Source of the DNA: Halorubrum lacusprofundi ATCC 49239
GTDB taxonomy: Archaea > Halobacteriota > Halobacteria > Halobacteriales > Haloferacaceae
Assembly (NCBI RefSeq): GCF_000022205.1
Contig: NC_012030.1
Location: 62,001-126,000 of the forward strand
Reading direction: 5' to 3'
DNA: 64,000 bases
Below, one piece after another: positions 1-64,000 of this stretch (positions are counted from its first letter, which is position 1; each line of letters starts with the position of its first letter). The position numbers were made by a program, and so were the translations under genes. The notes under the pieces were generated by a model. The model was given only the letters and a program-made list of their open reading frames with translations. It was not told the DNA's origin and made no database searches.

Positions 1-441
1 CGGTTTGCCGACGATAGGGGAGAGAGCACCGTCACAGAGGAGCACGTGCGTGAAGCACGGAATTTCCTTGAGACAAAGGCCATCGAGTCGGGGATTCAGA
101 CGCTCCCGAACCAGCGAATGCTCGCGCTCATGGCGGTCACGTATCACGGGATACACGGCGACACACCTGTGACGACGACGCCCATCTACACCCAGTACAA
201 GACCTTCTGTGAGTACGTGGACGTGAACGTCCTCTCGAACCGGCGATTCCGTGACCGGCTCAACGATCTCGCCGATACGAACGTGCTCAATAAGCGGCAG
301 GGTCGGGGTCGTGGAGACGAAAACCAGTATTCGCTGGCGGTCGACCTTGATACGGCGCTCGAGAACCTCCCGAAGGAATCGGAGCGTCTCGGGGATGTTG
401 CAAAGATTCTCCGAGAACAAGGTGGTGTTGCGGGTAACTAA
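1..441 (+). CDS. orc1: Orc1/Cdc6 replication initiator, C-terminal part (5' end outside window)
   Basis: The frame is open from base 1, so the visible 146 codons are the end of a longer gene. The visible part matches the C-terminal winged-helix region of archaeal Orc1/Cdc6: residues around QRMLALMAVTYHG form the first helix of the domain, followed by the YTQYKTFCEYV and RRFRDRLNDLADTNVL segments, a glycine/arginine wing (QGRGRGDENQYSL) and the usual LDTAL ending. In the family this domain reads origin recognition boxes beside an AAA+ ATPase that lies upstream and is not visible here. An initiator beside accessory genes fits a secondary replicon or integrated plasmid. The Met at position 46 is internal and should not be taken as a start. 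A second, complete orc1 lies at 60508-61887. Confidence 0.8.
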   Translation, partial: RFADDRGESTVTEEHVREARNFLETKAIESGIQTLPNQRMLALMAVTYHGIHGDTPVTTTPIYTQYKTFCEYVDVNVLSNRRFRDRLNDLADTNVLNKRQGRGRGDENQYSLAVDLDTALENLPKESERLGDVAKILREQGGVAGN

Positions 442-538
442 CTCCCAAGCGCCATCTCAACAAGGTTGATCAAGTACCGAGATAGACTGCTACTCTAACG
501 AGACAGCTTTTTGCTAATACCGAGGATATCTACATTGA

Positions 539-1408
539 ATGGTGGAGCCGATCTTAAAATGGGCGGGTGGGAAGCGCCAGCTTCTCTCAGAAATCACGGC
601 GCTGTTTCCGACCACATATGAGGCGTATCACGAACCGTTCGTGGGAGGTGGTGCTGTCTTTTTTGATCAGGATCCTGATAATGGAACGATCAACGATCTG
701 AACACGCGGTTAACTACTTTTTATGAGATCGTTCGAGACCAACCGGACGCCCTTATTGCCGAGAACAAGACACACGAGCATACGGAAGAATACTACTATA
801 ACGCTCGCTCGGAGTTCAATACGCTCCTTACACAGTCGACTCCAACACAGGACGAGCGAGTCCGCGAGGCGAGCTTACTTTTATATTTGAATCGGACATG
901 TTTCAACGGATTGTATCGGGAGAACAGTAATGGCGAATTCAACGTCTCTTTCGGACGGTATTCGAATCCAGATTGGATACAAGAACAGCGAATTCGGAAG
1001 GCATCACGCGTTCTCCAAGACACGGCAGTGTTCAATACGGATTTCAGCTACGTCGTCGATGAGGCCTCTAGTGGCGATCTTGTGTATTTTGATCCCCCGT
1101 ACGAACCGGTGTCGAAAACCGCGGATTTCAATTCATATCAGGCGGGCGGATTTGACCGAGAGGACCAACGCCGACTTCGTGATGTCGTGATAGAACTCAC
1201 GGAAATGGATGTTTCCGTGATTCTCTCTAATTCGCCGCCGGTCACGGAATTATACGAAGGCCACGATGTGTTCTCGATCAGATACGTAGACGCCACTCGT
1301 GCAATAAATAGCGATGCCGGTAGTCGGGGGGAGGTCTCGGAAGTACTCATTACGAACGTTCCGGCAGATGAGCAGCGGCGAAAGACTCTCTCCGACTTTA
1401 CTGAATGA
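539..1408 (+). CDS. dam: DNA adenine N6-methyltransferase, Dam/DpnM type (D12 class)
   Basis: 289 residues, normal for Dam. Motifs run in D12 order: the SAM-binding segment KWAGGKRQLL (residues 7-16), FVGGGAVFF (34-42), and catalytic DPPY at 185-188. The block CFNGLYRENSNGEFNVSFG closely resembles the target-recognition region of E. coli Dam, so GATC is the likely target; that specificity is inferred. It methylates adenine in double-stranded DNA, either to protect against a partner nuclease or as a solitary methylase. It starts about 100 bp after orc1 and converges with the Mrr-like nuclease at 1424-2461, with 15 bp between stop codons. This arrangement suggests a restriction-modification pair, although convergent orientation is unusual for one. 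Confidence 0.85.
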   Translation: MVEPILKWAGGKRQLLSEITALFPTTYEAYHEPFVGGGAVFFDQDPDNGTINDLNTRLTTFYEIVRDQPDALIAENKTHEHTEEYYYNARSEFNTLLTQSTPTQDERVREASLLLYLNRTCFNGLYRENSNGEFNVSFGRYSNPDWIQEQRIRKASRVLQDTAVFNTDFSYVVDEASSGDLVYFDPPYEPVSKTADFNSYQAGGFDREDQRRLRDVVIELTEMDVSVILSNSPPVTELYEGHDVFSIRYVDATRAINSDAGSRGEVSEVLITNVPADEQRRKTLSDFTE

Positions 1409-1423
1409 ACTGTCGAAGATCGC

Positions 1424-2461
1424 TCAACGTGGCGTTGAGGCTAGAACGTATTGTTGCTCGGATCCTCGACCGCTCGTCGTGATTTCAGGGAGGCGGACAA
1501 GCCACTGTCCAACGGTTCGGGCACGTCGACGAGTGGTTGAATCCGAGAGATCTGTTTCGGCTGCGAGGATCTCCGTAATATCACGTCGGGAGAGAGTACC
1601 GTCTTCTTCTAGTTGAGTGTATACACGGGAGATGATCTCGACATCACGGATCTGCTGTGTGAGGAGGCTATCCGCGGATTCTCGATTGCCACGATCGAGG
1701 TACGTGAGGTATTCCTCACCGAGCCGAGTGAGCCCCCAATGACGGATCGTATGGTTGTCGATTTCGATCTCCTGGTCTTTGTGAAGAAACTGAAGAAGCC
1801 ACGCGGCAATACCGTAATAATCCGCTTGCCGCGGATCGAACGTGTCTGTATCCGTCTGTCTCCGAACGTATTCTGCGATATCGGGGTTGATGTCAGAACC
1901 CGTTCCAACCGCTCGGATGACAGTGCGTATTACGTCAAAATTGTCCGCTTGTGGGACCTCTAGCGGCGGGATTGAGTCGGTTCGCTCCGGCTTCTCGAAC
2001 GCACTCCAGAACGTGGGATCCAGTTCGTACGATTCGTCGTCTGTAACGACGCCGATACTGCTCTCGATCATGATGTCCGTGAGCCGGTCACCGTCGATCA
2101 GCCGGATGAAATCTTGGTTTGCGCTTGTCTCTGCTCCGGACGTGAACGAGGATGTCGTGATCACCGTTCCGATATGATACTGTTGTTCTGAGAGTGCACC
2201 TTTAAATCCGCGGAGGGTACGGGCGCCGACGGTGTTACCGGTAGTGTATTGTTTTGCTTGTACGCCGAGCCGTGCGTGGAACAGTTCTCGATCGATGACC
2301 GCGTGAATATCGATACCACCATCGCCACGGAACGGTGTTAGCTCGAGTTCACGAGTTGGCTCTGCCCGCTCGATCACCATTTTACAGAGCTGTTCAAACT
2401 GCTCGTGATCGATCTGTAACCCCCTATCAAGCAGTTCCTCTTTTGCCGTCGATACTCTCAT
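1424..2461 (-). CDS. Mrr-like restriction endonuclease
   Basis: 345 residues. The N-terminal half carries an Mrr-type PD-(D/E)XK core: a helix with QFEQLCKMVIE (about 21-31), GDGGIDI with Asp51, and the second strand VQAKQY with Gln68 and Lys70. The signature of Mrr_cat domains is D-x(n)-QxK. The segment HIGTVITTSSFTSGA (about 96-110) is the usual later strand and helix of the fold. The C-terminal half (about 180-345) has no clear name but is helical with a winged-helix look (EEDGTLSRRDITEILAAETD). Family members cut DNA, often modified or foreign DNA. The neighbouring Dam may protect host GATC sites, or the enzyme may instead be type IV and attack methylated DNA. Confidence 0.75.
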   Translation of the reverse strand: MRVSTAKEELLDRGLQIDHEQFEQLCKMVIERAEPTRELELTPFRGDGGIDIHAVIDRELFHARLGVQAKQYTTGNTVGARTLRGFKGALSEQQYHIGTVITTSSFTSGAETSANQDFIRLIDGDRLTDIMIESSIGVVTDDESYELDPTFWSAFEKPERTDSIPPLEVPQADNFDVIRTVIRAVGTGSDINPDIAEYVRRQTDTDTFDPRQADYYGIAAWLLQFLHKDQEIEIDNHTIRHWGLTRLGEEYLTYLDRGNRESADSLLTQQIRDVEIISRVYTQLEEDGTLSRRDITEILAAETDLSDSTTRRRARTVGQWLVRLPEITTSGRGSEQQYVLASTPR

Positions 2462-2532
2462 TCAAGATCGAAGTTTTCACGGCTGGATAAAAATCCTTTC
2501 GCCAGAGCAACCAGTATGTTACAGCGGTTGGA

Positions 2533-3573
2533 TCAGTCTTGTGTTGAGAGATCTAGCTCCGAATACTCGTACGTGTAGCACTTGACCCCATTCTCCTCAC
2601 AGTGCTTCGCAAGCTTTCCCGACGAGATGTCCTCCGCCTCGAAATCACCCAAGAATGCGACTGTCACGTTGTTATCGCTGCGCTTCTCGGAGCCTTCGAC
2701 CACGACGGCTACGTTCGGATCGTTGTGGCTGGTTTTGATTACCTTGTCACCCATCACATATGGATTCTCTGCGAAGGCGAGATTCTCGTGTTTGTACGTC
2801 CAGAGCTTGATGTCTTGGTCGTCACAATACGACGCGAGGATCGCGGGGTGATAGTCGCGCCACGCACCCGGTCCTTCGTCGAGCGAACTCGGGAACGCGA
2901 CCCGCACCGCTTCCCCGTCCATTTCGTGCCCAAACGCTCCGGTGTTCTGCTCCGGGGGCAGTACCTCGATGACGATCCCAACCGACGGCTCTGAGTCGCC
3001 GGCTTTCACCACTCGATCCCCCGGTGAGAACGGATTCTCCGGCTTCTGATTCATGTGGGCGGTATTGGGCCCGAGATCAAGCAGCTCGTTCATCGGTCGG
3101 GCCGCGAGGTGGTCGAGTTTCTCCGGAGAGTCCCCGGAGAAGGCCGCCTCCGTTTCTACCTTCGACTTTAGCGTCTCGAGGCGCTCCCATCCGAGCAGCA
3201 TCAGACTGTCCTCGTTGTCCCGGTGCCAGACCATCACCACGATGTCGTCGTCGGGGTCCCGCTCGACCAAGGACTCGGGAAGAAAGGCAGAGACGTCCCG
3301 TGAGGACTTCACATCGACCGTGTAGCCGAACACCTCGAAGTCATGCCCGGAGAAGCTCTCGGGATTACATCGCCGGATCGCTTCCTCGTTTTCCCACTCC
3401 CACATCTCGACGGGAAGGTACTCGCGACAGAACTGCTCAAACGCGAGCTCGCCGAGGTTACCGATCCGCTTGACATCCAGGTCGTCGGCCCCCTGAATGA
3501 CCGCTTGGTGGTGGGCTCGCTCGTGATCGATTTCGTCCGGGGTGAACCGATACATTATTTGAGTATCAGACAC
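2533..3573 (-). CDS. Hypothetical protein with PD-(D/E)XK-like N-terminus and two SH3-like repeats
   Basis: 346 residues; I do not recognise a named family. The N-terminus has a nuclease-like pattern: GNLGELAFEQF with Glu42, then HDFEVFGYTVDVKSS with Asp78, Asp87 and Lys89, the spacing of an E...D...DxK active site. The C-terminal half contains two related modules starting with NPFSPGDRVVK (about 180) and NPYVMGDKVIK (about 271). Each is followed by a DPxVxxVxE strand and a VAF strand, and looks like a small beta-barrel of the KOW/SH3 type, possibly for DNA or protein binding. It follows the Mrr-like gene on the same strand with a 71-bp gap, within a defence context. A nuclease role is inferred from motifs only. 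Confidence 0.55.
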   Translation of the reverse strand: MSDTQIMYRFTPDEIDHERAHHQAVIQGADDLDVKRIGNLGELAFEQFCREYLPVEMWEWENEEAIRRCNPESFSGHDFEVFGYTVDVKSSRDVSAFLPESLVERDPDDDIVVMVWHRDNEDSLMLLGWERLETLKSKVETEAAFSGDSPEKLDHLAARPMNELLDLGPNTAHMNQKPENPFSPGDRVVKAGDSEPSVGIVIEVLPPEQNTGAFGHEMDGEAVRVAFPSSLDEGPGAWRDYHPAILASYCDDQDIKLWTYKHENLAFAENPYVMGDKVIKTSHNDPNVAVVVEGSEKRSDNNVTVAFLGDFEAEDISSGKLAKHCEENGVKCYTYEYSELDLSTQD

Positions 3574-3688
3574 CGGACAGATATATTTTCAGTATAAGAT
3601 ATCAAATCAAAGAAAGAGAGGGGCGAAGGAGCGTGAGATCCGGACCTCCGGCGACTACCTCTGATTCGGTGCGTGGCTCCTCCCAGAC

Positions 3689-4002
3689 CTACGCCGCGTT
3701 GAGGTAGTCGTCGGGTGGATACCCGGCCTTCGAGACGATCTTTCGTGCGTCCTTCCGGACAGCTTGGTTGGTAGGGCGTTCTTAGTGTGTCCGGATGTGG
3801 TCCTTGATCGAGGCTGCCACCTCGTCCATCAGATCCGGCCCCGCAATATCGAGCACGCTATCGAGCGTCTAGCCGGCCTCCGATGCCGGGAAACCTTGAC
3901 GGGAACCGAGCACCTCGTCGTTTACCGACGCGACCTCGTACCGATGGCCGTTACGGCGGGGCTCCACATCTCGTTCCATTACTGGCTGATAGAACGGAAC
4001 CT
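3689..4002 (-). pseudogene. Gene remnant resembling the C-terminus of type I restriction subunit HsdR, cut by ISH3-A
   Basis: One minus-strand frame can be read from the ISH3 border to a TAG at 3689-3691, broken by two in-frame stops. It includes VPFYQPVMERDVEP, later LMDEVAASIKDHIRTH, and ends AVRKDARKIVSKAGYPPDD. The last segment resembles the end of HsdR proteins, where a basic helix precedes a conserved GYPPD. The upstream part of the gene is missing because ISH3 copy A begins at 4003. The assignment rests on a short motif and is tentative, but the coding character followed by stops is clear. It is too damaged to be functional. Confidence 0.4.
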
Positions 4003-5401
4003 CAGTACCTCACAAAGCATCCTCGGCTAGCTGTTTCTGCGGCCTGAGTTCTGTGTCGAAGCGGTTGTACTGACGGTCTCGACGAGAGAATTACGGACGG
4101 ATCGACGGAGAGCTGTCGCTGTCGGCGGCGGTCAGCCGCCGACGCGACAGCGTCGCCACTCACTCCGCTGGCTTGCTCGGTCGGTGGTTAGCGGTGGAAT
4201 CGGTCGTCAGGTGGCCGATTCGCGGGGACGGCCCGACGCACCGCGAGGGCCGTCCACGCAGCTCGTCGAATCATATTGACGAACTCCTTGTACGGCCACC
4301 ACCAGAGGCGACGCCCGCCTCGGCGGGGCGTCGCCACATACTCGTAGTGAAGGTACCGCCAGACGTTCTGTAAGAGGAGACTCACCACCACGTACAGCAG
4401 CCGTACCGTTGGATCTCGTGTTGTCGTTGTCGCTATCGCTTGCTCAAACAAGCGATAGCTTGACTCGATACCGAAGCGTTTCGAGTAGTGGTATCGAGCG
4501 TCCCGTGGTGAGTCGATGAACGGCGCGTCAGCGGCGTAGCCGTGACGCGCCACACCGTTCTCGTCATACTTCCCATTTAGGTACGTACAGTCGATGTAGA
4601 CGGGAAAATCGACGGTCCAGCTGTGACCGTCGAGTTTCCCCGTCAGATCATGCTGAATGACGCGACTCCATCCTTCCGAGAGCTCTTGCTGAATCGCCTC
4701 ACCCCACCGGATGATCGGGATCACGTACGCGTAATTGTGCGCCTGAAGCAGCGTGAGACACTTACTGTCGTAGAATCCGCGATCAAGGTAGACGGCCTTG
4801 ACCCCGGCGTCAAGGCCGTCGAGGACACCGAAGAACTCAGCGAGGACACTACTTGCGGTATCGCCGTCTTTGAGACGGCGTACCGCCAGCGTGTAGCGTT
4901 TGTTCTTCACACGCGCGTAGAGTGTGGCATAGGCGTGGAACGCAGTGGTTCCACGCTTCGCTACCGAGTGATAGAGGCCGTCTGTGTCGTCTTCGTCACC
5001 GTAGTAGGGCCGCAGGTGGAGGTCTGCGCAGACCTCCACCTGTTCGGGGAGCAATTCATCGAGATCCTTTCGCAGGAGCGTGTTAGCGACTCGTTCGAGC
5101 CGTTCCGGCTCGAACTTCGTCCGAAGATGGTAGAGGACCGTGTTCCCAGCGGGTGAGTTCTGGCTCGACGCACAGAGCGTAGAGACAGAGGTCCCGTCGG
5201 CGCAAGCGCCGACGAGGACCTCATAGATGTCTTCAGCAGTGATTTCAGCGTTATTGGCTAACGAGAGCGAAACTTCCTCGTCAAGGCGGTTGACGAGAAA
5301 GTTAAGAAGCTGGTCCTCGTGGATCTCACCGTCTGCTTGTTTGGTTTTAGACACACCTTCAGCAAGCAGACGTTCTAACTAAGCGGCTTTGTGAAGTACT
5401 G
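4003..5401 (-). mobile_element. ISH3-family insertion sequence, copy A
   Basis: A 1399-bp element bounded by 16-bp imperfect inverted repeats, CAGTACCTCACAAAGC at the left and the complement of CAGTACTTCACAAAGC at the right. It contains one transposase gene. Copies of the same length lie at 44136-45534 (inverted) and 53792-55190 (same orientation), and their transposases are identical in translation. The flanks here are AACCT on the left and ATTTT on the right, so there is no 5-bp target duplication, unlike copy B. This suggests recombination or deletion after insertion. The right end lies only 23 bp from the first CRISPR repeat. Confidence 0.9.
4188..5354 (-). CDS. ISH3-family DDE transposase (copy A)
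   Basis: 388 residues, the typical ISH3-family length. It catalyses cut-and-paste movement of its own element. Visible family features are an N-terminal helical region (MSKTKQADGEIHEDQLLNFL), a first acidic strand LAVRRLKDGD, the AVYLDRGFYDSK segment expected to hold a catalytic Asp, and the RFGIESSYRLFEQ segment near the C-terminus holding the catalytic Glu. The C-terminal region RYLHYEYVATPRRGGRRLWWWPYKEF is typical of the group. The start is 48 bp inside the right terminal repeat. The frame is intact and the element may still be active, as copy B's fresh target duplication suggests. Confidence 0.9.
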   Translation of the reverse strand: MSKTKQADGEIHEDQLLNFLVNRLDEEVSLSLANNAEITAEDIYEVLVGACADGTSVSTLCASSQNSPAGNTVLYHLRTKFEPERLERVANTLLRKDLDELLPEQVEVCADLHLRPYYGDEDDTDGLYHSVAKRGTTAFHAYATLYARVKNKRYTLAVRRLKDGDTASSVLAEFFGVLDGLDAGVKAVYLDRGFYDSKCLTLLQAHNYAYVIPIIRWGEAIQQELSEGWSRVIQHDLTGKLDGHSWTVDFPVYIDCTYLNGKYDENGVARHGYAADAPFIDSPRDARYHYSKRFGIESSYRLFEQAIATTTTRDPTVRLLYVVVSLLLQNVWRYLHYEYVATPRRGGRRLWWWPYKEFVNMIRRAAWTALAVRRAVPANRPPDDRFHR

Positions 5402-5424
5402 ATTTTCTGAATGAACCTGCATTT

Positions 5425-8400
5425 GCTTCAAACCCACGAGGGGTTCGGCTGAAAGACTGCGACTACCCGATCGAGCGCGGCGCAGTGCTGCTTCAAACCC
5501 ACGAGGGGTTCGGCTGAAAGTCGCTGTTTTCCTTCGGGCTCGACAAGGAGGTCGTCGCTTCAAACCCACGAGGGGTTCGGCTGAAAGTGGAGCTCATCGG
5601 CCAGTTCGTCGGAGACTGAAATGGCTTCAAACCCACGAGGGGTTCGGCTGAAAGTCATCGAACCACCGCCTCAAAGAAGGCGCGACGGCCGCTTCAAACC
5701 CACGAGGGGTTCGGCTGAAAGGAGAGAAATGACTAGAGAGGTATGAATCAGCGTGTGGCTTCAAACCCACGAGGGGTTCGGCTGAAAGGGGACGGTCTAC
5801 GTCGGCAGCGACGATAACAGCCTGCTTCAAACCCACGAGGGGTTCGGCTGAAAGCAGGTGACGCCCGAGGACGTTACAGAGACGCCGATAGGCTTCAAAC
5901 CCACGAGGGGTTCGGCTGAAAGACCTGTTCGGGGATAATCGAAAGCACTTCGATTCTCGCTTCAAACCCACGAGGGGTTCGGCTGAAAGTGGTATCTCTT
6001 CATCGGTCGTCACCAGCGTAGATCTGCTTCAAACCCACGAGGGGTTCGGCTGAAAGGATTAACTGATTCGGCTCCGATCCGCTGCCTGTTCAGCTTCAAA
6101 CCCACGAGGGGTTCGGCTGAAAGTCGGTAAGCCCGCTCCGCTCTACTTTTCGTCGTCAGCTTCAAACCCACGAGGGGTTCGGCTGAAAGGCGACGTGAGG
6201 GCGTTCTCGATCACCGACACGGCGAAGCTTCAAACCCACGAGGGGTTCGGCTGAAAGAAGCCGCCACCGAGGACATCGTCGACGCTCGTTCGGCTTCAAA
6301 CCCACGAGGGGTTCGGCTGAAAGTCTCCTTCGTGATCGCAACGATCACAGGTGTAGTCGCTTCAAACCCACGAGGGGTTCGGCTGAAAGTCGTCGCCTTC
6401 GCCACCCTCGCCGCGAGGGCTGGGCGCTTCAAACCCACGAGGGGTTCGGCTGAAAGAGCTCGATCTCGACCGGCACGTGGTCGGGAGACTCGCTTCAAAC
6501 CCACGAGGGGTTCGGCTGAAAGAGTAGGGTCGCCACACCCGCGAAAGCAACGAGCCCGCTTCAAACCCACGAGGGGTTCGGCTGAAAGAAAAACTTATGG
6601 GCCAACGATCCGTTAGTTGCTCGCTTCAAACCCACGAGGGGTTCGGCTGAAAGCACACCCCCACCCCACACACACGGACCGTTATTCGCTTCAAACCCAC
6701 GAGGGGTTCGGCTGAAAGACGAGCGCGGCGGCTGGAACGAGTCGGGTCATAGCTTCAAACCCACGAGGGGTTCGGCTGAAAGCCTTCCTACGGTGCTGAA
6801 ACCATGAAATCACTGAAAGAGCTTCAAACCCACGAGGGGTTCGGCTGAAAGCACCAGCGAGGAGCCTATTAGCCCAAAAGAGGGGCCGCTTCAAACCCAC
6901 GAGGGGTTCGGCTGAAAGTACTGCCGTCTGGTCGCTGGTTGCCAAACCATACTGCTTCAAACCCACGAGGGGTTCGGCTGAAAGCACGCGCTCTTTTGGC
7001 CGACCGATAACCTGCCGTAGGCTTCAAACCCACGAGGGGTTCGGCTGAAAGCCGGGCGAACCGCTGTATCCCGGTGAGAATACGATTGCTTCAAACCCAC
7101 GAGGGGTTCGGCTGAAAGCATGGATCCGTCCTCAAAGCCATCACCAACTACCACGCTTCAAACCCACGAGGGGTTCGGCTGAAAGCCTATCCTGTTCGAA
7201 GAACGTCCGCTGAAGGTCGAGGCTTCAAACCCACGAGGGGTTCGGCTGAAAGGGCGGGCGGCAGGCAATGGCGTCGGTTACGCGACGAGCTTCAAACCCA
7301 CGAGGGGTTCGGCTGAAAGGTGGTTGTGGATTCGGTCGCCACTCTCGGTCTCGATGCTTCAAACCCACGAGGGGTTCGGCTGAAAGCTCATCGGGGAGCG
7401 ATGAGAATTGTGAGTCGTCGAGGCTTCAAACCCACGAGGGGTTCGGCTGAAAGTCGGGGTTGATGAGCATCGCGATGTCGTCGGGCCAGCTTCAAACCCA
7501 CGAGGGGTTCGGCTGAAAGCGTCCGTCATCGCTTGCTGCTGACGGGCCTTGTGGGAGCTTCAAACCCACGAGGGGTTCGGCTGAAAGACAGGCCGATCGT
7601 GCGGACGTTGTCACGAAGCCGGGTGCTTCAAACCCACGAGGGGTTCGGCTGAAAGGCGGCCACTGACGGCGGCGCAGCGACCGACGAGCCCAGCTTCAAA
7701 CCCACGAGGGGTTCGGCTGAAAGTTCTCGATGGCGTCTTCCTTGAGGTCGTACTTGATGCTTCAAACCCACGAGGGGTTCGGCTGAAAGCGTTCACTGAG
7801 ACGTATTCTGTGGGGGCCTACAGCGTGCTTCAAACCCACGAGGGGTTCGGCTGAAAGTCTTGACAGGGCATACAGACCCATCACCACGAGTGAGCTTCAA
7901 ACCCACGAGGGGTTCGGCTGAAAGGCTCCAACAGCCCCGGCCGGACGACCGAATCCCACCAGCTTCAAACCCACGAGGGGTTCGGCTGAAAGCGTCCTTG
8001 GGAAGCGGGTTGAATGGGAGATCGCGATCGCTTCAAACCCACGAGGGGTTCGGCTGAAAGGCGATCTCCGCGCCGGGCTCGGCGTGGTTGATACTGCTTC
8101 AAACCCACGAGGGGTTCGGCTGAAAGGTTCGCGTAGTTGTCCTCGACGATCCAGCGGTCGTCGCTTCAAACCCACGAGGGGTTCGGCTGAAAGCGAGTCT
8201 TCGGGTTGCCCGACGAGTCCGACGGGACGCTTCAAACCCACGAGGGGTTCGGCTGAAAGAACTGGCCGACGAATGGGAGGGCGAACTGCCCGCCGCTTCA
8301 AACCCACGAGGGGTTCGGCTGAAAGATTAACGTTGATACGGACAAAATCGTGAGTGATACTGCTTCAAACCCACGAGGGGTTCGGCTGAAAGCGTCTACC

Positions 8401-11400
8401 GCCATTCAGACGGGACGGGCGAACCTGCTTCAAACCCACGAGGGGTTCGGCTGAAAGTACTTATAGGTTGTTATAGAGGATTATAACTCATTGCTTCAAA
8501 CCCACGAGGGGTTCGGCTGAAAGCGTAGGCGTCGATCATCCGAAAATCGCCTCCGGCGGCTTCAAACCCACGAGGGGTTCGGCTGAAAGCCAACCGCTTG
8601 GGTTGGGCGTCGCCGCTGTCGTCGCTTCAAACCCACGAGGGGTTCGGCTGAAAGAAGAAGTTCTCGCCGTCGTCCTGCCACAGTGAACAGCTTCAAACCC
8701 ACGAGGGGTTCGGCTGAAAGCCGGTCCCTCGGCGGTCGAGCAGCTGCAAGCCGAGCTTCAAACCCACGAGGGGTTCGGCTGAAAGTCAAACGCGAGGATG
8801 AGTCGACGTCGGAGTTTTTCGCTTCAAACCCACGAGGGGTTCGGCTGAAAGTGGCGAACTCAAGTCACTCCGGCGAAACGGATTCTGCTTCAAACCCACG
8901 AGGGGTTCGGCTGAAAGAGTCCGTTCCGGATCTCGATCGTTGCCGTTCCGTGGCTTCAAACCCACGAGGGGTTCGGCTGAAAGGAGGTCACCGTCAACGG
9001 GACCAACGGCTCGGACGTGCTTCAAACCCACGAGGGGTTCGGCTGAAAGTCAGCCCAAGACGACGAGGACGGCGAGAGAGACCGCTTCAAACCCACGAGG
9101 GGTTCGGCTGAAAGCTCGATCCCCAGCGCCGACGATCTCGGAATCATTGGCTTCAAACCCACGAGGGGTTCGGCTGAAAGTACCAATGCTCGTTTTGGCG
9201 ATCGCACTCGGAGCCGGCTTCAAACCCACGAGGGGTTCGGCTGAAAGTGATTTCGCTGAGAGTGTCGTCAAACCGACTTAAATGCTTCAAACCCACGAGG
9301 GGTTCGGCTGAAAGGTCGTCGGAATGGGCAACGCGCCGATGAACAACCAGCTTCAAACCCACGAGGGGTTCGGCTGAAAGGACGAATCGAGGTGTGACTG
9401 CAGCGGGATGTCGACGCTTCAAACCCACGAGGGGTTCGGCTGAAAGGCCGGGCGCGACGTCGATCAGCACTCGGCCGATTGTGCTTCAAACCCACGAGGG
9501 GTTCGGCTGAAAGCGCCTCGTGATTGAGGCATTCTCCCGCAAGGGCGAGGCTTCAAACCCACGAGGGGTTCGGCTGAAAGTCAGTCGTGGTCGTTTGCTG
9601 ACCATCCTCACTCGTGCTTCAAACCCACGAGGGGTTCGGCTGAAAGGCCGTCCTCGTCTCGCGGAAACAGCTCTGGGAACTCGCTTCAAACCCACGAGGG
9701 GTTCGGCTGAAAGGACGAACTCGAGGAACTCCGTCGAGGACGTGGTAGACGCTTCAAACCCACGAGGGGTTCGGCTGAAAGCCCGCACCTCCGCGTCCGC
9801 CGCGAGAACGTCGAAAAGCTTCAAACCCACGAGGGGTTCGGCTGAAAGGACGGGGATCGTGATCGGCGAGGGGTTCCGGAAGCTTCAAACCCACGAGGGG
9901 TTCGGCTGAAAGGTCGACGTCGTGGAGGCGGATCCGGGTCGGTTCCGGCTTCAAACCCACGAGGGGTTCGGCTGAAAGGTTGCCCAGTGTGTTCCGAGTT
10001 GCACATCTTGATGTGCTTCAAACCCACGAGGGGTTCGGCTGAAAGACTGCGATATCGCCCACATTATACGACTCGTCAAGGCTTCAAACCCACGAGGGGT
10101 TCGGCTGAAAGAGGGGGCGTTTTCGTGATTGCCGGGCAGACAGGCTGCTTCAAACCCACGAGGGGTTCGGCTGAAAGGATCGCCCGATCTCGTGGAACGG
10201 CGCGATCACCCAGCTTCAAACCCACGAGGGGTTCGGCTGAAAGTCGCGGATCGACCCATCGACGTTCCCGTTTTCGTCGCTTCAAACCCACGAGGGGTTC
10301 GGCTGAAAGTATCGGCCTCGGTGGCGAGATCCCGCAGTTCGTCGCTTCAAACCCACGAGGGGTTCGGCTGAAAGCACTGAGCTATCAGGTTTTGCATTTG
10401 GGTATCAGTGCTTCAAACCCACGAGGGGTTCGGCTGAAAGGTCAGTCAACTCGCGAGCAACCTCGTGGTTCCATTCGCTTCAAACCCACGAGGGGTTCGG
10501 CTGAAAGGTCGAGTCTTGGCCTGCCGAGCCGATCCGCACCTGCTTCAAACCCACGAGGGGTTCGGCTGAAAGAGCGTTCTCTCTGCTCGAACTAAGACTA
10601 ATTGGGATGCTTCAAACCCACGAGGGGTTCGGCTGAAAGACCGAGGACGAGGTTGCGGAACTGGCACGTAGTAGCTTCAAACCCACGAGGGGTTCGGCTG
10701 AAAGCTGTGGAACCTTAAACGAAGTCTCGAACGCACGCTCGCTTCAAACCCACGAGGGGTTCGGCTGAAAGTTTAGCGGTTAGCTGGGTAAGTGCCAAAA
10801 ACAACAGCTTCAAACCCACGAGGGGTTCGGCTGAAAGCTTGTGCACGATCCTGCTGGACGTCGGGGTTGGTGAAGCTTCAAACCCACGAGGGGTTCGGCT
10901 GAAAGGAGGAATTTGGACGGTGAAATTGCTGAATACAGAATGCTTCAAACCCACGAGGGGTTCGGCTGAAAGACGATCAACAACTCGGCAGATCCGACGA
11001 ACGCGGAAGCTTCAAACCCACGAGGGGTTCGGCTGAAAGCGCCGTCACTGTTCTCGACCATCGTCTCGCCGAGCTGGCTTCAAACCCACGAGGGGTTCGG
11101 CTGAAAGGGCCTGTACCCCGCGTTCTAGGTCTTTTAGCTTGGCGCTTCAAACCCACGAGGGGTTCGGCTGAAAGCGCGTGTGTTGATCCCGTCGCTGAAC
11201 AGAGTGACTGCTTCAAACCCACGAGGGGTTCGGCTGAAAGCATATGTTGATAATCGAGGACGGAAAGGGGGACAGCTTCAAACCCACGAGGGGTTCGGCT
11301 GAAAGCGGAACGCCGTCGACGCCACTTCGGCCCCTTGGCCGCTTCAAACCCACGAGGGGTTCGGCTGAAAGGGTGTCGACCAGTTTGACGTTGCTGTAAC

Positions 11401-14153
11401 TGAGATCGCTTCAAACCCACGAGGGGTTCGGCTGAAAGGTGGCGAGTGCCTTAGACGACACCATGCCGTCTGCCCGCTTCAAACCCACGAGGGGTTCGGC
11501 TGAAAGTCCGTCTCATCAGCCGGAACGTAGAAGTACGGCTCGCTTCAAACCCACGAGGGGTTCGGCTGAAAGTTGCTGTGCGGTGCGTTGCTGTACTGTT
11601 GTGTTACTGCTTCAAACCCACGAGGGGTTCGGCTGAAAGTGGCGAGTGCCTTAGACGACACCATGCCGTCTGCCCGCTTCAAACCCACGAGGGGTTCGGC
11701 TGAAAGGCGACGGTCGAGAAGAGCGATTCCTAGATAGTGCTTCAAACCCACGAGGGGTTCGGCTGAAAGTCTGGGTTGATACCTTCAGTAGTAACCCTTC
11801 AGTAGCTTCAAACCCACGAGGGGTTCGGCTGAAAGTCGATGTCGTTCTCGACCGGCTGGACGGCGTCGATGCTTCAAACCCACGAGGGGTTCGGCTGAAA
11901 GGACTCCGAGGCCCCGACCGCGTCGGCCCACGCTTGGCTTCAAACCCACGAGGGGTTCGGCTGAAAGCTCACCGCGAGGCTCGTACACACCCTCGTCTGA
12001 GTTGCTTCAAACCCACGAGGGGTTCGGCTGAAAGGGCGCTCGGATCGTCGGCAGAACCAACATGTCCTCGCTTCAAACCCACGAGGGGTTCGGCTGAAAG
12101 ACGCCGGCAGCTGCGCGGCGTCACCCGAGTCGTCGCTTCAAACCCACGAGGGGTTCGGCTGAAAGGCATTCCCGAGGAAAAGCGGTCGGTTCAACTCAAG
12201 CTTCAAACCCACGAGGGGTTCGGCTGAAAGGCGGCCCGACCAACGCCCGAACCTTCGTCGAAGACGCGCTTCAAACCCACGAGGGGTTCGGCTGAAAGGC
12301 GACGCCGGCGCCCTCAAGTTCCCACGGATACGGGCTTCAAACCCACGAGGGGTTCGGCTGAAAGTATCTTCGTCTTCGCGACGCTTCCGAACGACTCGGC
12401 TTCAAACCCACGAGGGGTTCGGCTGAAAGCCCCACGATTGAGGCACTCTCCCGCAAGGGCGACGCTTCAAACCCACGAGGGGTTCGGCTGAAAGGCGGAG
12501 TCCGACCGCGCCCAGGCCGCCGGCGAGGTCGCTTCAAACCCACGAGGGGTTCGGCTGAAAGAACGCGAAGCCTGAGGGCGACGATACGTGGCGGAAGCTT
12601 CAAACCCACGAGGGGTTCGGCTGAAAGGAGTACACGTTCGTCGACGCGACGGACAACACGCCGCTTCAAACCCACGAGGGGTTCGGCTGAAAGTAGGCTG
12701 TTCCCGTTTGAGTCGGTGAAGTCCTTGCTTCAAACCCACGAGGGGTTCGGCTGAAAGGCCGTCTATCCAGTAGGTCCCTCCGAGCGCCTCGATGCTTCAA
12801 ACCCACGAGGGGTTCGGCTGAAAGTCTGAATCGGCGTTGTCGCCAGCCCACGGATGATAGCTTCAAACCCACGAGGGGTTCGGCTGAAAGCCTCCTCGTG
12901 TCGCTATCGCTGGCTCAAACCGGGGGCTTCAAACCCACGAGGGGTTCGGCTGAAAGTCGCGGCCGACCAGCGGGGACTACGACGACCAGATGCTTCAAAC
13001 CCACGAGGGGTTCGGCTGAAAGGATGGCTGGGAATCGGCTGGCAGAGCGAGATACGAGCTTCAAACCCACGAGGGGTTCGGCTGAAAGACGAGATTGTCC
13101 ACCCGTTCGGCGCGTTTACCTGTGGCTTCAAACCCACGAGGGGTTCGGCTGAAAGTGGCGCAAGACAGGGTCACAGTCGCTTTTTCGAACGGCTTCAAAC
13201 CCACGAGGGGTTCGGCTGAAAGCCCCACGATTGAGGCACTCTCCCGCGATGGCGACGCTTCAAACCCACGAGGGGTTCGGCTGAAAGGTGGATCGCACCG
13301 CACACCTCCCGGTCGATCCGGACGCTTCAAACCCACGAGGGGTTCGGCTGAAAGCGGGATCGCGGACGTCATCACCGTCGACGAAGGCGCTTCAAACCCA
13401 CGAGGGGTTCGGCTGAAAGGGCGGTTCGTTCACTGCCGTCGTAACGTACGACAAGCTTCAAACCCACGAGGGGTTCGGCTGAAAGGGTTCGACTTCGGCA
13501 GGGACAGGGCTTCACGGGCGCTTCAAACCCACGAGGGGTTCGGCTGAAAGCATTATCGACCCGGTTCCCTCGACCACGATCTTCCCGCTTCAAACCCACG
13601 AGGGGTTCGGCTGAAAGCACGAGCGCGTGGTCGTGATCATGCTCGACGAGATCGCTTCAAACCCACGAGGGGTTCGGCTGAAAGTTGAGTGGCTCGTCGT
13701 TTTCGGATTCGAACCGTGCTTCAAACCCACGAGGGGTTCGGCTGAAAGTCGGCAACTCCTCGATCTCGTCGGAATCCGAGACGCTTCAAACCCACGAGGG
13801 GTTCGGCTGAAAGGATCGTCGGTGTTGTCGACTGCGCTGAGGTGTTCGGCTTCAAACCCACGAGGGGTTCGGCTGAAAGTCGGCTTCTGCTTCGATTTGT
13901 TCAGTCATAAATGGTGCTTCAAACCCACGAGGGGTTCGGCTGAAAGTCGGCTTCTGCTTCGATTTGTTCAGTCATAAATGGTGCTTCAAACCCACGAGGG
14001 GTTCGGCTGAAAGGCCGGCAGGCCGAGCGTCGCGAGCGTGACGATCCCGCTTCAAACCCACGAGGGGTTCGGCTGAAAGACGAACAGACACGCAAGCTCA
14101 ACATCCACATCGACGGGCTGTCGCTTCAAACCCACGAGGGGTTCGGCTGAAAG
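5425..14153 (-). CRISPR. Large CRISPR array, type I-B, about 132 repeats and 131 spacers
   Basis: A 31-bp repeat recurs every 64-74 bp. On the minus (likely transcribed) strand it begins CTTTCAGCCGAACC and ends GTGGGTTTGAAGC, close to known haloarchaeal I-B repeats. My hand count is 132 repeats; allow an error of one or two. Spacers are mostly 33-38 nt, the last before the leader about 43 nt. All repeats I read are the same sequence, including the leader-distal one. The short stem AACCC/GGGTT inside the repeat suits Cas6 processing. The leader and cas2 adjoin the right end, so new spacers enter near 14123 and transcription runs leftward. Two spacers occur in duplicate and three are variants aimed at one gene. 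Confidence 0.98.
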
Positions 14154-14254
14154 ATGTGCCAATATAGGCCACACAAGGCTCATATACGTGGTCTATGATT
14201 TAGAACTTTCGTCGACCTCCAATTCTGGCCAAACCCTAGGGGGTCGACGGAAAA
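14154..14254 (-). promoter_or_regulatory. CRISPR leader
   Basis: 101 bp between the last repeat and the cas2 stop codon. On the minus strand it is AT-richer toward the repeat (AGTTCTAAATCATAGACC, then CGTATATGAGCC) and directly abuts the first transcribed repeat. Position and orientation match the leader of haloarchaeal I-B arrays, which carries the array promoter and the Cas1-Cas2 integration signal. A copy of GTCGAC lies on each side of a CCCCTAGGG stretch at the cas2-proximal end. No exact promoter element can be fixed by eye. Confidence 0.7.
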
Positions 14255-14515
14255 CTACGTAAATCGACTCCCGGGGTCGTCGCCAGCACCTAAGACAGTG
14301 TGTTGAACCGCAGCTGAGACCTCCGCTTCGAAAATATAGATCGAGTCCTCATCGATCAGCTCCGACTTGATGTCCTGTTTGATTCCTACGAGCTGCCCCT
14401 CTGTGATGTCCCCATAAAACACGGACTGCTGGAGATGTTCCAGCCGCTTCCGGAGGAGTTTTCGGTAGATGTGGGTTCGTTCGGCGGGAACATCGTATGT
14501 CACAAGAACGAACAT
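14255..14515 (-). CDS. cas2: CRISPR-associated endonuclease Cas2
   Basis: 86 residues, the usual Cas2 size. It begins with the ferredoxin-fold strand MFVLVTYDVP, in which the Asp of YDVP is the conserved metal-site residue, followed by RTHIYRKLLRKRLEHLQQSVFYGDITEG, a classic Cas2 helix and strand. Cas2 forms the integrase complex with Cas1 that inserts new spacers next to the leader. The ATG at 14513-14515 is one base from the cas1 stop codon, so the genes are translationally linked. It is the last gene of the minus-strand cas operon and is followed directly by the leader. Confidence 0.95.
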   Translation of the reverse strand: MFVLVTYDVPAERTHIYRKLLRKRLEHLQQSVFYGDITEGQLVGIKQDIKSELIDEDSIYIFEAEVSAAVQHTVLGAGDDPGSRFT

Positions 14516-14516
14516 C

Positions 14517-15524
14517 TTACCACCACCGTTCGGTCGGCCGGTACGGCTCGCCGGTCAGTATGTGCTTCTTCAAACTGTACACATCCGTTTGCACGAGTGT
14601 TTTGTAGCTCACGTTTCGCTTTAGTCGGGGATGCTCGACTGTTTTATCAAGCGTTTCCTCATACTCGGCAAGCACTGTCAGTCGACCGTCTTCAGTAAGC
14701 AGACAGCCATCGAGATCCGATTCGAACTCATCAGGGCTGATCTGTCGACGGTTTACGAGCCGAAACAGCACACGATCCGCGAGTATCGGTTTATAAATAT
14801 CCGCGATATCGAGCGAGAGCGTAAATCGGCGATCACCCGGTTCATGCATGAACCCGACTGTTGGATCAAGTGCTGTCTTGCGGATCGCAGAGACACAGGC
14901 CGTATAAACCATCGCGTTCAGGAACGAAATGAGCGCGTTCGTCTCGTTGGTCGGTGGATTGTATTCACGCCGATCTAGGGCGAACGGGTCACGCAGAATC
15001 TCACTGAAACACGAATAATAGGTTTTGCGTGCGGTTGCTTCGGTCCCACGAAGTCCGTCAATGCTTTCGGCTGTGCTTGCTTTCGTCTTGAGTGATTCGA
15101 GCCGATCGATTTCTGAGTCGAACGAACAGTCGCGGGCATTATAATAGACAAGATTTGCCCGCATATTATGGATACTCGCTTCGATCATCAACGTGGCAAT
15201 CCCGAGTCGACGATCCGGATCATCATACGCGCGTACCTGCTCGACGACGGTGTTTCCCGAGAGATGGCTCCGTTTCGGGAGATATGACCCTTTGTAATAG
15301 TCCTTCCATCCGAACACGTGCGCAGGAACTCCGTGATCGTTGAGCAGGCCGAGTGCTCGGGTATTGAAATCGATCTGCCCGTGCAGATACAGCGTGTCGA
15401 TACTTTCGACCGGTAGGTGTTCCACCTCCCCATCGAGGGTGTCGATTCTGAGTGTGTCTTCACTTCGCGACAGTTCGCCGTCGGTGAATACGTGATGATT
15501 GGGTTTCGTCATGATTAGAGCCAA
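14517..15524 (-). CDS. cas1: CRISPR-associated integrase Cas1, type I-B
   Basis: 335 residues. The N-terminal beta domain opens with NHHVFTDGELSRSEDTLRI, and the alpha domain holds the metal site: Glu in RGTEATARKTYY, His in GFMHEPGDRRFTLSLDIAD and the Asp of the same block. With Cas2 it integrates protospacers into the array. The gene overlaps the end of cas4 by 10 bp and is followed one base later by cas2, so the three form an adaptation unit. The second Met (MTKPNHHVF) could be the start; the first is used because it keeps the tight overlap. Length and motifs are complete. Confidence 0.96.
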   Translation of the reverse strand: MALIMTKPNHHVFTDGELSRSEDTLRIDTLDGEVEHLPVESIDTLYLHGQIDFNTRALGLLNDHGVPAHVFGWKDYYKGSYLPKRSHLSGNTVVEQVRAYDDPDRRLGIATLMIEASIHNMRANLVYYNARDCSFDSEIDRLESLKTKASTAESIDGLRGTEATARKTYYSCFSEILRDPFALDRREYNPPTNETNALISFLNAMVYTACVSAIRKTALDPTVGFMHEPGDRRFTLSLDIADIYKPILADRVLFRLVNRRQISPDEFESDLDGCLLTEDGRLTVLAEYEETLDKTVEHPRLKRNVSYKTLVQTDVYSLKKHILTGEPYRPTERWW

Positions 15525-16138
15525 CAGATGTCTTGGTACAAACAGGAATCGCAGTATGGTTTTTTGTCGAGTGTCGGTGGACTATCGCTCTCGACTACGT
15601 CGATGATGCCACGGATCGTTTCCTCGACGGCGGCTGCGTTGTCCTCGGTGAGGCTGACCTCCTCGCGTGTTCGTTCGGCAGGATACGCCAGTACACCGTC
15701 CCGTTGGATGTCGAGGATTCGGTCGAGATACCAGAGGTAGTAAAGCAACTGCATCCGCGCAGGTTTTTCCAGCGTCGACGAGGCTTTGACCTCCATCACC
15801 TCACCGGAATCGAGCATATCGAGTGCGATTCGACCGTTTATTTGGAATGACCGGCGGTTATCACGATAGCTGGTCTCATCGATGTGTGTTCCGCGTCGGA
15901 TGTTCGCTGCGCTGCGGTCGATATCGATTCCCCGCGAGGTAAACCAGAGTTCGCGTTTACAGACGTGATAGTACTGGACTAGCAGCCCAGTTACCCGAAC
16001 ACGAGGCTCACGATGTGGTGCACGTTCACGCTCAATAAACTCCGATATCAGTTCCTCGCTGCCGGGATCGTGATTCTGAGTCATCGAATAGTCCTCTGTT
16101 TGTCTGTGTCGACTAGTAGGACGCTCGTTCGGTACCAC
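15515..16138 (-). CDS. cas4: CRISPR-associated exonuclease Cas4
   Basis: 207 residues from the first Met; an internal Met at 16084 (MTQNHDPG) gives 189 residues, closer to the usual size. Cas4 is a RecB-like iron-sulphur nuclease that trims and selects PAM-bearing prespacers. Visible features are the first cluster Cys in YYHVCKREL, GTHIDE, the catalytic strands IALDMLD and GEVMEVKASS (Asp, Glu, Lys), QLLYYLWYL, and the C-terminal cluster CDSCLYQDICWL. It overlaps cas1 by 10 bp and follows cas3 by 34 bp. Confidence 0.93.
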   Translation of the reverse strand: MVPNERPTSRHRQTEDYSMTQNHDPGSEELISEFIERERAPHREPRVRVTGLLVQYYHVCKRELWFTSRGIDIDRSAANIRRGTHIDETSYRDNRRSFQINGRIALDMLDSGEVMEVKASSTLEKPARMQLLYYLWYLDRILDIQRDGVLAYPAERTREEVSLTEDNAAAVEETIRGIIDVVESDSPPTLDKKPYCDSCLYQDICWL

Positions 16139-16172
16139 TCACAATTACACAGTGAGTGTGATCGGGAGCAAA

Positions 16173-19040
16173 TCATACCGAGAACCGCCCTAAAATAGTG
16201 TCTTCGACACCTTGGAGTCCACCAGAGTCGAACCCGTATTCGAGACCACTCCCACCTCGATACTCAAAGACCTGTGCCCCCTCGTCGCCACGATCTCGGT
16301 GATCAATTCGTTGGATCTTCGGTGCGTCTTCCATCGTCCGAACCGGAAGCGATACGCGTAATTGTGAAGCTTCATCGAGTTTCTTGAACCCAAAACTGTC
16401 GTTTGCGCAGAACGCCTCAGTGATCTTTTCGAGAGTCTTCTTATCAGCTTCGGTTACTGCAACGAGGACGTCGACCGTTTCGTATCCGCCGATGAGTGAT
16501 TGACGAGCAAGCCACCGTGCTTCCGCGTTTTCGATATGATCTCGGATGTCGGTGTTTGCGACGGATTTGGTCGTATGTATCTGCTCGAAATACGCTTCGA
16601 CAGCGTGAAGCGAAATGGATACATCGGGAATCTGCTCGGTCTCTCCGATATCTGCAAGCACATCAGAGATGAGCCGAAGATGCCCGCGAACACCGGCCTC
16701 ATTTGAGCCTCGTTCATACACGTACCCTGCAGGCGGTTTCTCCGTCGGTTCGGCTGGTGTTTCTTCGTCCGGATCAGCTATGGTCCACACGATGACCCGA
16801 CCACCGTTTTTTCCCCACTCGTACGAGCGGTTGCACCGTCCTGCCGCTTGAACAATACTGTCTATCGGTGCGATATCGCGGAACACCGTTTTGAAACTTA
16901 CATCGACACCGGCCTCGATGGCCTGTGTCGACACACAAACGAACCGAACGGGTGCTGTCGAGAGCATCGTCAATAGATGAATGAGTATCCGGCGGTCGAA
17001 CGGCCGATATCGTGAGTTGAATGTCAACACGAACAGCGAGCTGGATTCAGGTGTCGACCACGACCCGGTTTTATCAACTGGAGGGATAAGTCGATGTGAG
17101 GCGAGCACCTCATAGGCAATCTCTTTTGGAGATTGCTCCGGATCGATTGCACTGATATTGTTGCTCGTCAGATACTCCCGAACAGCAACACCGAGATGGG
17201 CAACTGTCTCGTTCTCACAAATTATATCGGTGAGTTCTGCCGAGCTGGCGATAGTATTACACACCGTAAGCGTCGACTCGCCGGTTTCTGTACGGTCGAT
17301 GATCCGCGTTGCGGCCTCCTCGTACCCGATAAATCCATTGTCGCTGTTGATCTGGTGAGTTAATGCAGTCTTATCAAGCGTGTACTGGACTCGTTCGGCC
17401 TGGTCGAAATAGCGTTCTTCATTCGCCGGTGGGAGGTCAGTCTCGTATGCTGGCCGTTGACTGCACGCTTCACACGCTGTTACGTTGTGTGTCTGTCCGT
17501 CCTCAAGCAATGAGACGGTGTTGACCTCTCGGAGCACCGAGGGCTGGGTAGCGGTCATCGAAATAATGTGGGTATCGAACTCGTCGGTCAGCGTCGAAAG
17601 CAGGCGTGGAATCGCGTCCCACCAGTCTTTCGGAAGTGCCTGTGGCTCATCGAGAATTACGATCCCCGAATCGAGCGCAGGGAGTTTCAACCCTTGCCGG
17701 TTTGAGGGTCCTGTGAGACTCTCAAACAGTTGTACGAAGGTTGTCAGAATCGTTCCATCACGCCACGACTCGCCGAGTAATCCAGCCTGATCCGCATCGG
17801 TTATGTCGACATCTGAATCGTCGTGATCCCCGTGAATGACGACGGTCTCGCTGAGATAATGATGGACGGTAAGTGCGGACCGTGTCGGGTCGACGCCCCA
17901 CAGCTCCGGATTCTCGAATAACTCACGAGTCTGTTCGATAATACTCGTATACGGAAGTGCGTACACGAGTGGTCGTGGATGGTCTCTGTCATTACGTCCA
18001 TCCAGAATATCTCGTGTTTCGAACCCAGCTGAAAGACCCGTGAACGTTTTTCCCAGTCCTGTCGGGAGTGTGAGTGTTGCGATGGCCGACTCATCGTTGT
18101 CGAGCCACTCGTGGACACCACAAACAGCCTGACGGCGTGCTCGCTCACGTTCGTCATTTAATGCTGCTTCGTGTTCGTCGTCAGGTGGTGTCGCTCGCAA
18201 CCCTGCAATATACTGTTCAAGCGTCGACAAATCAAGCGTGTCGAAACCGAACAGTTCGTTGTCCGAGATCGTCATCGCATGGCTCTTGTCGGCAAGCGTG
18301 AGCGATGCCCAGTAGTGTATCGTTCGGTCATACAGTGCTTCTGGGAGGTTTTTATTCGACTTGCGTCGGCCGGTGAGTTCTGCTTCGGTACTCAGTGCTT
18401 GTAGGCCCGGGATGATTTCACCGTTGCTTGCCCATTTGTAGAACGCCTCCCAAGAGACCGTGTCGACGGTATCGAACTGCTGGCCTGCCATCGCAAAGAA
18501 CTCGTCTGCGGCTTCGGGCCATGTGTCGTCAATACGATCAAGTTGTGCCTGAATCACAGCCTCATCAAACGCCTCGATTAGTGTGTTTGCTGTATACTCT
18601 GCGGCGTTAGGCAACGCTTGGTGATGTCGTGCAACCGCGAGCGTTGCAGCAAGACAATCGCGGTCGGAGGCACTGGCCCGATTGAGGACGAACCACGTTG
18701 CGAGTGCTCCAAGCCGTGCGTGGTTCTTTTCTGCATCAGGTCCTTCGTATTCCTCGTCTGGACGCACGTGTTCTTGGAACTGCGGCGTTGCTTTCCCGAA
18801 GTCGTGGAGCGTTGCTGCGACCCACAGCCACAGTTCTCGTTCAGTTGGGCCAGCAAACAGTGTCGTCGCTCGTTCGGGAACACTAGTGCTGTGTGCTGTC
18901 AGTAGTAGGTGACCTTCCTCAGTTGTCTGGTCTGCTGGATGTTGCCGGTTCTTATCGGTCTCTCTCGGATGCGAAATGAGTGGGAGTTCCATATAGGGGA
19001 ATTGGATTTTTTGATTACCGGAAGACGACTGTTCGATCAC
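16173..19040 (-). CDS. cas3: CRISPR-associated helicase-nuclease Cas3 (HD + SF2)
   Basis: 955 residues. The N-terminal HD nuclease domain shows the metal-binding [14 protein letters not shown] (His79-Asp80). The helicase has PTGLGKT (Walker A), [10 protein letters not shown] (DExx box, with DEPQ where DEAH is usual in this subtype), [10 protein letters not shown] (motif III) and [12 protein letters not shown] followed by QAAGRCNR (motifs V and VI). Cas3 is recruited by Cascade to unwind and degrade target DNA. The first Met overlaps cas5 by 26 bp. MELPLISHP at 18992 is a likely alternative start, leaving a 22-bp gap. All motifs look intact, so interference should be functional. Confidence 0.95.
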
Positions 19041-19812
19041 CGACCGACACCGGTGTTACATCTGCCGTAGAGCCAACTCGAACGGGCGTATCAGCTGAGC
19101 GTGTATACACGTAGTCGTCGAAACGTGTCGTTTTCCGTCCGCCAAGGGTCGCCTCCATGACTGCCGGTGAGCGTTCGATGTCGTAGGTAACTCCCTGTTG
19201 TGGGATTACCTCGGACAGTGAACCCGGAACGACCGAGTCGACATCGTACTGCTCGGCCTCAGCAAGCTCCGTTGGCGAAACGTCGGTCTCGACGTCTTCA
19301 ACCGTACAGAGATACTCGGACTTGCCAAGGCTCGGCGGGTAGTAGGACTCCTCGTTATCGAGTCGACGTTCGAGTTTCTCGTAGTAGGCTTCGTCTTCAA
19401 CAGCTACGTCGATACGATATACCGGATCGGTGAGCAGCTCGTACGCGTGTATTTGTCGGTCGCCCTCCGTATCCTGATATGTGAGTGCGTAACTCCGTCG
19501 ACTCCCTGCTGTCTTCGTCACTGCCTGTTTTGGATCCGTCCCTAACCCGGTTGTTGGAACATTGACGGTTCGGATATCAAATAACGGCGTGATGGCGATA
19601 GCGGATGTATCAGCTCCAAAGACATCGTAGTACGAGTCTCGGTCGCTGCCGACGATAGCTGCGAGCATCCCAGCGACAGTAGTCCGTGGTGGTATCCGAT
19701 AGGTTTGTTTCGTAACACTACGCCCGACGCGCTTGAAATGCCCCCATGTCGACCGGACGGTCAACGAAAGGCAAGTATCAGGCACGCCGCTGGCGTTGAT
19801 GGATGGTGTCAT
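19015..19812 (-). CDS. cas5: Cascade subunit Cas5 (type I-B)
   Basis: 265 residues. The RAMP-like N-terminus [29 protein letters not shown], followed by [12 protein letters not shown], is the standard Cas5 signature (strand, then a Ser/Thr-rich loop and a helix). In I-B Cascade, Cas5 caps the 5' handle of the crRNA and contacts Cas8b. The gene starts 24 bp after the cas7 stop and overlaps the longest cas3 reading by 26 bp. Length and order match haloarchaeal I-B operons. Confidence 0.93.
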
Positions 19813-19836
19813 TGAAGTTGTGATATGCCGGTGGGC

Positions 19837-20859
19837 TTACTCCGCGAAATCACGCTCTTCGAGAACGTCGATCTGGTGGACTGAGTGGCCTTCCGATTCG
19901 AGATGGTCGCCGAACTCGCTCGCCGGGATCGTCTTATCACCGGTTGTCAGTGTCAGATAGTCACTTCCCACGACGTGGACGGTCTCGATCCGATCCTCGG
20001 CGCGATCCAACGCCGTAACGAGATTCGAGACATCCAAGACGACATCGTTGATCGAACGGAGCGGTTTGTCGTTTTCATCGGACAGCGTGACATGGTTGTG
20101 AAGTCCACCGATGTGATAATTATCAGGTTTGTACTCCGGTCGAACGTAGAGCCGTGGCTCTTGGCCCAGTTTTGACCGGGATGTCGTCTGGTTCTTCAAC
20201 GCACGCCAGCAGAGCGAATCGAGACGTTTGACATCTGTCTCGGACAGATTCGTCGACTCTGCGCCGTGGTTGTCGACCAACCCCCAGAAGGGAAAGATCC
20301 CGTATTTGATTCTCTTGTCGTCGAGATCGAATCCACCCTGCCGGTTCCCATCGCCCGTAGAGATGACGCTCGTGAGAGAATCGTACTCCTCGTTGTCTTC
20401 AACCTCGTTCAACGATTTCGCTGGCAGGAACTGAACCGGCCCCTGATACTGGTTCGGAAGCGCACTCCCGAGGGCTTGTCGGAGTTTTTCGTCCTCTTCA
20501 TCGTCACTTGACTCGAAACTCATCGTTGCGCCGAAGTACCGAACGTCAGTGGCGGCCGCAAGGAATCGTTCACCGACGTCTTCGATCTCTTCGATGTCGT
20601 CTACGTCGTCGATATCTTCGAGCACATCCAACGCGAGAGTTGTACGCGGCCGTGCATCTCCATCGAGCTTTTTGACGTAAATATCGAACCCGTCGTCGAG
20701 CAGTTGGTCGCGGAGATACCGCTTGAGACGGACATCGGTAATGATTCCCTGTCCGGTGTCAGGATCGCGTCGGGGGCGGTTGTCGCCGATAGGGTTGCCG
20801 TTCGGGTTGCAGTCCTGTGCGTCGTAAATGAACAGTATTTCGGATCGGTTGAGTGTCAT
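19837..20859 (-). CDS. cas7: Cascade backbone subunit Cas7 (Csh2 type)
   Basis: 340 residues. It opens with SEILFIYDAQDCNPNGNP, the conserved first strand and NPNGNP loop of Csh2/Cas7 proteins, followed by RRDPDTGQGIITDVRLKRYLRDQL. Further family segments are VRYFGATMSF and GIFPFWGLVDNHGAESTNLSE. Cas7 polymerises along the spacer part of the crRNA to form the Cascade backbone. It lies 21 bp after cas8b and 24 bp before cas5. Confidence 0.95.
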   Translation of the reverse strand: MTLNRSEILFIYDAQDCNPNGNPIGDNRPRRDPDTGQGIITDVRLKRYLRDQLLDDGFDIYVKKLDGDARPRTTLALDVLEDIDDVDDIEEIEDVGERFLAAATDVRYFGATMSFESSDDEEDEKLRQALGSALPNQYQGPVQFLPAKSLNEVEDNEEYDSLTSVISTGDGNRQGGFDLDDKRIKYGIFPFWGLVDNHGAESTNLSETDVKRLDSLCWRALKNQTTSRSKLGQEPRLYVRPEYKPDNYHIGGLHNHVTLSDENDKPLRSINDVVLDVSNLVTALDRAEDRIETVHVVGSDYLTLTTGDKTIPASEFGDHLESEGHSVHQIDVLEERDFAE

Positions 20860-20880
20860 TGGTATATGGTGTTTTATTGA

Positions 20881-23034
20881 TCAGTTTGCGGGCGATTCGG
20901 CTGCTTCGCTCTCCTCGCTTGCGTCGTCTTTTTTGTACAGATCGAACGCGTTCGGCATCGACCGTCGACCGTGGGCGTGTCCGAGCACGTAGGCAAACTG
21001 GAGATCACGTTTGTCGATCTCCCATTTGGTCGGCATCTGCTCCGTCGTTTCAAGAAGCAGGTCGACTGTTTCAGGGAACAGAATATCTCGGTCAGCGTAC
21101 TGTTTTGAGTCGTGTGCGTACACTTTTGCCTTTTCTAAGGCTGTTTTCACCGCTTGTTCGAGCCCGTTTTTCGTGAGCTGATCGCCACGCGTTTTCGAGT
21201 CGAGCGGTCGACCGAGATCGCGCTCGTCTGCTTGATGCCAACTTATTTGTCCGACGAGAACGCCAGCGAGGGCGGTTGCCTTTCGCTCGGCGTTCTCGGT
21301 GAACATGGGTCGGTCGAGGAACGATTCGAGTCGGTACTTACGGATCGCCGCGAGGTTCGAAAGGTCAGTGTCTGTGTCTTCGATTGCTGTCATAGTCTCT
21401 GTGTCCGTTGGTTCGACCGCCGCGTCGAGTCCTGTTAGGAGTCCGGCACGCGACAGCGATTCGAGATGCACGAGCTGTTGGGCGATGACCTGTTGTGGAA
21501 CCGGGTCGTCGCCATCGAACTCGTCACCCCAGCGCTGCATGTACTCTGAAAAGAGCATCGAGGCGTCAAGTGGTACTCCGGCGATGAGTCGGTGGTCGAC
21601 GATTCGTCGGAAGTCGTCCCCCTCCTCGTCACGGTAGGCAAACACGGCGTCGGTGAATGTGTGGCCGACGATTTTGCCGAACGCGACGTTTCGAGCCTGA
21701 CCCGTCTCGTCGGGAAAATCAAGGAGGTCCCAGTTATCGTAGGTTCTGAATCCTCCCGATTCGGGCGAGAGTGTCGGCCCTTGGACCGTGTCGACAAGCG
21801 ACTTTGCGAGTTCGGAGACCCAATAGATACCCGCCGAGGGTTCTTCGGCGATGATGTTTTTGTCGTCACTGATTGGTAATGAGACGACATAGAATCGGAT
21901 TTCGTCTTTCAGTGCCCGAACTGCTGGATCGTCGTTTTCTTGGATCTCGTAGGTAACTCTCGCCATCGGGGCATGTGAACTGTCCGTGTACTCGCTTTCT
22001 GAATCGAGTGAATGGATCGCCCGATATAGTGTTTCAGCTTTTAATTCGGTGAGTTCGCCAGCGAAGTACGGGAGTGTGTACGTCTCAACCCCGCCTCGGC
22101 GAAGCACACAGCGCTCGATAAGGTCCTGACCTTTACTGAACAGCATCGCAACGTCGGCACTCACCGGATAGTTTCGCCACGATTGGTCACGTCGGAGGCC
22201 GGGCTGAGCATCCGGATGTTTGACTGAAAAAACTTCCAGCGGGCTTTCAGGTGTCCCGACTACACGACCCACCTGATCGGTCACAACACCGACTGCCTCG
22301 CCTTCGGAAGCAGGGCCAGAACTAATATTCTTGTCAGTGGCGTTGGCCGTCGCGTAGCGTCGCATTGCTCGGTTGAGTACATCGAGATCGGCGGGCCAAA
22401 ACCAGTCTGTGTCATCATTGTCAGTAGTGCTGAGATCTGTGTCGTTGATCCGACAGCGGACAGTCAGTACAGTCGGGACTGAATCGTCTGTGGGTAGTAG
22501 TGACTCTATATCTGATTGAATTCGTTCGAGTGTCTCGCCGTCTTTCGTGAATACCTTGTCTAACGTTTCGATAACCCACGCATCAGGGTGTCCGTTGTCA
22601 CCAGTAATACTCTGGACGCTATCTTGATTAGTCCATGAACGAACACGCCTCAGGATCGTCCCAGCAACACCCGAGGCGTCGTTTCCGTTTTTCGATCCGA
22701 TCTGCGTGAGACTGTACTTCGCTCCCCGGCCGGAGGACTTGTGTGAGTACGCGAGCTTTGCTATATCATCGGTGCGGAGGGTATCGACGCTGATACCTGC
22801 GCCTCCTTGTTCGTATGTTGGCTCGTCGCCAGTCAAATCGAGATCAATAACGACCAAACGCCCGTCGTCGATAAAGGGGTCAAGCGTACTTGGCGTACCG
22901 TACAGCGAGCCTCCGGATTCGGCAACTGCAAGTACACCGTACAGTGACATCACGTCTTCGAGGCTGGTCGGTGGTCGACCATGCCAGTAGTCATCGATGG
23001 CTGCTGCGAAGTCTTCCCGTGTCGGGCCGCTCAT
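20881..23034 (-). CDS. cas8b: Cascade large subunit Cas8b (Csh1 type)
   Basis: 717 residues from the ATG at 23032-23034. A GTG 15 bp upstream would add MGSLI, but the ATG gives an ATGA overlap with the cas6 stop and is preferred. Cas8b is the PAM-sensing large subunit of I-B Cascade. The length matches haloarchaeal Cas8b. Recognisable features are the N-terminal segment SLEDVMSLYGVLAVAESGG, MARVTYEIQENDDPAVRALKDEIRFYVVSLPISDDKN in the middle, and the C-terminal helical part ending LQFAYVLGHAHGRRSMPNA. It is more variable than the other cas genes; the assignment rests on the N-terminus, length and position. Confidence 0.92.
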   Translation of the reverse strand: MSGPTREDFAAAIDDYWHGRPPTSLEDVMSLYGVLAVAESGGSLYGTPSTLDPFIDDGRLVVIDLDLTGDEPTYEQGGAGISVDTLRTDDIAKLAYSHKSSGRGAKYSLTQIGSKNGNDASGVAGTILRRVRSWTNQDSVQSITGDNGHPDAWVIETLDKVFTKDGETLERIQSDIESLLPTDDSVPTVLTVRCRINDTDLSTTDNDDTDWFWPADLDVLNRAMRRYATANATDKNISSGPASEGEAVGVVTDQVGRVVGTPESPLEVFSVKHPDAQPGLRRDQSWRNYPVSADVAMLFSKGQDLIERCVLRRGGVETYTLPYFAGELTELKAETLYRAIHSLDSESEYTDSSHAPMARVTYEIQENDDPAVRALKDEIRFYVVSLPISDDKNIIAEEPSAGIYWVSELAKSLVDTVQGPTLSPESGGFRTYDNWDLLDFPDETGQARNVAFGKIVGHTFTDAVFAYRDEEGDDFRRIVDHRLIAGVPLDASMLFSEYMQRWGDEFDGDDPVPQQVIAQQLVHLESLSRAGLLTGLDAAVEPTDTETMTAIEDTDTDLSNLAAIRKYRLESFLDRPMFTENAERKATALAGVLVGQISWHQADERDLGRPLDSKTRGDQLTKNGLEQAVKTALEKAKVYAHDSKQYADRDILFPETVDLLLETTEQMPTKWEIDKRDLQFAYVLGHAHGRRSMPNAFDLYKKDDASEESEAAESPAN

Positions 23035-23816
23035 GATGAGACTTCCCACGGTGCCGTTTTGTCCGTAATATTGATGAATCCCAAGCCGAGGGAGTTCCGC
23101 TCACCTAACCCTGTATCCAGCGCGAGGTTGAGGTGTCGACGGTGGTGGTCGTCTTGGACCGTATACCCGAATCGCCACTTACTGAGGACGTAAGTCATCT
23201 GCGTACCCTCGGTCACAGTCACCGGGATCGAGAAGGTCTTGATCAACTCGTAGGAGTCGAACAGTTCTGTGTCTCGCTCGCTCGGTCCCGGCAAGTAGTC
23301 GGGACAGAACAGTCCGTGTTTCTTGTCGAGGTTAGCCCGCAGTTGGGTGATCAGCGGTTCGGTGGTGTGTTCGGGCTGCCAGAAGACAGCAGTGTCGCCC
23401 CCGGGATGGTCGATTCCGTACTCCTCGCACCGCCAAGGAGGAATTCGGATCAACAAGCCCGTGCCGCTTTCGATGATTCCCTGCGTGCCTGGTTCGCCGA
23501 CATCTGGCGTAAATGAGGTCACGTCGTCGACGTGAAACGGCATCTCGCCGATATTGAACTCCGGCTCTTCAAGCAGGTCTGCCGCGACGTGCGCAAGGAG
23601 CCCATCTTCCACCGAGGAAACAATCAGTTTTCGCTCGTCACCCTCCTGCATGTCGTGTGGGGGGAACGGATTTGAATACGCGAATCCTGGTGGCTCACCG
23701 GAATCATGCCGTTCGCCGTATTCGGTTCCATCGAGAGCATTCCAGAGTCGACCACGAAGTTTGTGATGGTAGTCATCTTGGTAGGCAGTGTCTGCCCGTG
23801 CTGACAGATGAGCCAT
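23031..23816 (-). CDS. cas6: CRISPR RNA endoribonuclease Cas6
   Basis: 261 residues from the ATG at 23814-23816 (an upstream GTG at 23825 adds three residues). Cas6 cuts the array transcript within each repeat. The RAMP fold is supported by HHKLRGRLWNALDG at the N-terminus, KFxYS-like PGFAYSNPFPP, and the C-terminal glycine-rich loop GLGERNSLGLGFINI, the hallmark of Cas6. The His in GERHDSGEPPG or the paired His near the N-terminus are candidate catalytic residues. It is the first gene of the operon, so it sets up crRNA production before Cascade assembly. Confidence 0.93.
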   Translation of the reverse strand: MAHLSARADTAYQDDYHHKLRGRLWNALDGTEYGERHDSGEPPGFAYSNPFPPHDMQEGDERKLIVSSVEDGLLAHVAADLLEEPEFNIGEMPFHVDDVTSFTPDVGEPGTQGIIESGTGLLIRIPPWRCEEYGIDHPGGDTAVFWQPEHTTEPLITQLRANLDKKHGLFCPDYLPGPSERDTELFDSYELIKTFSIPVTVTEGTQMTYVLSKWRFGYTVQDDHHRRHLNLALDTGLGERNSLGLGFINITDKTAPWEVSS

Positions 23817-23881
23817 TATTCGCACCTTTCTGACTCACCTCTATAGTTGGGGGATATCATCCAAATAATCACATACAATGA

Positions 23882-23892
23882 CAATATAAAAA
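23882..23892 (-). promoter_or_regulatory. Possible TATA box of the cas operon
   Basis: On the minus strand TTTTTATATTG lies about 66 bp upstream of the cas6 ATG, embedded in AT-rich DNA with no other gene between. A TATA box here would start the transcript about 40 bp before cas6. No BRE can be assigned with confidence. The placement is inferred from base composition and position only. Confidence 0.3.
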
Positions 23893-24019
23893 GGATTCTC
23901 CTGTAGGGTGGATGTGATGTGAAACTCTGTGAAGCTGAGACTTCGACTACAACATACTAAATTCCCACCTAGTTGTTATAGCAACCCTCGGTGGATGAAC
24001 CAAATTCAACCAGTTCTAA

Positions 24020-24066
24020 AGCTAACCAACAAAATCTCCACCTTAGACCTGCTTTGTTGGTTAGCT
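24020..24066. repeat. Interrupted palindrome, TAACCAAC/GTTGGTTA type, copy 1
   Basis: Left arm AGCTAACCAACAAA (24020-24033) and right arm TTTGTTGGTTAGCT (24053-24066) are perfect complements over 14 bp with a 19-nt loop. The core octamers start 33 bp apart. Two further copies with the same cores and spacings of 33 and 31 bp lie at 32602-32644 and 62650-62690. It stands between the cas operon promoter region and ISH6. It may be a binding site for a dimeric or tetrameric regulator; no protein is assigned. Confidence 0.7.
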
Positions 24067-24144
24067 CAAAGTGAAGGCGATCTATTTCTGATTATAATAT
24101 GATATCGAAAATCGAGGTATACTATTGTCTACGACTGAACGACA

Positions 24145-25588
24145 GGTCGTGTTGCAAAGCGGTCTAGACTTTGCCGCTGGTACTCTCAATTGAGAGGTCA
24201 CAGTTGATTGCTGTTTTGGTCGAACGTTGGAGCAGTTCGTCGAGGAACGCTTGGTAGTACTCGGGGTCGGCGTACTTCACCAACCGAAGTTGGAGTATCG
24301 CTTCCAATCCCTCTGCTGTCCAGCGCATCCACTGGTTCTTGCACCGCTTGCTGACCTCGCCCATCAGTCGTTCGACGGGGTTCGAGGTCCACGGAACCTC
24401 GAACCCCTCGACAGCGTGCTCGGCGAACGTCACAATCGACGGCAGCCACCGCCGAAGATACCCTGCAGCCTTTGCTGACCCGAACTGCTCCAGTTGCCAC
24501 GCTGTCTTCTCTAATCGCTCTCTCGTTCGCGCGATCCGCGAGCGGATCGCCGCGAACTCCTCCGCTGGACGATGCTTCGCCACAGAGTTCTTCAGATGGA
24601 ACACCTCGTCGATCACCTCCGAAACGATCTCCTTCCGACGGTCCAAGGAGAAGACGCCATCGTCCCAGAGGGTGTAACCCAGCGTTCGGCCGACGTGGAC
24701 GAGATCGAGCTGGTGGTCACGGTTTTCGTCGGTAAAGGCTGTGACGATGCCGCTATCAGCGTCACTGACGACCGTCGCGTCGTCAGTGACTGCGCCGATA
24801 TCATCGAGTTCGGCGGCAGTTTCGTCCCAGTCAGCGTTGACCGACAGATCCAGCAGGGAGCGTGACTCTTCGGCGGTGTCTTCGCCGAGCGTTGCTTGGA
24901 CGGAGTGGGACGAGCGGTCGTCGTCTTGGCTGTGGCACTTTGTCCCGTCAGGAATGACGGCGTCAGCGTCTGTGCCAGCGACACAGTCTGGAAGGAACTG
25001 TTTGAGCTTGTGGCCGTATTTCTTGGCACGGCGGTTGATGGTGGTCGGCGACGGCATCGAGACGAAGCTGTCGCCGTGATTGGCAGCGTCTCGATAGCTG
25101 AGCGAGGTAGCGAGATCGACGCTTTTGGCGGCGATGTCCTGCTGATAGCGGTTCTGCCCGTCGAAGTCGAGAACGTCTTCGACGGGCCGGAAGTAGCTGG
25201 ATTCGTCTGGGGAAGCGGCTGTATCTTCGACGTAGTGGAGAGAGAACTCGTGTTCTCCGGCAGTTGTGACAGCTGTGCGGGTGTCGGTGCCGGCGCGTTG
25301 GAAGCGCTGGTCACCGTTGCCATGTGCGTGTTTCTCACCACAGAGCGCCTCGACGCTGGCGGCGTCGAGGCTCTCGACCAGCGATTCGAGAAGGACTGCT
25401 TCGAGGTTCTGGTCAGTGACGGCCTCGGCAAGCGTGGCGAGCGGTAGCGTTTTGTCGTCGTCGATACTCAGTTCGAACCGCACGTCGATTGTGGCGTGCA
25501 TGGGGTACCTCGGTTTGGACACCAGAGGCAACCCCGCCTTCACGGGAGTCAGTTACTACTGAACTCTAGAGGACTTTGCGACACGACC
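24145..25588 (-). mobile_element. ISH6-family insertion sequence
   Basis: A 1444-bp element flanked by inverted ends starting GGTCGTGTTGCAAAGCGG at the left and, reading inward from the right, GGTCGTGTCGCAAAGTCC. The size matches ISH6. One transposase gene fills it. ISH6 elements normally make 8-bp target duplications; the flanks GAACGACA and AAGAACTT do not match, so the borders may be off by a few bases or the flanks have changed. It separates the cas operon from the lipoprotein cluster. Confidence 0.8.
24164..25543 (-). CDS. ISH6-family transposase
   Basis: 459 residues from the first Met; the Met at 25501 (MHATIDVRFEL) is the likelier start and gives 445 residues, the usual ISH6 size. 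Characteristic segments are the N-terminus ATIDVRFELSIDDDKTLPLA, QQDIAAKSVDLATSLSYRDA, PDGTKCHSQD with an acidic residue, VVSDADSGIVTAF with a probable catalytic Asp, and WTSNPVERLMGEVSKRCKNQWMRW near the end, whose Glu probably completes the DDE triad. The frame is intact. Confidence 0.85.
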   Translation of the reverse strand: MKAGLPLVSKPRYPMHATIDVRFELSIDDDKTLPLATLAEAVTDQNLEAVLLESLVESLDAASVEALCGEKHAHGNGDQRFQRAGTDTRTAVTTAGEHEFSLHYVEDTAASPDESSYFRPVEDVLDFDGQNRYQQDIAAKSVDLATSLSYRDAANHGDSFVSMPSPTTINRRAKKYGHKLKQFLPDCVAGTDADAVIPDGTKCHSQDDDRSSHSVQATLGEDTAEESRSLLDLSVNADWDETAAELDDIGAVTDDATVVSDADSGIVTAFTDENRDHQLDLVHVGRTLGYTLWDDGVFSLDRRKEIVSEVIDEVFHLKNSVAKHRPAEEFAAIRSRIARTRERLEKTAWQLEQFGSAKAAGYLRRWLPSIVTFAEHAVEGFEVPWTSNPVERLMGEVSKRCKNQWMRWTAEGLEAILQLRLVKYADPEYYQAFLDELLQRSTKTAINCDLSIESTSGKV

Positions 25589-25681
25589 AAGAACTTTATT
25601 TCTAGGTTTTGTTTTTTGACACCGCTGATCACTACGACTGCGTATAGAAAAATTATTGACAATCGACTTTAACGATACTGC

Positions 25682-26197
25682 ATGGCCTCCACCCATCGCC
25701 GTTCATTTCTGAGAGTAGCAGGAATTATCGGAGTGAGCACGTCATTAGCAGGCTGTTCTGGAATCGGCTTGATGGATTCTTCTGAGGATCTTCCTGCAGG
25801 AAGCCTGAAATTTGACAACGATCATACCGTCCCACATGAGATCTCTATTGAGGTTCTCAATGTGGGAACTTCGAAAGGTGAACGAAGAGACGGACACGAT
25901 ACCGTTACCGGAACTCCCGACACTGCAGTCCCCCAACGAAATCTCACTGCGACAACTATCGTTGAACCCGGACAAACACAGACCTATGAATCCGTGTTCG
26001 AGTCACGAGTCTGGTATGACGTTCGATTCACACTCGACGACGAGTACTCGGGGGAGGACCTCGGAAGGACTGTATTCCATCCAAACTCTTCGAGCGACGA
26101 AACTACTGGTCAGATATTAGGCGGTAACGTATCGGACGGTGGAGAACTATCGTGGCAAATTTCGACAACCGATAATCTAGGACCGTCATTCCAATAA
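25682..26197 (+). CDS. Putative Tat-exported lipoprotein
   Basis: 171 residues. The N-terminus has a twin-arginine motif (HRRSFLRVAG) followed by a hydrophobic stretch and the lipobox LAGC, with Cys25 the expected lipid-attachment residue. Haloarchaea use Tat export for most lipoproteins. The mature part is mostly beta in character (FDNDHTVPHEISIEV, YESVFESRVWYDVRFTL) and has no recognised domain. It would sit on the outer face of the membrane. It follows ISH6 by 93 bp and is convergent with the similar lipoprotein at 26323-26688. Confidence 0.7.
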   Translation: MASTHRRSFLRVAGIIGVSTSLAGCSGIGLMDSSEDLPAGSLKFDNDHTVPHEISIEVLNVGTSKGERRDGHDTVTGTPDTAVPQRNLTATTIVEPGQTQTYESVFESRVWYDVRFTLDDEYSGEDLGRTVFHPNSSSDETTGQILGGNVSDGGELSWQISTTDNLGPSFQ

Positions 26198-26322
26198 CCT
26201 ACCCATAGTGTCGGATATGGGGATTTCATCCCGTCAGGGGGTGAGTTTCTACTAACTGACCTCAGATCTATAATAATGGAACTTAGCTGCACAGCTGAGA
26301 GAATAGGTACTGCAGACTCTGT

Positions 26323-26688
26323 TCAGTCACAAACGCTCTGATCAAGGATTATCTCATCTATTTCCACTCCAATGAAAAACCGAGTTCCGGGACATCGACC
26401 GACACCTAACTCGAATTCCTCGCTTCTCTCGTTATCGACTATGACTTCTGCCTCAAAAACACCGTCATTAAATGCGTCGTCAATACGCTGGTCGGAGTTA
26501 GGCTCAACGTGGTAAGTTTCATCAAGAACTGTTTCTTGGGATTCTTGCTGGACCAACGTTACAGTAACATCCCGTACAGAATCGGTTCGATTGTGTATGT
26601 CGATGAATCCGTCACCACCTCCAGAGAAGGCTATACATCCACTAAGAAGGGAAGAAAAAACCACTCCAATGAACCCACGTCGAAACAT
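26323..26688 (-). CDS. Small putative Tat lipoprotein
   Basis: 121 residues. RRGF at the N-terminus, a short hydrophobic segment (IGVVFSSLL) and the lipobox LSGC indicate Tat export and lipid anchoring. The mature part has a beta-sandwich look: IDIHNRTDSVRDVTVTL, TVLDETYHVEP, VFEAEVIVDN, FFIGVEIDEIIL. Proteins of this kind are common in haloarchaea and their function is unknown. A Cys pair (GRCPG and SVCD) could form a disulphide outside the cell. It is convergent with 25682-26197. Confidence 0.65.
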   Translation of the reverse strand: MFRRGFIGVVFSSLLSGCIAFSGGGDGFIDIHNRTDSVRDVTVTLVQQESQETVLDETYHVEPNSDQRIDDAFNDGVFEAEVIVDNERSEEFELGVGRCPGTRFFIGVEIDEIILDQSVCD

Positions 26689-26763
26689 ACTATTTAGAAA
26701 TAATCAAACTGTAATTATATACTTTCTGTATGTGTCAACACATTTTAGAAATTTCGCAGTCTA

Positions 26764-27228
26764 GTGACACAATATTTGCGCTCGCAGTACTACACACCTC
26801 TCCTGTTTGAACACACGAACAACAGGTTGGTTTGCTTGTCGGAGAATGATGTCTATCCCGGCACATATGAGCGGTTATACTCAGAACTACGCTCTTTCAG
26901 GACCTCTGTGGACGAATCAGATATGTCCGTGTTCGCAAGGGGAAGTTATATTGTCGGAGAAAGTGAATTATCTATCATGTCCGTGAAAACATCATCCTCT
27001 AATAAACCACTAGTCAAGGCTGGCATAGTGTACTTTGCTTCTGTCCTTGGTATAGGATTTCCAATTATGTATACTGCGTACGTGCTTCTTGTAGGGATAT
27101 TCAGTACTCTCGGTGTTGGATGGTTTGTTTCCTCTGCTGCAGGTATTACGCTAGTCGCCATTGCATTTCTACTTGGAATGGTAGTCGCTGAGAAGGTGGC
27201 AAGTCAAGTCGTTAAGAAAGTATTTTAA
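26764..27228 (+). CDS. Small membrane protein of unknown function
   Basis: 154 residues with a GTG start. The first 90 residues are soluble and carry a short beta-rich region (SVFARGSYIVGESELSIMSV). Two hydrophobic helices follow: VYFASVLGIGFPIMYTAYVL (about 98-117) and, after VGIFSTLGVG, SSAAGITLVAIAFLLGMVV (about 128-146). No family is recognised. It is divergent from the lipoprotein at 26323-26688 and lower in GC than the cas genes. Confidence 0.55.
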   Translation: MTQYLRSQYYTPLLFEHTNNRLVCLSENDVYPGTYERLYSELRSFRTSVDESDMSVFARGSYIVGESELSIMSVKTSSSNKPLVKAGIVYFASVLGIGFPIMYTAYVLLVGIFSTLGVGWFVSSAAGITLVAIAFLLGMVVAEKVASQVVKKVF

Positions 27229-27386
27229 CTCGCTTTATGAGTTTCAGTCTATTTGACTTCCCCAACCTTCTATAGAAACTAGGTCACTTGCGCTCGCAGT
27301 CTTGTAGTAGCCTTTAGGTAGTCATGTGTTGTTTATGCAGTTATCCTTGGAAAAGATATTTATTTTAAGTTTGTTTATTTGTATAC

Positions 27387-27515
27387 ATGAATAGACGAGC
27401 TGTTGTCGGTCTGTCTGTTGGAATCTTAACTGGCTTTAGTGGATGTTTGTCTCAGGTTCTTGGTGGCTGTCCTGGAAGGGGTGAGATTGATGTGTTTTCA
27501 TCTTCGATGCAATGA
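27387..27515 (+). CDS. Very short putative lipoprotein (42 residues), possibly truncated
   Basis: The frame encodes 42 residues starting MNRRAVVGLSVGIL and reaching a lipobox-like FSGC at residue 20. The body after the Cys is only 22 residues (LSQVLGGCPGRGEIDVFSSS...). The twin Arg, hydrophobic core and lipobox are the signature of a Tat lipoprotein signal peptide. The shortness suggests the mature domain has been lost or frameshifted. It may be a remnant of a third member of the lipoprotein cluster. Confidence 0.45.
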   Translation: MNRRAVVGLSVGILTGFSGCLSQVLGGCPGRGEIDVFSSSMQ

Positions 27516-27585
27516 GCGTGGCGGGACAGTGCTTCGACGATCGGAAGTAGACCTGTGGCTGGGTACTTGACCGAATCTTCATTAG

Positions 27586-28473
27586 TTGGTGTATCTACCT
27601 GCAACTGTGTCATCGGTGATTACCAAACAGTGGGCGGACATCGACGGGTGGTGGGACAACCACGTCGAGTACCACGGCCATGGTCTCGAGGTGGTCAGCA
27701 AGCTGATCGAGCAATCGAATTTACAGTGGGCAGCCAACGAGAGCATTTTCACTCAGGATCCTCTGTGCGAGAGTTGGGAGCCACAATCGCCAATGTCTGG
27801 GCCCTTACGCACAAACCAAGAGGAAAACTGGTCACAGTGGCTTGCGCATTTGATTCGGTCCTCAGACGGTCGGTTTTCCCACGAGCTGTTTGGAGTACCA
27901 GAACAGTCGACGACGTCGGTCGACAGGGAAATCCACATGTCCAGTCAAGAACACCACGACCGACGAGTCGACATCATTGTCGAGTTTCCGGAGCTGTCGT
28001 TTTCAATCGAATTGAAGAAAGGCGACGAACATTACGAAAAATCCTCAGAGGCAGCCTACCTCGCAGAGGCAAACACTGACCACGACAAGCCGTGGACACA
28101 CTATCTCTTGGTTCCCGAACTGAAACAACCAGCCGTTGTGGATGCGTTTGGAGATAATATCGATCTATCCGGTGCGGGCACTCCAACAATCTACTCTGAG
28201 GCCTTTGTTGACGTAGAGATCCTGTGGTGGAACGACGTTGCAGCGGCACTCCGGCGTGCAATTACAGCGGAAATCAACGAAAATTGGCAGGCGAGTGCGT
28301 ACCTCTTTATTACGTTGATCGAACAGAAGATTATGCAATTCCACTCGCAGTCGGCGATCGAACAGATCACCGCCGGAGGGGACGTGCCCGATCTTGCTAG
28401 TGTACGTGGTGTCGACATTGACGACCAGATCAAGTATCTGAGAGCCTCTTTGGGAGGTGACCCTCGTGACTAA
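27586..28473 (+). CDS. PD-(D/E)XK-type nuclease-like protein
   Basis: Up to 295 residues. The start is uncertain: a TTG at 27586 and GTG codons at 27589, 27607 and 27616 are possible. The core motif is clear: RRVDIIVEF with Asp129, then FSIELKKGD with Glu142 and Lys144, the D...ExK arrangement of PD-(D/E)XK nucleases. The segment ENWSQWLAHLIRSSDGRF before it resembles the first helix of such folds. The gene overlaps the next (28457) by 17 bp, forming a two-gene cassette. A role in DNA cleavage or defence is inferred from the motif; the family is not recognised. Confidence 0.6.
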   Translation: MVYLPATVSSVITKQWADIDGWWDNHVEYHGHGLEVVSKLIEQSNLQWAANESIFTQDPLCESWEPQSPMSGPLRTNQEENWSQWLAHLIRSSDGRFSHELFGVPEQSTTSVDREIHMSSQEHHDRRVDIIVEFPELSFSIELKKGDEHYEKSSEAAYLAEANTDHDKPWTHYLLVPELKQPAVVDAFGDNIDLSGAGTPTIYSEAFVDVEILWWNDVAAALRRAITAEINENWQASAYLFITLIEQKIMQFHSQSAIEQITAGGDVPDLASVRGVDIDDQIKYLRASLGGDPRD

Positions 28474-29035
28474 CGACACACTCACGGATGGATTGACGAA
28501 CGATCGCTACGTGAAGGCCGTCCGGTTGGTCGACGATTTCGAGGATGAGGTCTACGATAGGATCAAGGATACACTCGACGATATTATGACGAGTGAGCAA
28601 GAGGGATTGTTCGACAATAATTTGGACTACGACAAGGGACACAACCCGACCCCAGGGCCGACGTATGGGACCTTACGGTTCGAGGGAACCATGATGCAGA
28701 CCAACAGCGATGGAAACAATCTCAAATTGAATATTGGTCTCGAGTGGGTCGAGCCAGAAACCCAGGGCCGCGACGAGTGGCCCGAGCCATTGTTGTGCTA
28801 TGTCTATTACAAAATTAAATACGCACCCACCGAACCATTTCAGGCGGTCTCAGCAGCAACTCGGGAGTCAAATGAGTGGGATGCAATAAGCGTCGGTGAC
28901 GAACAATGGGATTCGGGACAGCGAGTTGCACCGGGTATTTTCTACGTGCCGATCGTTGATGGTGATGATATTGAGGAGGGGCTGTCTGTCCTTGGAGATC
29001 ACTGTACGACGTTTGTTCAGCAAATGGTCGAGTAA
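28457..29035 (+). CDS. Hypothetical protein coupled to the nuclease-like gene
   Basis: 192 residues from a GTG at 28457 (a second GTG at 28466 is possible). No domain is recognised. The N-terminus is helical (DGLTNDRYVKAVRLVDDFEDEVYDRIKDTLDDIM), followed by a beta-rich half (GTLRFEGTMMQ, LKLNIGLEWVEP, LLCYVYYKIKYAP, APGIFYVPIVDGD). The 17-bp overlap with the preceding nuclease-like gene indicates co-translation. It could be a specificity subunit, an inhibitor or an immunity partner; the sequence does not decide. Confidence 0.5.
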   Translation: MTLVTNDTLTDGLTNDRYVKAVRLVDDFEDEVYDRIKDTLDDIMTSEQEGLFDNNLDYDKGHNPTPGPTYGTLRFEGTMMQTNSDGNNLKLNIGLEWVEPETQGRDEWPEPLLCYVYYKIKYAPTEPFQAVSAATRESNEWDAISVGDEQWDSGQRVAPGIFYVPIVDGDDIEEGLSVLGDHCTTFVQQMVE

Positions 29036-29109
29036 GGTAGAGGGATCGAATCCTACTTGTGGAAGGTCGACTTGCTCAACCAATATTCCAGCGGATATCT
29101 CCCCCAAAA

Positions 29110-29235
29110 AGATAGCTATCAACTATAGCTATACTGTTCAACTATACTTTATAGCTATACTATAATGGCGTCTCTCGATATAAGGCGCAGCTATTGACTA
29201 TAGCTGAACGGTATAGTTAGAATGTATAGTTACAT
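29110..29235. repeat. AT-rich iteron-like repeats upstream of parA
   Basis: About nine copies of TATAGCT, TATAGTT or their complements crowd into 125 bp, for example ATAGCTATCAACTATAGC, GTATAGTTAGAATG and CATATAGCTGG. Some pairs are palindromic. The cluster ends about 70 bp before the ParA gene. Such arrays upstream of partition genes commonly serve as centromere or operator sites; here that is an inference from position and repetition. Confidence 0.6.
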
Positions 29236-29306
29236 CATATAGCTGGATGATGTAGCTACAATGTCTGACTTAGATTTATATTCATAGCTTCCTACTATTA
29301 CCTATA

Positions 29307-30164
29307 ATGCTCACTTATGCACCCGTTTCAGAGGCTGGAGGGGTCGGAAAGACGACCACTGCAGCGACACTTGCAGCGAGTCACGCACGCGCGGGACATG
29401 AGGTCCTCGTAATCGACATGGACACACAGAACGGCAGTCTCACCTATTTCTTCGGTCCAGATTACGACCGTGGAGATCCAAACGTCGACAATCTGGTCCG
29501 ACATCTCGTAGGGCGTCCAAAAGGAGAATTCCACGATCTTGCTATTGAGGTCGAAGAAGGGATTGACCTAATACCATCTCACAATATGCTCGAGGACCTC
29601 CACGAGTTCCTACTGAACGAAAAAAATCAGGCTGAGAATTTCGGTGAGTCCTACAGTATGTACCATCAACTCCATCGTGTTCTCAGTGAGGCAAACGTTC
29701 GCGATAAATACGACGTCGTCATCGTAGATTCTGCAGGTAAGGCAGGTCCAATTCTGTACAATGCATTGGTTGCAGTCAGGAACGTCGTTATTCCATTTGA
29801 GGCAACTGCAAAGGGTCAAGAATCGATTGAAGGTCTCGACGATCTCGTCGATGGCCTAGAGGAAAGTATTGATATTGACGTGGGAGTGCTTGCAGTCCTC
29901 CCGATTGGGTATAAGGACACACGTGACCAGAAAGAAATTCTGGCAGATCTCCGTGGGAGTGGATTCTCAGTTCCCGTTGTTATTGGCGAACGAGGGTCGC
30001 TGATGGAAGGGTGCTGGAAACAGCAGTGTAGCCCGTACAGGTACGTTGAGGAGCATCGGAGCCGGAAGCGCGACTACGAAACTGAGACACTCAACCAGTT
30101 TGACGAGCTGGCTCGTCATCTAGAACGGGAAGCAGGGCTTGAGATTCCAGAGGTGACTGCATAA
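29307..30164 (+). CDS. parA: ParA-family partition ATPase
   Basis: 285 residues. A deviant Walker A motif, SEAGGVGKTTTA (8-19), is followed by VLVIDMDTQNGSL (A' motif with Asp37 and Asp39) and YDVVIVDSAG (Walker B, about 134-143). ParA proteins use ATP-dependent DNA binding to position plasmid DNA before division. There is no N-terminal helix-turn-helix, so it is the short Soj-like form. The stop overlaps the start of the next gene, and an iteron-like repeat cluster lies upstream; together they look like a par operon with its site. The Cys-rich stretch EGCWKQQCSPYRY near the C-terminus is unusual. Confidence 0.85.
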   Translation: MLTYAPVSEAGGVGKTTTAATLAASHARAGHEVLVIDMDTQNGSLTYFFGPDYDRGDPNVDNLVRHLVGRPKGEFHDLAIEVEEGIDLIPSHNMLEDLHEFLLNEKNQAENFGESYSMYHQLHRVLSEANVRDKYDVVIVDSAGKAGPILYNALVAVRNVVIPFEATAKGQESIEGLDDLVDGLEESIDIDVGVLAVLPIGYKDTRDQKEILADLRGSGFSVPVVIGERGSLMEGCWKQQCSPYRYVEEHRSRKRDYETETLNQFDELARHLEREAGLEIPEVTA

Positions 30165-30607
30165 TGGGACTCAAATCCGGTTCACGAGATGCTGGCCTCG
30201 ACGACTCCGAAAGCGACGTCGACCAATCTACTGAGAAGGAACGAAATACACCCCAGACAGAGAGCGAAGAAGACGCCGATCCATCATCAACCGAAATAAA
30301 GGACGAACACGAGAGTACGCCATCGTCGACCTCCTCTGAAACAGAATCTCAACGACCGACAATGGACTCGATCCCGTACAAGTTACGGCGAGACAAAGTA
30401 AACGAAGGCCGCGAACAGGTTCCCTACTTCCTTCGTGAAGGTGTGCTTGAAGCCGAGGACGAACTCCAGGATACGCTCGAAGAGCTGCTCGGTGAAAAGG
30501 TGTACAAATCTGATTACCGAGAGGCTTCGATGGTCGTCGCACAGCGGAATCCAGAGCTCATTGCAGAGGTACTCCGGGAGTGGGGTTACGACCTAGATGA
30601 AATCTAA
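30164..30607 (+). CDS. Probable ParB-like partner of ParA
   Basis: 147 residues. The first 70 are a disordered, acidic Ser/Glu/Asp-rich tail; the last 80 form a helical domain (PYKLRRDKVNEGREQVPYFLRE, then VLEAEDELQDTLEELLGEKVYKSDYREA). The start overlaps the ParA stop. Small, poorly conserved proteins in this position usually bind the centromere or activate ParA. That role is inferred from position; the sequence has no named domain. It is convergent with the recombinase, overlapping its end by 4 bp. Confidence 0.55.
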   Translation: MGLKSGSRDAGLDDSESDVDQSTEKERNTPQTESEEDADPSSTEIKDEHESTPSSTSSETESQRPTMDSIPYKLRRDKVNEGREQVPYFLREGVLEAEDELQDTLEELLGEKVYKSDYREASMVVAQRNPELIAEVLREWGYDLDEI

Positions 30608-32025
30608 CTCTCACCCCTGAAGATTCCCATCAGTTGCTCACGCATGAATTCGCGACGTAACTGGCGAGATCGTGAGTCGGAGAGGTAATTCTGCATAACG
30701 ACCTGTGGATCGCTACTACCCTGCTCTGCAGCTATTTCTTCGACGCCTTCGAGGACTCCTTCGAGAACTGCAGTATAGGTATCATACCAGAACCGTCGAC
30801 AGAGCTGCGGACTCGGACGCTCGCCTTCGATCCGATCTGGAAGATCGGCTTCTGAAGCAAGCTTTTGGAACCAATTACGGATTGTGTCCCGCGTTACGTG
30901 TGGGATTTGGCCCTGCGGTGAGGGGAACAAGTATCCGTCCCACGTCTCATCTTCTCCAAGTTCATCAATTCGGGAGTCCAGGATATCTAGACCGAACAGT
31001 ACCGATACTTCTCCAGGACCGTTCTTACGGCTCTCGAATGCGATATGGGGGACGTCGTCGTCGGGAACATCGCGATTGAACTGCGAAATGTGGAGTGCCG
31101 CGACCTCGCCTGCTCGGAGTCCCCACCCAGCGAGGGCAACCACCAATAGTTGGTCTCGTGAGGTCGTTTCCATCTCCATCAGCTGGCGAATATGGGCCGC
31201 TGACAGTGATGGGGTCGGCGAGTCTTTGGTTTCCCACTTGAATTCTTCATACAATCCGCTGGCGGGATTCATCGAAGCGATTCGTCGACCGACCAGATGC
31301 TGATACCAAGCGTCGACGATGCGTCGCACCCGTTGGAGGGTCTGAGCACTGTACTCGCGTTCGGCCCCCTCATTCAGCCAGTCAAATGCACCATAGCATG
31401 CATCGACAGCTTCGTATGCGGGTGCGTCTCGATCACGTTGAATTGGCGAGAGGAGATCATCCGTGTCGTTTGCCTCAGAGTACGCCCGGACATAGAGGTT
31501 CAGCCGCGTTCGGAGGGTGTCGACAGAAGACGTCGAAAGACCGTACCGCGACTGTCGACGATCCAAGAATCGCTCGAGTGCGTCGACTGTTTGCTCATCG
31601 GAAGTTGCCCAAGTGTAGCCGTCATCGTCGTCACCAAGTCCGAGATCTTCACTCCAGAACTCTCCGAAAGATCGGTCGTGGTGTCGACGAAAGGCCGCGA
31701 GAAATGACCGCACACCGTGATCACTGAACCACTGGTGGGTTGGTTTCTCCGCCGTAGGATCAAGGCCTTCTGCTTCGAGACACGGAGCAACCTGCTCCCA
31801 GTAGAGCTGTGTGAAGTCTTCGAGTGAACAGGCCGACCACCGGACATCGTCGAACGAAGGCTGCTGTGGTTCGAGCTCGCTTTCCTGATCGGACTCAGGG
31901 TGACTCATTGGGTTATGCCCCGGCTGTTGTCTGGATGAGGTTCTGAGAACAGATTTCGAAGTAGAAGCCTGCTCGCTGCCTCGTGTGGTAATTCTAAGAG
32001 TCCCATATTCTGGTTGTTCAGTCAT
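30604..32025 (-). CDS. Tyrosine recombinase/integrase
   Basis: 473 residues; an internal Met at 31908 (MSHPESDQ) would give 434. A SAM-like N-terminal region (about 60-260) is followed by the catalytic domain: GWGLRAGEVAALH with Arg304, SRKNGPGEV with the beta-strand Lys334, PQLCRRFWYDTY with Arg410/411 in the box II position (the usual His is Gln), and MQNYLSDSRSRQLR with the nucleophile Tyr447. It probably integrates or resolves the host element. Lying beside ParA, it may resolve replicon dimers. The substituted box II His is common in archaeal members. Confidence 0.75.
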   Translation of the reverse strand: MTEQPEYGTLRITTRGSEQASTSKSVLRTSSRQQPGHNPMSHPESDQESELEPQQPSFDDVRWSACSLEDFTQLYWEQVAPCLEAEGLDPTAEKPTHQWFSDHGVRSFLAAFRRHHDRSFGEFWSEDLGLGDDDDGYTWATSDEQTVDALERFLDRRQSRYGLSTSSVDTLRTRLNLYVRAYSEANDTDDLLSPIQRDRDAPAYEAVDACYGAFDWLNEGAEREYSAQTLQRVRRIVDAWYQHLVGRRIASMNPASGLYEEFKWETKDSPTPSLSAAHIRQLMEMETTSRDQLLVVALAGWGLRAGEVAALHISQFNRDVPDDDVPHIAFESRKNGPGEVSVLFGLDILDSRIDELGEDETWDGYLFPSPQGQIPHVTRDTIRNWFQKLASEADLPDRIEGERPSPQLCRRFWYDTYTAVLEGVLEGVEEIAAEQGSSDPQVVMQNYLSDSRSRQLRREFMREQLMGIFRGES

Positions 32026-32600
32026 TCAGTAGGATTAATTATAAATTTATGGGTTACGCTGACTACGAGAGTCTGCTAAACCCACGATATATTTGGTGAA
32101 ATAATGCACCATATGAATAAATCATATAACGCTATACAGATTTTATACTCGTGAGCAGCGTTCCGCTGATAGTTTTCGACCTCGTCATCACGGTTTTTTC
32201 CTTGCTTTGGAGGTGGCACTCGAACGTATCATTGAGATTCTCCATTGCGTTCGTCTTTGAAGGGTGTAGAAACCAAATCAGAATAGAAGGTTCATGAGAT
32301 ATTCATTCTACGCTTCACGGTTCGTATGCCATCACACGGATATCACAATAAAAATATTATATGCAAATCGAGGATTACGTAAGTACGGACTAGTTTCTAT
32401 CAACGTACCTAGGTAGAGGGTTCTTGGGTGCAATCGTAGGTAGTTACTTGTGGAATGTCGAATTCATCGAAGATTTTGGAGACTATAGCCGGACCATATT
32501 GCAAGAATCTGAGCGAGTGTCTGTGTCTCAAACAGGTCGGCGACTGTTTGGAGCTGGCGACTAAGATGTGTGGCCCGCCTGAGAGATGACTGTGATACAT
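32026..32600. other. Intergenic stretch without an intact gene
   Basis: This AT-rich stretch holds no convincing gene. On the minus strand, short fragments such as LQTVADLFETQTLAQILAIWSGY (in two pieces) and DEFDIPQVTTYDCTQ are readable in different frames around 32410-32570, suggesting decayed coding DNA of unknown origin. No RNA gene or IS end was recognised. Confidence 0.4.
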
Positions 32601-32601
32601 C

Positions 32602-32644
32602 TTAACCAACAAACTAACCTTTTAGTATCAAATCTGTTGGTTAA
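32602..32644. repeat. Interrupted palindrome, TAACCAAC/GTTGGTTA type, copy 2
   Basis: Arms TTAACCAACA (32602-32611) and TGTTGGTTAA (32635-32644) are perfect complements. The core octamers start 33 bp apart, exactly as in copy 1 at 24020-24066. The right arm overlaps the stop codon of the decayed minus-strand gene at 32641-32850. Confidence 0.7.
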
Positions 32645-32850
32645 AGCCGTGGCTGCGGAAGTTTCGCGGCCTCTCCAAGCACGGCTTGGAGCAGGCCGCT
32701 CATACTTTTGGTATCTTCCGATCGGTGAATCTCGCTGGCGCATCGTTCGAATTCCTCGTCGACTGCCTTGCTGTAGGGGGACTCCACAGTTCTACATAAG
32801 AGCGAAGTGGTTCGGTCAATATTTTGATCCGGGTGCGTGAGAAGTGGACT
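32641..32850 (-). pseudogene. Gene fragment, C-terminal part of an unknown protein
   Basis: About 69 codons are open in one frame, without a start codon and bounded upstream by a stop. The translation has coding character: PLLTHPDQNIDRTTSLL, then SPYSKAVDEEFERCASEI and MSGLLQAVLGEAAKLP. It looks like the tail of a helical haloarchaeal protein. No family is recognised. It is one of three fragments left in this area. Confidence 0.4.
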
Positions 32851-32896
32851 TCATTGGTCGACTACACCCCTCTATCGATGTGTTGTGCAGGAGATC

Positions 32897-33163
32897 TCAC
32901 TCGACTGTTGCCAATACTCGGATATCAGTTTCAGAATAGTATTCGCGTTGAACATGTGCACCGTGTTCACTAAGAAATTCTTCGACACGGTCAGCTAACG
33001 AGCTGGCTTGCTCCCCGTCGACATGGACGATCAACGTGGGACGCTCAGAACTACTAGAATCAATCACGAGTGAGATCGTTTTGAACTCGTCAGACTGCCT
33101 GTGAGATGCGAACTCTTCGTCGACTCTGGATGCGAGGTCTTCCAGATAGACGAGAGAAGGCGA
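32897..33163 (-). pseudogene. Gene fragment, 88 codons without a start
   Basis: The frame is bounded upstream by a TAA and has no ATG or GTG start. It translates to a plausible alpha/beta domain: LVYLEDLASRVDEEFASH, FKTISLVIDSSS, RPTLIVHVDGEQASSLA, then DRVEEFLSEHGAHVQREY and YSETDIRVLATVE at the end. The N-terminus appears to have been lost. The family is unknown. Confidence 0.4.
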
Positions 33164-33173
33164 TTAAAAAGTG

Positions 33174-33381
33174 AACTAGTTATATTTGTTGCTTCACACC
33201 GTTTCGCTTTGCCGAGAGATATTTCCCGGAAGCTTCTGAAGATGCCGATGGAATTGGTTTTTGCATCCTCGTCACACTCGGCATACTATCCAACACTAGG
33301 TTAATCAGCGGCGAAATAATCATCTTCGTGTTGTTCACACTGCACTTGTTGACGAACACGGGGATTAGGTCAGACACAAAA
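33174..33381 (+). pseudogene. Membrane-protein gene fragment
   Basis: An open frame without a start codon reads FRFAERYFPEASEDADG, then two hydrophobic stretches (GFCILVTLGILSN and GEIIIFVLFTLHLLTN) before a TAG. It resembles the end of a small two-helix membrane protein. It stops 11 bp before the ISH3 remnant at 33393. Confidence 0.35.
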
Positions 33382-33392
33382 TAGTCTAGTCT

Positions 33393-33753
33393 CAGTACCT
33401 CACAAAGCATCCTCGGCTAGCTGTTTCTGCGGCCTGAGTTCTGTGTCGAAGCGGTTGTACTGACGGTCTCGACGAGAGAATTACGGACGGATCGACGGAG
33501 AGCTGTCGCTGTCGGCGGCGGTCAGCCGCCGACGCGACAGAGGTCCCGTCGGCGCAAGCGCCGACGAGGACCTCATAGATGTCTTCAGCAGTGATTTCAG
33601 CGTTATTGGCTAACGAGAGCGAAACTTCCTCGTCAAGGCGGTTGACGAGAAAGTTAAGAAGCTGGTCCTCGCGGATCTCACCGTCTGCTTGTTTGGTTTT
33701 AGACACACCTTCAGCAAGCAGACGTTCTAACTAAGCGGCTTTGTGAAGTACTG
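33393..33753 (-). mobile_element. ISH3 copy D, internally deleted remnant (361 bp)
   Basis: Both ISH3 ends are present (CAGTACCTCACAAAGC and the complement of CAGTACTTCACAAAGC), but 1038 bp of the 1399-bp element are missing. The junction lies at GACAG, a 5-mer present at both deletion borders in the intact copies, so the deletion arose between short direct repeats. Only the first 50 or so codons of the transposase remain in frame. No target duplication is visible (AGTCT and ATAAT). Transposase in trans could still recognise both ends. Confidence 0.85.
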
Positions 33754-33755
33754 AT

Positions 33756-33905
33756 AATAGGGCGGTAGATAATCCAGGACAGAAAATCGGGTTCCAGCAA
33801 TTGACAGACATCTCAATAGGAAAGCGGCCTGCAGAAACTAAAGAAAAGATCGAGACACGGGATACCGATACGAAGCAGCGTAAACTCGGAGAGAGCTATG
33901 ACTGA
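33756..33905 (+). pseudogene. C-terminal fragment of the gene that preceded the PIWI gene
   Basis: From the ISH3-D border a plus-strand frame runs 49 codons to a TGA at 33903-33905: it includes DNPGQKIGFQQLTDISIG, then KRPAETKEKIETRDTDTKQ and RKLGESYD. It overlaps the PIWI start codon by 8 bp, the close coupling seen between co-translated partners. ISH3-D has removed the rest of the gene. In known short Argonaute systems the partner encoded next to the PIWI protein carries the effector (TIR, SIR2 or nuclease, with APAZ). Whether this fragment belonged to such a protein cannot be told from 49 residues. Confidence 0.5.
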
Positions 33906-35322
33906 TTTTGATGCAAAGTGGCTGGGTGAGCCATCACTGAAATTTGGAGATGGGGAGGCAAAGGATCCTCGTGCAGGCCTGCTGCAGTACGGGCCTTGGA
34001 GTCCAGGTGATGGAAACAGTAGCACGGATATCTACGTTGGTTTCCTCGGTACCAGCCAGTCTATCAGCGCCGTCAAGAGCCTGTTCAAGCAAATGGAGAC
34101 ATCTATTCCCCGAGAAGCTGAGGAGCCTGAAAGGAACAAACCTCCGTTCCCAGGCCTCGGTGCAAACTCTCCGTTCGAGGCCAGCTTTGTAATGTTGGAT
34201 CGGTGGAAGTGGGAGATTCCGCAGACGGATGTCGATCTGATTGTGGATGAACCGACTACTGATGGAAGTGTACAGATGCTGCTGGATTTGATGGAGAAGT
34301 ATATCAAGAATCTGGCAGAGGATGATCCTCCGCCGAATGTGATTGTCATTTCTCTACCACCGGAAATCGTGGATGCCTGTACTCATCCGGATAAGAGCCG
34401 TCCGAAAATGAAGGCAGGAAATACGGATTTCCATGACCGGATCAAAACGTTCGGATTGGAGTATGATGTTCCCACGCAGTTGATCCGGCCCAGCTCTCTT
34501 CGTTTCGGGAAGAACGATGATGGTCAGGAGAAGGCAGAGGTAGCCTGGAATTTAGCCGTAGCAATGCTTTACAAGTCGAAAGAGGGGCATCCCTGGAAAC
34601 TCGGCCACTTAGAGAATGATACCTGTTACGCTGGGATCTCATTTTACAAGGAGCGTCACGGTGATCGAAGCCGGACCCATGCCTCGTTAGCCCAAGTGTT
34701 TCTCGGTACTGGGGAGAGTTTTGTCCTCAGAGGAGATCCTGCGGTCAAAGATGATGGATCTGGTAATAACCATCTCACCCGAGACAGTGCAAAAGATATT
34801 GTGGAGCAAATTCTTGAGCAGTACAGGTTCAAACGACGTGGTGCTGAGCCAAGCCGGTTTGTTCTGCATAAGACGTCTCGTTTCGATCCTGAGGAGCGAG
34901 AGGGTTTCAAAGAGGGTGCTGGAGATATCGACAAACTGGACTTCGTAACGATTCGGGAGGGCGATCCAATCCGGTTGTATGCTTCTGGAAATTATCCTCC
35001 GCTTCGAGGGACAGTGATGACTCCCCGAGGAGAAGACAAGCACTTCCTGTACACACAGGGGTATACGCCAGCAGTCCAGACGTATCCTGGTCCTCGGATT
35101 CCGACTCCGATAACCGTTGAGCCTGACCCAGAGGAGTGTCATAGCTCATATGAGGAAATTTGCAAGGAGATTCTCTCATTCACGAAATTGGACTGGAATA
35201 CCTCTGACTTTGCGAAAAAGAAGCCGGTTACAATCAAGGTCGCCAGAGCTGTTGGTGCGATCTTAGCGGAGGCAGAGAAACGGAATATCAAGGTCAAGCC
35301 TCAGTACTACTACTATATGTAA
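33898..35322 (+). CDS. PIWI-domain protein, short prokaryotic Argonaute-like, probably catalytically inactive
   Basis: 474 residues, the size of short MID-PIWI Argonautes. The N-terminus has the motif PSLKFGDGEAKDPRAGLLQY (12-31) found at the start of this group. MID features follow: PNVIVISLPPEI (146-157), VPTQLIRPSSLRF (191-203), AWNLAVAMLYKSKEGHPWKL (216-235). The PIWI domain opens with CYAGISFY (243-250), where active enzymes have Asp and this has Ser248. SRFVLHKTSR (319-328) lacks the expected Asp after His. The end has the typical TKLDWNTSDFAKKKPVTIKV (429-448) and an aromatic terminus, YYYYM. It should bind a guide and target nucleic acid without cutting. It is first in an operon with ATPase, PglZ and methylase genes. 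Confidence 0.85.
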   Translation: MTDFDAKWLGEPSLKFGDGEAKDPRAGLLQYGPWSPGDGNSSTDIYVGFLGTSQSISAVKSLFKQMETSIPREAEEPERNKPPFPGLGANSPFEASFVMLDRWKWEIPQTDVDLIVDEPTTDGSVQMLLDLMEKYIKNLAEDDPPPNVIVISLPPEIVDACTHPDKSRPKMKAGNTDFHDRIKTFGLEYDVPTQLIRPSSLRFGKNDDGQEKAEVAWNLAVAMLYKSKEGHPWKLGHLENDTCYAGISFYKERHGDRSRTHASLAQVFLGTGESFVLRGDPAVKDDGSGNNHLTRDSAKDIVEQILEQYRFKRRGAEPSRFVLHKTSRFDPEEREGFKEGAGDIDKLDFVTIREGDPIRLYASGNYPPLRGTVMTPRGEDKHFLYTQGYTPAVQTYPGPRIPTPITVEPDPEECHSSYEEICKEILSFTKLDWNTSDFAKKKPVTIKVARAVGAILAEAEKRNIKVKPQYYYYM

Positions 35323-35420
35323 CAGGTGTTGAAGATCAGGAGTCTACGAAACATTCAGGCCAACGTCCATCTCCGTTTTTTGGAAAACCATCAAGTAGGC
35401 CACGGTTAGAACATAAGAGC

Positions 35421-37925
35421 ATGACAATTTCCGAGCTTCTGACTCCCCGCGAGGAAGTCCGAAAGGGGAGATTTCAGGGAGTTCTCCAAGCACACAAGGT
35501 AGGTGGGTCTGAAGACCGGCTTGAAAATGATCCTTCTCGTCTTCTCTCCATGACGTATCCGTCGAACGCTCTGGAAACCGCGTTCGACCACGTCGACAAC
35601 AAACTAAGGGGCAGAGATAGTCAAGGAGGGATTACGCTTACAGGGCCATACGGGGCCGGTAAATCGCACGGCCTGCTGACTCTGTACCACCTCTTCAACA
35701 GTCCAGAGATGGGCCAGGAATGGCTCGATGATTGGGAGCTCGGTTTAGATCTCCCTGACTCTGCAGATGCGACAATACTCTCTACCAGTGAGACAGACGC
35801 AGACCACATCTGGGAGCCAGTCTTCGAAGACCTAGGTAGAGAAGACATCTCTGAAGACGTCAAGCGCTACGTCACGACTGACCACATCGAGGATCTCTGC
35901 GCTGACAAGCCCGTCGCCATCTTCTTCGATGAGATCGAAACGTGGTGGGAGTCATTCAGCGACTCGGAAGATGAGGAACTGGTGGAACGTAACGAGTTCT
36001 TCATCCAAAACCTGCTGGAAGTAGCGAACGACCCCAGTGAGGACTTGTTCGTCTTCATCACCCTCTTGGACAAGAGCGACGACTTCAAACGAATCCTCAA
36101 CAGGACTAACCCCTACGCCGTTGACCTGAATGCTACAGGTGACCGGGAACGGATTATACTCCACCGCCTTTTCGAGACCCGCCGCAAGGAACTGAACGAA
36201 AACAAGGTCAGGGATATCGTCCAGAACTACGTCGAGAATTACAACTACCCTATCGAGATCGAGGAGGAGAAGCGCTACGAGAACCGGATGGTGGAGACCT
36301 ACCCGTTCCATCCTGAGCTCCTAGATCTGCTCGACAACTTGTATGAGGGCGGGAAGGAACGTCAGAACGTCCGGGGGGCGATGAACGTTCTTGCTGATAC
36401 TGTGCGCAGGCTCTACGAGGAAACGGATCTCATCATTACTAGTGATATCGAAGTAGCTGCGTTCCGAGGAATCAATCAGACCCTGTTCAACCGGTACGTT
36501 TCTGACCTAGATTCTGTGGAGGATATCGATTATGGTCAGGAGTTGCTGAAAACGATTCTTCTATACACTCTGGACGAGCGGTCACAGATGGCCTCTGTCA
36601 CTGAGTGCTTAGTGGGGACGTACAAGCCGGAGAAAAACTCGGTGTCGAAGCTGGATATGTCCCTGCAGAACCTGTATGGCACGGCTCACTACCTGGATCG
36701 GGACGGCCAGAAAGACAATTACTACATCACCGAGGACCCCAAGCTCACCGCACTCGTAACCCGTGAACAGGAACGAGTGTTAGAGGGAGAAAGAGATGCG
36801 ATCGAAGAGAAACTGGCTGAGGTCGTCCGCGACGATGTTTGGAAAGGAGACGTAGTAGTCTATCCAGAAGACGATGTCTCTGACTCACGGGATATCTCGG
36901 TTGTTGTGATGCTGGATTACCTGTCAAACGGTGCTTTGGAGAAGAAGTTGGACAGTTTCTTTGAGGGCCGGACCTACCAGAACACGGTTCTCTTCGTCAC
37001 GCCCAACCAGAAGATCCGCCAAGATGATGACTTGATCAGCAAGGCGGCCCGCGTACTGGGAGCGGAGAACCTGAGGGGCAAGGTTGACGACGAGCAAGGT
37101 GAACTGGAGAAGATAATCCGAGACGAACGCCGTGAGCTCAGAAACGAGCTTGAGGACAACTACGGTAGCTGGGTCAAATGGACTGATTCCGGTGGAGGCC
37201 TTCGGATGAGAAAGAAGTCGGTCAGTCCTGACATTGAGGATGTGAAGAGCAAGGTCGGCCGTGATAAGACCTATATTGGAGAGAAGATCGTCGAAGAGGT
37301 CCAGGATGCAGAGAACGGGGTTAACGTAGGTTCGATGCTCAATGATTTCCGCCAGTTCCGCAGGATGCCGGTGGTCCTTGAGGATAGTGCGTTTTACTCT
37401 GCTCTCGGCCAGCTCTACCGAGATGGGAAGATTATCTTGGAAAGTGACCGTGCGAAGTTCTATGCGACTCAGAAGGGCGATCCATTGCCGGATCTAAACG
37501 ATGAACTGACCATCCATCACCCAGAAAATCTTGATGAGTCGGTTTACACTGAGACGGAGCCAGAACCCGAGCCCGAAGCGGGCACTACTGGTTCGGGAGG
37601 AGGTACGACTGGAAGCAGTATCGGTACAGGCGAGGGAACCACGACGACTGTCGGTCATACAGGGTCAGGGACTGGAGAGGAAGGAGAAACAGTTAGCAAA
37701 CAGACCGAGACCAAGACGGTTCAGTTAGAGGGCAACAGCGCCCGTGTTCTGCGAAGTGTAGCGGAGTCACGGGTTAACGGAGACGCGGACACTGCAACAC
37801 ATATCGATCTCTCCTACGATTTGGACGATCTGTCGAAGGATGAGCTGATCGAGTTCCTGGAAGAACTACCAAGTGCAAATCATATCGACGCTCAGGTGGT
37901 GATCGAAAGTGAAGTTCAAGACTGA
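35421..37925 (+). CDS. DUF499/BrxC-like P-loop ATPase
   Basis: 834 residues. Walker A is GPYGAGKSHG (75-84) and Walker B VAIFFDEIE (164-172, Asp170-Glu171). The block HGLLTLYHLFNSPEMGQEW after Walker A and YPFHPELLDLL (about 294-304) with RGAMNVLADTVRRLY are typical of the DUF499 and BrxC/PglY families. These large ATPases act in BREX and related phage-defence systems beside PglZ and a methylase. A Glu-Pro, then Gly-Ser-Thr-rich linker (about 708-762) joins the core to a small C-terminal domain (VRSVAESRVNGDADTATHI). The stop lies 17 bp inside the PglZ gene, so the two are coupled. DUF499 and BrxC cannot be separated by eye. Confidence 0.75.
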   Translation: MTISELLTPREEVRKGRFQGVLQAHKVGGSEDRLENDPSRLLSMTYPSNALETAFDHVDNKLRGRDSQGGITLTGPYGAGKSHGLLTLYHLFNSPEMGQEWLDDWELGLDLPDSADATILSTSETDADHIWEPVFEDLGREDISEDVKRYVTTDHIEDLCADKPVAIFFDEIETWWESFSDSEDEELVERNEFFIQNLLEVANDPSEDLFVFITLLDKSDDFKRILNRTNPYAVDLNATGDRERIILHRLFETRRKELNENKVRDIVQNYVENYNYPIEIEEEKRYENRMVETYPFHPELLDLLDNLYEGGKERQNVRGAMNVLADTVRRLYEETDLIITSDIEVAAFRGINQTLFNRYVSDLDSVEDIDYGQELLKTILLYTLDERSQMASVTECLVGTYKPEKNSVSKLDMSLQNLYGTAHYLDRDGQKDNYYITEDPKLTALVTREQERVLEGERDAIEEKLAEVVRDDVWKGDVVVYPEDDVSDSRDISVVVMLDYLSNGALEKKLDSFFEGRTYQNTVLFVTPNQKIRQDDDLISKAARVLGAENLRGKVDDEQGELEKIIRDERRELRNELEDNYGSWVKWTDSGGGLRMRKKSVSPDIEDVKSKVGRDKTYIGEKIVEEVQDAENGVNVGSMLNDFRQFRRMPVVLEDSAFYSALGQLYRDGKIILESDRAKFYATQKGDPLPDLNDELTIHHPENLDESVYTETEPEPEPEAGTTGSGGGTTGSSIGTGEGTTTTVGHTGSGTGEEGETVSKQTETKTVQLEGNSARVLRSVAESRVNGDADTATHIDLSYDLDDLSKDELIEFLEELPSANHIDAQVVIESEVQD

Positions 37926-38799
37926 GGTCCTCACCAGCTTGGTCGACGCCGAGGATCCTGTTGATCCGGTCTGGGAGGCTGTCTGGAATATATGGGCTCC
38001 GGCAGGAGATGATATCGCCTCGCACTATAGTCGGGAGCCGGAAATGGTGGAATATGAACGCCTGCTTCTCGATGTCTACAGTGAGTTCTATACTGAGACA
38101 CTGACGGACAGGTGTGTAAACCAGGCCTCAATGAACGTTCCCGAGGAAGGAGCACTGATTATGATGGACTCGATGAGTGTCCGAGAGGCCTCACTCTTCG
38201 TACAGTTCTTGGAGGACAAGGCGAGTGAATTGTCAGTCGGTTACTCGTATTCTACTGTTCCTTCGGAGACGATGCCTTTCCGGGACCGAGTGGGGTACTC
38301 CGATCTGAAGAAAGAGTACAAAACTGCCCGCGTGCAGAGTCAAGAGCCATCTCTGGATGGTGACGAGCGGATAATCTGGAGCCGGTACCCTGACGCACTC
38401 CTTGAGAATATTCAGGAAGGAAGGACCAAATTGTCCTCGATCGAGGAGATGTATGAGAAGTCAGAGACAGCACTCCGTAACATTATCGACCAGCTGGATA
38501 CGGACTCCTTGGTGATTACCTCGGACCACGGGTACGCCCGCTTGGACTCCGGCCACACCTTCCAGATTTCAGATCGGCAGAAGACCAGGCTACAGGAAAC
38601 CTTCAGTGGCCGGTTCGAAAGTGTTGGAGAAGTCAATGCCTACGATCTCGTAGAAGAAGGCCTTGTTGTGGAGGCAGATGGATACTACATGCCTCTCGGA
38701 CGCTACACTTGGCCTGCAGGAGGAAAGTACTCCAACTTCCAGCACGGCGGCCTCAGCGTATCGGAATGCGTTACTCCCCGAATCAAAGTCACTCTCTAA
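37909..38799 (+). CDS. PglZ-fold (alkaline phosphatase superfamily) protein, short form
   Basis: 296 residues, far below the usual 700-900 of PglZ, so mainly the catalytic fold is present. Metal-site segments are ALIMMDSMSVREA with Asp87 and nucleophile-position Ser88, LVITSDHGYARL with Asp206-His207, and NFQHGGLSVSECVTPRI with His279; the last closely matches the QHGG-LS-E signature of PglZ. A GTG start overlaps the ATPase gene by 17 bp. PglZ proteins are obligatory in BREX and Pgl systems, and nuclease or phosphodiesterase activity has been proposed. Here it lies between the ATPase and the methylase, as expected for a BREX-like core. Confidence 0.75.
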   Translation: MKFKTEVLTSLVDAEDPVDPVWEAVWNIWAPAGDDIASHYSREPEMVEYERLLLDVYSEFYTETLTDRCVNQASMNVPEEGALIMMDSMSVREASLFVQFLEDKASELSVGYSYSTVPSETMPFRDRVGYSDLKKEYKTARVQSQEPSLDGDERIIWSRYPDALLENIQEGRTKLSSIEEMYEKSETALRNIIDQLDTDSLVITSDHGYARLDSGHTFQISDRQKTRLQETFSGRFESVGEVNAYDLVEEGLVVEADGYYMPLGRYTWPAGGKYSNFQHGGLSVSECVTPRIKVTL

Positions 38800-38804
38800 A
38801 AAAC

Positions 38805-41441
38805 ATGAGTAAGGATAATAGTCGTCGACCTATCGAGATCTCGTTCCCGATCGAGGAAGTAAACGAAATTGCGTCGAAAGAGGGCCACGCTAAACGGTAC
38901 TACAGGCCTGTCTACACGATGCACAAGTACTGGGCCAGGCGTCTGGGCTCGGTCTTCCGCACCATGCTCCTGTATTCCCTTGCGGAGGATGAGATCCATA
39001 TCAAGGAGAACGGTCAGGAGAGTTTCGAGGAGCTGCCGGATGTCGATTGGGACAATCCAGAGGCCCTGTGGGACTACTACTTGGAAGACGTCGACTTCGG
39101 AGATAAAACTGTTCTCGACCCCTTCATGGGCGGAGGAACCACGATTGTTGAGGCCCTACGGATGGGCTGCAACGTCATCGGCAGCGATCTAAATCCTGTC
39201 GCCTGGTTCACGGTGAAGAAGGAGATCGAATCCGTGGATATCGATGATCTGCAGGAGGCCTACGACGAAATTTACGAATCTGTAGGTGAGGAAATCCTCG
39301 AGTACTACCAGACTCCGTGTCCGGACTGCGATAACATGGCGGATGCGATGTACTATTTCTGGGTTAAGGAGATCGAGTGCCTGAACTGCGGCCACGATGT
39401 CCCTCTGTTCAAGGGCTATTACTTCGCTAACTCCCGTTCCTCCAACGACAGCTACAAGAATGTTCTCTGCCCGGACTGCTGGACTGTCCAGCAGACAGAC
39501 GACCATACTACGGAGACAACGTGCGTGGACGACAGCTGCGGGAATAAGTTCATGCCGAAGGAAGGGACTGCTTCAGGCCAGAACTATACCTGTCCTGATT
39601 GCGGTGTCCGGAGCAAAATCATTGACGCTACGAAACGCTTCGGGAAACCTGACTCCCAGATGTATGCGGTCGAGTACTACTGCAGTTCCTGTGACGATAA
39701 AGGATACAAAGACCCCACTGACCACGATTTAGAGCTCTACGAGAGCGCTGGCAAGGAATTAGAGGAAGAATGGGACGAACTGCCCATCCCAGAGCAGGAC
39801 CGGTACCAGGGTAGCAGTGACCGAGCCTGGAACCACGGCTACCACAAGTACCACGAGATGTTCAACGACCGGCAACTGTTGCTGCTGGGCCGGCTCCTCA
39901 ACGAGATCGACGACATCGAGGATCAGAACGTGAAGGAGTTCCTGCTCACCACGTTCTCCGCTATGCTGGAGTCGAACAACATGTTCTGCATGTACAACCG
40001 GGTGGCGAACAAGCTTGAGCCCATTTATAACTATAACACGATTATCGCCCGCCACACACCTGTTGAAGGTAATATATGGGGCAGTGAGTACGGTCGTGGC
40101 ACGTTCAAGGGGATGTTCGATAAGACGAAGGCCGCGAAGGAATGGTGTCAGAGCCCGGTCGAGAAATACATCGACGAGGACGGGAACTCTCAGGATAAGC
40201 AGATGCAGACTCCGGTAGATGGTGTCCTTGTGGATGATGCCTCTGCCCTCGGAGAGGAGGGGAATGCCTTCCTACGCTGTGGGACCTCTGAGTACCTGCC
40301 TATCGAAGACAAATCAGTAGATGCGATCATCACAGATCCTCCGTACTACGACAACGAGATGTATGCTGAGCTCTCGGACTTCTATTACGTCTGGCTTCAC
40401 GAGGTTCTCAGCGACACCTACGACCACTTCCAAGGAGAACGTACGCCGAAGAAGAGCGAGGCTGTTGTTGACCCGGCGAAGGACGTTGAGGACAAGAGAA
40501 CCGAAGAGCACTACATTGAGACACTGACCAACGTCTTCAACGAATCCCGTCGGAAACTGGCGGACGACGGTATTATGGCCTTCACATTCCACCACAAGGA
40601 GACAGAGGCCTGGGGTTCAACCCTTCAATCCGTTCTCGATGCTGACTTCTACATCAGTGCTCTCTACCCTGTGAATAGCGAGACTCGAGGAGGTACCAGG
40701 CACGGCAGAGCAACCGTCGACTACGATACTATCATCGTCTGCAGGAAACGCCAAGAAGACCCAGAAGAGGTCTCTTGGAAGTCACTTGAGGACGATATCT
40801 ACTTCCGGGCAGAGGATGAGATCGATCGTCTGGAACAAGCAGGTCGCCGTCTGACCGGGGGAGATATCTTCGTAGTGGCGATGGGGAAATGCCTGGAAAT
40901 TTTCTCGAAACACTACCCGAATGTCACCCGTGACGGAGAACAGATGGACGTGGTTGAGGCAGTTGATGCCATCAAAGAGATTGTCGACGAGCAGCTGCTT
41001 GAAGAACGGTTCCAGATCTTGAGCGAGGAGATGGATCCTCTCAGCGCAGTCTACCTGACCCATATCTTAGGCCGGGGTGAGGAGTTATCGTTCAACGCTT
41101 TGAACAAGGATCTCCGGCAGAGAGGGGTCGACGTAGCCGAACTGGTCCACGAAGATCTGTTAGAGCAGGAAGGAGACGACCTGGTCATCCTAGATCCTCT
41201 TGAACGGGCTGACCGCTTGGAGAACAAAAACAAGCCACTGTCGATTGACAAGGCTCACTACCTGTACTACCTCTTTGAGACCGACCAGTTAGCGAAGAAG
41301 TTCGGGAAATGGACGGATGAAGGAGCGATTAACGCCCTCCGCAGGCTCTCGGAAATAGAGGGAGACGATGACTATGATGATATCGCGAAGTACGTGAAGG
41401 AGCAATCGGACACCCAGCTGGAGATCGAGGACTTCAGCTGA
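38805..41441 (+). CDS. DUF1156-type DNA methyltransferase with zinc-binding insert
   Basis: 878 residues from the ATG at 38805, chosen because it lies 5 bp after the PglZ stop; the frame extends 32 codons upstream but overlaps PglZ. The N-terminal RYYRPVYTMHKYWARR (32-47) is the DUF1156 signature. The SAM-binding motif is VLDPFMGGGTTIVEA (about 103-117) and the catalytic motif TDPPYYDNEMYAELSDFYYV begins near 510. Between them are several CPDC, CLNC and CSSC pairs (about 168-300) that should bind zinc and may read DNA. Such methylases mark self DNA in defence islands, often beside DUF499 proteins. The target sequence is not predictable. Confidence 0.85.
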   Translation: MSKDNSRRPIEISFPIEEVNEIASKEGHAKRYYRPVYTMHKYWARRLGSVFRTMLLYSLAEDEIHIKENGQESFEELPDVDWDNPEALWDYYLEDVDFGDKTVLDPFMGGGTTIVEALRMGCNVIGSDLNPVAWFTVKKEIESVDIDDLQEAYDEIYESVGEEILEYYQTPCPDCDNMADAMYYFWVKEIECLNCGHDVPLFKGYYFANSRSSNDSYKNVLCPDCWTVQQTDDHTTETTCVDDSCGNKFMPKEGTASGQNYTCPDCGVRSKIIDATKRFGKPDSQMYAVEYYCSSCDDKGYKDPTDHDLELYESAGKELEEEWDELPIPEQDRYQGSSDRAWNHGYHKYHEMFNDRQLLLLGRLLNEIDDIEDQNVKEFLLTTFSAMLESNNMFCMYNRVANKLEPIYNYNTIIARHTPVEGNIWGSEYGRGTFKGMFDKTKAAKEWCQSPVEKYIDEDGNSQDKQMQTPVDGVLVDDASALGEEGNAFLRCGTSEYLPIEDKSVDAIITDPPYYDNEMYAELSDFYYVWLHEVLSDTYDHFQGERTPKKSEAVVDPAKDVEDKRTEEHYIETLTNVFNESRRKLADDGIMAFTFHHKETEAWGSTLQSVLDADFYISALYPVNSETRGGTRHGRATVDYDTIIVCRKRQEDPEEVSWKSLEDDIYFRAEDEIDRLEQAGRRLTGGDIFVVAMGKCLEIFSKHYPNVTRDGEQMDVVEAVDAIKEIVDEQLLEERFQILSEEMDPLSAVYLTHILGRGEELSFNALNKDLRQRGVDVAELVHEDLLEQEGDDLVILDPLERADRLENKNKPLSIDKAHYLYYLFETDQLAKKFGKWTDEGAINALRRLSEIEGDDDYDDIAKYVKEQSDTQLEIEDFS

Positions 41442-41480
41442 GTGATCATTGGCTAGGCAAAGGCCTGGATTTCCGATTAC

Positions 41481-41487
41481 TTTTATA
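41481..41487 (+). promoter_or_regulatory. Likely TATA box before the 132-residue gene
   Basis: TTTTATA preceded by CCGATTAC lies 33 bp before the ATG at 41520, the placement of an archaeal TATA element giving a nearly leaderless transcript. The 78-bp gap between methylase and next gene would otherwise be unexplained. It suggests that the last two genes of the block can be transcribed on their own. Confidence 0.5.
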
Positions 41488-41519
41488 CCATTTGCCAGAT
41501 TACGGGCTGCTAGAATCTG

Positions 41520-41918
41520 ATGAACTTCGATATCGGCTATCACGTCGTCAGTGAAGAGGCCTTAGAAGACGGTGATGAATTTGATGAGCGTATGAGTGTA
41601 GTCGAGTTTCTTCGCTGTGTCGACGATATGGACGATCTGCCTTACGATATCTCGGTCGTCGGTCTTGACAGCTATCTTCGAGGTGCCGAAGATCCCGAAG
41701 AGATCAGCGAGTTCATCCACGATATCCTATCCGAGCGCGTGAACTTTCTGCTGGCGAATAATCCTCGGGTGCAGTTCGTTGTCGACAACGTGGAGTACTG
41801 GGATGAGCCCGTTTTACCTGATGGTGACGAAAGAATAGAGCTGAATACGATTTTCCGTGGCAGTCTCGAACAGGTTGGCCCGGGCTGGTACTCCAGCAAT
41901 CTTAATGTGACCTCGTAG
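41520..41918 (+). CDS. Hypothetical 132-residue protein in the PIWI-PglZ block
   Basis: No family is recognised. It is strongly acidic, with a mixed alpha/beta pattern: NFDIGYHVVSEEALEDG, YDISVVGLDSYLRG, SEFIHDILSERVNFLLANNP, VQFVVDNVEYW. It starts 78 bp after the methylase behind a likely TATA box, and lies 122 bp before the Dam-like methylase. Low GC and codon use resemble the neighbouring PIWI-block genes rather than the cas operon. It may be a small accessory or regulatory protein of the system; nothing in the sequence fixes this. Confidence 0.55.
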   Translation: MNFDIGYHVVSEEALEDGDEFDERMSVVEFLRCVDDMDDLPYDISVVGLDSYLRGAEDPEEISEFIHDILSERVNFLLANNPRVQFVVDNVEYWDEPVLPDGDERIELNTIFRGSLEQVGPGWYSSNLNVTS

Positions 41919-42040
41919 AACCTGGACCTTACCCATTTACAGCGGTTTTTGCTGCTGTTCGCGCCTCAATTTTCAGGCTATCGTCGGGGGAAACGGCTAT
42001 GAAGGAAGTATTATGGTGAATCATCGTCTACGCTCTGGTC

Positions 42041-42895
42041 GTGACAGAGTCTGTGTTTCCGTTCCCGGGAGGCAAATCCTATCTAGCTCCCTGGATCATC
42101 GAGCACTTCCCGGAGCACAAATGCTACGTGGAGGTCTTTGGCGGTAGCGGTGCTGTCCTAGTGAACAAACCTGAGAGCCATACCGAAGTCTACAACGACC
42201 TAGACGGGGATCTGGTTCAGTTCTTCGAGGTACTACGGGAGAGAGAAGAGGAGCTCGTCGAGTGGCTGAACCTGACGCCGTACGCAAGGGAACAGCATCA
42301 GGAATGGAAAGAAGACTTCTACTCCGGCGAAAGGCCTGACGACCCGATAGAACGTGCAGGTCGATTCTTCTACCTTCGGTACTCTCAGTACGCTTCAAAA
42401 TACCGGACAGCTTCCGGATTCGCGGGTGCTCATCAGAGAAACAAGGCCCGGAAACTGAGAAACGCCACAGAGAAACTCCACGAATTTGCAGACCGATTCA
42501 AGAACGTTCAGATCGAGAATCTTGATTACGCCGAGGTGATCGACCGGTACGACAGCGAGGATACGTTCTTCTACTGCGATCCTCCCTACCTGGATGAGGG
42601 GGACGCTCTGTACCGGCACGAGGGAGACTTTGACCACGAACGGTTTGTCGACACCTTGACCGAAACCGAAGGCAAGTGGGCTGTCTCCTACCAGCGAGTC
42701 CCGGAAGGCCTGCAAGACTACATCATCGTGGAGAAAGGCCGTTCACAGTTTATGAACAAACAGCACGACGACGAGACCCGTTCAACCGAGGTTACGGAGC
42801 GACTCATCCTCAACTACGATCTCGATGAAGCCGGAAAATTCGAAATCGATGACACCCAGCAGACTACGCTGGAAGGCCTCAATGACGATAAGTGA
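42041..42895 (+). CDS. DNA adenine methyltransferase, Dam-like (second copy)
   Basis: 284 residues from a GTG. D12-class motifs are FPFPGGKSYLAPWI (6-19), VEVFGGSGAVLV (30-41) and CDPPYLDEG (179-187). The target-recognition part (YSQYASKYRTASGFAGAHQ) differs from Dam at 539-1408, which carries the E. coli-like CFNGL...GEFNV block, so the two enzymes probably read different sites. It is the last plus-strand gene of the block and converges with the McrC-like gene 12 bp away. It may add a second self-mark or be an independent orphan methylase. Confidence 0.8.
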   Translation: MTESVFPFPGGKSYLAPWIIEHFPEHKCYVEVFGGSGAVLVNKPESHTEVYNDLDGDLVQFFEVLREREEELVEWLNLTPYAREQHQEWKEDFYSGERPDDPIERAGRFFYLRYSQYASKYRTASGFAGAHQRNKARKLRNATEKLHEFADRFKNVQIENLDYAEVIDRYDSEDTFFYCDPPYLDEGDALYRHEGDFDHERFVDTLTETEGKWAVSYQRVPEGLQDYIIVEKGRSQFMNKQHDDETRSTEVTERLILNYDLDEAGKFEIDDTQQTTLEGLNDDK

Positions 42896-44135
42896 AAACC
42901 CAGATTCTTATTCCACGTTCAAATCGGCTCTATCAAGCATTTTTTCAAGTCCATCCTCCAGCTCCGAAGCCTGCAAGATCTTGATTTCAGATTCTGACTG
43001 CTCTTCGAGCGAAGTAGTTTGCCTGTCCAGATCTTGGACGACGAGAAGCCCGTTCCACCCGCTCCCGAAATAGTCCTCTTCGGTGTCCTCACCACCGAAG
43101 ACAAACTCTTCATCGACTCTGAGGAAGGCTAGATACTCGAGAGCTTCCTTGATCCCGGTTCTGATAGTCCCGGTGTTCGTGCTGTTTTTGACCTCCGTGA
43201 TGAGGTATTCGTAGGTCTGGGTATCTGGGTCACGGATTTCGAGGACTATGACGTCAGGCCGATTAGTGTAGTTCTGAAACTCCTTATCGAAGTACTGGTT
43301 CGAAATATCGTGGGCAACCTCCTGCACCTTCTCACTCCGGGACAGAGACCGTTCGGTGATTTTCTCCTCTGTGACAAATGAGAGATCACGGTCCGTAGCT
43401 GCTTGATCGTAGTAAAGCACCAGTTCCGGTTCGCCAGCGAATTTTGCTATCTCATTTCTTCCTGCCTGTATCGGCTTGAACTGTGCCTGCTGATCACGGA
43501 CAGATTCTAAGACAGAGACGAAACGGAAGAGTACGTACAGTTCGAACAGGGTTTCGTCATCATCGGGTGTGATCGCCGTATTGTTCAGCAGATCTTTGAT
43601 CTCTCCGTGATCCCCATCGAACAGCTTTGCCCGGGTACGAAGTAGAGATGCGGCTTCCTGATAGATAGGTTGCCGAGAGCTTTCTGCAGCAATCATCATT
43701 CTCTCTGTTGGTTCGTATGTCTCCGGAGAGCGAATCCTGCGGACGTGGACGTTCCGTTCGACGATCTGCTTTAACTCATCAATCAACTCCTCTTCTCCCC
43801 GCCACGTATCCTGCGCCCAGCCATACTCCTGCTTAATGTACTCCTCTGCCTGGTCTATTGTTTCGTAGATAATCGAGATCAACCGCTTCAAAACCAGGTT
43901 TTCCGGGGTATCGTAGTCCTCAGATCGGTTATCGCAGACGAATAGTGATGTGTCTGCTGGGTTCTGAGAGTACCGCTTCTTCATCGTTGCACCCCAGTTG
44001 ATGTGGCCATCGACGGTTCCTCTCCGTGTGCGGGAGACCGTTTTCGTTTCAGTACTTATGCTTCTCAGACGTTTCGGGAGCTCTCTAACGAAATTGACGA
44101 CGTCATTCTTCAGAATGAAGTGCAGATCAAGTAAT

Positions 44136-45534
44136 CAGTACTTCACAAAGCCGCTTAGTAAGAACGTCTGCTTGCTGAAGGTGTGTCTAAAACCAAACAA
44201 GCAGACGGTGAGATCCACGAGGACCAGCTTCTTAACTTTCTCGTCAACCGCCTTGACGAGGAAGTTTCGCTCTCGTTAGCCAATAACGCTGAAATCACTG
44301 CTGAAGACATCTATGAGGTCCTCGTCGGCGCTTGCGCCGACGGGACCTCTGTCTCTACGCTCTGTGCGTCGAGCCAGAACTCACCCGCTGGGAACACGGT
44401 CCTCTACCATCTTCGGACGAAGTTCGAGCCGGAACGGCTCGAACGAGTCGCTAACACGCTCCTGCGAAAGGATCTCGATGAATTGCTCCCCGAACAGGTG
44501 GAGGTCTGCGCAGACCTCCACCTGCGGCCCTACTACGGTGACGAAGACGACACAGACGGCCTCTATCACTCGGTAGCGAAGCGTGGAACCACTGCGTTCC
44601 ACGCCTATGCCACACTCTACGCGCGTGTGAAGAACAAACGCTACACGCTGGCGGTACGCCGTCTCAAAGACGGCGATACCGCAAGTAGTGTCCTCGCTGA
44701 GTTCTTCGGTGTCCTCGACGGCCTTGACGCCGGGGTCAAGGCCGTCTACCTTGATCGCGGATTCTACGACAGTAAGTGTCTCACGCTGCTTCAGGCGCAC
44801 AATTACGCGTACGTGATCCCGATCATCCGGTGGGGTGAGGCGATTCAGCAAGAGCTCTCGGAAGGATGGAGTCGCGTCATTCAGCATGATCTGACGGGGA
44901 AACTCGACGGTCACAGCTGGACCGTCGATTTTCCCGTCTACATCGACTGTACGTACCTAAATGGGAAGTATGACGAGAACGGTGTGGCGCGTCACGGCTA
45001 CGCCGCTGACGCGCCGTTCATCGACTCACCACGGGACGCTCGATACCACTACTCGAAACGCTTCGGTATCGAGTCAAGCTATCGCTTGTTTGAGCAAGCG
45101 ATAGCGACAACGACAACACGAGATCCAACGGTACGGCTGCTGTACGTGGTGGTGAGTCTCCTCTTACAGAACGTCTGGCGGTACCTTCACTACGAGTATG
45201 TGGCGACGCCCCGCCGAGGCGGGCGTCGCCTCTGGTGGTGGCCGTACAAGGAGTTCGTCAATATGATTCGACGAGCTGCGTGGACGGCCCTCGCGGTGCG
45301 TCGGGCCGTCCCCGCGAATCGGCCACCTGACGACCGATTCCACCGCTAACCACCGACCGAGCAAGCCAGCGGAGTGAGTGGCGACGCTGTCGCGTCGGCG
45401 GCTGACCGCCGCCGACAGCGACAGCTCTCCGTCGATCCGTCCGTAATTCTCTCGTCGAGACCGTCAGTACAACCGCTTCGACACAGAACTCAGGCCGCAG
45501 AAACAGCTAGCCGAGGATGCTTTGTGAGGTACTG
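44136..45534 (+). mobile_element. ISH3-family insertion sequence, copy B, with 5-bp target duplication
   Basis: 1399 bp between CAGTACTTCACAAAGC and the complement of CAGTACCTCACAAAGC. Directly outside lie GTAAT (44131-44135) and GTAAT (45535-45539), a perfect 5-bp target duplication as expected for ISH3. It sits in the McrC-like gene in the opposite orientation to copies A, C and D. The intact duplication and reconstructable host gene show that this insertion is recent. Confidence 0.95.
44183..45349 (+). CDS. ISH3-family DDE transposase (copy B)
   Basis: 388 residues with the same translation as the transposases of copies A and C. The start at 44183 lies 47 bp inside the left end. The frame is intact. 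Because this copy has a clean target duplication, it or an identical sister was active recently. Its insertion silences the McrC-like nuclease gene. Confidence 0.9.
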   Translation: MSKTKQADGEIHEDQLLNFLVNRLDEEVSLSLANNAEITAEDIYEVLVGACADGTSVSTLCASSQNSPAGNTVLYHLRTKFEPERLERVANTLLRKDLDELLPEQVEVCADLHLRPYYGDEDDTDGLYHSVAKRGTTAFHAYATLYARVKNKRYTLAVRRLKDGDTASSVLAEFFGVLDGLDAGVKAVYLDRGFYDSKCLTLLQAHNYAYVIPIIRWGEAIQQELSEGWSRVIQHDLTGKLDGHSWTVDFPVYIDCTYLNGKYDENGVARHGYAADAPFIDSPRDARYHYSKRFGIESSYRLFEQAIATTTTRDPTVRLLYVVVSLLLQNVWRYLHYEYVATPRRGGRRLWWWPYKEFVNMIRRAAWTALAVRRAVPANRPPDDRFHR

Positions 45535-45668
45535 GTAATAGTCTGTAGTCCTCGAACCGTTCGTCGAGATCTTCAGGCTTTATTTCACGAGCAACTTGAT
45601 GCTCTTCGAACGACCCAGCCATTACATAGGAAATGATATCCTGGCTGAGTTGGTCGATAATTGCTTCT

Positions 45669-48197
45669 CTATTCATCGTCCTCGAAGTTGATCTGGAGAA
45701 TTTCTTTCCCTGCCTCCTTGATTTTCTCCTCAGTAACCTCTGGAGAGGCCTTGATGCTGTTGACTATTTTCCGCCGCTCTGGGACACCTTCTAGCTGTGG
45801 GAAGATGTAGCTAATCACTGCGTTGGTAAGACGAGTCTCTAAGTTTGTATCCGATCCAGGGTACTGCGTTATCGTGCTGAGAATGTCTTTTACGATTGCA
45901 GGGCCTATTGCCCGTGCATCGACGGGATTGTTGGTGTTTCTCCAGACACGAGCGACTGCTATCAGTTCCTCATCCTCTGCTTCGATTCCATCCCATGAGG
46001 ACAGATACTCGTTCATCAGCTCCAGCAGTTTGTCCTCCTCATCCGGGTCGTCTGCCTCTGGAAGCTCTGGCACGTCGATAGGGATAAACGAGAAACGCCG
46101 CATGAAGGCGTAGCTCATCTCATACAGTGAGGTCTTGTCATAGGTGTTCATTGTAGCAAAGATGACCCATGACTCAGGAACGACGTACTGGTGAGATCGC
46201 GGAAGATCGTCAAGAGCGTTGGCGGAGGTGATCTCAACCTCTTCGTTGTCCTTTGTGTACGGTAGCTGGACTGACTGACCTGAAAGAACCGTGAAAAGCT
46301 GGCCGAATGCCTTGTCGATATCTGCCCGGTTGAGCTCGTCGATCACCAACGGTTCGTTTACCTGTTTTTCCGTCTTTCTGTCCTTGTACCGGTTCAGAAC
46401 GATTCCTGACGAGAAAGACAGGTTTCCATCTGTTTCTTCGTCCTGGTCCGGCATATATCCGCCCACTGTGTCGAAAGTAGACCAGTCAGAGGTTGCAGTC
46501 GTCATCTCCGAATCCGAATACAGCCACGGATACTTCTGAGCAAGTTTGTTGGTGACTCGCTGAGCTATCTCCGTCTTCCCTGTTCCTGGCGGTCCTGTGA
46601 GAATAATGTTTTTTCCGGCGTGCAGCGCTGCCTCGATTTGATCAAGTATCTCCTGCTCTCCATCGGGAAAATGCAGGCCTTCAAGTAGATCATCATCTAT
46701 GGACCCGTAGAACTCGGTGTGAATATTGACTGGTGGAGCTTCTCGGAGGTTAGAAGCCATCTCCGCGATCAGAGCCAGTGGACGAATTACTTCACTTGAG
46801 CCATCGATGTCAGTGAAGTGGGCTAACGTGTCTTCTACAGGCATTCGCTCATCGAGAGCGTCGTGACAGATACTGTGCGCCGTGGAAATATCAAGAAGGC
46901 CTGCAGTCAGCGAACCAAGATCCTCTCTGAGCTCCGAGTCATCCTTCTCCGTTATAGGGTTTTCAAGGTCAAAATCAAGATCATCGATTGCACCGGTGTA
47001 GAACACACGATCAAACGCTGCGACTAATGGAAGATCTTCATCGCCCTCGTATTCCTTCCACCACCAGTCCTCTTCTTTCGTGTACTTGTCATCGATTATG
47101 GCGGCACCGATCAGGCCAGCAGGTTGTTCCTCTAGTTCCTCAGAAGCCGGCTCTGCCTCCGAATAGAACAAGATAACATCTCCAGATGAGAGCTCATCAT
47201 AGAGATCCTGATCATCATCCGCAAAAGCAATGGCGTTGTATCTAGTGGATGTCAGCCAGTGTTCCGGTGGTGCGGAGTAAGTAGAGATAGAGATCGAGGA
47301 CTCATTTTCCCTAATATAGTTCAGGAGAGGATGGTCCGGTCCTTCTTCATCCAACAAGTCCTCAACTTCGTTTTCCCGGTCATCTCTCCATTCCGTCTCA
47401 ATCTCTTCCAGTATCGGGTCAAGATATCCTTTCTGGTAGCCTTCACTGGGTTGTTCTCTGTCCTCCCACAGATCCCCCCGGAATTTGCCTTCAACTGTTC
47501 CCACAGTGATATCGAGCTCTTCAGCTACGATTTCCTGGGATTTCTCTCTGCGTTCTGTGGTAGGTAGATCTCGAGGAGTATCCTCAAGGAATACGTCTAC
47601 CACTCTCTCAATGGTCTGCGCTCTGGAACCATTCTCCCGCCACCCTTCTGGGAGATGCGTGTTCAGAAGGCTGCGAATCTGAATTAGCCGGTCACGCATT
47701 TGGAGGGCTTCAGCTACCCGGCCCGGTTTAGCCACGATAACTGTTTCACCGCCAAGACCTGCCGTAGCCCGTTGCTGCGTTGCCAGGCCTTCGGACATGG
47801 CCTTACCAATTGTTTCAGCTTGGACTTGGAGAGGGGATACAGATCCGTATTCCTCGTGGAGGTCATCGTCCCAAAATGCGAAGACTTCATGATGCTCGTG
47901 ATAGCCGCCGAGCATTGTGAGATATCCTCCTGATCGGTCAGGAGCAGCATGGTCTTCTTCTCCTCCTTCGTGGTTAGGAAGACGGACGTTGACCTTAAAC
48001 TCCTCTGCTCGTCCAGAAGGAACCAGATTCACCAGGTACAGTCTGACTTTCGACGGGAGCGGATTCTTCAGATGGAGTTCGAGCGGTTTGTCTTCAAAGT
48101 CACTGTGCCACTTGACGGAGTCGCCAAGTGATTCTACCAGTATTTCACGGATCTCGGATAAGTCGAGATCACTGCTTCTCATCTCAACTCCAGACAT
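45669..48197 (-). CDS. McrB-family AAA+ GTPase with EVE-like domain
   Basis: 842 residues. Walker A is LTGPPGTGKTEIAQRV (533-548), Walker B PLVIDELNRADIDKAFG (616-632), sensor ATMNTYDKTSL (681-691) close to the McrB MNTxDRS signature, and AFMRRFSFIPI (697-707) the arginine-finger block. An EVE/PUA-like domain is suggested at about 310-400 by PEHWLTSTRYNAIAFA, LSSGDVILFYSE and PAGLIGAAIID; EVE domains recognise modified bases. The N-terminus (about 25-130) is unclassified and a helix-turn-helix-like stretch lies near 195-240. Family McrB assembles a GTP-driven ring that translocates DNA for McrC. The McrC-like partner overlaps its stop but is broken by ISH3-B. Confidence 0.85.
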   Translation of the reverse strand: MSGVEMRSSDLDLSEIREILVESLGDSVKWHSDFEDKPLELHLKNPLPSKVRLYLVNLVPSGRAEEFKVNVRLPNHEGGEEDHAAPDRSGGYLTMLGGYHEHHEVFAFWDDDLHEEYGSVSPLQVQAETIGKAMSEGLATQQRATAGLGGETVIVAKPGRVAEALQMRDRLIQIRSLLNTHLPEGWRENGSRAQTIERVVDVFLEDTPRDLPTTERREKSQEIVAEELDITVGTVEGKFRGDLWEDREQPSEGYQKGYLDPILEEIETEWRDDRENEVEDLLDEEGPDHPLLNYIRENESSISISTYSAPPEHWLTSTRYNAIAFADDDQDLYDELSSGDVILFYSEAEPASEELEEQPAGLIGAAIIDDKYTKEEDWWWKEYEGDEDLPLVAAFDRVFYTGAIDDLDFDLENPITEKDDSELREDLGSLTAGLLDISTAHSICHDALDERMPVEDTLAHFTDIDGSSEVIRPLALIAEMASNLREAPPVNIHTEFYGSIDDDLLEGLHFPDGEQEILDQIEAALHAGKNIILTGPPGTGKTEIAQRVTNKLAQKYPWLYSDSEMTTATSDWSTFDTVGGYMPDQDEETDGNLSFSSGIVLNRYKDRKTEKQVNEPLVIDELNRADIDKAFGQLFTVLSGQSVQLPYTKDNEEVEITSANALDDLPRSHQYVVPESWVIFATMNTYDKTSLYEMSYAFMRRFSFIPIDVPELPEADDPDEEDKLLELMNEYLSSWDGIEAEDEELIAVARVWRNTNNPVDARAIGPAIVKDILSTITQYPGSDTNLETRLTNAVISYIFPQLEGVPERRKIVNSIKASPEVTEEKIKEAGKEILQINFEDDE

Positions 48198-48271
48198 TTA
48201 TCAGGTGAGTTCCAAGCGATATGGAATAAGTGTATGCCACTTCCACCCACCTTCGAAATCCAGCTGGTGTT

Positions 48272-50239
48272 CTATTCTGGAACCTCAGAGTTGATTTGGA
48301 AGCGTACCCCATCGAGCTCCTCAGTCTGTATGTATCCTCGGAGCCGGACTTCCATCTCTACAAAGTCATGAGGTGCGTTAGTATATGGAATTGACTCCAG
48401 AGGCTTGTTCGGCATATCAATTACCTCGGCTTCCTCTCCTGGCGTAGCTTCCAGATTGAATACGATATCGTCTTCAACGAACTCTACACCGTGACTTTCG
48501 TTCTCTAGAAGCAGGAGAGCGTTGTACGTTTCAGTGGGTTCAGTGAGAACAGGGATGTCCAAGAACGTGTGATGGGAGTTAGGGAAATCGCTTCCATGTG
48601 TGAACCGGTCATCTTCTAAAAGCTTTCTGCGGTGCTCTCCAGTCTTGAAGAGAATCACTGACGGATCTCGTCTCTCCACTTGATCCTCGATTTCATCGAG
48701 TAACTCGTCAACAGTGTCTACGGTGTGCTCCTCTAAGGTCAGCCGCCTCAAAACATACTCTCGATAATCGTCTAAGATACTTCGGAAGTTGCCTGTTGGA
48801 GATTTGTGTACTGCTTCTTCCGGCACGAAGTTTCGCTTACGCGGATATCCAACTGAGACCTTGATACCGTCAAGATCCGGGGGGAACGGTTTCTGCTTCA
48901 GCAACCCGATTTCTTTCAGCGCTTGTCTCAACAGACATGAGCTATCGAATTGGTCGTTGACCTCTTTTTCCCAAGAGTCGACGTACTCTGATTCGATGGG
49001 ATGATTCCGCATCCGCATTATATCCTGTTTCTCAGCGTAGGAATGCGCTCGATTGAGGATTTCAGACAGTTTCTCGATTCTGTCATTTATGTCCGTCTGG
49101 TCGTCTAGAAGGAAGTCCAGAGGATAGTCGTCTTCAAATCCTTCAATCGCATCCCGTAGACTGTTGATCTCAATACGTTCCTTGCTTCCTGTGGGGAAAG
49201 GCAGTTCTTCAGGAGTTGAGTTTGAGAAGTTCTCTTGAGTGTCTTCGTCGAAGAGATACAGTGAAAACGCTAGGTAGAAAGAGGGAATCCAACTGTTTGT
49301 CCCCATAGAAGTCATGACTGGGCCGAGTGACTGCTGTAGTTGTCTGTTTGTCTCCCACTCTTCCCAGTAAGGTACCTCACCGAGAATGGATTGAATCTCG
49401 AAGTAGGTCTCTGTAAGAGAGCTAATGGAGGAAAAGTTCTGCTCGGCGTATTTCTGAAGCAGTTCCTCGATAAACTCTTCCTCAGATATTATCCCCTTTA
49501 CGTAGAGGTTGTATCCCCAGGAGTAGCCGGCAAATTTCTGTATCTGGATTCGCTTCCGGAAGGTGTTAGCGATCTCCTGCTTTTGATCAAGGAAGTCTTC
49601 GTTGTATTCGCTCTCTGGGGTTCCTATCGGCAAGTATTGGGCTCGTTCAAATGCTCTTACGTCATCCAGATTGTGATGCAGTCTTTTGATAGACTCCTTA
49701 CATCCGTTTTCAATAGACCACCGCCAGAGTTCACGGTAGTACTGGAGAAGGGTGTCGATGATTTCCTGGCTTTTGGCTAATCTGTCGACACTGTCTACGT
49801 CTTCGAAGTTCTGTGTTACTCCGTGCTGGATATGACTGTATCTCTCGAAAATATTCCCTACAGCGTCGTCAAATCCGGGTTGGGGGTATGACTGTCTATA
49901 GCAGCTTGTGATGGAGTTAAGCAGTTGGTCGAAGGCCTCTATATCATTTGCTTGGCGGGAGTAATTGGTGATAGCTGATATCGAGTCGATAATGCTTGTT
50001 CTTAGATCTTCGTCAGCTCCGTTCTCAAGCACTGTATCGTACAGCTGGATGTACTGTCGTCTGCAGAAAGCGTAGTTCGACCGGAACTGTCTTTTTGAAT
50101 CCACCTCCTTGTCGATTAGTTCATGAATCAGCTCTGCGATGTGAGAAAGATTGTCTGAGAGCTCCTGGCCTTTTCCTTCTCGGATAGAGGCCTCTGCGTT
50201 GTCAAAGAAGTGCTCTAGATAGTCTTCGTAGTTGGGCAT
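48272..50239 (-). CDS. 655-residue protein of unknown function in the McrBC-like operon
   Basis: No named family. The first 400 residues are almost wholly helical (for example LSDNLSHIAELIHELIDKEVD and DNYSRQANDI-like repeats of helix pairs), resembling a TPR- or HEAT-like scaffold. The last 200 residues are mixed, with RRKLLEDDRFTHGSDFPNSHH, TFLDIPVLTEPTETYNALLL and a final beta region (VEMEVRLRGYIQTEELDG). The stop of the membrane-protein gene overlaps its start by one base, and it is 75 bp upstream of McrB on the same strand. It may connect the membrane protein to McrB; that is inferred from gene order. Confidence 0.6.
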   Translation of the reverse strand: MPNYEDYLEHFFDNAEASIREGKGQELSDNLSHIAELIHELIDKEVDSKRQFRSNYAFCRRQYIQLYDTVLENGADEDLRTSIIDSISAITNYSRQANDIEAFDQLLNSITSCYRQSYPQPGFDDAVGNIFERYSHIQHGVTQNFEDVDSVDRLAKSQEIIDTLLQYYRELWRWSIENGCKESIKRLHHNLDDVRAFERAQYLPIGTPESEYNEDFLDQKQEIANTFRKRIQIQKFAGYSWGYNLYVKGIISEEEFIEELLQKYAEQNFSSISSLTETYFEIQSILGEVPYWEEWETNRQLQQSLGPVMTSMGTNSWIPSFYLAFSLYLFDEDTQENFSNSTPEELPFPTGSKERIEINSLRDAIEGFEDDYPLDFLLDDQTDINDRIEKLSEILNRAHSYAEKQDIMRMRNHPIESEYVDSWEKEVNDQFDSSCLLRQALKEIGLLKQKPFPPDLDGIKVSVGYPRKRNFVPEEAVHKSPTGNFRSILDDYREYVLRRLTLEEHTVDTVDELLDEIEDQVERRDPSVILFKTGEHRRKLLEDDRFTHGSDFPNSHHTFLDIPVLTEPTETYNALLLLENESHGVEFVEDDIVFNLEATPGEEAEVIDMPNKPLESIPYTNAPHDFVEMEVRLRGYIQTEELDGVRFQINSEVPE

Positions 50240-51375
50240 CAGTTTTCCCTACGTGTTCGCAGTCCCCGACGCAGTTGTTCCGTGAGCTCTTGTACTGTCT
50301 CATCAGCGATGTCTCCTTCTAAAGAGAGAACTGTCGTATCTTCAGCGAGAGACATGCCTACGGTCGGGTTCTTGCTTATACTGACCGCGCGTTCCCGGTC
50401 AACAATCTCAGAGATATTTTCCATCCTTTTCAAGTTGAGATCTGTGATTACCCCTCGTTTCTCGATATCTCTTGAAGAGATTGTGGTCTGTTCCAGTCCG
50501 AAGTTTGGCATACCTATAGATACCTGTTCGAAGCTGCGTATAGCCTCCGAGAGGACTTTATTCGGGGTGGAACTTTCTCTTATGAGCTCTTTATCTAAAT
50601 CCGCCTTTGCGTATTCTTTCACCTCTTCGTCTATATCTGTGTAGAACAGGAGATCTAATGCGTCTAAGAACCGTCCGGCTACGGATGCTATAGATGAGAC
50701 GAATAGTACAGCAGTAATGTAGACCGCTAGAAGACCTGCATTTTCTGCTGAAGATTGTGTGAAGGCTATGACTCCAAGAAGTAGGTTGGAGCCAAAGACA
50801 AAGGTAACTGTCCAGATTGAGCCAATGTCCTCTACGAACAGTCTTGTTAATTCGTCGCTCAAAGAGTTGCTGTAGATCTCTTCCCAGACAAAAGTCAAAG
50901 CAACGAAGCTAAACCCGATAATCACGGCGTGTACCTGCCAGGCTGTTCCGAGTATACCGCTTTGGACTTTGACTGTGAACTCATTTAGCAGGGCAGAATG
51001 GAGGAGATAGATCGAGGCTCCCACGATTACGGCAGCAGCAACTAGGAAAAGCCCTTTCAGAATTTCCACTCTCCGACGCTCTCGAGATTTGAAAACTCTA
51101 AGAAGCGGTAAAAACCCGGAGTAACTGTATTTCTGGTAAAGCGACCTCAGTTGCAGTGACCAAGGAGATAGGAAGAAGCCTCGTTTCCACATCCCTCCTA
51201 AGATCAGGAGAATCACCACAGTTGCGGCTATTGTGAGGATCTGCCAGCTCACGTCCAGGATCTGGTTTAGGAAGACAAACAGGGCAGATACGATTATAGC
51301 GATGGCCCCGAAGCGGATCACCGATGTAGCCAGTGATCGCTTGTTCCTGATGGATATTTGTCTTCCGGATACCAT
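50239..51375 (-). CDS. Multi-pass membrane protein, first gene of the McrBC-like operon
   Basis: 378 residues. Hydrophobic helices are near VIRFGAIAIIVSALFVFL (19-36), WQILTIAATVVILLILGG (44-61), LKGLFLVAAAVIVGASIYLL (104-124), VHAVIIGFSFVALTFV, TVTFVFGSNLLLGVIAF and LLAVYITAVLFVSSIASVAG, so about six passes. The C-terminal 150 residues are soluble and probably cytoplasmic. The general look recalls DUF2254-like proteins but I cannot confirm it. It shares a one-base overlap with the 655-residue gene. A membrane component beside McrBC genes could mean a membrane-acting defence response. Confidence 0.6.
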   Translation of the reverse strand: MVSGRQISIRNKRSLATSVIRFGAIAIIVSALFVFLNQILDVSWQILTIAATVVILLILGGMWKRGFFLSPWSLQLRSLYQKYSYSGFLPLLRVFKSRERRRVEILKGLFLVAAAVIVGASIYLLHSALLNEFTVKVQSGILGTAWQVHAVIIGFSFVALTFVWEEIYSNSLSDELTRLFVEDIGSIWTVTFVFGSNLLLGVIAFTQSSAENAGLLAVYITAVLFVSSIASVAGRFLDALDLLFYTDIDEEVKEYAKADLDKELIRESSTPNKVLSEAIRSFEQVSIGMPNFGLEQTTISSRDIEKRGVITDLNLKRMENISEIVDRERAVSISKNPTVGMSLAEDTTVLSLEGDIADETVQELTEQLRRGLRTRREN

Positions 51376-51603
51376 TCTCTTTAGAGGAATGATTCAATCC
51401 ATTGTCTAAAGCATGGGTGTTCCGTCCTCAATCTTCCGGGCTTGTTCCGAGGGAAGTTGTGTCTCTTTACTTTCACTGTGGTTGCCTGACTTATTTGAGG
51501 GTTCCCGTTCTCAAGCCTTGGTAGAGGGCAATGTTTCAGACCCTCAGTCACACGCTCCCAATCCCCTTCCCCCCTCTGCTTTCCAAGAAGGTAATAAATT
51601 CAT

Positions 51604-51759
51604 ATGGCTGCTCAGGAACGCTCGCGTCTCGGCGTTTGCCCGTCCTGCAGTGAAGAGATACTTTCACGGCACATCCTGATCCAGTACGAAACCCAATCAG
51701 GAGAGGAGGAAGCCTGGACAGAGTGTCCCGGATGCCGAAAAGTCGTCCACCCACAATGA
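51604..51759 (+). CDS. Small zinc-ribbon protein (51 residues)
   Basis: The frame from ATG at 51604 encodes two Cys pairs, GVCPSCSEEIL and ECPGCRKVV, spaced about 30 residues apart as in the abundant haloarchaeal small zinc-finger proteins. Between them is HILIQYETQSGEEEAW. It ends in TGA at 51757-51759, which overlaps the ATG of the next gene (ATGA). Such proteins probably bind nucleic acid or other proteins; the specific role is unknown. Confidence 0.6.
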   Translation: MAAQERSRLGVCPSCSEEILSRHILIQYETQSGEEEAWTECPGCRKVVHPQ

Positions 51760-51908
51760 GCTCATCTCTGCTGCAGGAAGTGAAACAGTTTCTGAAGCCT
51801 GCTGACAGCGACTTATACGAATGCAGACATTGTGGAAAGACCTTAGAGAAAGAGTCCGAGAAGTGTCCTGATTGTGGCTGTGAGGATATTGCCCAGTACA
51901 AGTTATAG
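51756..51908 (+). CDS. Second small zinc-ribbon protein (50 residues)
   Basis: It starts with MSSSLLQEVKQFLKP and carries YECRHCGKTLE and KCPDCGCEDIAQYKL, a four-Cys zinc ribbon (with a fifth Cys) of the archaeal rubredoxin-like type. The ATG overlaps the stop of the preceding zinc-ribbon gene, so the two are made together. A longer frame begins upstream at 51723, but the coupled ATG at 51756 is preferred. It is convergent with the PadR gene, overlapping its end by 6 bp. Confidence 0.6.
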   Translation: MSSSLLQEVKQFLKPADSDLYECRHCGKTLEKESEKCPDCGCEDIAQYKL

Positions 51909-52178
51909 GTCGATGTACTGGTTTTCCCATTTGCGGCGTGCTTCGATTTCTCGCTGCCCTCTCTTGGTGACGGTGTAGACGTTGGTACGGCGGTCTTTCT
52001 CTCCTTTTTCTACCAGTCCTTTTTCGACGAGTGTGTCGAGGTTGGGGTAGAGGCGTCCGTGGTGGATCTCCTTCTCATAGTAATCCTCAAGTTCGTCTTT
52101 GATGGCGAGGCCGTGTGGTTCTTCGATACCTGCTGTGACGGTGAGGAGGTCGCGTTGGAAGCCGGTGAGGTCGTACAT
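51903..52178 (-). CDS. PadR-family transcriptional regulator
   Basis: 91 residues, a minimal winged-helix protein of the PadR family common in haloarchaea. LTGFQRDLLTVTAGI forms helix 1, PHGLAIKDELEDYY helix 2, HGRLYPNLDTLVEKGLV the recognition helix and its turn, and RRTNVYTVTKRGQREI the wing. It should act as a dimeric repressor. The upstream region (52179-52280) contains AT-rich DNA before the plus-strand gene group at 52279, so it may control its divergent neighbours. Confidence 0.8.
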   Translation of the reverse strand: MYDLTGFQRDLLTVTAGIEEPHGLAIKDELEDYYEKEIHHGRLYPNLDTLVEKGLVEKGEKDRRTNVYTVTKRGQREIEARRKWENQYIDL

Positions 52179-52278
52179 TGTCTGTGCCGTTGATTTCTCT
52201 GGTTCTTAGAACGTTCGATGTTTCTGGCGAATCTATTTAAACAGATTTCGCCCATTCTTTGGTAGGTGAACGAACAGT

Positions 52279-52404
52279 TTGACGTGTAAGGTCGATACTG
52301 ACGACGGTTTTACGAGATACGGTATAAATCCGAGTTATCTGCCTCTGGGGGAGGATTACGTTGTTGAAGGCAGCTTCGAGCAAGGGGTCGAACACCAGCA
52401 GTGA
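52279..52404 (+). CDS. Possible small protein (41 residues) coupled to the next gene
   Basis: A TTG-started frame encodes DTDDGFTRYGINPSYLPLGE, then DYVVEGSFEQGVEHQQ, ending in a TGA that overlaps the GTG start of the next gene (GTGA). The coding look of the C-terminal half and the coupling suggest a real small gene or the tail of one. There is no ATG, and a stop codon precedes the TTG closely. Confidence 0.3.
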   Translation: MTCKVDTDDGFTRYGINPSYLPLGEDYVVEGSFEQGVEHQQ

Positions 52405-52667
52405 GCAGGATTGAGAAGGGTAAGCTGAGGAAGAGTCTTTTCTACTTTTCAGCGTTTTCCGGGATTACCGGTTTCTACTTTGCTGGATCACTGGTTTCTT
52501 CGTTCAGCTGGTATTTGAGAGCGGCTTCTGCTATTGCTGCAGTTGTAATGGGTTATATTGCATTTCTCGAGTACCAGGATATCGTTGAGTTGTTTGAGGA
52601 GCAGATCGATTCTGGCAGTAGTTCTTCTGAAGGTCGTGAAGTGATCCCTGTGGAGGTGAAGCCGTAG
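52401..52667 (+). CDS. Small two-helix membrane protein
   Basis: 88 residues from a GTG. Two hydrophobic helices, LFYFSAFSGITGFYFAGSLV (about 13-32) and WYLRAASAIAAVVMGYIAFL (about 37-56), are followed by a charged tail with a Ser-rich stretch. No family is recognised. The following gene starts 3 bp after its stop, so they form an operon. Confidence 0.5.
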   Translation: MSRIEKGKLRKSLFYFSAFSGITGFYFAGSLVSSFSWYLRAASAIAAVVMGYIAFLEYQDIVELFEEQIDSGSSSSEGREVIPVEVKP

Positions 52668-52669
52668 GA

Positions 52670-53077
52670 GTGGATTTTGAGATCTTGTTTACTGATGATC
52701 ACCAGGAAGAGGTGAAGGACAACCACGGTGAGACAGTATTAGAACGGCTTGAGAAACGTTTGGAGAAGAAGCAGAGTGAACTGGAGTGGGTTGATCGTCG
52801 TGATCAGGCAGGAAGCCGGTTCTACAACTTGTTCACTCATAGCGATGTGACGATTGCAGAGGCTGCCTTTCAAGCTGAGCGGAGAAATTACCGTGGAATA
52901 CTGATACTGGTAGATACCGAGGAGGGTGGAGTATTCGTGTTCCTTCAAGTGATTGAGAAGGAGGACCGGTATGAGTCCAGTGAGCAGAGGATGGTTCTGG
53001 ATGCTATCGGTAGAAATCCTGACGAGATCATAGACTACGCAAAAACCGAGATAGTGGAAAACATGGACCGGTTTTAG
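52670..53077 (+). CDS. Hypothetical protein, 135 residues
   Basis: From a GTG at 52670, 3 bp after the preceding stop. The N-terminus is helical and charged (GETVLERLEKRLEKKQSELE), then NLFTHSDVTIAEAAFQAERR, and the beta segment YRGILILVDTEEGGVFVFLQ. The pattern recalls small relE-like or nuclease-toxin folds, but no signature residue can be assigned. It is in the middle of a four-gene run of small proteins with GTG, TTG or CTG starts. Confidence 0.45.
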   Translation: MDFEILFTDDHQEEVKDNHGETVLERLEKRLEKKQSELEWVDRRDQAGSRFYNLFTHSDVTIAEAAFQAERRNYRGILILVDTEEGGVFVFLQVIEKEDRYESSEQRMVLDAIGRNPDEIIDYAKTEIVENMDRF

Positions 53078-53088
53078 AAGGGTGATTT

Positions 53089-53472
53089 CTGCTGAAGGAA
53101 TATGATTCACCGTTCGCCAGCCAAGCAGCTGACCGTGTTGATCACTACGCGGAGCTGGGTGATATCGATTACGAGGATCTTGGAATTGTTCTGGCTCCGT
53201 GGTACAAAGAGCACGAGAATATCTACGAAGACGATCTTCTGGATGAGGATGAGATGTACTGGGAAGCGCATATCCATGCCAGGGATGTGGAGACGTTGCG
53301 TGATCCGGAGCAGAGTACAGAATATAAGTTCGACACTGTCGTCGGTTTTGAGGGATTGAGTTCTGAGACGTTTCTGACGGTCGAATTTCCGACCTGGACC
53401 CGTGTCTTCGAGGAACGATTTGAGGAGTCAGAACTGTACCATCCGGAGTACGATCTCGACTCAATTTTCTGA
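53089..53472 (+). CDS. Hypothetical protein, about 127 residues, start unclear
   Basis: The frame is open from a TGA at 53083 and reads LLKEYDSPFASQAADRVDHY, AELGDIDYEDLGIVLAPWY, KEHENIYEDDLLDEDEMYWEA and onward to DLDSIF. The first in-frame ATG (53254) would discard half of what looks like coding sequence. Only CTG codons (53089, 53092) are available as earlier starts, so an unusual start or a small sequence change is needed. It is very acidic and of unknown function. Its end overlaps the truncated minus-strand gene. Confidence 0.4.
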   Translation: MLKEYDSPFASQAADRVDHYAELGDIDYEDLGIVLAPWYKEHENIYEDDLLDEDEMYWEAHIHARDVETLRDPEQSTEYKFDTVVGFEGLSSETFLTVEFPTWTRVFEERFEESELYHPEYDLDSIF

Positions 53473-53791
53473 AGAGGGTTTCTGGGTATAGAGGATAGCT
53501 GCAAGTAGCGTGACAGTGGTTCCTGCGGCCAGTATTTTTGAGATTGTGAGTGTGATCTGACCTATTCCTGTGGTCGGCGGATTGAAAGTGTAGTATAGGA
53601 ATGTGGAGGCTGCTGGTACGAGCAGTATTGCTCCGGACCACCCGATCTGGTAGATGAACTGTGTGATTAGTTCGTCGTTTTTCCTGTAGAAGGGTACGAG
53701 GCCGATCAGGACGGCTGTGTAGAGTATAACGGGTATCGGGTGCTGTGTGACTTGCTGTGTGGCGTATTGGAAGCCGTTGAGAAGCCAGATT
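53461..53791 (-). pseudogene. Membrane-protein gene truncated by ISH3 copy C
   Basis: A minus-strand frame enters from the ISH3-C border and runs about 109 codons to a TGA at 53461: IWLLNGFQYATQQVTQHP, then IPVILYTAVLIGLVPFYRK, IGWSGAILLVPAASTFLYY and LTISKILAAGTTVTLLAAIL. That is three hydrophobic helices, the C-terminal part of a membrane protein. The N-terminal part is not found beyond the IS (right flank differs), so the rest has been deleted or moved. Confidence 0.5.
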
Positions 53792-55190
53792 CAGTACCTC
53801 ACAAAGCATCCTCGGCTAGCTGTTTCTGCGGCCTGAGTTCTGTGTCGAAGCGGTTGTACTGACGGTCTCGACGAGAGAATTACGGACGGATCGACGGAGA
53901 GCTGTCGCTGTCGGCGGCGGTCAGCCGCCGACGCGACAGCGTCGCCACTCACTCCGCTGGCTTGCTCGGTCGGTGGTTAGCGGTGGAATCGGTCGTCAGG
54001 TGGCCGATTCGCGGGGACGGCCCGACGCACCGCGAGGGCCGTCCACGCAGCTCGTCGAATCATATTGACGAACTCCTTGTACGGCCACCACCAGAGGCGA
54101 CGCCCGCCTCGGCGGGGCGTCGCCACATACTCGTAGTGAAGGTACCGCCAGACGTTCTGTAAGAGGAGACTCACCACCACGTACAGCAGCCGTACCGTTG
54201 GATCTCGTGTTGTCGTTGTCGCTATCGCTTGCTCAAACAAGCGATAGCTTGACTCGATACCGAAGCGTTTCGAGTAGTGGTATCGAGCGTCCCGTGGTGA
54301 GTCGATGAACGGCGCGTCAGCGGCGTAGCCGTGACGCGCCACACCGTTCTCGTCATACTTCCCATTTAGGTACGTACAGTCGATGTAGACGGGAAAATCG
54401 ACGGTCCAGCTGTGACCGTCGAGTTTCCCCGTCAGATCATGCTGAATGACGCGACTCCATCCTTCCGAGAGCTCTTGCTGAATCGCCTCACCCCACCGGA
54501 TGATCGGGATCACGTACGCGTAATTGTGCGCCTGAAGCAGCGTGAGACACTTACTGTCGTAGAATCCGCGATCAAGGTAGACGGCCTTGACCCCGGCGTC
54601 AAGGCCGTCGAGGACACCGAAGAACTCAGCGAGGACACTACTTGCGGTATCGCCGTCTTTGAGACGGCGTACCGCCAGCGTGTAGCGTTTGTTCTTCACA
54701 CGCGCGTAGAGTGTGGCATAGGCGTGGAACGCAGTGGTTCCACGCTTCGCTACCGAGTGATAGAGGCCGTCTGTGTCGTCTTCGTCACCGTAGTAGGGCC
54801 GCAGGTGGAGGTCTGCGCAGACCTCCACCTGTTCGGGGAGCAATTCATCGAGATCCTTTCGCAGGAGCGTGTTAGCGACTCGTTCGAGCCGTTCCGGCTC
54901 GAACTTCGTCCGAAGATGGTAGAGGACCGTGTTCCCAGCGGGTGAGTTCTGGCTCGACGCACAGAGCGTAGAGACAGAGGTCCCGTCGGCGCAAGCGCCG
55001 ACGAGGACCTCATAGATGTCTTCAGCAGTGATTTCAGCGTTATTGGCTAACGAGAGCGAAACTTCCTCGTCAAGGCGGTTGACGAGAAAGTTAAGAAGCT
55101 GGTCCTCGTGGATCTCACCGTCTGCTTGTTTGGTTTTAGACACACCTTCAGCAAGCAGACGTTCTAACTAAGCGGCTTTGTGAAGTACTG
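53792..55190 (-). mobile_element. ISH3-family insertion sequence, copy C
   Basis: 1399 bp with the same ends as copies A and B, in the same orientation as A. The flanks AGATT and ATATT differ, so there is no perfect target duplication, and the genes on the two sides are unrelated (minus-strand membrane protein at left, plus-strand fragment at right). This indicates rearrangement through the IS. Copies A and C form direct repeats bracketing the CRISPR-Cas locus and the second defence block. Confidence 0.9.
53977..55143 (-). CDS. ISH3-family DDE transposase (copy C)
   Basis: 388 residues, identical in translation to copies A and B. The frame is intact. The three identical copies indicate recent multiplication of this IS in the replicon. 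Confidence 0.9.
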   Translation of the reverse strand: MSKTKQADGEIHEDQLLNFLVNRLDEEVSLSLANNAEITAEDIYEVLVGACADGTSVSTLCASSQNSPAGNTVLYHLRTKFEPERLERVANTLLRKDLDELLPEQVEVCADLHLRPYYGDEDDTDGLYHSVAKRGTTAFHAYATLYARVKNKRYTLAVRRLKDGDTASSVLAEFFGVLDGLDAGVKAVYLDRGFYDSKCLTLLQAHNYAYVIPIIRWGEAIQQELSEGWSRVIQHDLTGKLDGHSWTVDFPVYIDCTYLNGKYDENGVARHGYAADAPFIDSPRDARYHYSKRFGIESSYRLFEQAIATTTTRDPTVRLLYVVVSLLLQNVWRYLHYEYVATPRRGGRRLWWWPYKEFVNMIRRAAWTALAVRRAVPANRPPDDRFHR

Positions 55191-55191
55191 A

Positions 55192-55281
55192 TATTCGTTC
55201 CCAACACACAATCCGACTCGTCTTGTTTGGGAAATCCTATCTCTTCTACAAGACGCACTCATCGAGGAAAACGACACGTAG
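55192..55281 (+). pseudogene. C-terminal gene fragment beside ISH3 copy C
   Basis: A frame open from the IS border reads FPTHNPTRLVWEILSLLQDA, then LIEENDT and a TAG at 55279-55281. It looks like the end of a helical protein cut off by the IS. The family is unknown, and it does not match the gene truncated on the other side. Confidence 0.3.
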
Positions 55282-55333
55282 TGAACGGGTGGATTCAAAA
55301 TTATGAATCCGGGGGAGTATCGAAGGCCTCAGA

Positions 55334-55500
55334 TCACGTGGCCAGTTGTTCACTGAGCGGCCAGCAACCCTGATACTTCCTTGAGGGATCCACCAAACAC
55401 TCGAATCCAGACTTCACCTTCGCGAGGTGCAATCCTTCATACGAATGAGGAACATAAAACTCTGTCCCAATCACCGGATAGAGATGGCCTAACCCTGTTT
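55334..55500 (-). pseudogene. Possible C-terminal gene fragment
   Basis: On the minus strand GLGHLYPVIGTEFYVPHSY, EGLHLAKVKSGFECLVD and PSRKYQGCWPLSEQLAT read like a real protein end, stopping at 55334. Upstream the frame runs into the 9-bp repeat region and has no clear start. Its family is unknown. Confidence 0.3.
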
Positions 55501-55507
55501 TTCGGTG

Positions 55508-55620
55508 GAATAGTGTGAGTAGGTGAAATAGAAAGAATTGGTGTGATATGTGAAATAGAAGAAATTTCGGCGATAGGCATAATAGGCGTAATAGATAAAA
55601 TAGGCAAACCGGGTGAGATA
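55508..55620. repeat. Degenerate 9-bp tandem repeats, left block
   Basis: About 12-13 units of a 9-bp motif near AATAGGTGA occur in register: AATAGAAAG, AATTGGTGT, GATATGTGA, AATAGAAGA, GATAGGCAT, AATAGGCGT, AATAGATAA, AATAGGCAA. On the minus strand they read as tripeptides of the ISP/ITP type. The same unit reappears at 57510-57548 beyond the two IS1341-type elements, so these probably inserted in one longer array. Confidence 0.6.
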
Positions 55621-55650
55621 CCCAGATTCGGCATAAGAGACTTACAGCAC

Positions 55651-55980
55651 GTGACATCCTCCCCGGCGTAAACGCCGGGGCTTCCCGTACCGCAGGTGGG
55701 ATATTTACTGGTTTACGATACAACCTGTTCTCTCGGGCGAACCGTCCCGCTCTCGCGGTCGAACAAGTGTACCGATGGCTGTGCCACACAGCCGTTACTC
55801 CTATCCTCGCCGTGAGGACTCGGAGTTATCTTCTGCCGCATATAGCCTATGTAGAACCAGTTACTTAATAATGTCGATTACCGTGGAATATCCGGCCAGA
55901 GTGTCATCGGTGGACTGGTCAGCAAGTGTCGGATTCACGCCCGCCGTAAACGGCGGGATTCTCTCCTTGTGAAAAGATAG
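55651..55980 (-). mobile_element. Deleted IS1341-type element without tnpB (330 bp)
   Basis: Both ends match the full element at 55989-57446: the right end starting GTGACATCCTCCCCGGCG with a GC hairpin, and the left end with hairpin CCCGCCGTAAACGGCGGG and GAAAAGATAG. Almost all of tnpB is missing, with the junction at CAT, a 3-mer shared by both deletion borders. What remains is the last 40 or so codons of tnpB with the 3' region, where TnpB guide RNA (omega RNA) is normally encoded, joined to the upstream promoter region. The sequence has drifted from the full copy. Confidence 0.7.
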
Positions 55981-55988
55981 ATTTCCTA

Positions 55989-57446
55989 GTGACATCCTCC
56001 CCGGCGTGAACGCCGGGGCTTCCCGTACCGCAGGTGGGATATTTGCTGGTCTACGACACGGCTTGTTCTCTCGTGTGAAACGTCCCGCTCTCGCGGTCGA
56101 ACAAGTATGTCGATGGCTGTGCCACACAGCCGTTACTCCTATCCTCACCGTGAGGACTCGGAGTTATCTTCTGCCGCATGTTCTCCGCCCCGTTGCAATC
56201 CGCGTTCCCAACCAAACCGCACGACGAGCAGACGTACAACCCACGCTCGACACGGTTCTCCTTCGTGTCGTCACCACAGTTCGAGCAGGTCTTTGAGGTG
56301 TTCCACTCGTTCTCCTTCAACACCTCGACACCGTGAATCTCGCCTTTGTACGCGAGGTACTGGTAGATGCGGTCGAACGCCCACGAGTGTAACTTCTTGT
56401 TCCCAGTTTTGCCCCAGTCGGACTCTCGCACCTCTTCAGGCCAACTCACCGCGAGTGTACCAACACCGCGTTCGACACACTCTGTGATGATGGTGTCTGA
56501 GAGGACGTGGTAGAAGTGTGTTTCGCGGTCAGCGAGTTTCCGACGCGCCCACATCGACTTCTCCGAGGGGCCGTTCTCACCTTCGGTGTCGTACTCGGCT
56601 CGTTTGAAGTAGTGCTTGTCTTCTTTGAGCGAGTTACCGGGGTAGAGAACGTATTCGTCCGGGAACGCGACCGTGGCGATGTTCTTGATGCCAAGGTCAA
56701 TCCCCGCCACTTCGTCGCCTGCGGAGTCGTTCGTTTCGAGTTCGACTTTGCAGACGAAGTGCAGTTCCCACTCGTCGCCGTTCCAGACGGCGCGAACGTT
56801 CTGCACTCGGTTGACTTCAGAGAGGTCAATGTCAGGGCGCGTCTGGTACTCGCAGAGCAGGAAGTCCGACCAGTATTCTTTCAGGTTCGAGCCTTTCGAG
56901 AGCCGGACGCGGTTGTTCTCGGGGTCGTGTTTGAATCCGTCTTCTTTGAATGTCACCGTGGAACGCGGTCGGGTGTCACCGTGTTTGCGGTAGCCGGGCG
57001 GATTCGCCTCACTGGACTTGTGCCGTAAGTCGAACCACGACTGGAAAGCGTCAGAAAGTTCTTCAATGACTTTCTGACTGGATTGCGCGTTCAAATCTTT
57101 CCAGCACGACTGATTCTTCATACACGATTTCAGAACACTACCGTTCGGGATCTCACCGGTTGCGTCCCAGATACGGTCGGCTGTCCATCGTGCGACGTTC
57201 CAGATTTTCGAGGCGGAATCCCCGAGCGAATCCAGACCATCACAGATCTGTTGGTGGTTCTGGATAGAACCAACGTAGGTGCGCGTGACGGTGAGATTCG
57301 CCATACATAGCCTATGTAGAACCAGTTACTTAATAGTTGTGGATTACCGTGGAATATCCGGCCAGAGTGTCATCGGTGGACTGGTCAGCAAGTGTCGGAT
57401 CCACGCCCGCCGTAAACGGCGGGATTCTCTCCTTGTGAAAAGATAG
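55989..57446 (-). mobile_element. IS1341-type element carrying tnpB only
   Basis: 1458 bp bounded by GTGACATCC with the hairpin CCCCGGCGTGAACGCCGGGG at the tnpB 3' side, and by hairpin CCCGCCGTAAACGGCGGG with GAAAAGATAG at the 5' side. There is no tnpA, so movement needs a TnpA in trans, for example the one at 58764-59153. The element lies directly next to the end of its own deleted relative at 55651-55980, separated by 8 bp. Confidence 0.75.
56051..57304 (-). CDS. tnpB: TnpB, RNA-guided nuclease of IS1341-type element
   Basis: 417 residues, full length. RuvC parts are VAGIDLGIKNIATVAF (first Asp), TLAVSWPEEVRESDWG (Glu) and GNADCNGAENM (last Asp). The zinc ribbon has CSNCG and CSSCG. The N-terminal region (ANLTVTRTYVGSIQNHQQ) is the wedge/REC start of TnpB. 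TnpB cuts DNA matching the guide at the 3' end of its omega RNA, which favours retention of the element. The 3' end of the gene and the 60 bp to the element end should encode that RNA. It appears active by sequence. Confidence 0.9.
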   Translation of the reverse strand: MANLTVTRTYVGSIQNHQQICDGLDSLGDSASKIWNVARWTADRIWDATGEIPNGSVLKSCMKNQSCWKDLNAQSSQKVIEELSDAFQSWFDLRHKSSEANPPGYRKHGDTRPRSTVTFKEDGFKHDPENNRVRLSKGSNLKEYWSDFLLCEYQTRPDIDLSEVNRVQNVRAVWNGDEWELHFVCKVELETNDSAGDEVAGIDLGIKNIATVAFPDEYVLYPGNSLKEDKHYFKRAEYDTEGENGPSEKSMWARRKLADRETHFYHVLSDTIITECVERGVGTLAVSWPEEVRESDWGKTGNKKLHSWAFDRIYQYLAYKGEIHGVEVLKENEWNTSKTCSNCGDDTKENRVERGLYVCSSCGLVGNADCNGAENMRQKITPSPHGEDRSNGCVAQPSTYLFDRESGTFHTREQAVS

Positions 57447-57509
57447 CAGAAGTAGGGCGGAGGGATTCAGTGAACTGAAGAACAATAGACAAAGTCACTG
57501 AAACAGTCG

Positions 57510-57548
57510 CAATAGACATAATAGGTGAAATAGGTGGAGTAGGTGAGC
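57510..57548. repeat. Degenerate 9-bp tandem repeats, right block
   Basis: Units such as AATAGACAT, AATAGGTGA, AATAGGTGG and AGTAGGTGA follow without gaps, the same motif and period as at 55508-55620. The remaining DNA between the IS and the gene at 57679 is AT-rich and shows nothing else. Confidence 0.55.
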
Positions 57549-57678
57549 AAGTCAGAAAAGAACAAAAATGCGGGATAGGCGAAGTAGAATCAGTAGCTAC
57601 ACCACACAGAACATATTCAATAGAAATAATCTGTGTACTCGCTTCAATCCCTGTAGATTAGAAAACAGAGAACTATTT

Positions 57679-58356
57679 TCACAATTGGTTTTCAATACTT
57701 TTCGGAAGATCGAATCGGAGCGAGGGATGATCGTAGTCACGGTCGTCCACCCAGTGATCTGATTGCCCCTCATATGGATCGATGAACGCATTCCGAACCC
57801 GGCCTTCGTGTTCTTTCACAATACTGGTCATGCGGTCAATCTCGGATTGATTCCACAAACGAAGCGACCGGCCTTCCTCAGTGACTTGCGTTGCCTGTAC
57901 AACAGATACCTGGAGAACATGCCCCGACACCACCGTCTTGTTCAAGGGATCCAGTAACAACCCAAAGAACGTGTCTGCGTCCGCGATCTCGTTCACCATC
58001 ATCACCAAATGCGACGGGAGCTGCTCCGGCGCGCTTCGAGGCTGTTCATACTCCGGCTTCCCGAAATTATAATTCTCAACTAATCTGGGCTTCCCATCGA
58101 AACAAGCTTTGATAACGCGACTCTTGAACACACCTTTCGCTTTCCGTGGATCACGGTTCTGATCCAAGAAATTCGAAGAGGCATCGTAATCCCTCGGAGA
58201 CGGAGTGAATGCTACGAGATCGAAATTCTCCGGGTGATATGGATCGTGAGTTGCTTCCTTGGCGCTTGATTTGGGTTGGGAGTCGACGTCGTCTGAACTG
58301 TGGAATTGGAAGTCAGGCGATGCACTGAATGGGTTTGCTGTGAAGGATACTGACAT
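57679..58356 (-). CDS. Hypothetical protein, 225 residues
   Basis: No family recognised. The first 80 residues are low in structure and rich in Ser, Asp and Pro (SASPDFQFHSSDDVDSQPKS), followed by VFKSRVIKACFDGKPRLVEN and a folded part with LPSHLVMMVNEIADADTFFG, LLLDPLNKTVVSGHVLQVSV. The C-terminus includes RLWNQSEIDRMTSIVKEHEG. The gene has 150 bp of AT-rich upstream DNA. It may have belonged to the unit that the TnpB elements entered. Confidence 0.5.
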   Translation of the reverse strand: MSVSFTANPFSASPDFQFHSSDDVDSQPKSSAKEATHDPYHPENFDLVAFTPSPRDYDASSNFLDQNRDPRKAKGVFKSRVIKACFDGKPRLVENYNFGKPEYEQPRSAPEQLPSHLVMMVNEIADADTFFGLLLDPLNKTVVSGHVLQVSVVQATQVTEEGRSLRLWNQSEIDRMTSIVKEHEGRVRNAFIDPYEGQSDHWVDDRDYDHPSLRFDLPKSIENQL

Positions 58357-58506
58357 TGTATCTGCGTTTCTGAACCGCCATCTCCGAGTACACTGCGTTA
58401 AACACGGGTTATCTATTTAATTTTGACCTTTTGCCCGGGGACATTTCAACTGAAAACTATCACGAGAATGTGTCATCGGAACAGTTCAAGAAACGAACCC
58501 AAACCC

Positions 58507-58626
58507 TTAGTCAGAAATCGGAGCGAGAAGGGATTCAGCAAGTTCATCATCGCAGTACCGAACTGTATTCGCAGCTGAATCGAATTCGAGAATATTAGCA
58601 GACGCGAGTTTCGGAAGGTGATAGAG
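58507..58626 (-). pseudogene. C-terminal fragment of a DUF7344-like haloarchaeal regulator
   Basis: The minus-strand frame reads LYHLPKLASANILEFDSAAN, TVRYCDDELAESLLAP and a TAA at 58507. The HLPKLxxANxxxxDxxxxxVxY pattern is the end of the winged-helix proteins (DUF7344-like) abundant in Halobacteria. The rest is missing where the IS200/IS605 element begins. Confidence 0.55.
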
Positions 58627-58763
58627 TCACGAGCGCATACCCCCGTCTTTAGGCGGGGGTCAAGCGGACAATAGCGTACATCCCCACCGACGACGCTATG
58701 GCTGGATTTCCCACCGATTCACCATCAGTATTAATATACATTGTCTCATAGTGTACAACACGG

Positions 58764-59153
58764 ATGAAGACCACACGGCACGCGACCTACAACCTCAACT
58801 ACCACCTTGTGTGGTTGCCGAAGTACCGCAACTCGGTACTCGTCAACGAGGTCGCAGACCGTGTGCGGACCATCCTCCACGAAATAGCCGACGACAAGGG
58901 CCTCGAAATACTTGACCTGACCGTACAACCCGATCACGTCCACCTATTCGTCAGTAGCCCACCGAAACACGCACCATCCCTTCTCGCCAACTGGTTCAAA
59001 GGTATCAGCTCTCGGAAGTACAACCACCGCTACGCCGACCACGACGGCGAGAAAATCGGATGGGTGAGAGGCTACTACGCAGGGACAGCAGGGCACGTAT
59101 CGAGCGAGACGGTCAAGAACTACATCCAGCGTCACGAGGAGGACGAGTCGTGA
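58764..59153 (+). CDS. tnpA: TnpA, Y1 HUH transposase (IS200/IS605)
   Basis: 129 residues, typical size. It has the HUH motif PDHVHLFV (His58, His60) and the nucleophile Tyr120 in SETVKNYIQRH. NLNYHLVWLPKYR near the N-terminus and ANWFKGISSRKYNHRY are family segments. It excises and inserts the element as single-stranded circles at the hairpin ends. Its stop overlaps the GTG start of tnpB. It could also mobilise the tnpB-only elements nearby if their ends are compatible. Confidence 0.95.
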   Translation: MKTTRHATYNLNYHLVWLPKYRNSVLVNEVADRVRTILHEIADDKGLEILDLTVQPDHVHLFVSSPPKHAPSLLANWFKGISSRKYNHRYADHDGEKIGWVRGYYAGTAGHVSSETVKNYIQRHEEDES

Positions 59154-60385
59154 CCACGCTCACGAAGACGCTGGAACTGAAACTGGTAGAGCCGAACGCG
59201 CACAAGCGGAGAAAACTCCGCGAGACGCGAGAGGCGTACCAACAGGCGCTTCACGACGCCTTCGACGCTGGCTGTACCACACAGACCGAAGCGAACGACG
59301 TGGTGGTCAACTACAAGCTGAGTGGATACGCAAAGAATGCGCTCAAGAAGTACGTCCCGCAACTCACGACGACGTACAACGCAGGCGAACTTCACGATGC
59401 CCACCCCGTCCGTTTCACGAACGAAGGGCTACGACTCGACCACAAGCCCGAGAACGCTATCGAGTGGTACGTCAAAATCCCGCACCACGAGGACTATCAC
59501 CTCTGGATGCCAGCACAACCGAATCCCGAACAACGGGACTGGTTGGAAGCGTTGAACGCGGGAGACGCCACGATGGGCGAGAGTCGGCTATTCGAGCGGG
59601 ACGGAACGTGGTATCTTCACGTCACCGCAACCCGCGACGCAGAGGGCGGTTCCGAGGTGTCCGACGAAGAACGGACACCCATCGGTGTCGATATTGGGGA
59701 AGCGTCGCTCGTCACGGTGTGTCACCGTGACGACCACGGTTGCCCGACCGCTCCCGAACTATGGGCCGACGAAGGGAAGACCGTTCGTCGGCTCCGCAAG
59801 ACCTACTTCACCGCCACGAGGCGACTTCAGACACGCGGTAGCGAACGTATCGCGGAGTCCTTCGGTGACGACCTGTGGAACCAGATAGACGACGTGTTCC
59901 ACCGCGTCACCCGCGAAGTCGTGGACTACGCCGAGTCTGTCAAGAATCCCGTTCTTGTTCTGGAAAACCTGACGTACATACGGGAGTCGATGGACTACGG
60001 CGAGTACATGAACCGCCGTCTCCACGGATGGGGATTCGCCAAACTCCACGCGCAGATACGATACAAAGCCGTCGAGAAGGGTATCCCCGTCAAGACGGTG
60101 AACCCTCGCAACACCTCGAAAGAGTGTCATGCGTGCGGTGAGGTAGGATACCGCCCACAACAGGCGACGTTCAAGTGTACGAACGATGCGTGCTGGATGG
60201 GCGAGTACCAAGCGGACGTGAACGGAGCGGTGAACATCGCAGACCGCTACCTCAGCGGAGAGAGTCGTTTCAGAGAACACGAGAACGACGATGACTCGGC
60301 TGAGGATGGGGGGCGTTTGACCGCCCCACAAGACAGCCAAGCCGATGCTACCAAGCAAGAGACGCTTGGAACGTATGCGTCTTGA
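59150..60385 (+). CDS. tnpB: TnpB, RNA-guided nuclease (IS605 type)
   Basis: 411 residues from the GTG at 59150, which overlaps the tnpA stop (GTGA). Catalytic segments are IGVDIGEASLVTVC (first Asp), NPVLVLENLTYIRESM (Glu) and YQADVNGAVNIADRY (last Asp). The zinc ribbon is ECHACGEVGYRPQQATFKC plus the following TNDAC. It cuts DNA guided by an RNA from the element's right end. The frame is full length. It differs clearly from the TnpB at 56051-57304, so two TnpB lineages share this replicon. Confidence 0.93.
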   Translation: MTTLTKTLELKLVEPNAHKRRKLRETREAYQQALHDAFDAGCTTQTEANDVVVNYKLSGYAKNALKKYVPQLTTTYNAGELHDAHPVRFTNEGLRLDHKPENAIEWYVKIPHHEDYHLWMPAQPNPEQRDWLEALNAGDATMGESRLFERDGTWYLHVTATRDAEGGSEVSDEERTPIGVDIGEASLVTVCHRDDHGCPTAPELWADEGKTVRRLRKTYFTATRRLQTRGSERIAESFGDDLWNQIDDVFHRVTREVVDYAESVKNPVLVLENLTYIRESMDYGEYMNRRLHGWGFAKLHAQIRYKAVEKGIPVKTVNPRNTSKECHACGEVGYRPQQATFKCTNDACWMGEYQADVNGAVNIADRYLSGESRFREHENDDDSAEDGGRLTAPQDSQADATKQETLGTYAS

Positions 60386-60507
60386 AACCGTAGGGCCACG
60401 CTCGGCCTGAAATCCCGTGGTGGGATTCCCGCGTCTTCAGGCGCGGGAGGAGGTCAATGCGGACACACCCGGGGGTGAGTAACGAACTACTGACGATCCG
60501 ACTGTCG

Positions 60508-61887
60508 CTACCTCAGCGTCTGCTGTTCGTTCAGCCAGTTCTTCACAAGCTCATCGAAATCAACCGAGTCGAATCGAGAGACAGCCTCAAGCACTTCGAT
60601 GGCCGTCGACGGCTCGACGCGGAGTTCAAACGTGTAGGCCTCACCTCCGACGGATCCGGAGGCAGATTTCCGCGCACGAATGATACTCAGCATGTCGAGC
60701 TCGATGAGATGATCACGCATCCGACGTTGAGCCAGGCGGTCGGCGTCAATGTAATCTGAAAGGGACGTATAGACATCATAGACGTCACGAGTCCGAATCC
60801 CGGAGTGACCCCCGAGTTCGAGAATCGTCACCGCTGCCAGCGCGAGGTGACCCTGCGTCGTGAGCTGTTCCATCCCCTCGATGATGAGCTCTCGCTCAGC
60901 TTCGCCCTGAGCGGTTCGGACATGCTCTTCTTCGACACGTACATCACCCTCGGATTCGGCGATTGCGGCAGCTTTTCGGAGGTACTTGATCGCCTGACGA
61001 GCGCTCCCTTTGTCCTGTGCAGCGTACGCGGCACAGAGCGGAATCACGTCGTCGGACAGGACGCCCGAATTGATACGGAGGAGCGTGCAATCGGTTCGGT
61101 CGGCGTCTATTTCGTTGAAGGCCTTGGCAAGCGAACCATCGTCGTCATCCAAATCGATGTTGATCTCAAACGCCTCGCCCTCGGATGTCTCATACACGAG
61201 CGAGGTGTTACGGAACGCCTTGCTTGCACGGCGGGAAAGGATATCGCGGAGTTCGTTCGCATCGTAGGGCGCAAAGAAAATCGAGTCGTCGTAGAGGCTG
61301 TCTTTCGCGGCAGGGTCGAGGTTGTCACGCCATTGAAGGTCGTTGCTAATGCCGATGATCGACGGATAGACGTCGTCGTTAACGTAATCCTTATCGCGCG
61401 CACGAGGGAGCGAGTAGAGAATCTTGTCGTCTGTGCCGAGGTTGTCAATCTCGTCGAGGACGATGATGATAGTCCCACCGATATCGTTCATCGCGTCCCA
61501 GAGGTGGTCGAGGACCTTCTGCATCGGATGCCCATTGGGGTTCTCGCCACCGAGTTCCTCACAGAGCCCACACGCGAGCGTGTAGCTCGAGGAGATTCCC
61601 TCACAGGAGAAGAATACCGTTGTCAGATCGAGATCCTGAGCGTCAGCAAACGCCTCCAGTTCGGCCAACTCTGCCTTCGCGGCCGCCGTCTTCCCCTGGC
61701 CAGCCTTCCCCGAAAGGAACGTGTTCTCGGCGCCGGCACCACGGGCTGCGGGCTTCAACGACCGTCGAAGCTTCAAGATCTCGTCTTGCCGCTCCGGTAG
61801 CGTCGTTGGGGTGTGACCCTCTTTGAGGTAGTCCTCGCCGCCGACCGCAAAGATTTCTGAGGTCGTCGAGTACGGGGACGAGTCCAT
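60508..61887 (-). CDS. orc1: Orc1/Cdc6 replication initiator
   Basis: 459 residues, full length. AAA+ motifs: LSGKAGQGKTAAAK (58-71, Walker A) and TIIIVLDEIDNLG (139-151, Walker B), with SIIGISNDLQWRD (sensor I region) and GSARQAIKYLRKAA (sensor II). The C-terminal winged helix begins near LALAAVTILEL. It binds origin recognition boxes and starts replication of the replicon. The gene reads away from a 1-kb region holding G-tract ORB repeats and an AT-rich stretch, the normal arrangement of a haloarchaeal origin. Confidence 0.93.
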   Translation of the reverse strand: MDSSPYSTTSEIFAVGGEDYLKEGHTPTTLPERQDEILKLRRSLKPAARGAGAENTFLSGKAGQGKTAAAKAELAELEAFADAQDLDLTTVFFSCEGISSSYTLACGLCEELGGENPNGHPMQKVLDHLWDAMNDIGGTIIIVLDEIDNLGTDDKILYSLPRARDKDYVNDDVYPSIIGISNDLQWRDNLDPAAKDSLYDDSIFFAPYDANELRDILSRRASKAFRNTSLVYETSEGEAFEINIDLDDDDGSLAKAFNEIDADRTDCTLLRINSGVLSDDVIPLCAAYAAQDKGSARQAIKYLRKAAAIAESEGDVRVEEEHVRTAQGEAERELIIEGMEQLTTQGHLALAAVTILELGGHSGIRTRDVYDVYTSLSDYIDADRLAQRRMRDHLIELDMLSIIRARKSASGSVGGEAYTFELRVEPSTAIEVLEAVSRFDSVDFDELVKNWLNEQQTLR

Positions 61888-62649
61888 CGTGCATACTTCG
61901 TGTATTCAACTCACATAAACCCCCGTGTCCGTAATGTCCGACTTGTCCGAATAACCCCCCACCTCGTCCGGAATTACCGTCGTTCCGGCGACACACGGAT
62001 TATTCTACACAGTTTCACCTGTGGGCGAGAACCCCACCCGGGCCCCCGGGGTTGTCCGCAATTATCCGGCAAGCGGTAGGGGTGGGGAAGTCGGTTCAAC
62101 TGGGTCGATTTCCAGAGAGATCATCGATTCAGCGTGACTACCGTGGTTGCTTGGTAACGTATATAATAAACCTTTTCATTAGAATAAGTAAGTAGTAGAT
62201 AGAGGAGCTAATTCGGCATTTTCTATCGCTGACTACAAGTACTTAAGTACTACAGCTACTCTACCGCTTTAGTCTCCATACACCCCTACGATAGAATTGC
62301 AGACATCCCCGGGGGCGGGGGTTGGAATAGCCGCCTCCTTCTCGTTGCTGGACTGAACGCACTCTATTAGACAACACCAACGCGGAAAGAGGTGACTAGA
62401 GCATCCCAAAAGGTTGTTCTCGGTCATCGGCGGCTTGTTGCCAGTTTCGAGCAATTCCTGTCGACCACGTCGTTCGTGAGTCTTCTCCCCTACTCTACGT
62501 TGATGAATTGCGGACAACCCCGGGGGTGGGGGTGCTGTCTAGTCGATCAGCTCGACTATCATTATCGGCAGTGTCCTAGTCGTCGACGCCCGACTCCAGA
62601 AAGCTTCACTGAGCGGAGTCACGGCTCATCGGTACGAGAGACTTGTCCG

Positions 62650-62690
62650 TTAACCAACGCAACTCCATGTACGAATTCTTTGTTGGTTAA
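62650..62690. repeat. Interrupted palindrome, TAACCAAC/GTTGGTTA type, copy 3
   Basis: Arms TTAACCAAC (62650-62658) and GTTGGTTAA (62682-62690) with core octamers starting 31 bp apart. It lies between two ORB repeats inside the origin. The cores equal those of the copies at 24020 and 32602. Confidence 0.65.
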
Positions 62691-62773
62691 GACTTGGCCG
62701 ATCATTCTTCCTAACTCATTTGCTGGTCGAATTACGGACGACCCTGGGGGTCTCTTTACGGAGAATCGAGGAG

Positions 62774-62807
62774 AAAGCCTCGCGCTTCAGCGCGGGGAGG
62801 ATGTCAA
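62774..62807 (+). mobile_element. Solo right end of a TnpB element
   Basis: A GC hairpin (CTCGCGCTTCAGCGCGGGG) followed by AGGATGTCAA matches the ends of the nearby tnpB elements (GGAGGATGTC in complement at 55651 and 55989, GGAGGAGGTCAA at 60456). No tnpB reading frame enters it from the left. It is a relic lying within the origin, between two ORB repeats. Confidence 0.5.
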
Positions 62808-62923
62808 GCCCGACGAGAGAGTAACCGATCGCAGACGAGATTACCGAGATACAGGCCCAACGACGTGGTTTGTCACTACGTCCCGTACAATTGCGGACAT
62901 CCCCGGGGGTGGGGGACTGTCCA

Positions 62924-63425
62924 GATGACGTCCTGTTCCACATCCTCGGACAGCACGTACCGTTCGTATGGTGTTAGGCTGTCTGCCGGTAGTTCAAAGT
63001 CGCCCTTGACGCGTCCGTTGACGGTCGAGAGGGACACGCGGTCGCGGTAAAAGGTCGCGCTCCGCTTGTCGTACAGCATACTCCGTGACGTGAACTCCGG
63101 TTGGCTCACTCGCTTGCCCTGTTTCCATCGTTCGACGCACCCTTTCGTGGCTTGGACGGCGCGTCGGATGGCTTCTTGAACGAGGTTCGCGATGAGGTCT
63201 GTTTCATCGCGGAGTTCGTCGTAGAGCGCGTCTCGTGCGGTTGAGTTGGCTGTGACGCACTCTGTGTATGAATCGTCGGACCAACAGAATTCGGCGGCGC
63301 GGTTCACACAGTCAAGAAACTGTCGGGCGGATTCGTGGAGGTAACTGTCGGGCGGATTCGTGGAGATTGTTGCGGCGCTCGTCGGGAACAATGCGTTTGA
63401 CCGGCGCGGTTCGACGAACCTCCAT
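62924..63425 (-). pseudogene. Truncated, frameshifted tnpB
   Basis: The gene starts at 63425 (MEVRRTAPVKRIVPDERRNN), is frameshifted by a tandem 25-bp duplication (63318-63342 and 63343-63367), then continues in another frame with FLDCVNRAAEFCWSDDSY, ANLVQEAIRRAVQATKGCVE and FYRDRVSLSTVNGRVKGDFE. These are N-terminal TnpB segments. It ends at the ORB repeat near 62916, before the RuvC and zinc-ribbon parts, so it cannot act as a nuclease. Confidence 0.75.
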
Positions 63426-63658
63426 GTTTCAGAGTACTATCTAACGGTACATGGACGGTACATGGACATTTGGGAGTCGGGTAACTACCGTCGTGCGGTT
63501 GTGTCGTCTTTTCTCAGTTTCCTCTCCGGCTACTCGCTTGCTTCTCCGAAGCTCGCTCCTTGAGGCCAGAGGCTCCACCTCGAATTATGCTGAATCGTCA
63601 TCGAACGTATTCAGGTAGCTACCTGGATCGGGTCCACCCGAGCGTGACACCAATCTCC
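63426..63658. other. Intergenic region
   Basis: It contains the short direct repeat GGTACATGGAC (twice, about 63447-63468), and a short plus-strand frame that I do not accept as a gene. It probably includes the former left end of the broken tnpB element. Nothing else is visible. Confidence 0.35.
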
Positions 63659-63934
63659 CTACTCGTCCGCTGGGCAGGGAGCTTTATCATCTAGAACGTC
63701 GACACCCTCCGGTGTCACCGTGAGCCGGATTTCTTCTACCGCAAACTGTACTTCCACATTCCCATTCGACGAGTACAAAAGCTGTTCGAGTGCATCGACG
63801 TCGATGTAATCGTACAGTTGGGATTTCTCTCGATCCAGCCCCTGTGCTTCGAGCGTCTCGATGATATCGATCAAAAGATCAGACGATACTCCTGACTTAT
63901 TTCCTGATAAGCGACCCATGGTAACATTTAGCAT
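63659..63934 (-). CDS. HalOD1-domain protein
   Basis: 91 residues, the size of stand-alone HalOD1 proteins of haloarchaea. SDLLIDIIETLEAQGLD is the first helix, followed by QLYDYIDVDALEQLL, matching the LYDxIDxDALxxL signature, then VEVQFAVEEIRLTVTPEGV for the final strands. HalOD1 is an output domain thought to act in signal transduction or gene regulation. It may start at the second Met (MGRLSGNK). It probably has its own promoter in the AT-rich stretch to its right. Confidence 0.75.
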   Translation of the reverse strand: MLNVTMGRLSGNKSGVSSDLLIDIIETLEAQGLDREKSQLYDYIDVDALEQLLYSSNGNVEVQFAVEEIRLTVTPEGVDVLDDKAPCPADE

Positions 63935-64000
63935 CTAGAACAGTTAGTATTTAATATAAATGGAATTACTTACAGTTATTTGAAGCGTCTACACGTCTTG

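Follow-up and report, generated by a model that had tools for sequence, protein, structure and literature searches.

Spacer 113 of the type I-B CRISPR array of Halorubrum lacusprofundi ATCC 49239 was probably acquired from viral or plasmid DNA at a site adjoining TAC; its likeness to the transposase gene of the resident ISH3 element is probably a coincidence, and its crRNA probably spares the resident copies. We infer the source of the spacer and its non-targeting in the cell from the array, the cas genes, the protospacer-adjacent motif (PAM), the alignments, the lack of a better match, and the rate of chance matches. The window referred to below is the whole stretch of 64,000 nucleotides that was analyzed (positions 62,001 to 126,000 of contig NC_012030.1). 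It contains the following array and cas genes:

5425..14153, minus strand: CRISPR array, type I-B, with 132 repeats of 31 nt and 131 spacers
12891..12925, crRNA orientation corresponding to the minus strand: spacer 113 (35 nt), between repeats 113 and 114
14517..23825, minus strand: type I-B cas genes cas1, cas4, cas3, cas5b, cas7 (csh2), cas8b (csh1), and cas6, assigned by Pfam and NCBIfam matches

Spacer 113 is a genuine type I-B spacer, being flanked by regular repeats in an array that adjoins type I-B cas genes. Scores above the model cut-off were obtained for cas1 (TIGR03641), cas5 (TIGR02592), cas7 (TIGR02590), and cas8b (TIGR02591). The crRNA orientation was set by the side on which the TAC PAM occurs at 13 of 15 protospacers. 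Spacers are 32 to 38 nt long, except for spacer 131 (43 nt). The genome comprises 3,692,576 bases on three contigs (525,943, 431,338, and 2,735,295 bases), and the replicon of the window appears to be pHLAC01 of H. lacusprofundi ATCC 49239 / ACAM34, which carries the only CRISPR locus of strain ACAM34 (PMC10544981). The array shares with the published pHLAC01 locus its type I-B assignment and its spacers matching HRTV-DL1, and the available text of the two reports (PMC10544981, PMC6011602) gives no sign of a difference. Most likely, the array in the window is this published locus itself.

Some of its spacers recur. Spacers 62, 106, and 118 (9514-9549, 12430-12463, and 13223-13256) are variants of one sequence, alike at 27 to 32 of 34 bases, as if the array had sampled the same site of related viruses or plasmids three times; no target for them was found in phage records. 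Spacers 91 and 94 (11439-11475 and 11640-11675) are the same except for one extra base at one end, and the neighboring spacers 128 and 129 (13880-13915 and 13947-13982) are identical. No tRNA genes were found within the window.

The gene that spacer 113 resembles occurs three times in the window:

3997..5407, minus strand: ISH3 element copy A, with its transposase ORF at 4188-5354 and the matched core at 4429-4449 (plus strand)
44186..45346, plus strand: ISH3 transposase copy B (C3:106186-107346 on the contig), protein 100% identical, core at 45088-45108 (minus strand)
53980..55140, minus strand: ISH3 transposase copy C (C3:115980-117140 on the contig), protein 100% identical, core at 54218-54238 (plus strand)

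The transposase of copy A scored 377.8 bits (cut-off, 225) with the ISH3 family model NF033541 (transpos_ISH3), and the element ends in imperfect terminal inverted arms of 22 nt (3997-4018 and 5386-5407, 86% complementary); both features place it in the ISH3 family. In the genome, 31 near-identical full copies were counted, and the core is present in 32 copies, 3 in the window and 29 elsewhere. The ISH3-family element of strain ACAM34 has been named ISHla1 (PMC10544981). Only 17 bases separate the end of copy A from the first repeat, at the far end of the array (3997-5424). Older spacers may thus have been cut off by its insertion; beyond it, the window yielded no repeats. Within the transposase gene, an inverted repeat with perfect 11-base arms and a loop of 6 bases (4432-4459) overlaps the stretch matched by the spacer.

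Alignment confirmed the likeness over 21 of 22 bases that had been noticed earlier. The spacer core GTCGCTATCGCTGGCTCAAAC (12900-12920) has a single base difference from all three ISH3 copies of the window, the differing base being T in all 32 copies and G in spacer 113. In crRNA orientation, spacer 113 reads CCCCGGTTTGAGCCAGCGATAGCGACACGAGGAGG and ISH3 reads CGCTTGTTTGAGCAAGCGATAGCGACAACGACAAC, so that 24 of 35 bases match. The 11 mismatches fall at crRNA positions 2, 4, 5, 14, 28-32, 34, and 35, and 21 of the 22 bases over positions 6 to 27 are paired. The earlier note was also correct in placing the spacer in the reading frame of the transposase (PRFEPAIATRG in the spacer, RLFEQAIATTT in ISH3). 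Since a DNA match of 21/22 yields nearly the same peptide when read in register, the shared frame adds little, and we rejected it as independent support.

The weight of this match depends on where it is compared. Scored by ungapped local alignment (+1/-2) with the array itself excluded from the window, spacer 113 reached 19 and the next real spacer 14; the maximum was 13 for 131 reversed spacers and 16 for 1,965 dinucleotide shuffles. The other spacers scored no more than 14 in the window, ISH3 copies included, and a history of IS targeting by the array was rejected on this ground. Among 1,500 random 35-mers from Deep Lake virus records, 8 scored 17 or more against the window, a null that can include DNA truly shared with it, and such sharing exists. 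Deep Lake tailed-virus DNA was found to be shared with 55842-57446 and 62758-62807 (∼140 bases at 95 to 96% identity twice, and 50 bases at 100%).

For the genome-scale null, 400 kb of the same genome was sampled in 20 stretches, 18 of them from the largest contig. Here, 3 of 2,358 shuffled spacers scored 19 or more; the 131 real spacers gave one score of 18 and one of 17, and the 131 reversed spacers gave two scores of 17 and none higher. The shuffle rate of 0.17 per 131 spacers per 400 kb extrapolates to ∼1.5 such matches expected genome-wide (3.69 Mb), an estimate that rests on three events and spans roughly 0.3 to 4.5. The match is thus no stronger than chance over the genome, whereas an origin from ISH3 would call for a stronger one: exceptional inside the window, it looks ordinary at genome scale. 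Over the full length, a match of 24/35 is unexceptional even in the window, because seven other spacers (19, 27, 51, 54, 85, 126, and 127) also reach sites with 11 mismatches there; that of spacer 27 falls in the same ISH3 gene.

The earlier note had concluded that the spacer probably came from a related ISH3-family element. For comparison, 16 ISH3-family genes with 61.0 to 99.7% identity were chosen from 60 of 94 plasmid records listed. At the site in question, these relatives matched spacer 113 at 8 to 24 of 35 bases, the best being the copy of DL31 (24/35), which is identical at the site to the resident ISH3. Of 38 resident stretches, the 32 of ISHla1 type matched at 24/35 and the six others at 9 to 15/35. 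Hence, among the 16 relatives and 38 resident stretches, none fitted better than the resident copy, no full or nearly full-length match to an ISH3 member was obtained, and more distant relatives had a poorer fit in the core without any gain in the flanks. The residues Y-R-L/V preceding the core were invariant in all 54 sequences, including two that are only ∼30% identical, whereas spacer 113 has P-R there; following the core, Thr prevails in the family and the spacer encodes R-G-(G). The translation of the spacer therefore does not keep residues that are fixed in the family. ISHla1, although an ISH3-family member (NF033541) resembling the spacer at 21 of 22 core bases, departs from it in the overall match, in Y-R-L/V versus P-R, and in the PAM slot, which reads TAT.

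The proposed family origin is thus unsupported: a source in an ISH3 relative is disfavored because better-fitting relatives and retention of the fixed residues would be expected, and neither holds. We nevertheless regard it as possible, if rather unlikely, that the spacer derives from a diverged or decayed ISH3-family copy. In such a copy, TAC at the Tyr codon would have served as PAM, Gln would have been replaced by Pro, the flanks would have diverged, and the Thr run may have become shorter. Such a spacer would act on that element in incoming DNA and ignore the resident copies. Consistent with this, the core is an outlier within the window, where the 1,965 shuffles stayed at 16 or below, and searches yielded no other source for spacer 113. 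In addition, the PAM slot falls on a conserved Tyr codon; this codon reads TAT in the resident copies and TAC in 10 of 16 relatives, which match the spacer less well, and a chance match would put the slot on TAT or TAC only about once in 32 cases. Against it, the array has no second spacer with a good match to ISH3, and a search of 391 haloarchaeal genomes allowing 3 mismatches detected no such element. If 9 bases of the Thr run were lost in frame, CGAG would match too, but this loss was rejected, as it adds only these four bases, is post hoc, and is not seen in the aligned members.

A true source was searched for in several collections. The 35-mer of the spacer and a 26-mer comprising the core and its 3' side returned only the spacer itself from the 391 haloarchaeal genomes, as did a pattern with TAC included in 52 genomes of the genus; these pattern searches cover up to 3 mismatches, so that a source matching at, for example, 28/35 would escape them. 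Degenerate searches for RFEPAIATR in the genome collection retrieved no transposase, but five bacterial stretches whose frames were short or not transposase-like by eye. Viral contigs, queried with an exact 26-mer, degenerate FEPAIATRG, a 21-mer of either ISH3 or spacer type, and three 17- to 18-mers, gave nothing convincing; two contigs with 17 exact bases were dropped, since they matched at 22/35 over the full length and without TAC. In blastn searches with E-values up to 10, the sole hits among GenBank phages were four Erwinia phage records sharing stretches of 18 to 20 bases. The local score of spacer 113 in three Deep Lake tailed-virus records was at most 11, and the ISH3 protein had no match in phage records. 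In blastn against plasmids, ISH3 was found with an E-value of 1, equal to that of unrelated Vibrio genes. The finding that the earlier note named as refuting its reading, a perfect match to an unrelated viral or plasmid gene, did not turn up in these searches. As only 15 of the 131 spacers have a target located by these searches, the lack of one is typical of this array.

The located targets of other spacers defined the PAM of the array. Counted at up to 8 mismatches, 14 spacers (31, 35, 73, 74, 76, 97, 98, 99, 108, 111, 114, 120, 127, and 131) matched three Deep Lake tailed-virus records, and the three bases 5' of the protospacer were TAC for 12 of them, TAT for spacer 98, and AAC for spacer 108. 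An exact match, again beside TAC, was found for spacer 80 in a Halobacterium sp. DL1 plasmid. Acquisition next to a single PAM, TAC, is thereby indicated for 13 of 15 located protospacers, and TAC is the main adaptation PAM of Haloferax volcanii as well (PMC7521656). Spacers 111 and 114, near spacer 113, match Deep Lake tailed viruses exactly. For spacer 131 (14080-14122), nearest to the cas genes, the matches in Deep Lake virus records had 5 mismatches and lay beside TAC. In PMC10544981, 10 spacers are given as matching HRTV-DL1 at 100%, whereas we found 7 exact full-length matches over the three records and 6 in the record of the DL1 isolate. OP630576.1 contains three copies of the spacer 114 target (L015:58-92, 25812-25846, and 28502-28536), and each related record has one; the copies at start and end may reflect where the linear record was cut.

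In all 32 resident ISH3 copies, the PAM slot reads TAT instead of the TAC of the array. Haloferax accepts six PAMs for interference, TAT being one of them, and requires pairing at crRNA positions 1 to 10 other than position 6 (PMC4390866). The resident site thus combines TAT with mismatches at crRNA positions 2, 4, and 5 and at 8 others, rather than a PAM with a paired seed. Provided that the Haloferax rules apply, no interference on ISH3 is expected, given TAT and the unpaired positions 2, 4, and 5, and the resident copies would not be targets of this crRNA, whatever the origin of the spacer. This agrees with the earlier suggestion that the remaining mismatches may protect the resident copies. 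Of the earlier reading, the core likeness, the frame, and the sparing of resident copies were therefore retained, and the ISH3-family origin was not.

It is very improbable that the crRNA binds the 32 resident copies without cutting, dampening the element or priming uptake of new spacers. Pairing of 21 of 22 bases at crRNA positions 6 to 27 and the use of TAT as an interference PAM in Haloferax would fit such an action; the pairing rule reported for Haloferax (PMC4390866) does not, positions 2, 4, and 5 being unpaired, and the 31 near-identical full copies of ISH3 argue against restraint. Moreover, without any other spacer matching ISH3 well, there is no sign of priming. Least probable of all is that the spacer was taken from a resident copy, to which its core is closest among all sequences examined, and was then altered until its own genome escaped, since 11 changes would have had to concentrate at the two ends while the core stayed almost intact, the PAM slot is TAT in all 32 copies, and the repeated spacer pairs 91/94 and 128/129 show no such drift.

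Under the preferred reading, a virus or plasmid source, spacer 113 would be an ordinary member of the array, taken most likely beside TAC from an unsampled virus or plasmid. Its 22-base likeness to ISH3 would be a coincidence of the size expected for 131 spacers compared with a 3.7-Mb genome, and the 32 core-bearing resident copies would not be subject to interference, with three seed positions unpaired and 11 of 35 bases mismatched.

Archaeal spacers matching transposase genes of other species have been described (PMC3285040), so that transposase genes are a known category of target, in line with an ISH3 source. Compared with those spacers, the match of spacer 113 spans just 22 of 35 bases and lacks the TAC of the array. 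If its source was an ISH3 relative after all, it would be one more transposase-matching spacer in this category. The results close the lead of an array seemingly aimed at the most abundant IS element of its own host: a core of 21/22 is within chance for 131 spacers against 3.7 Mb, and assigning a spacer to an IS element needs tests of PAM, seed, and family residues.
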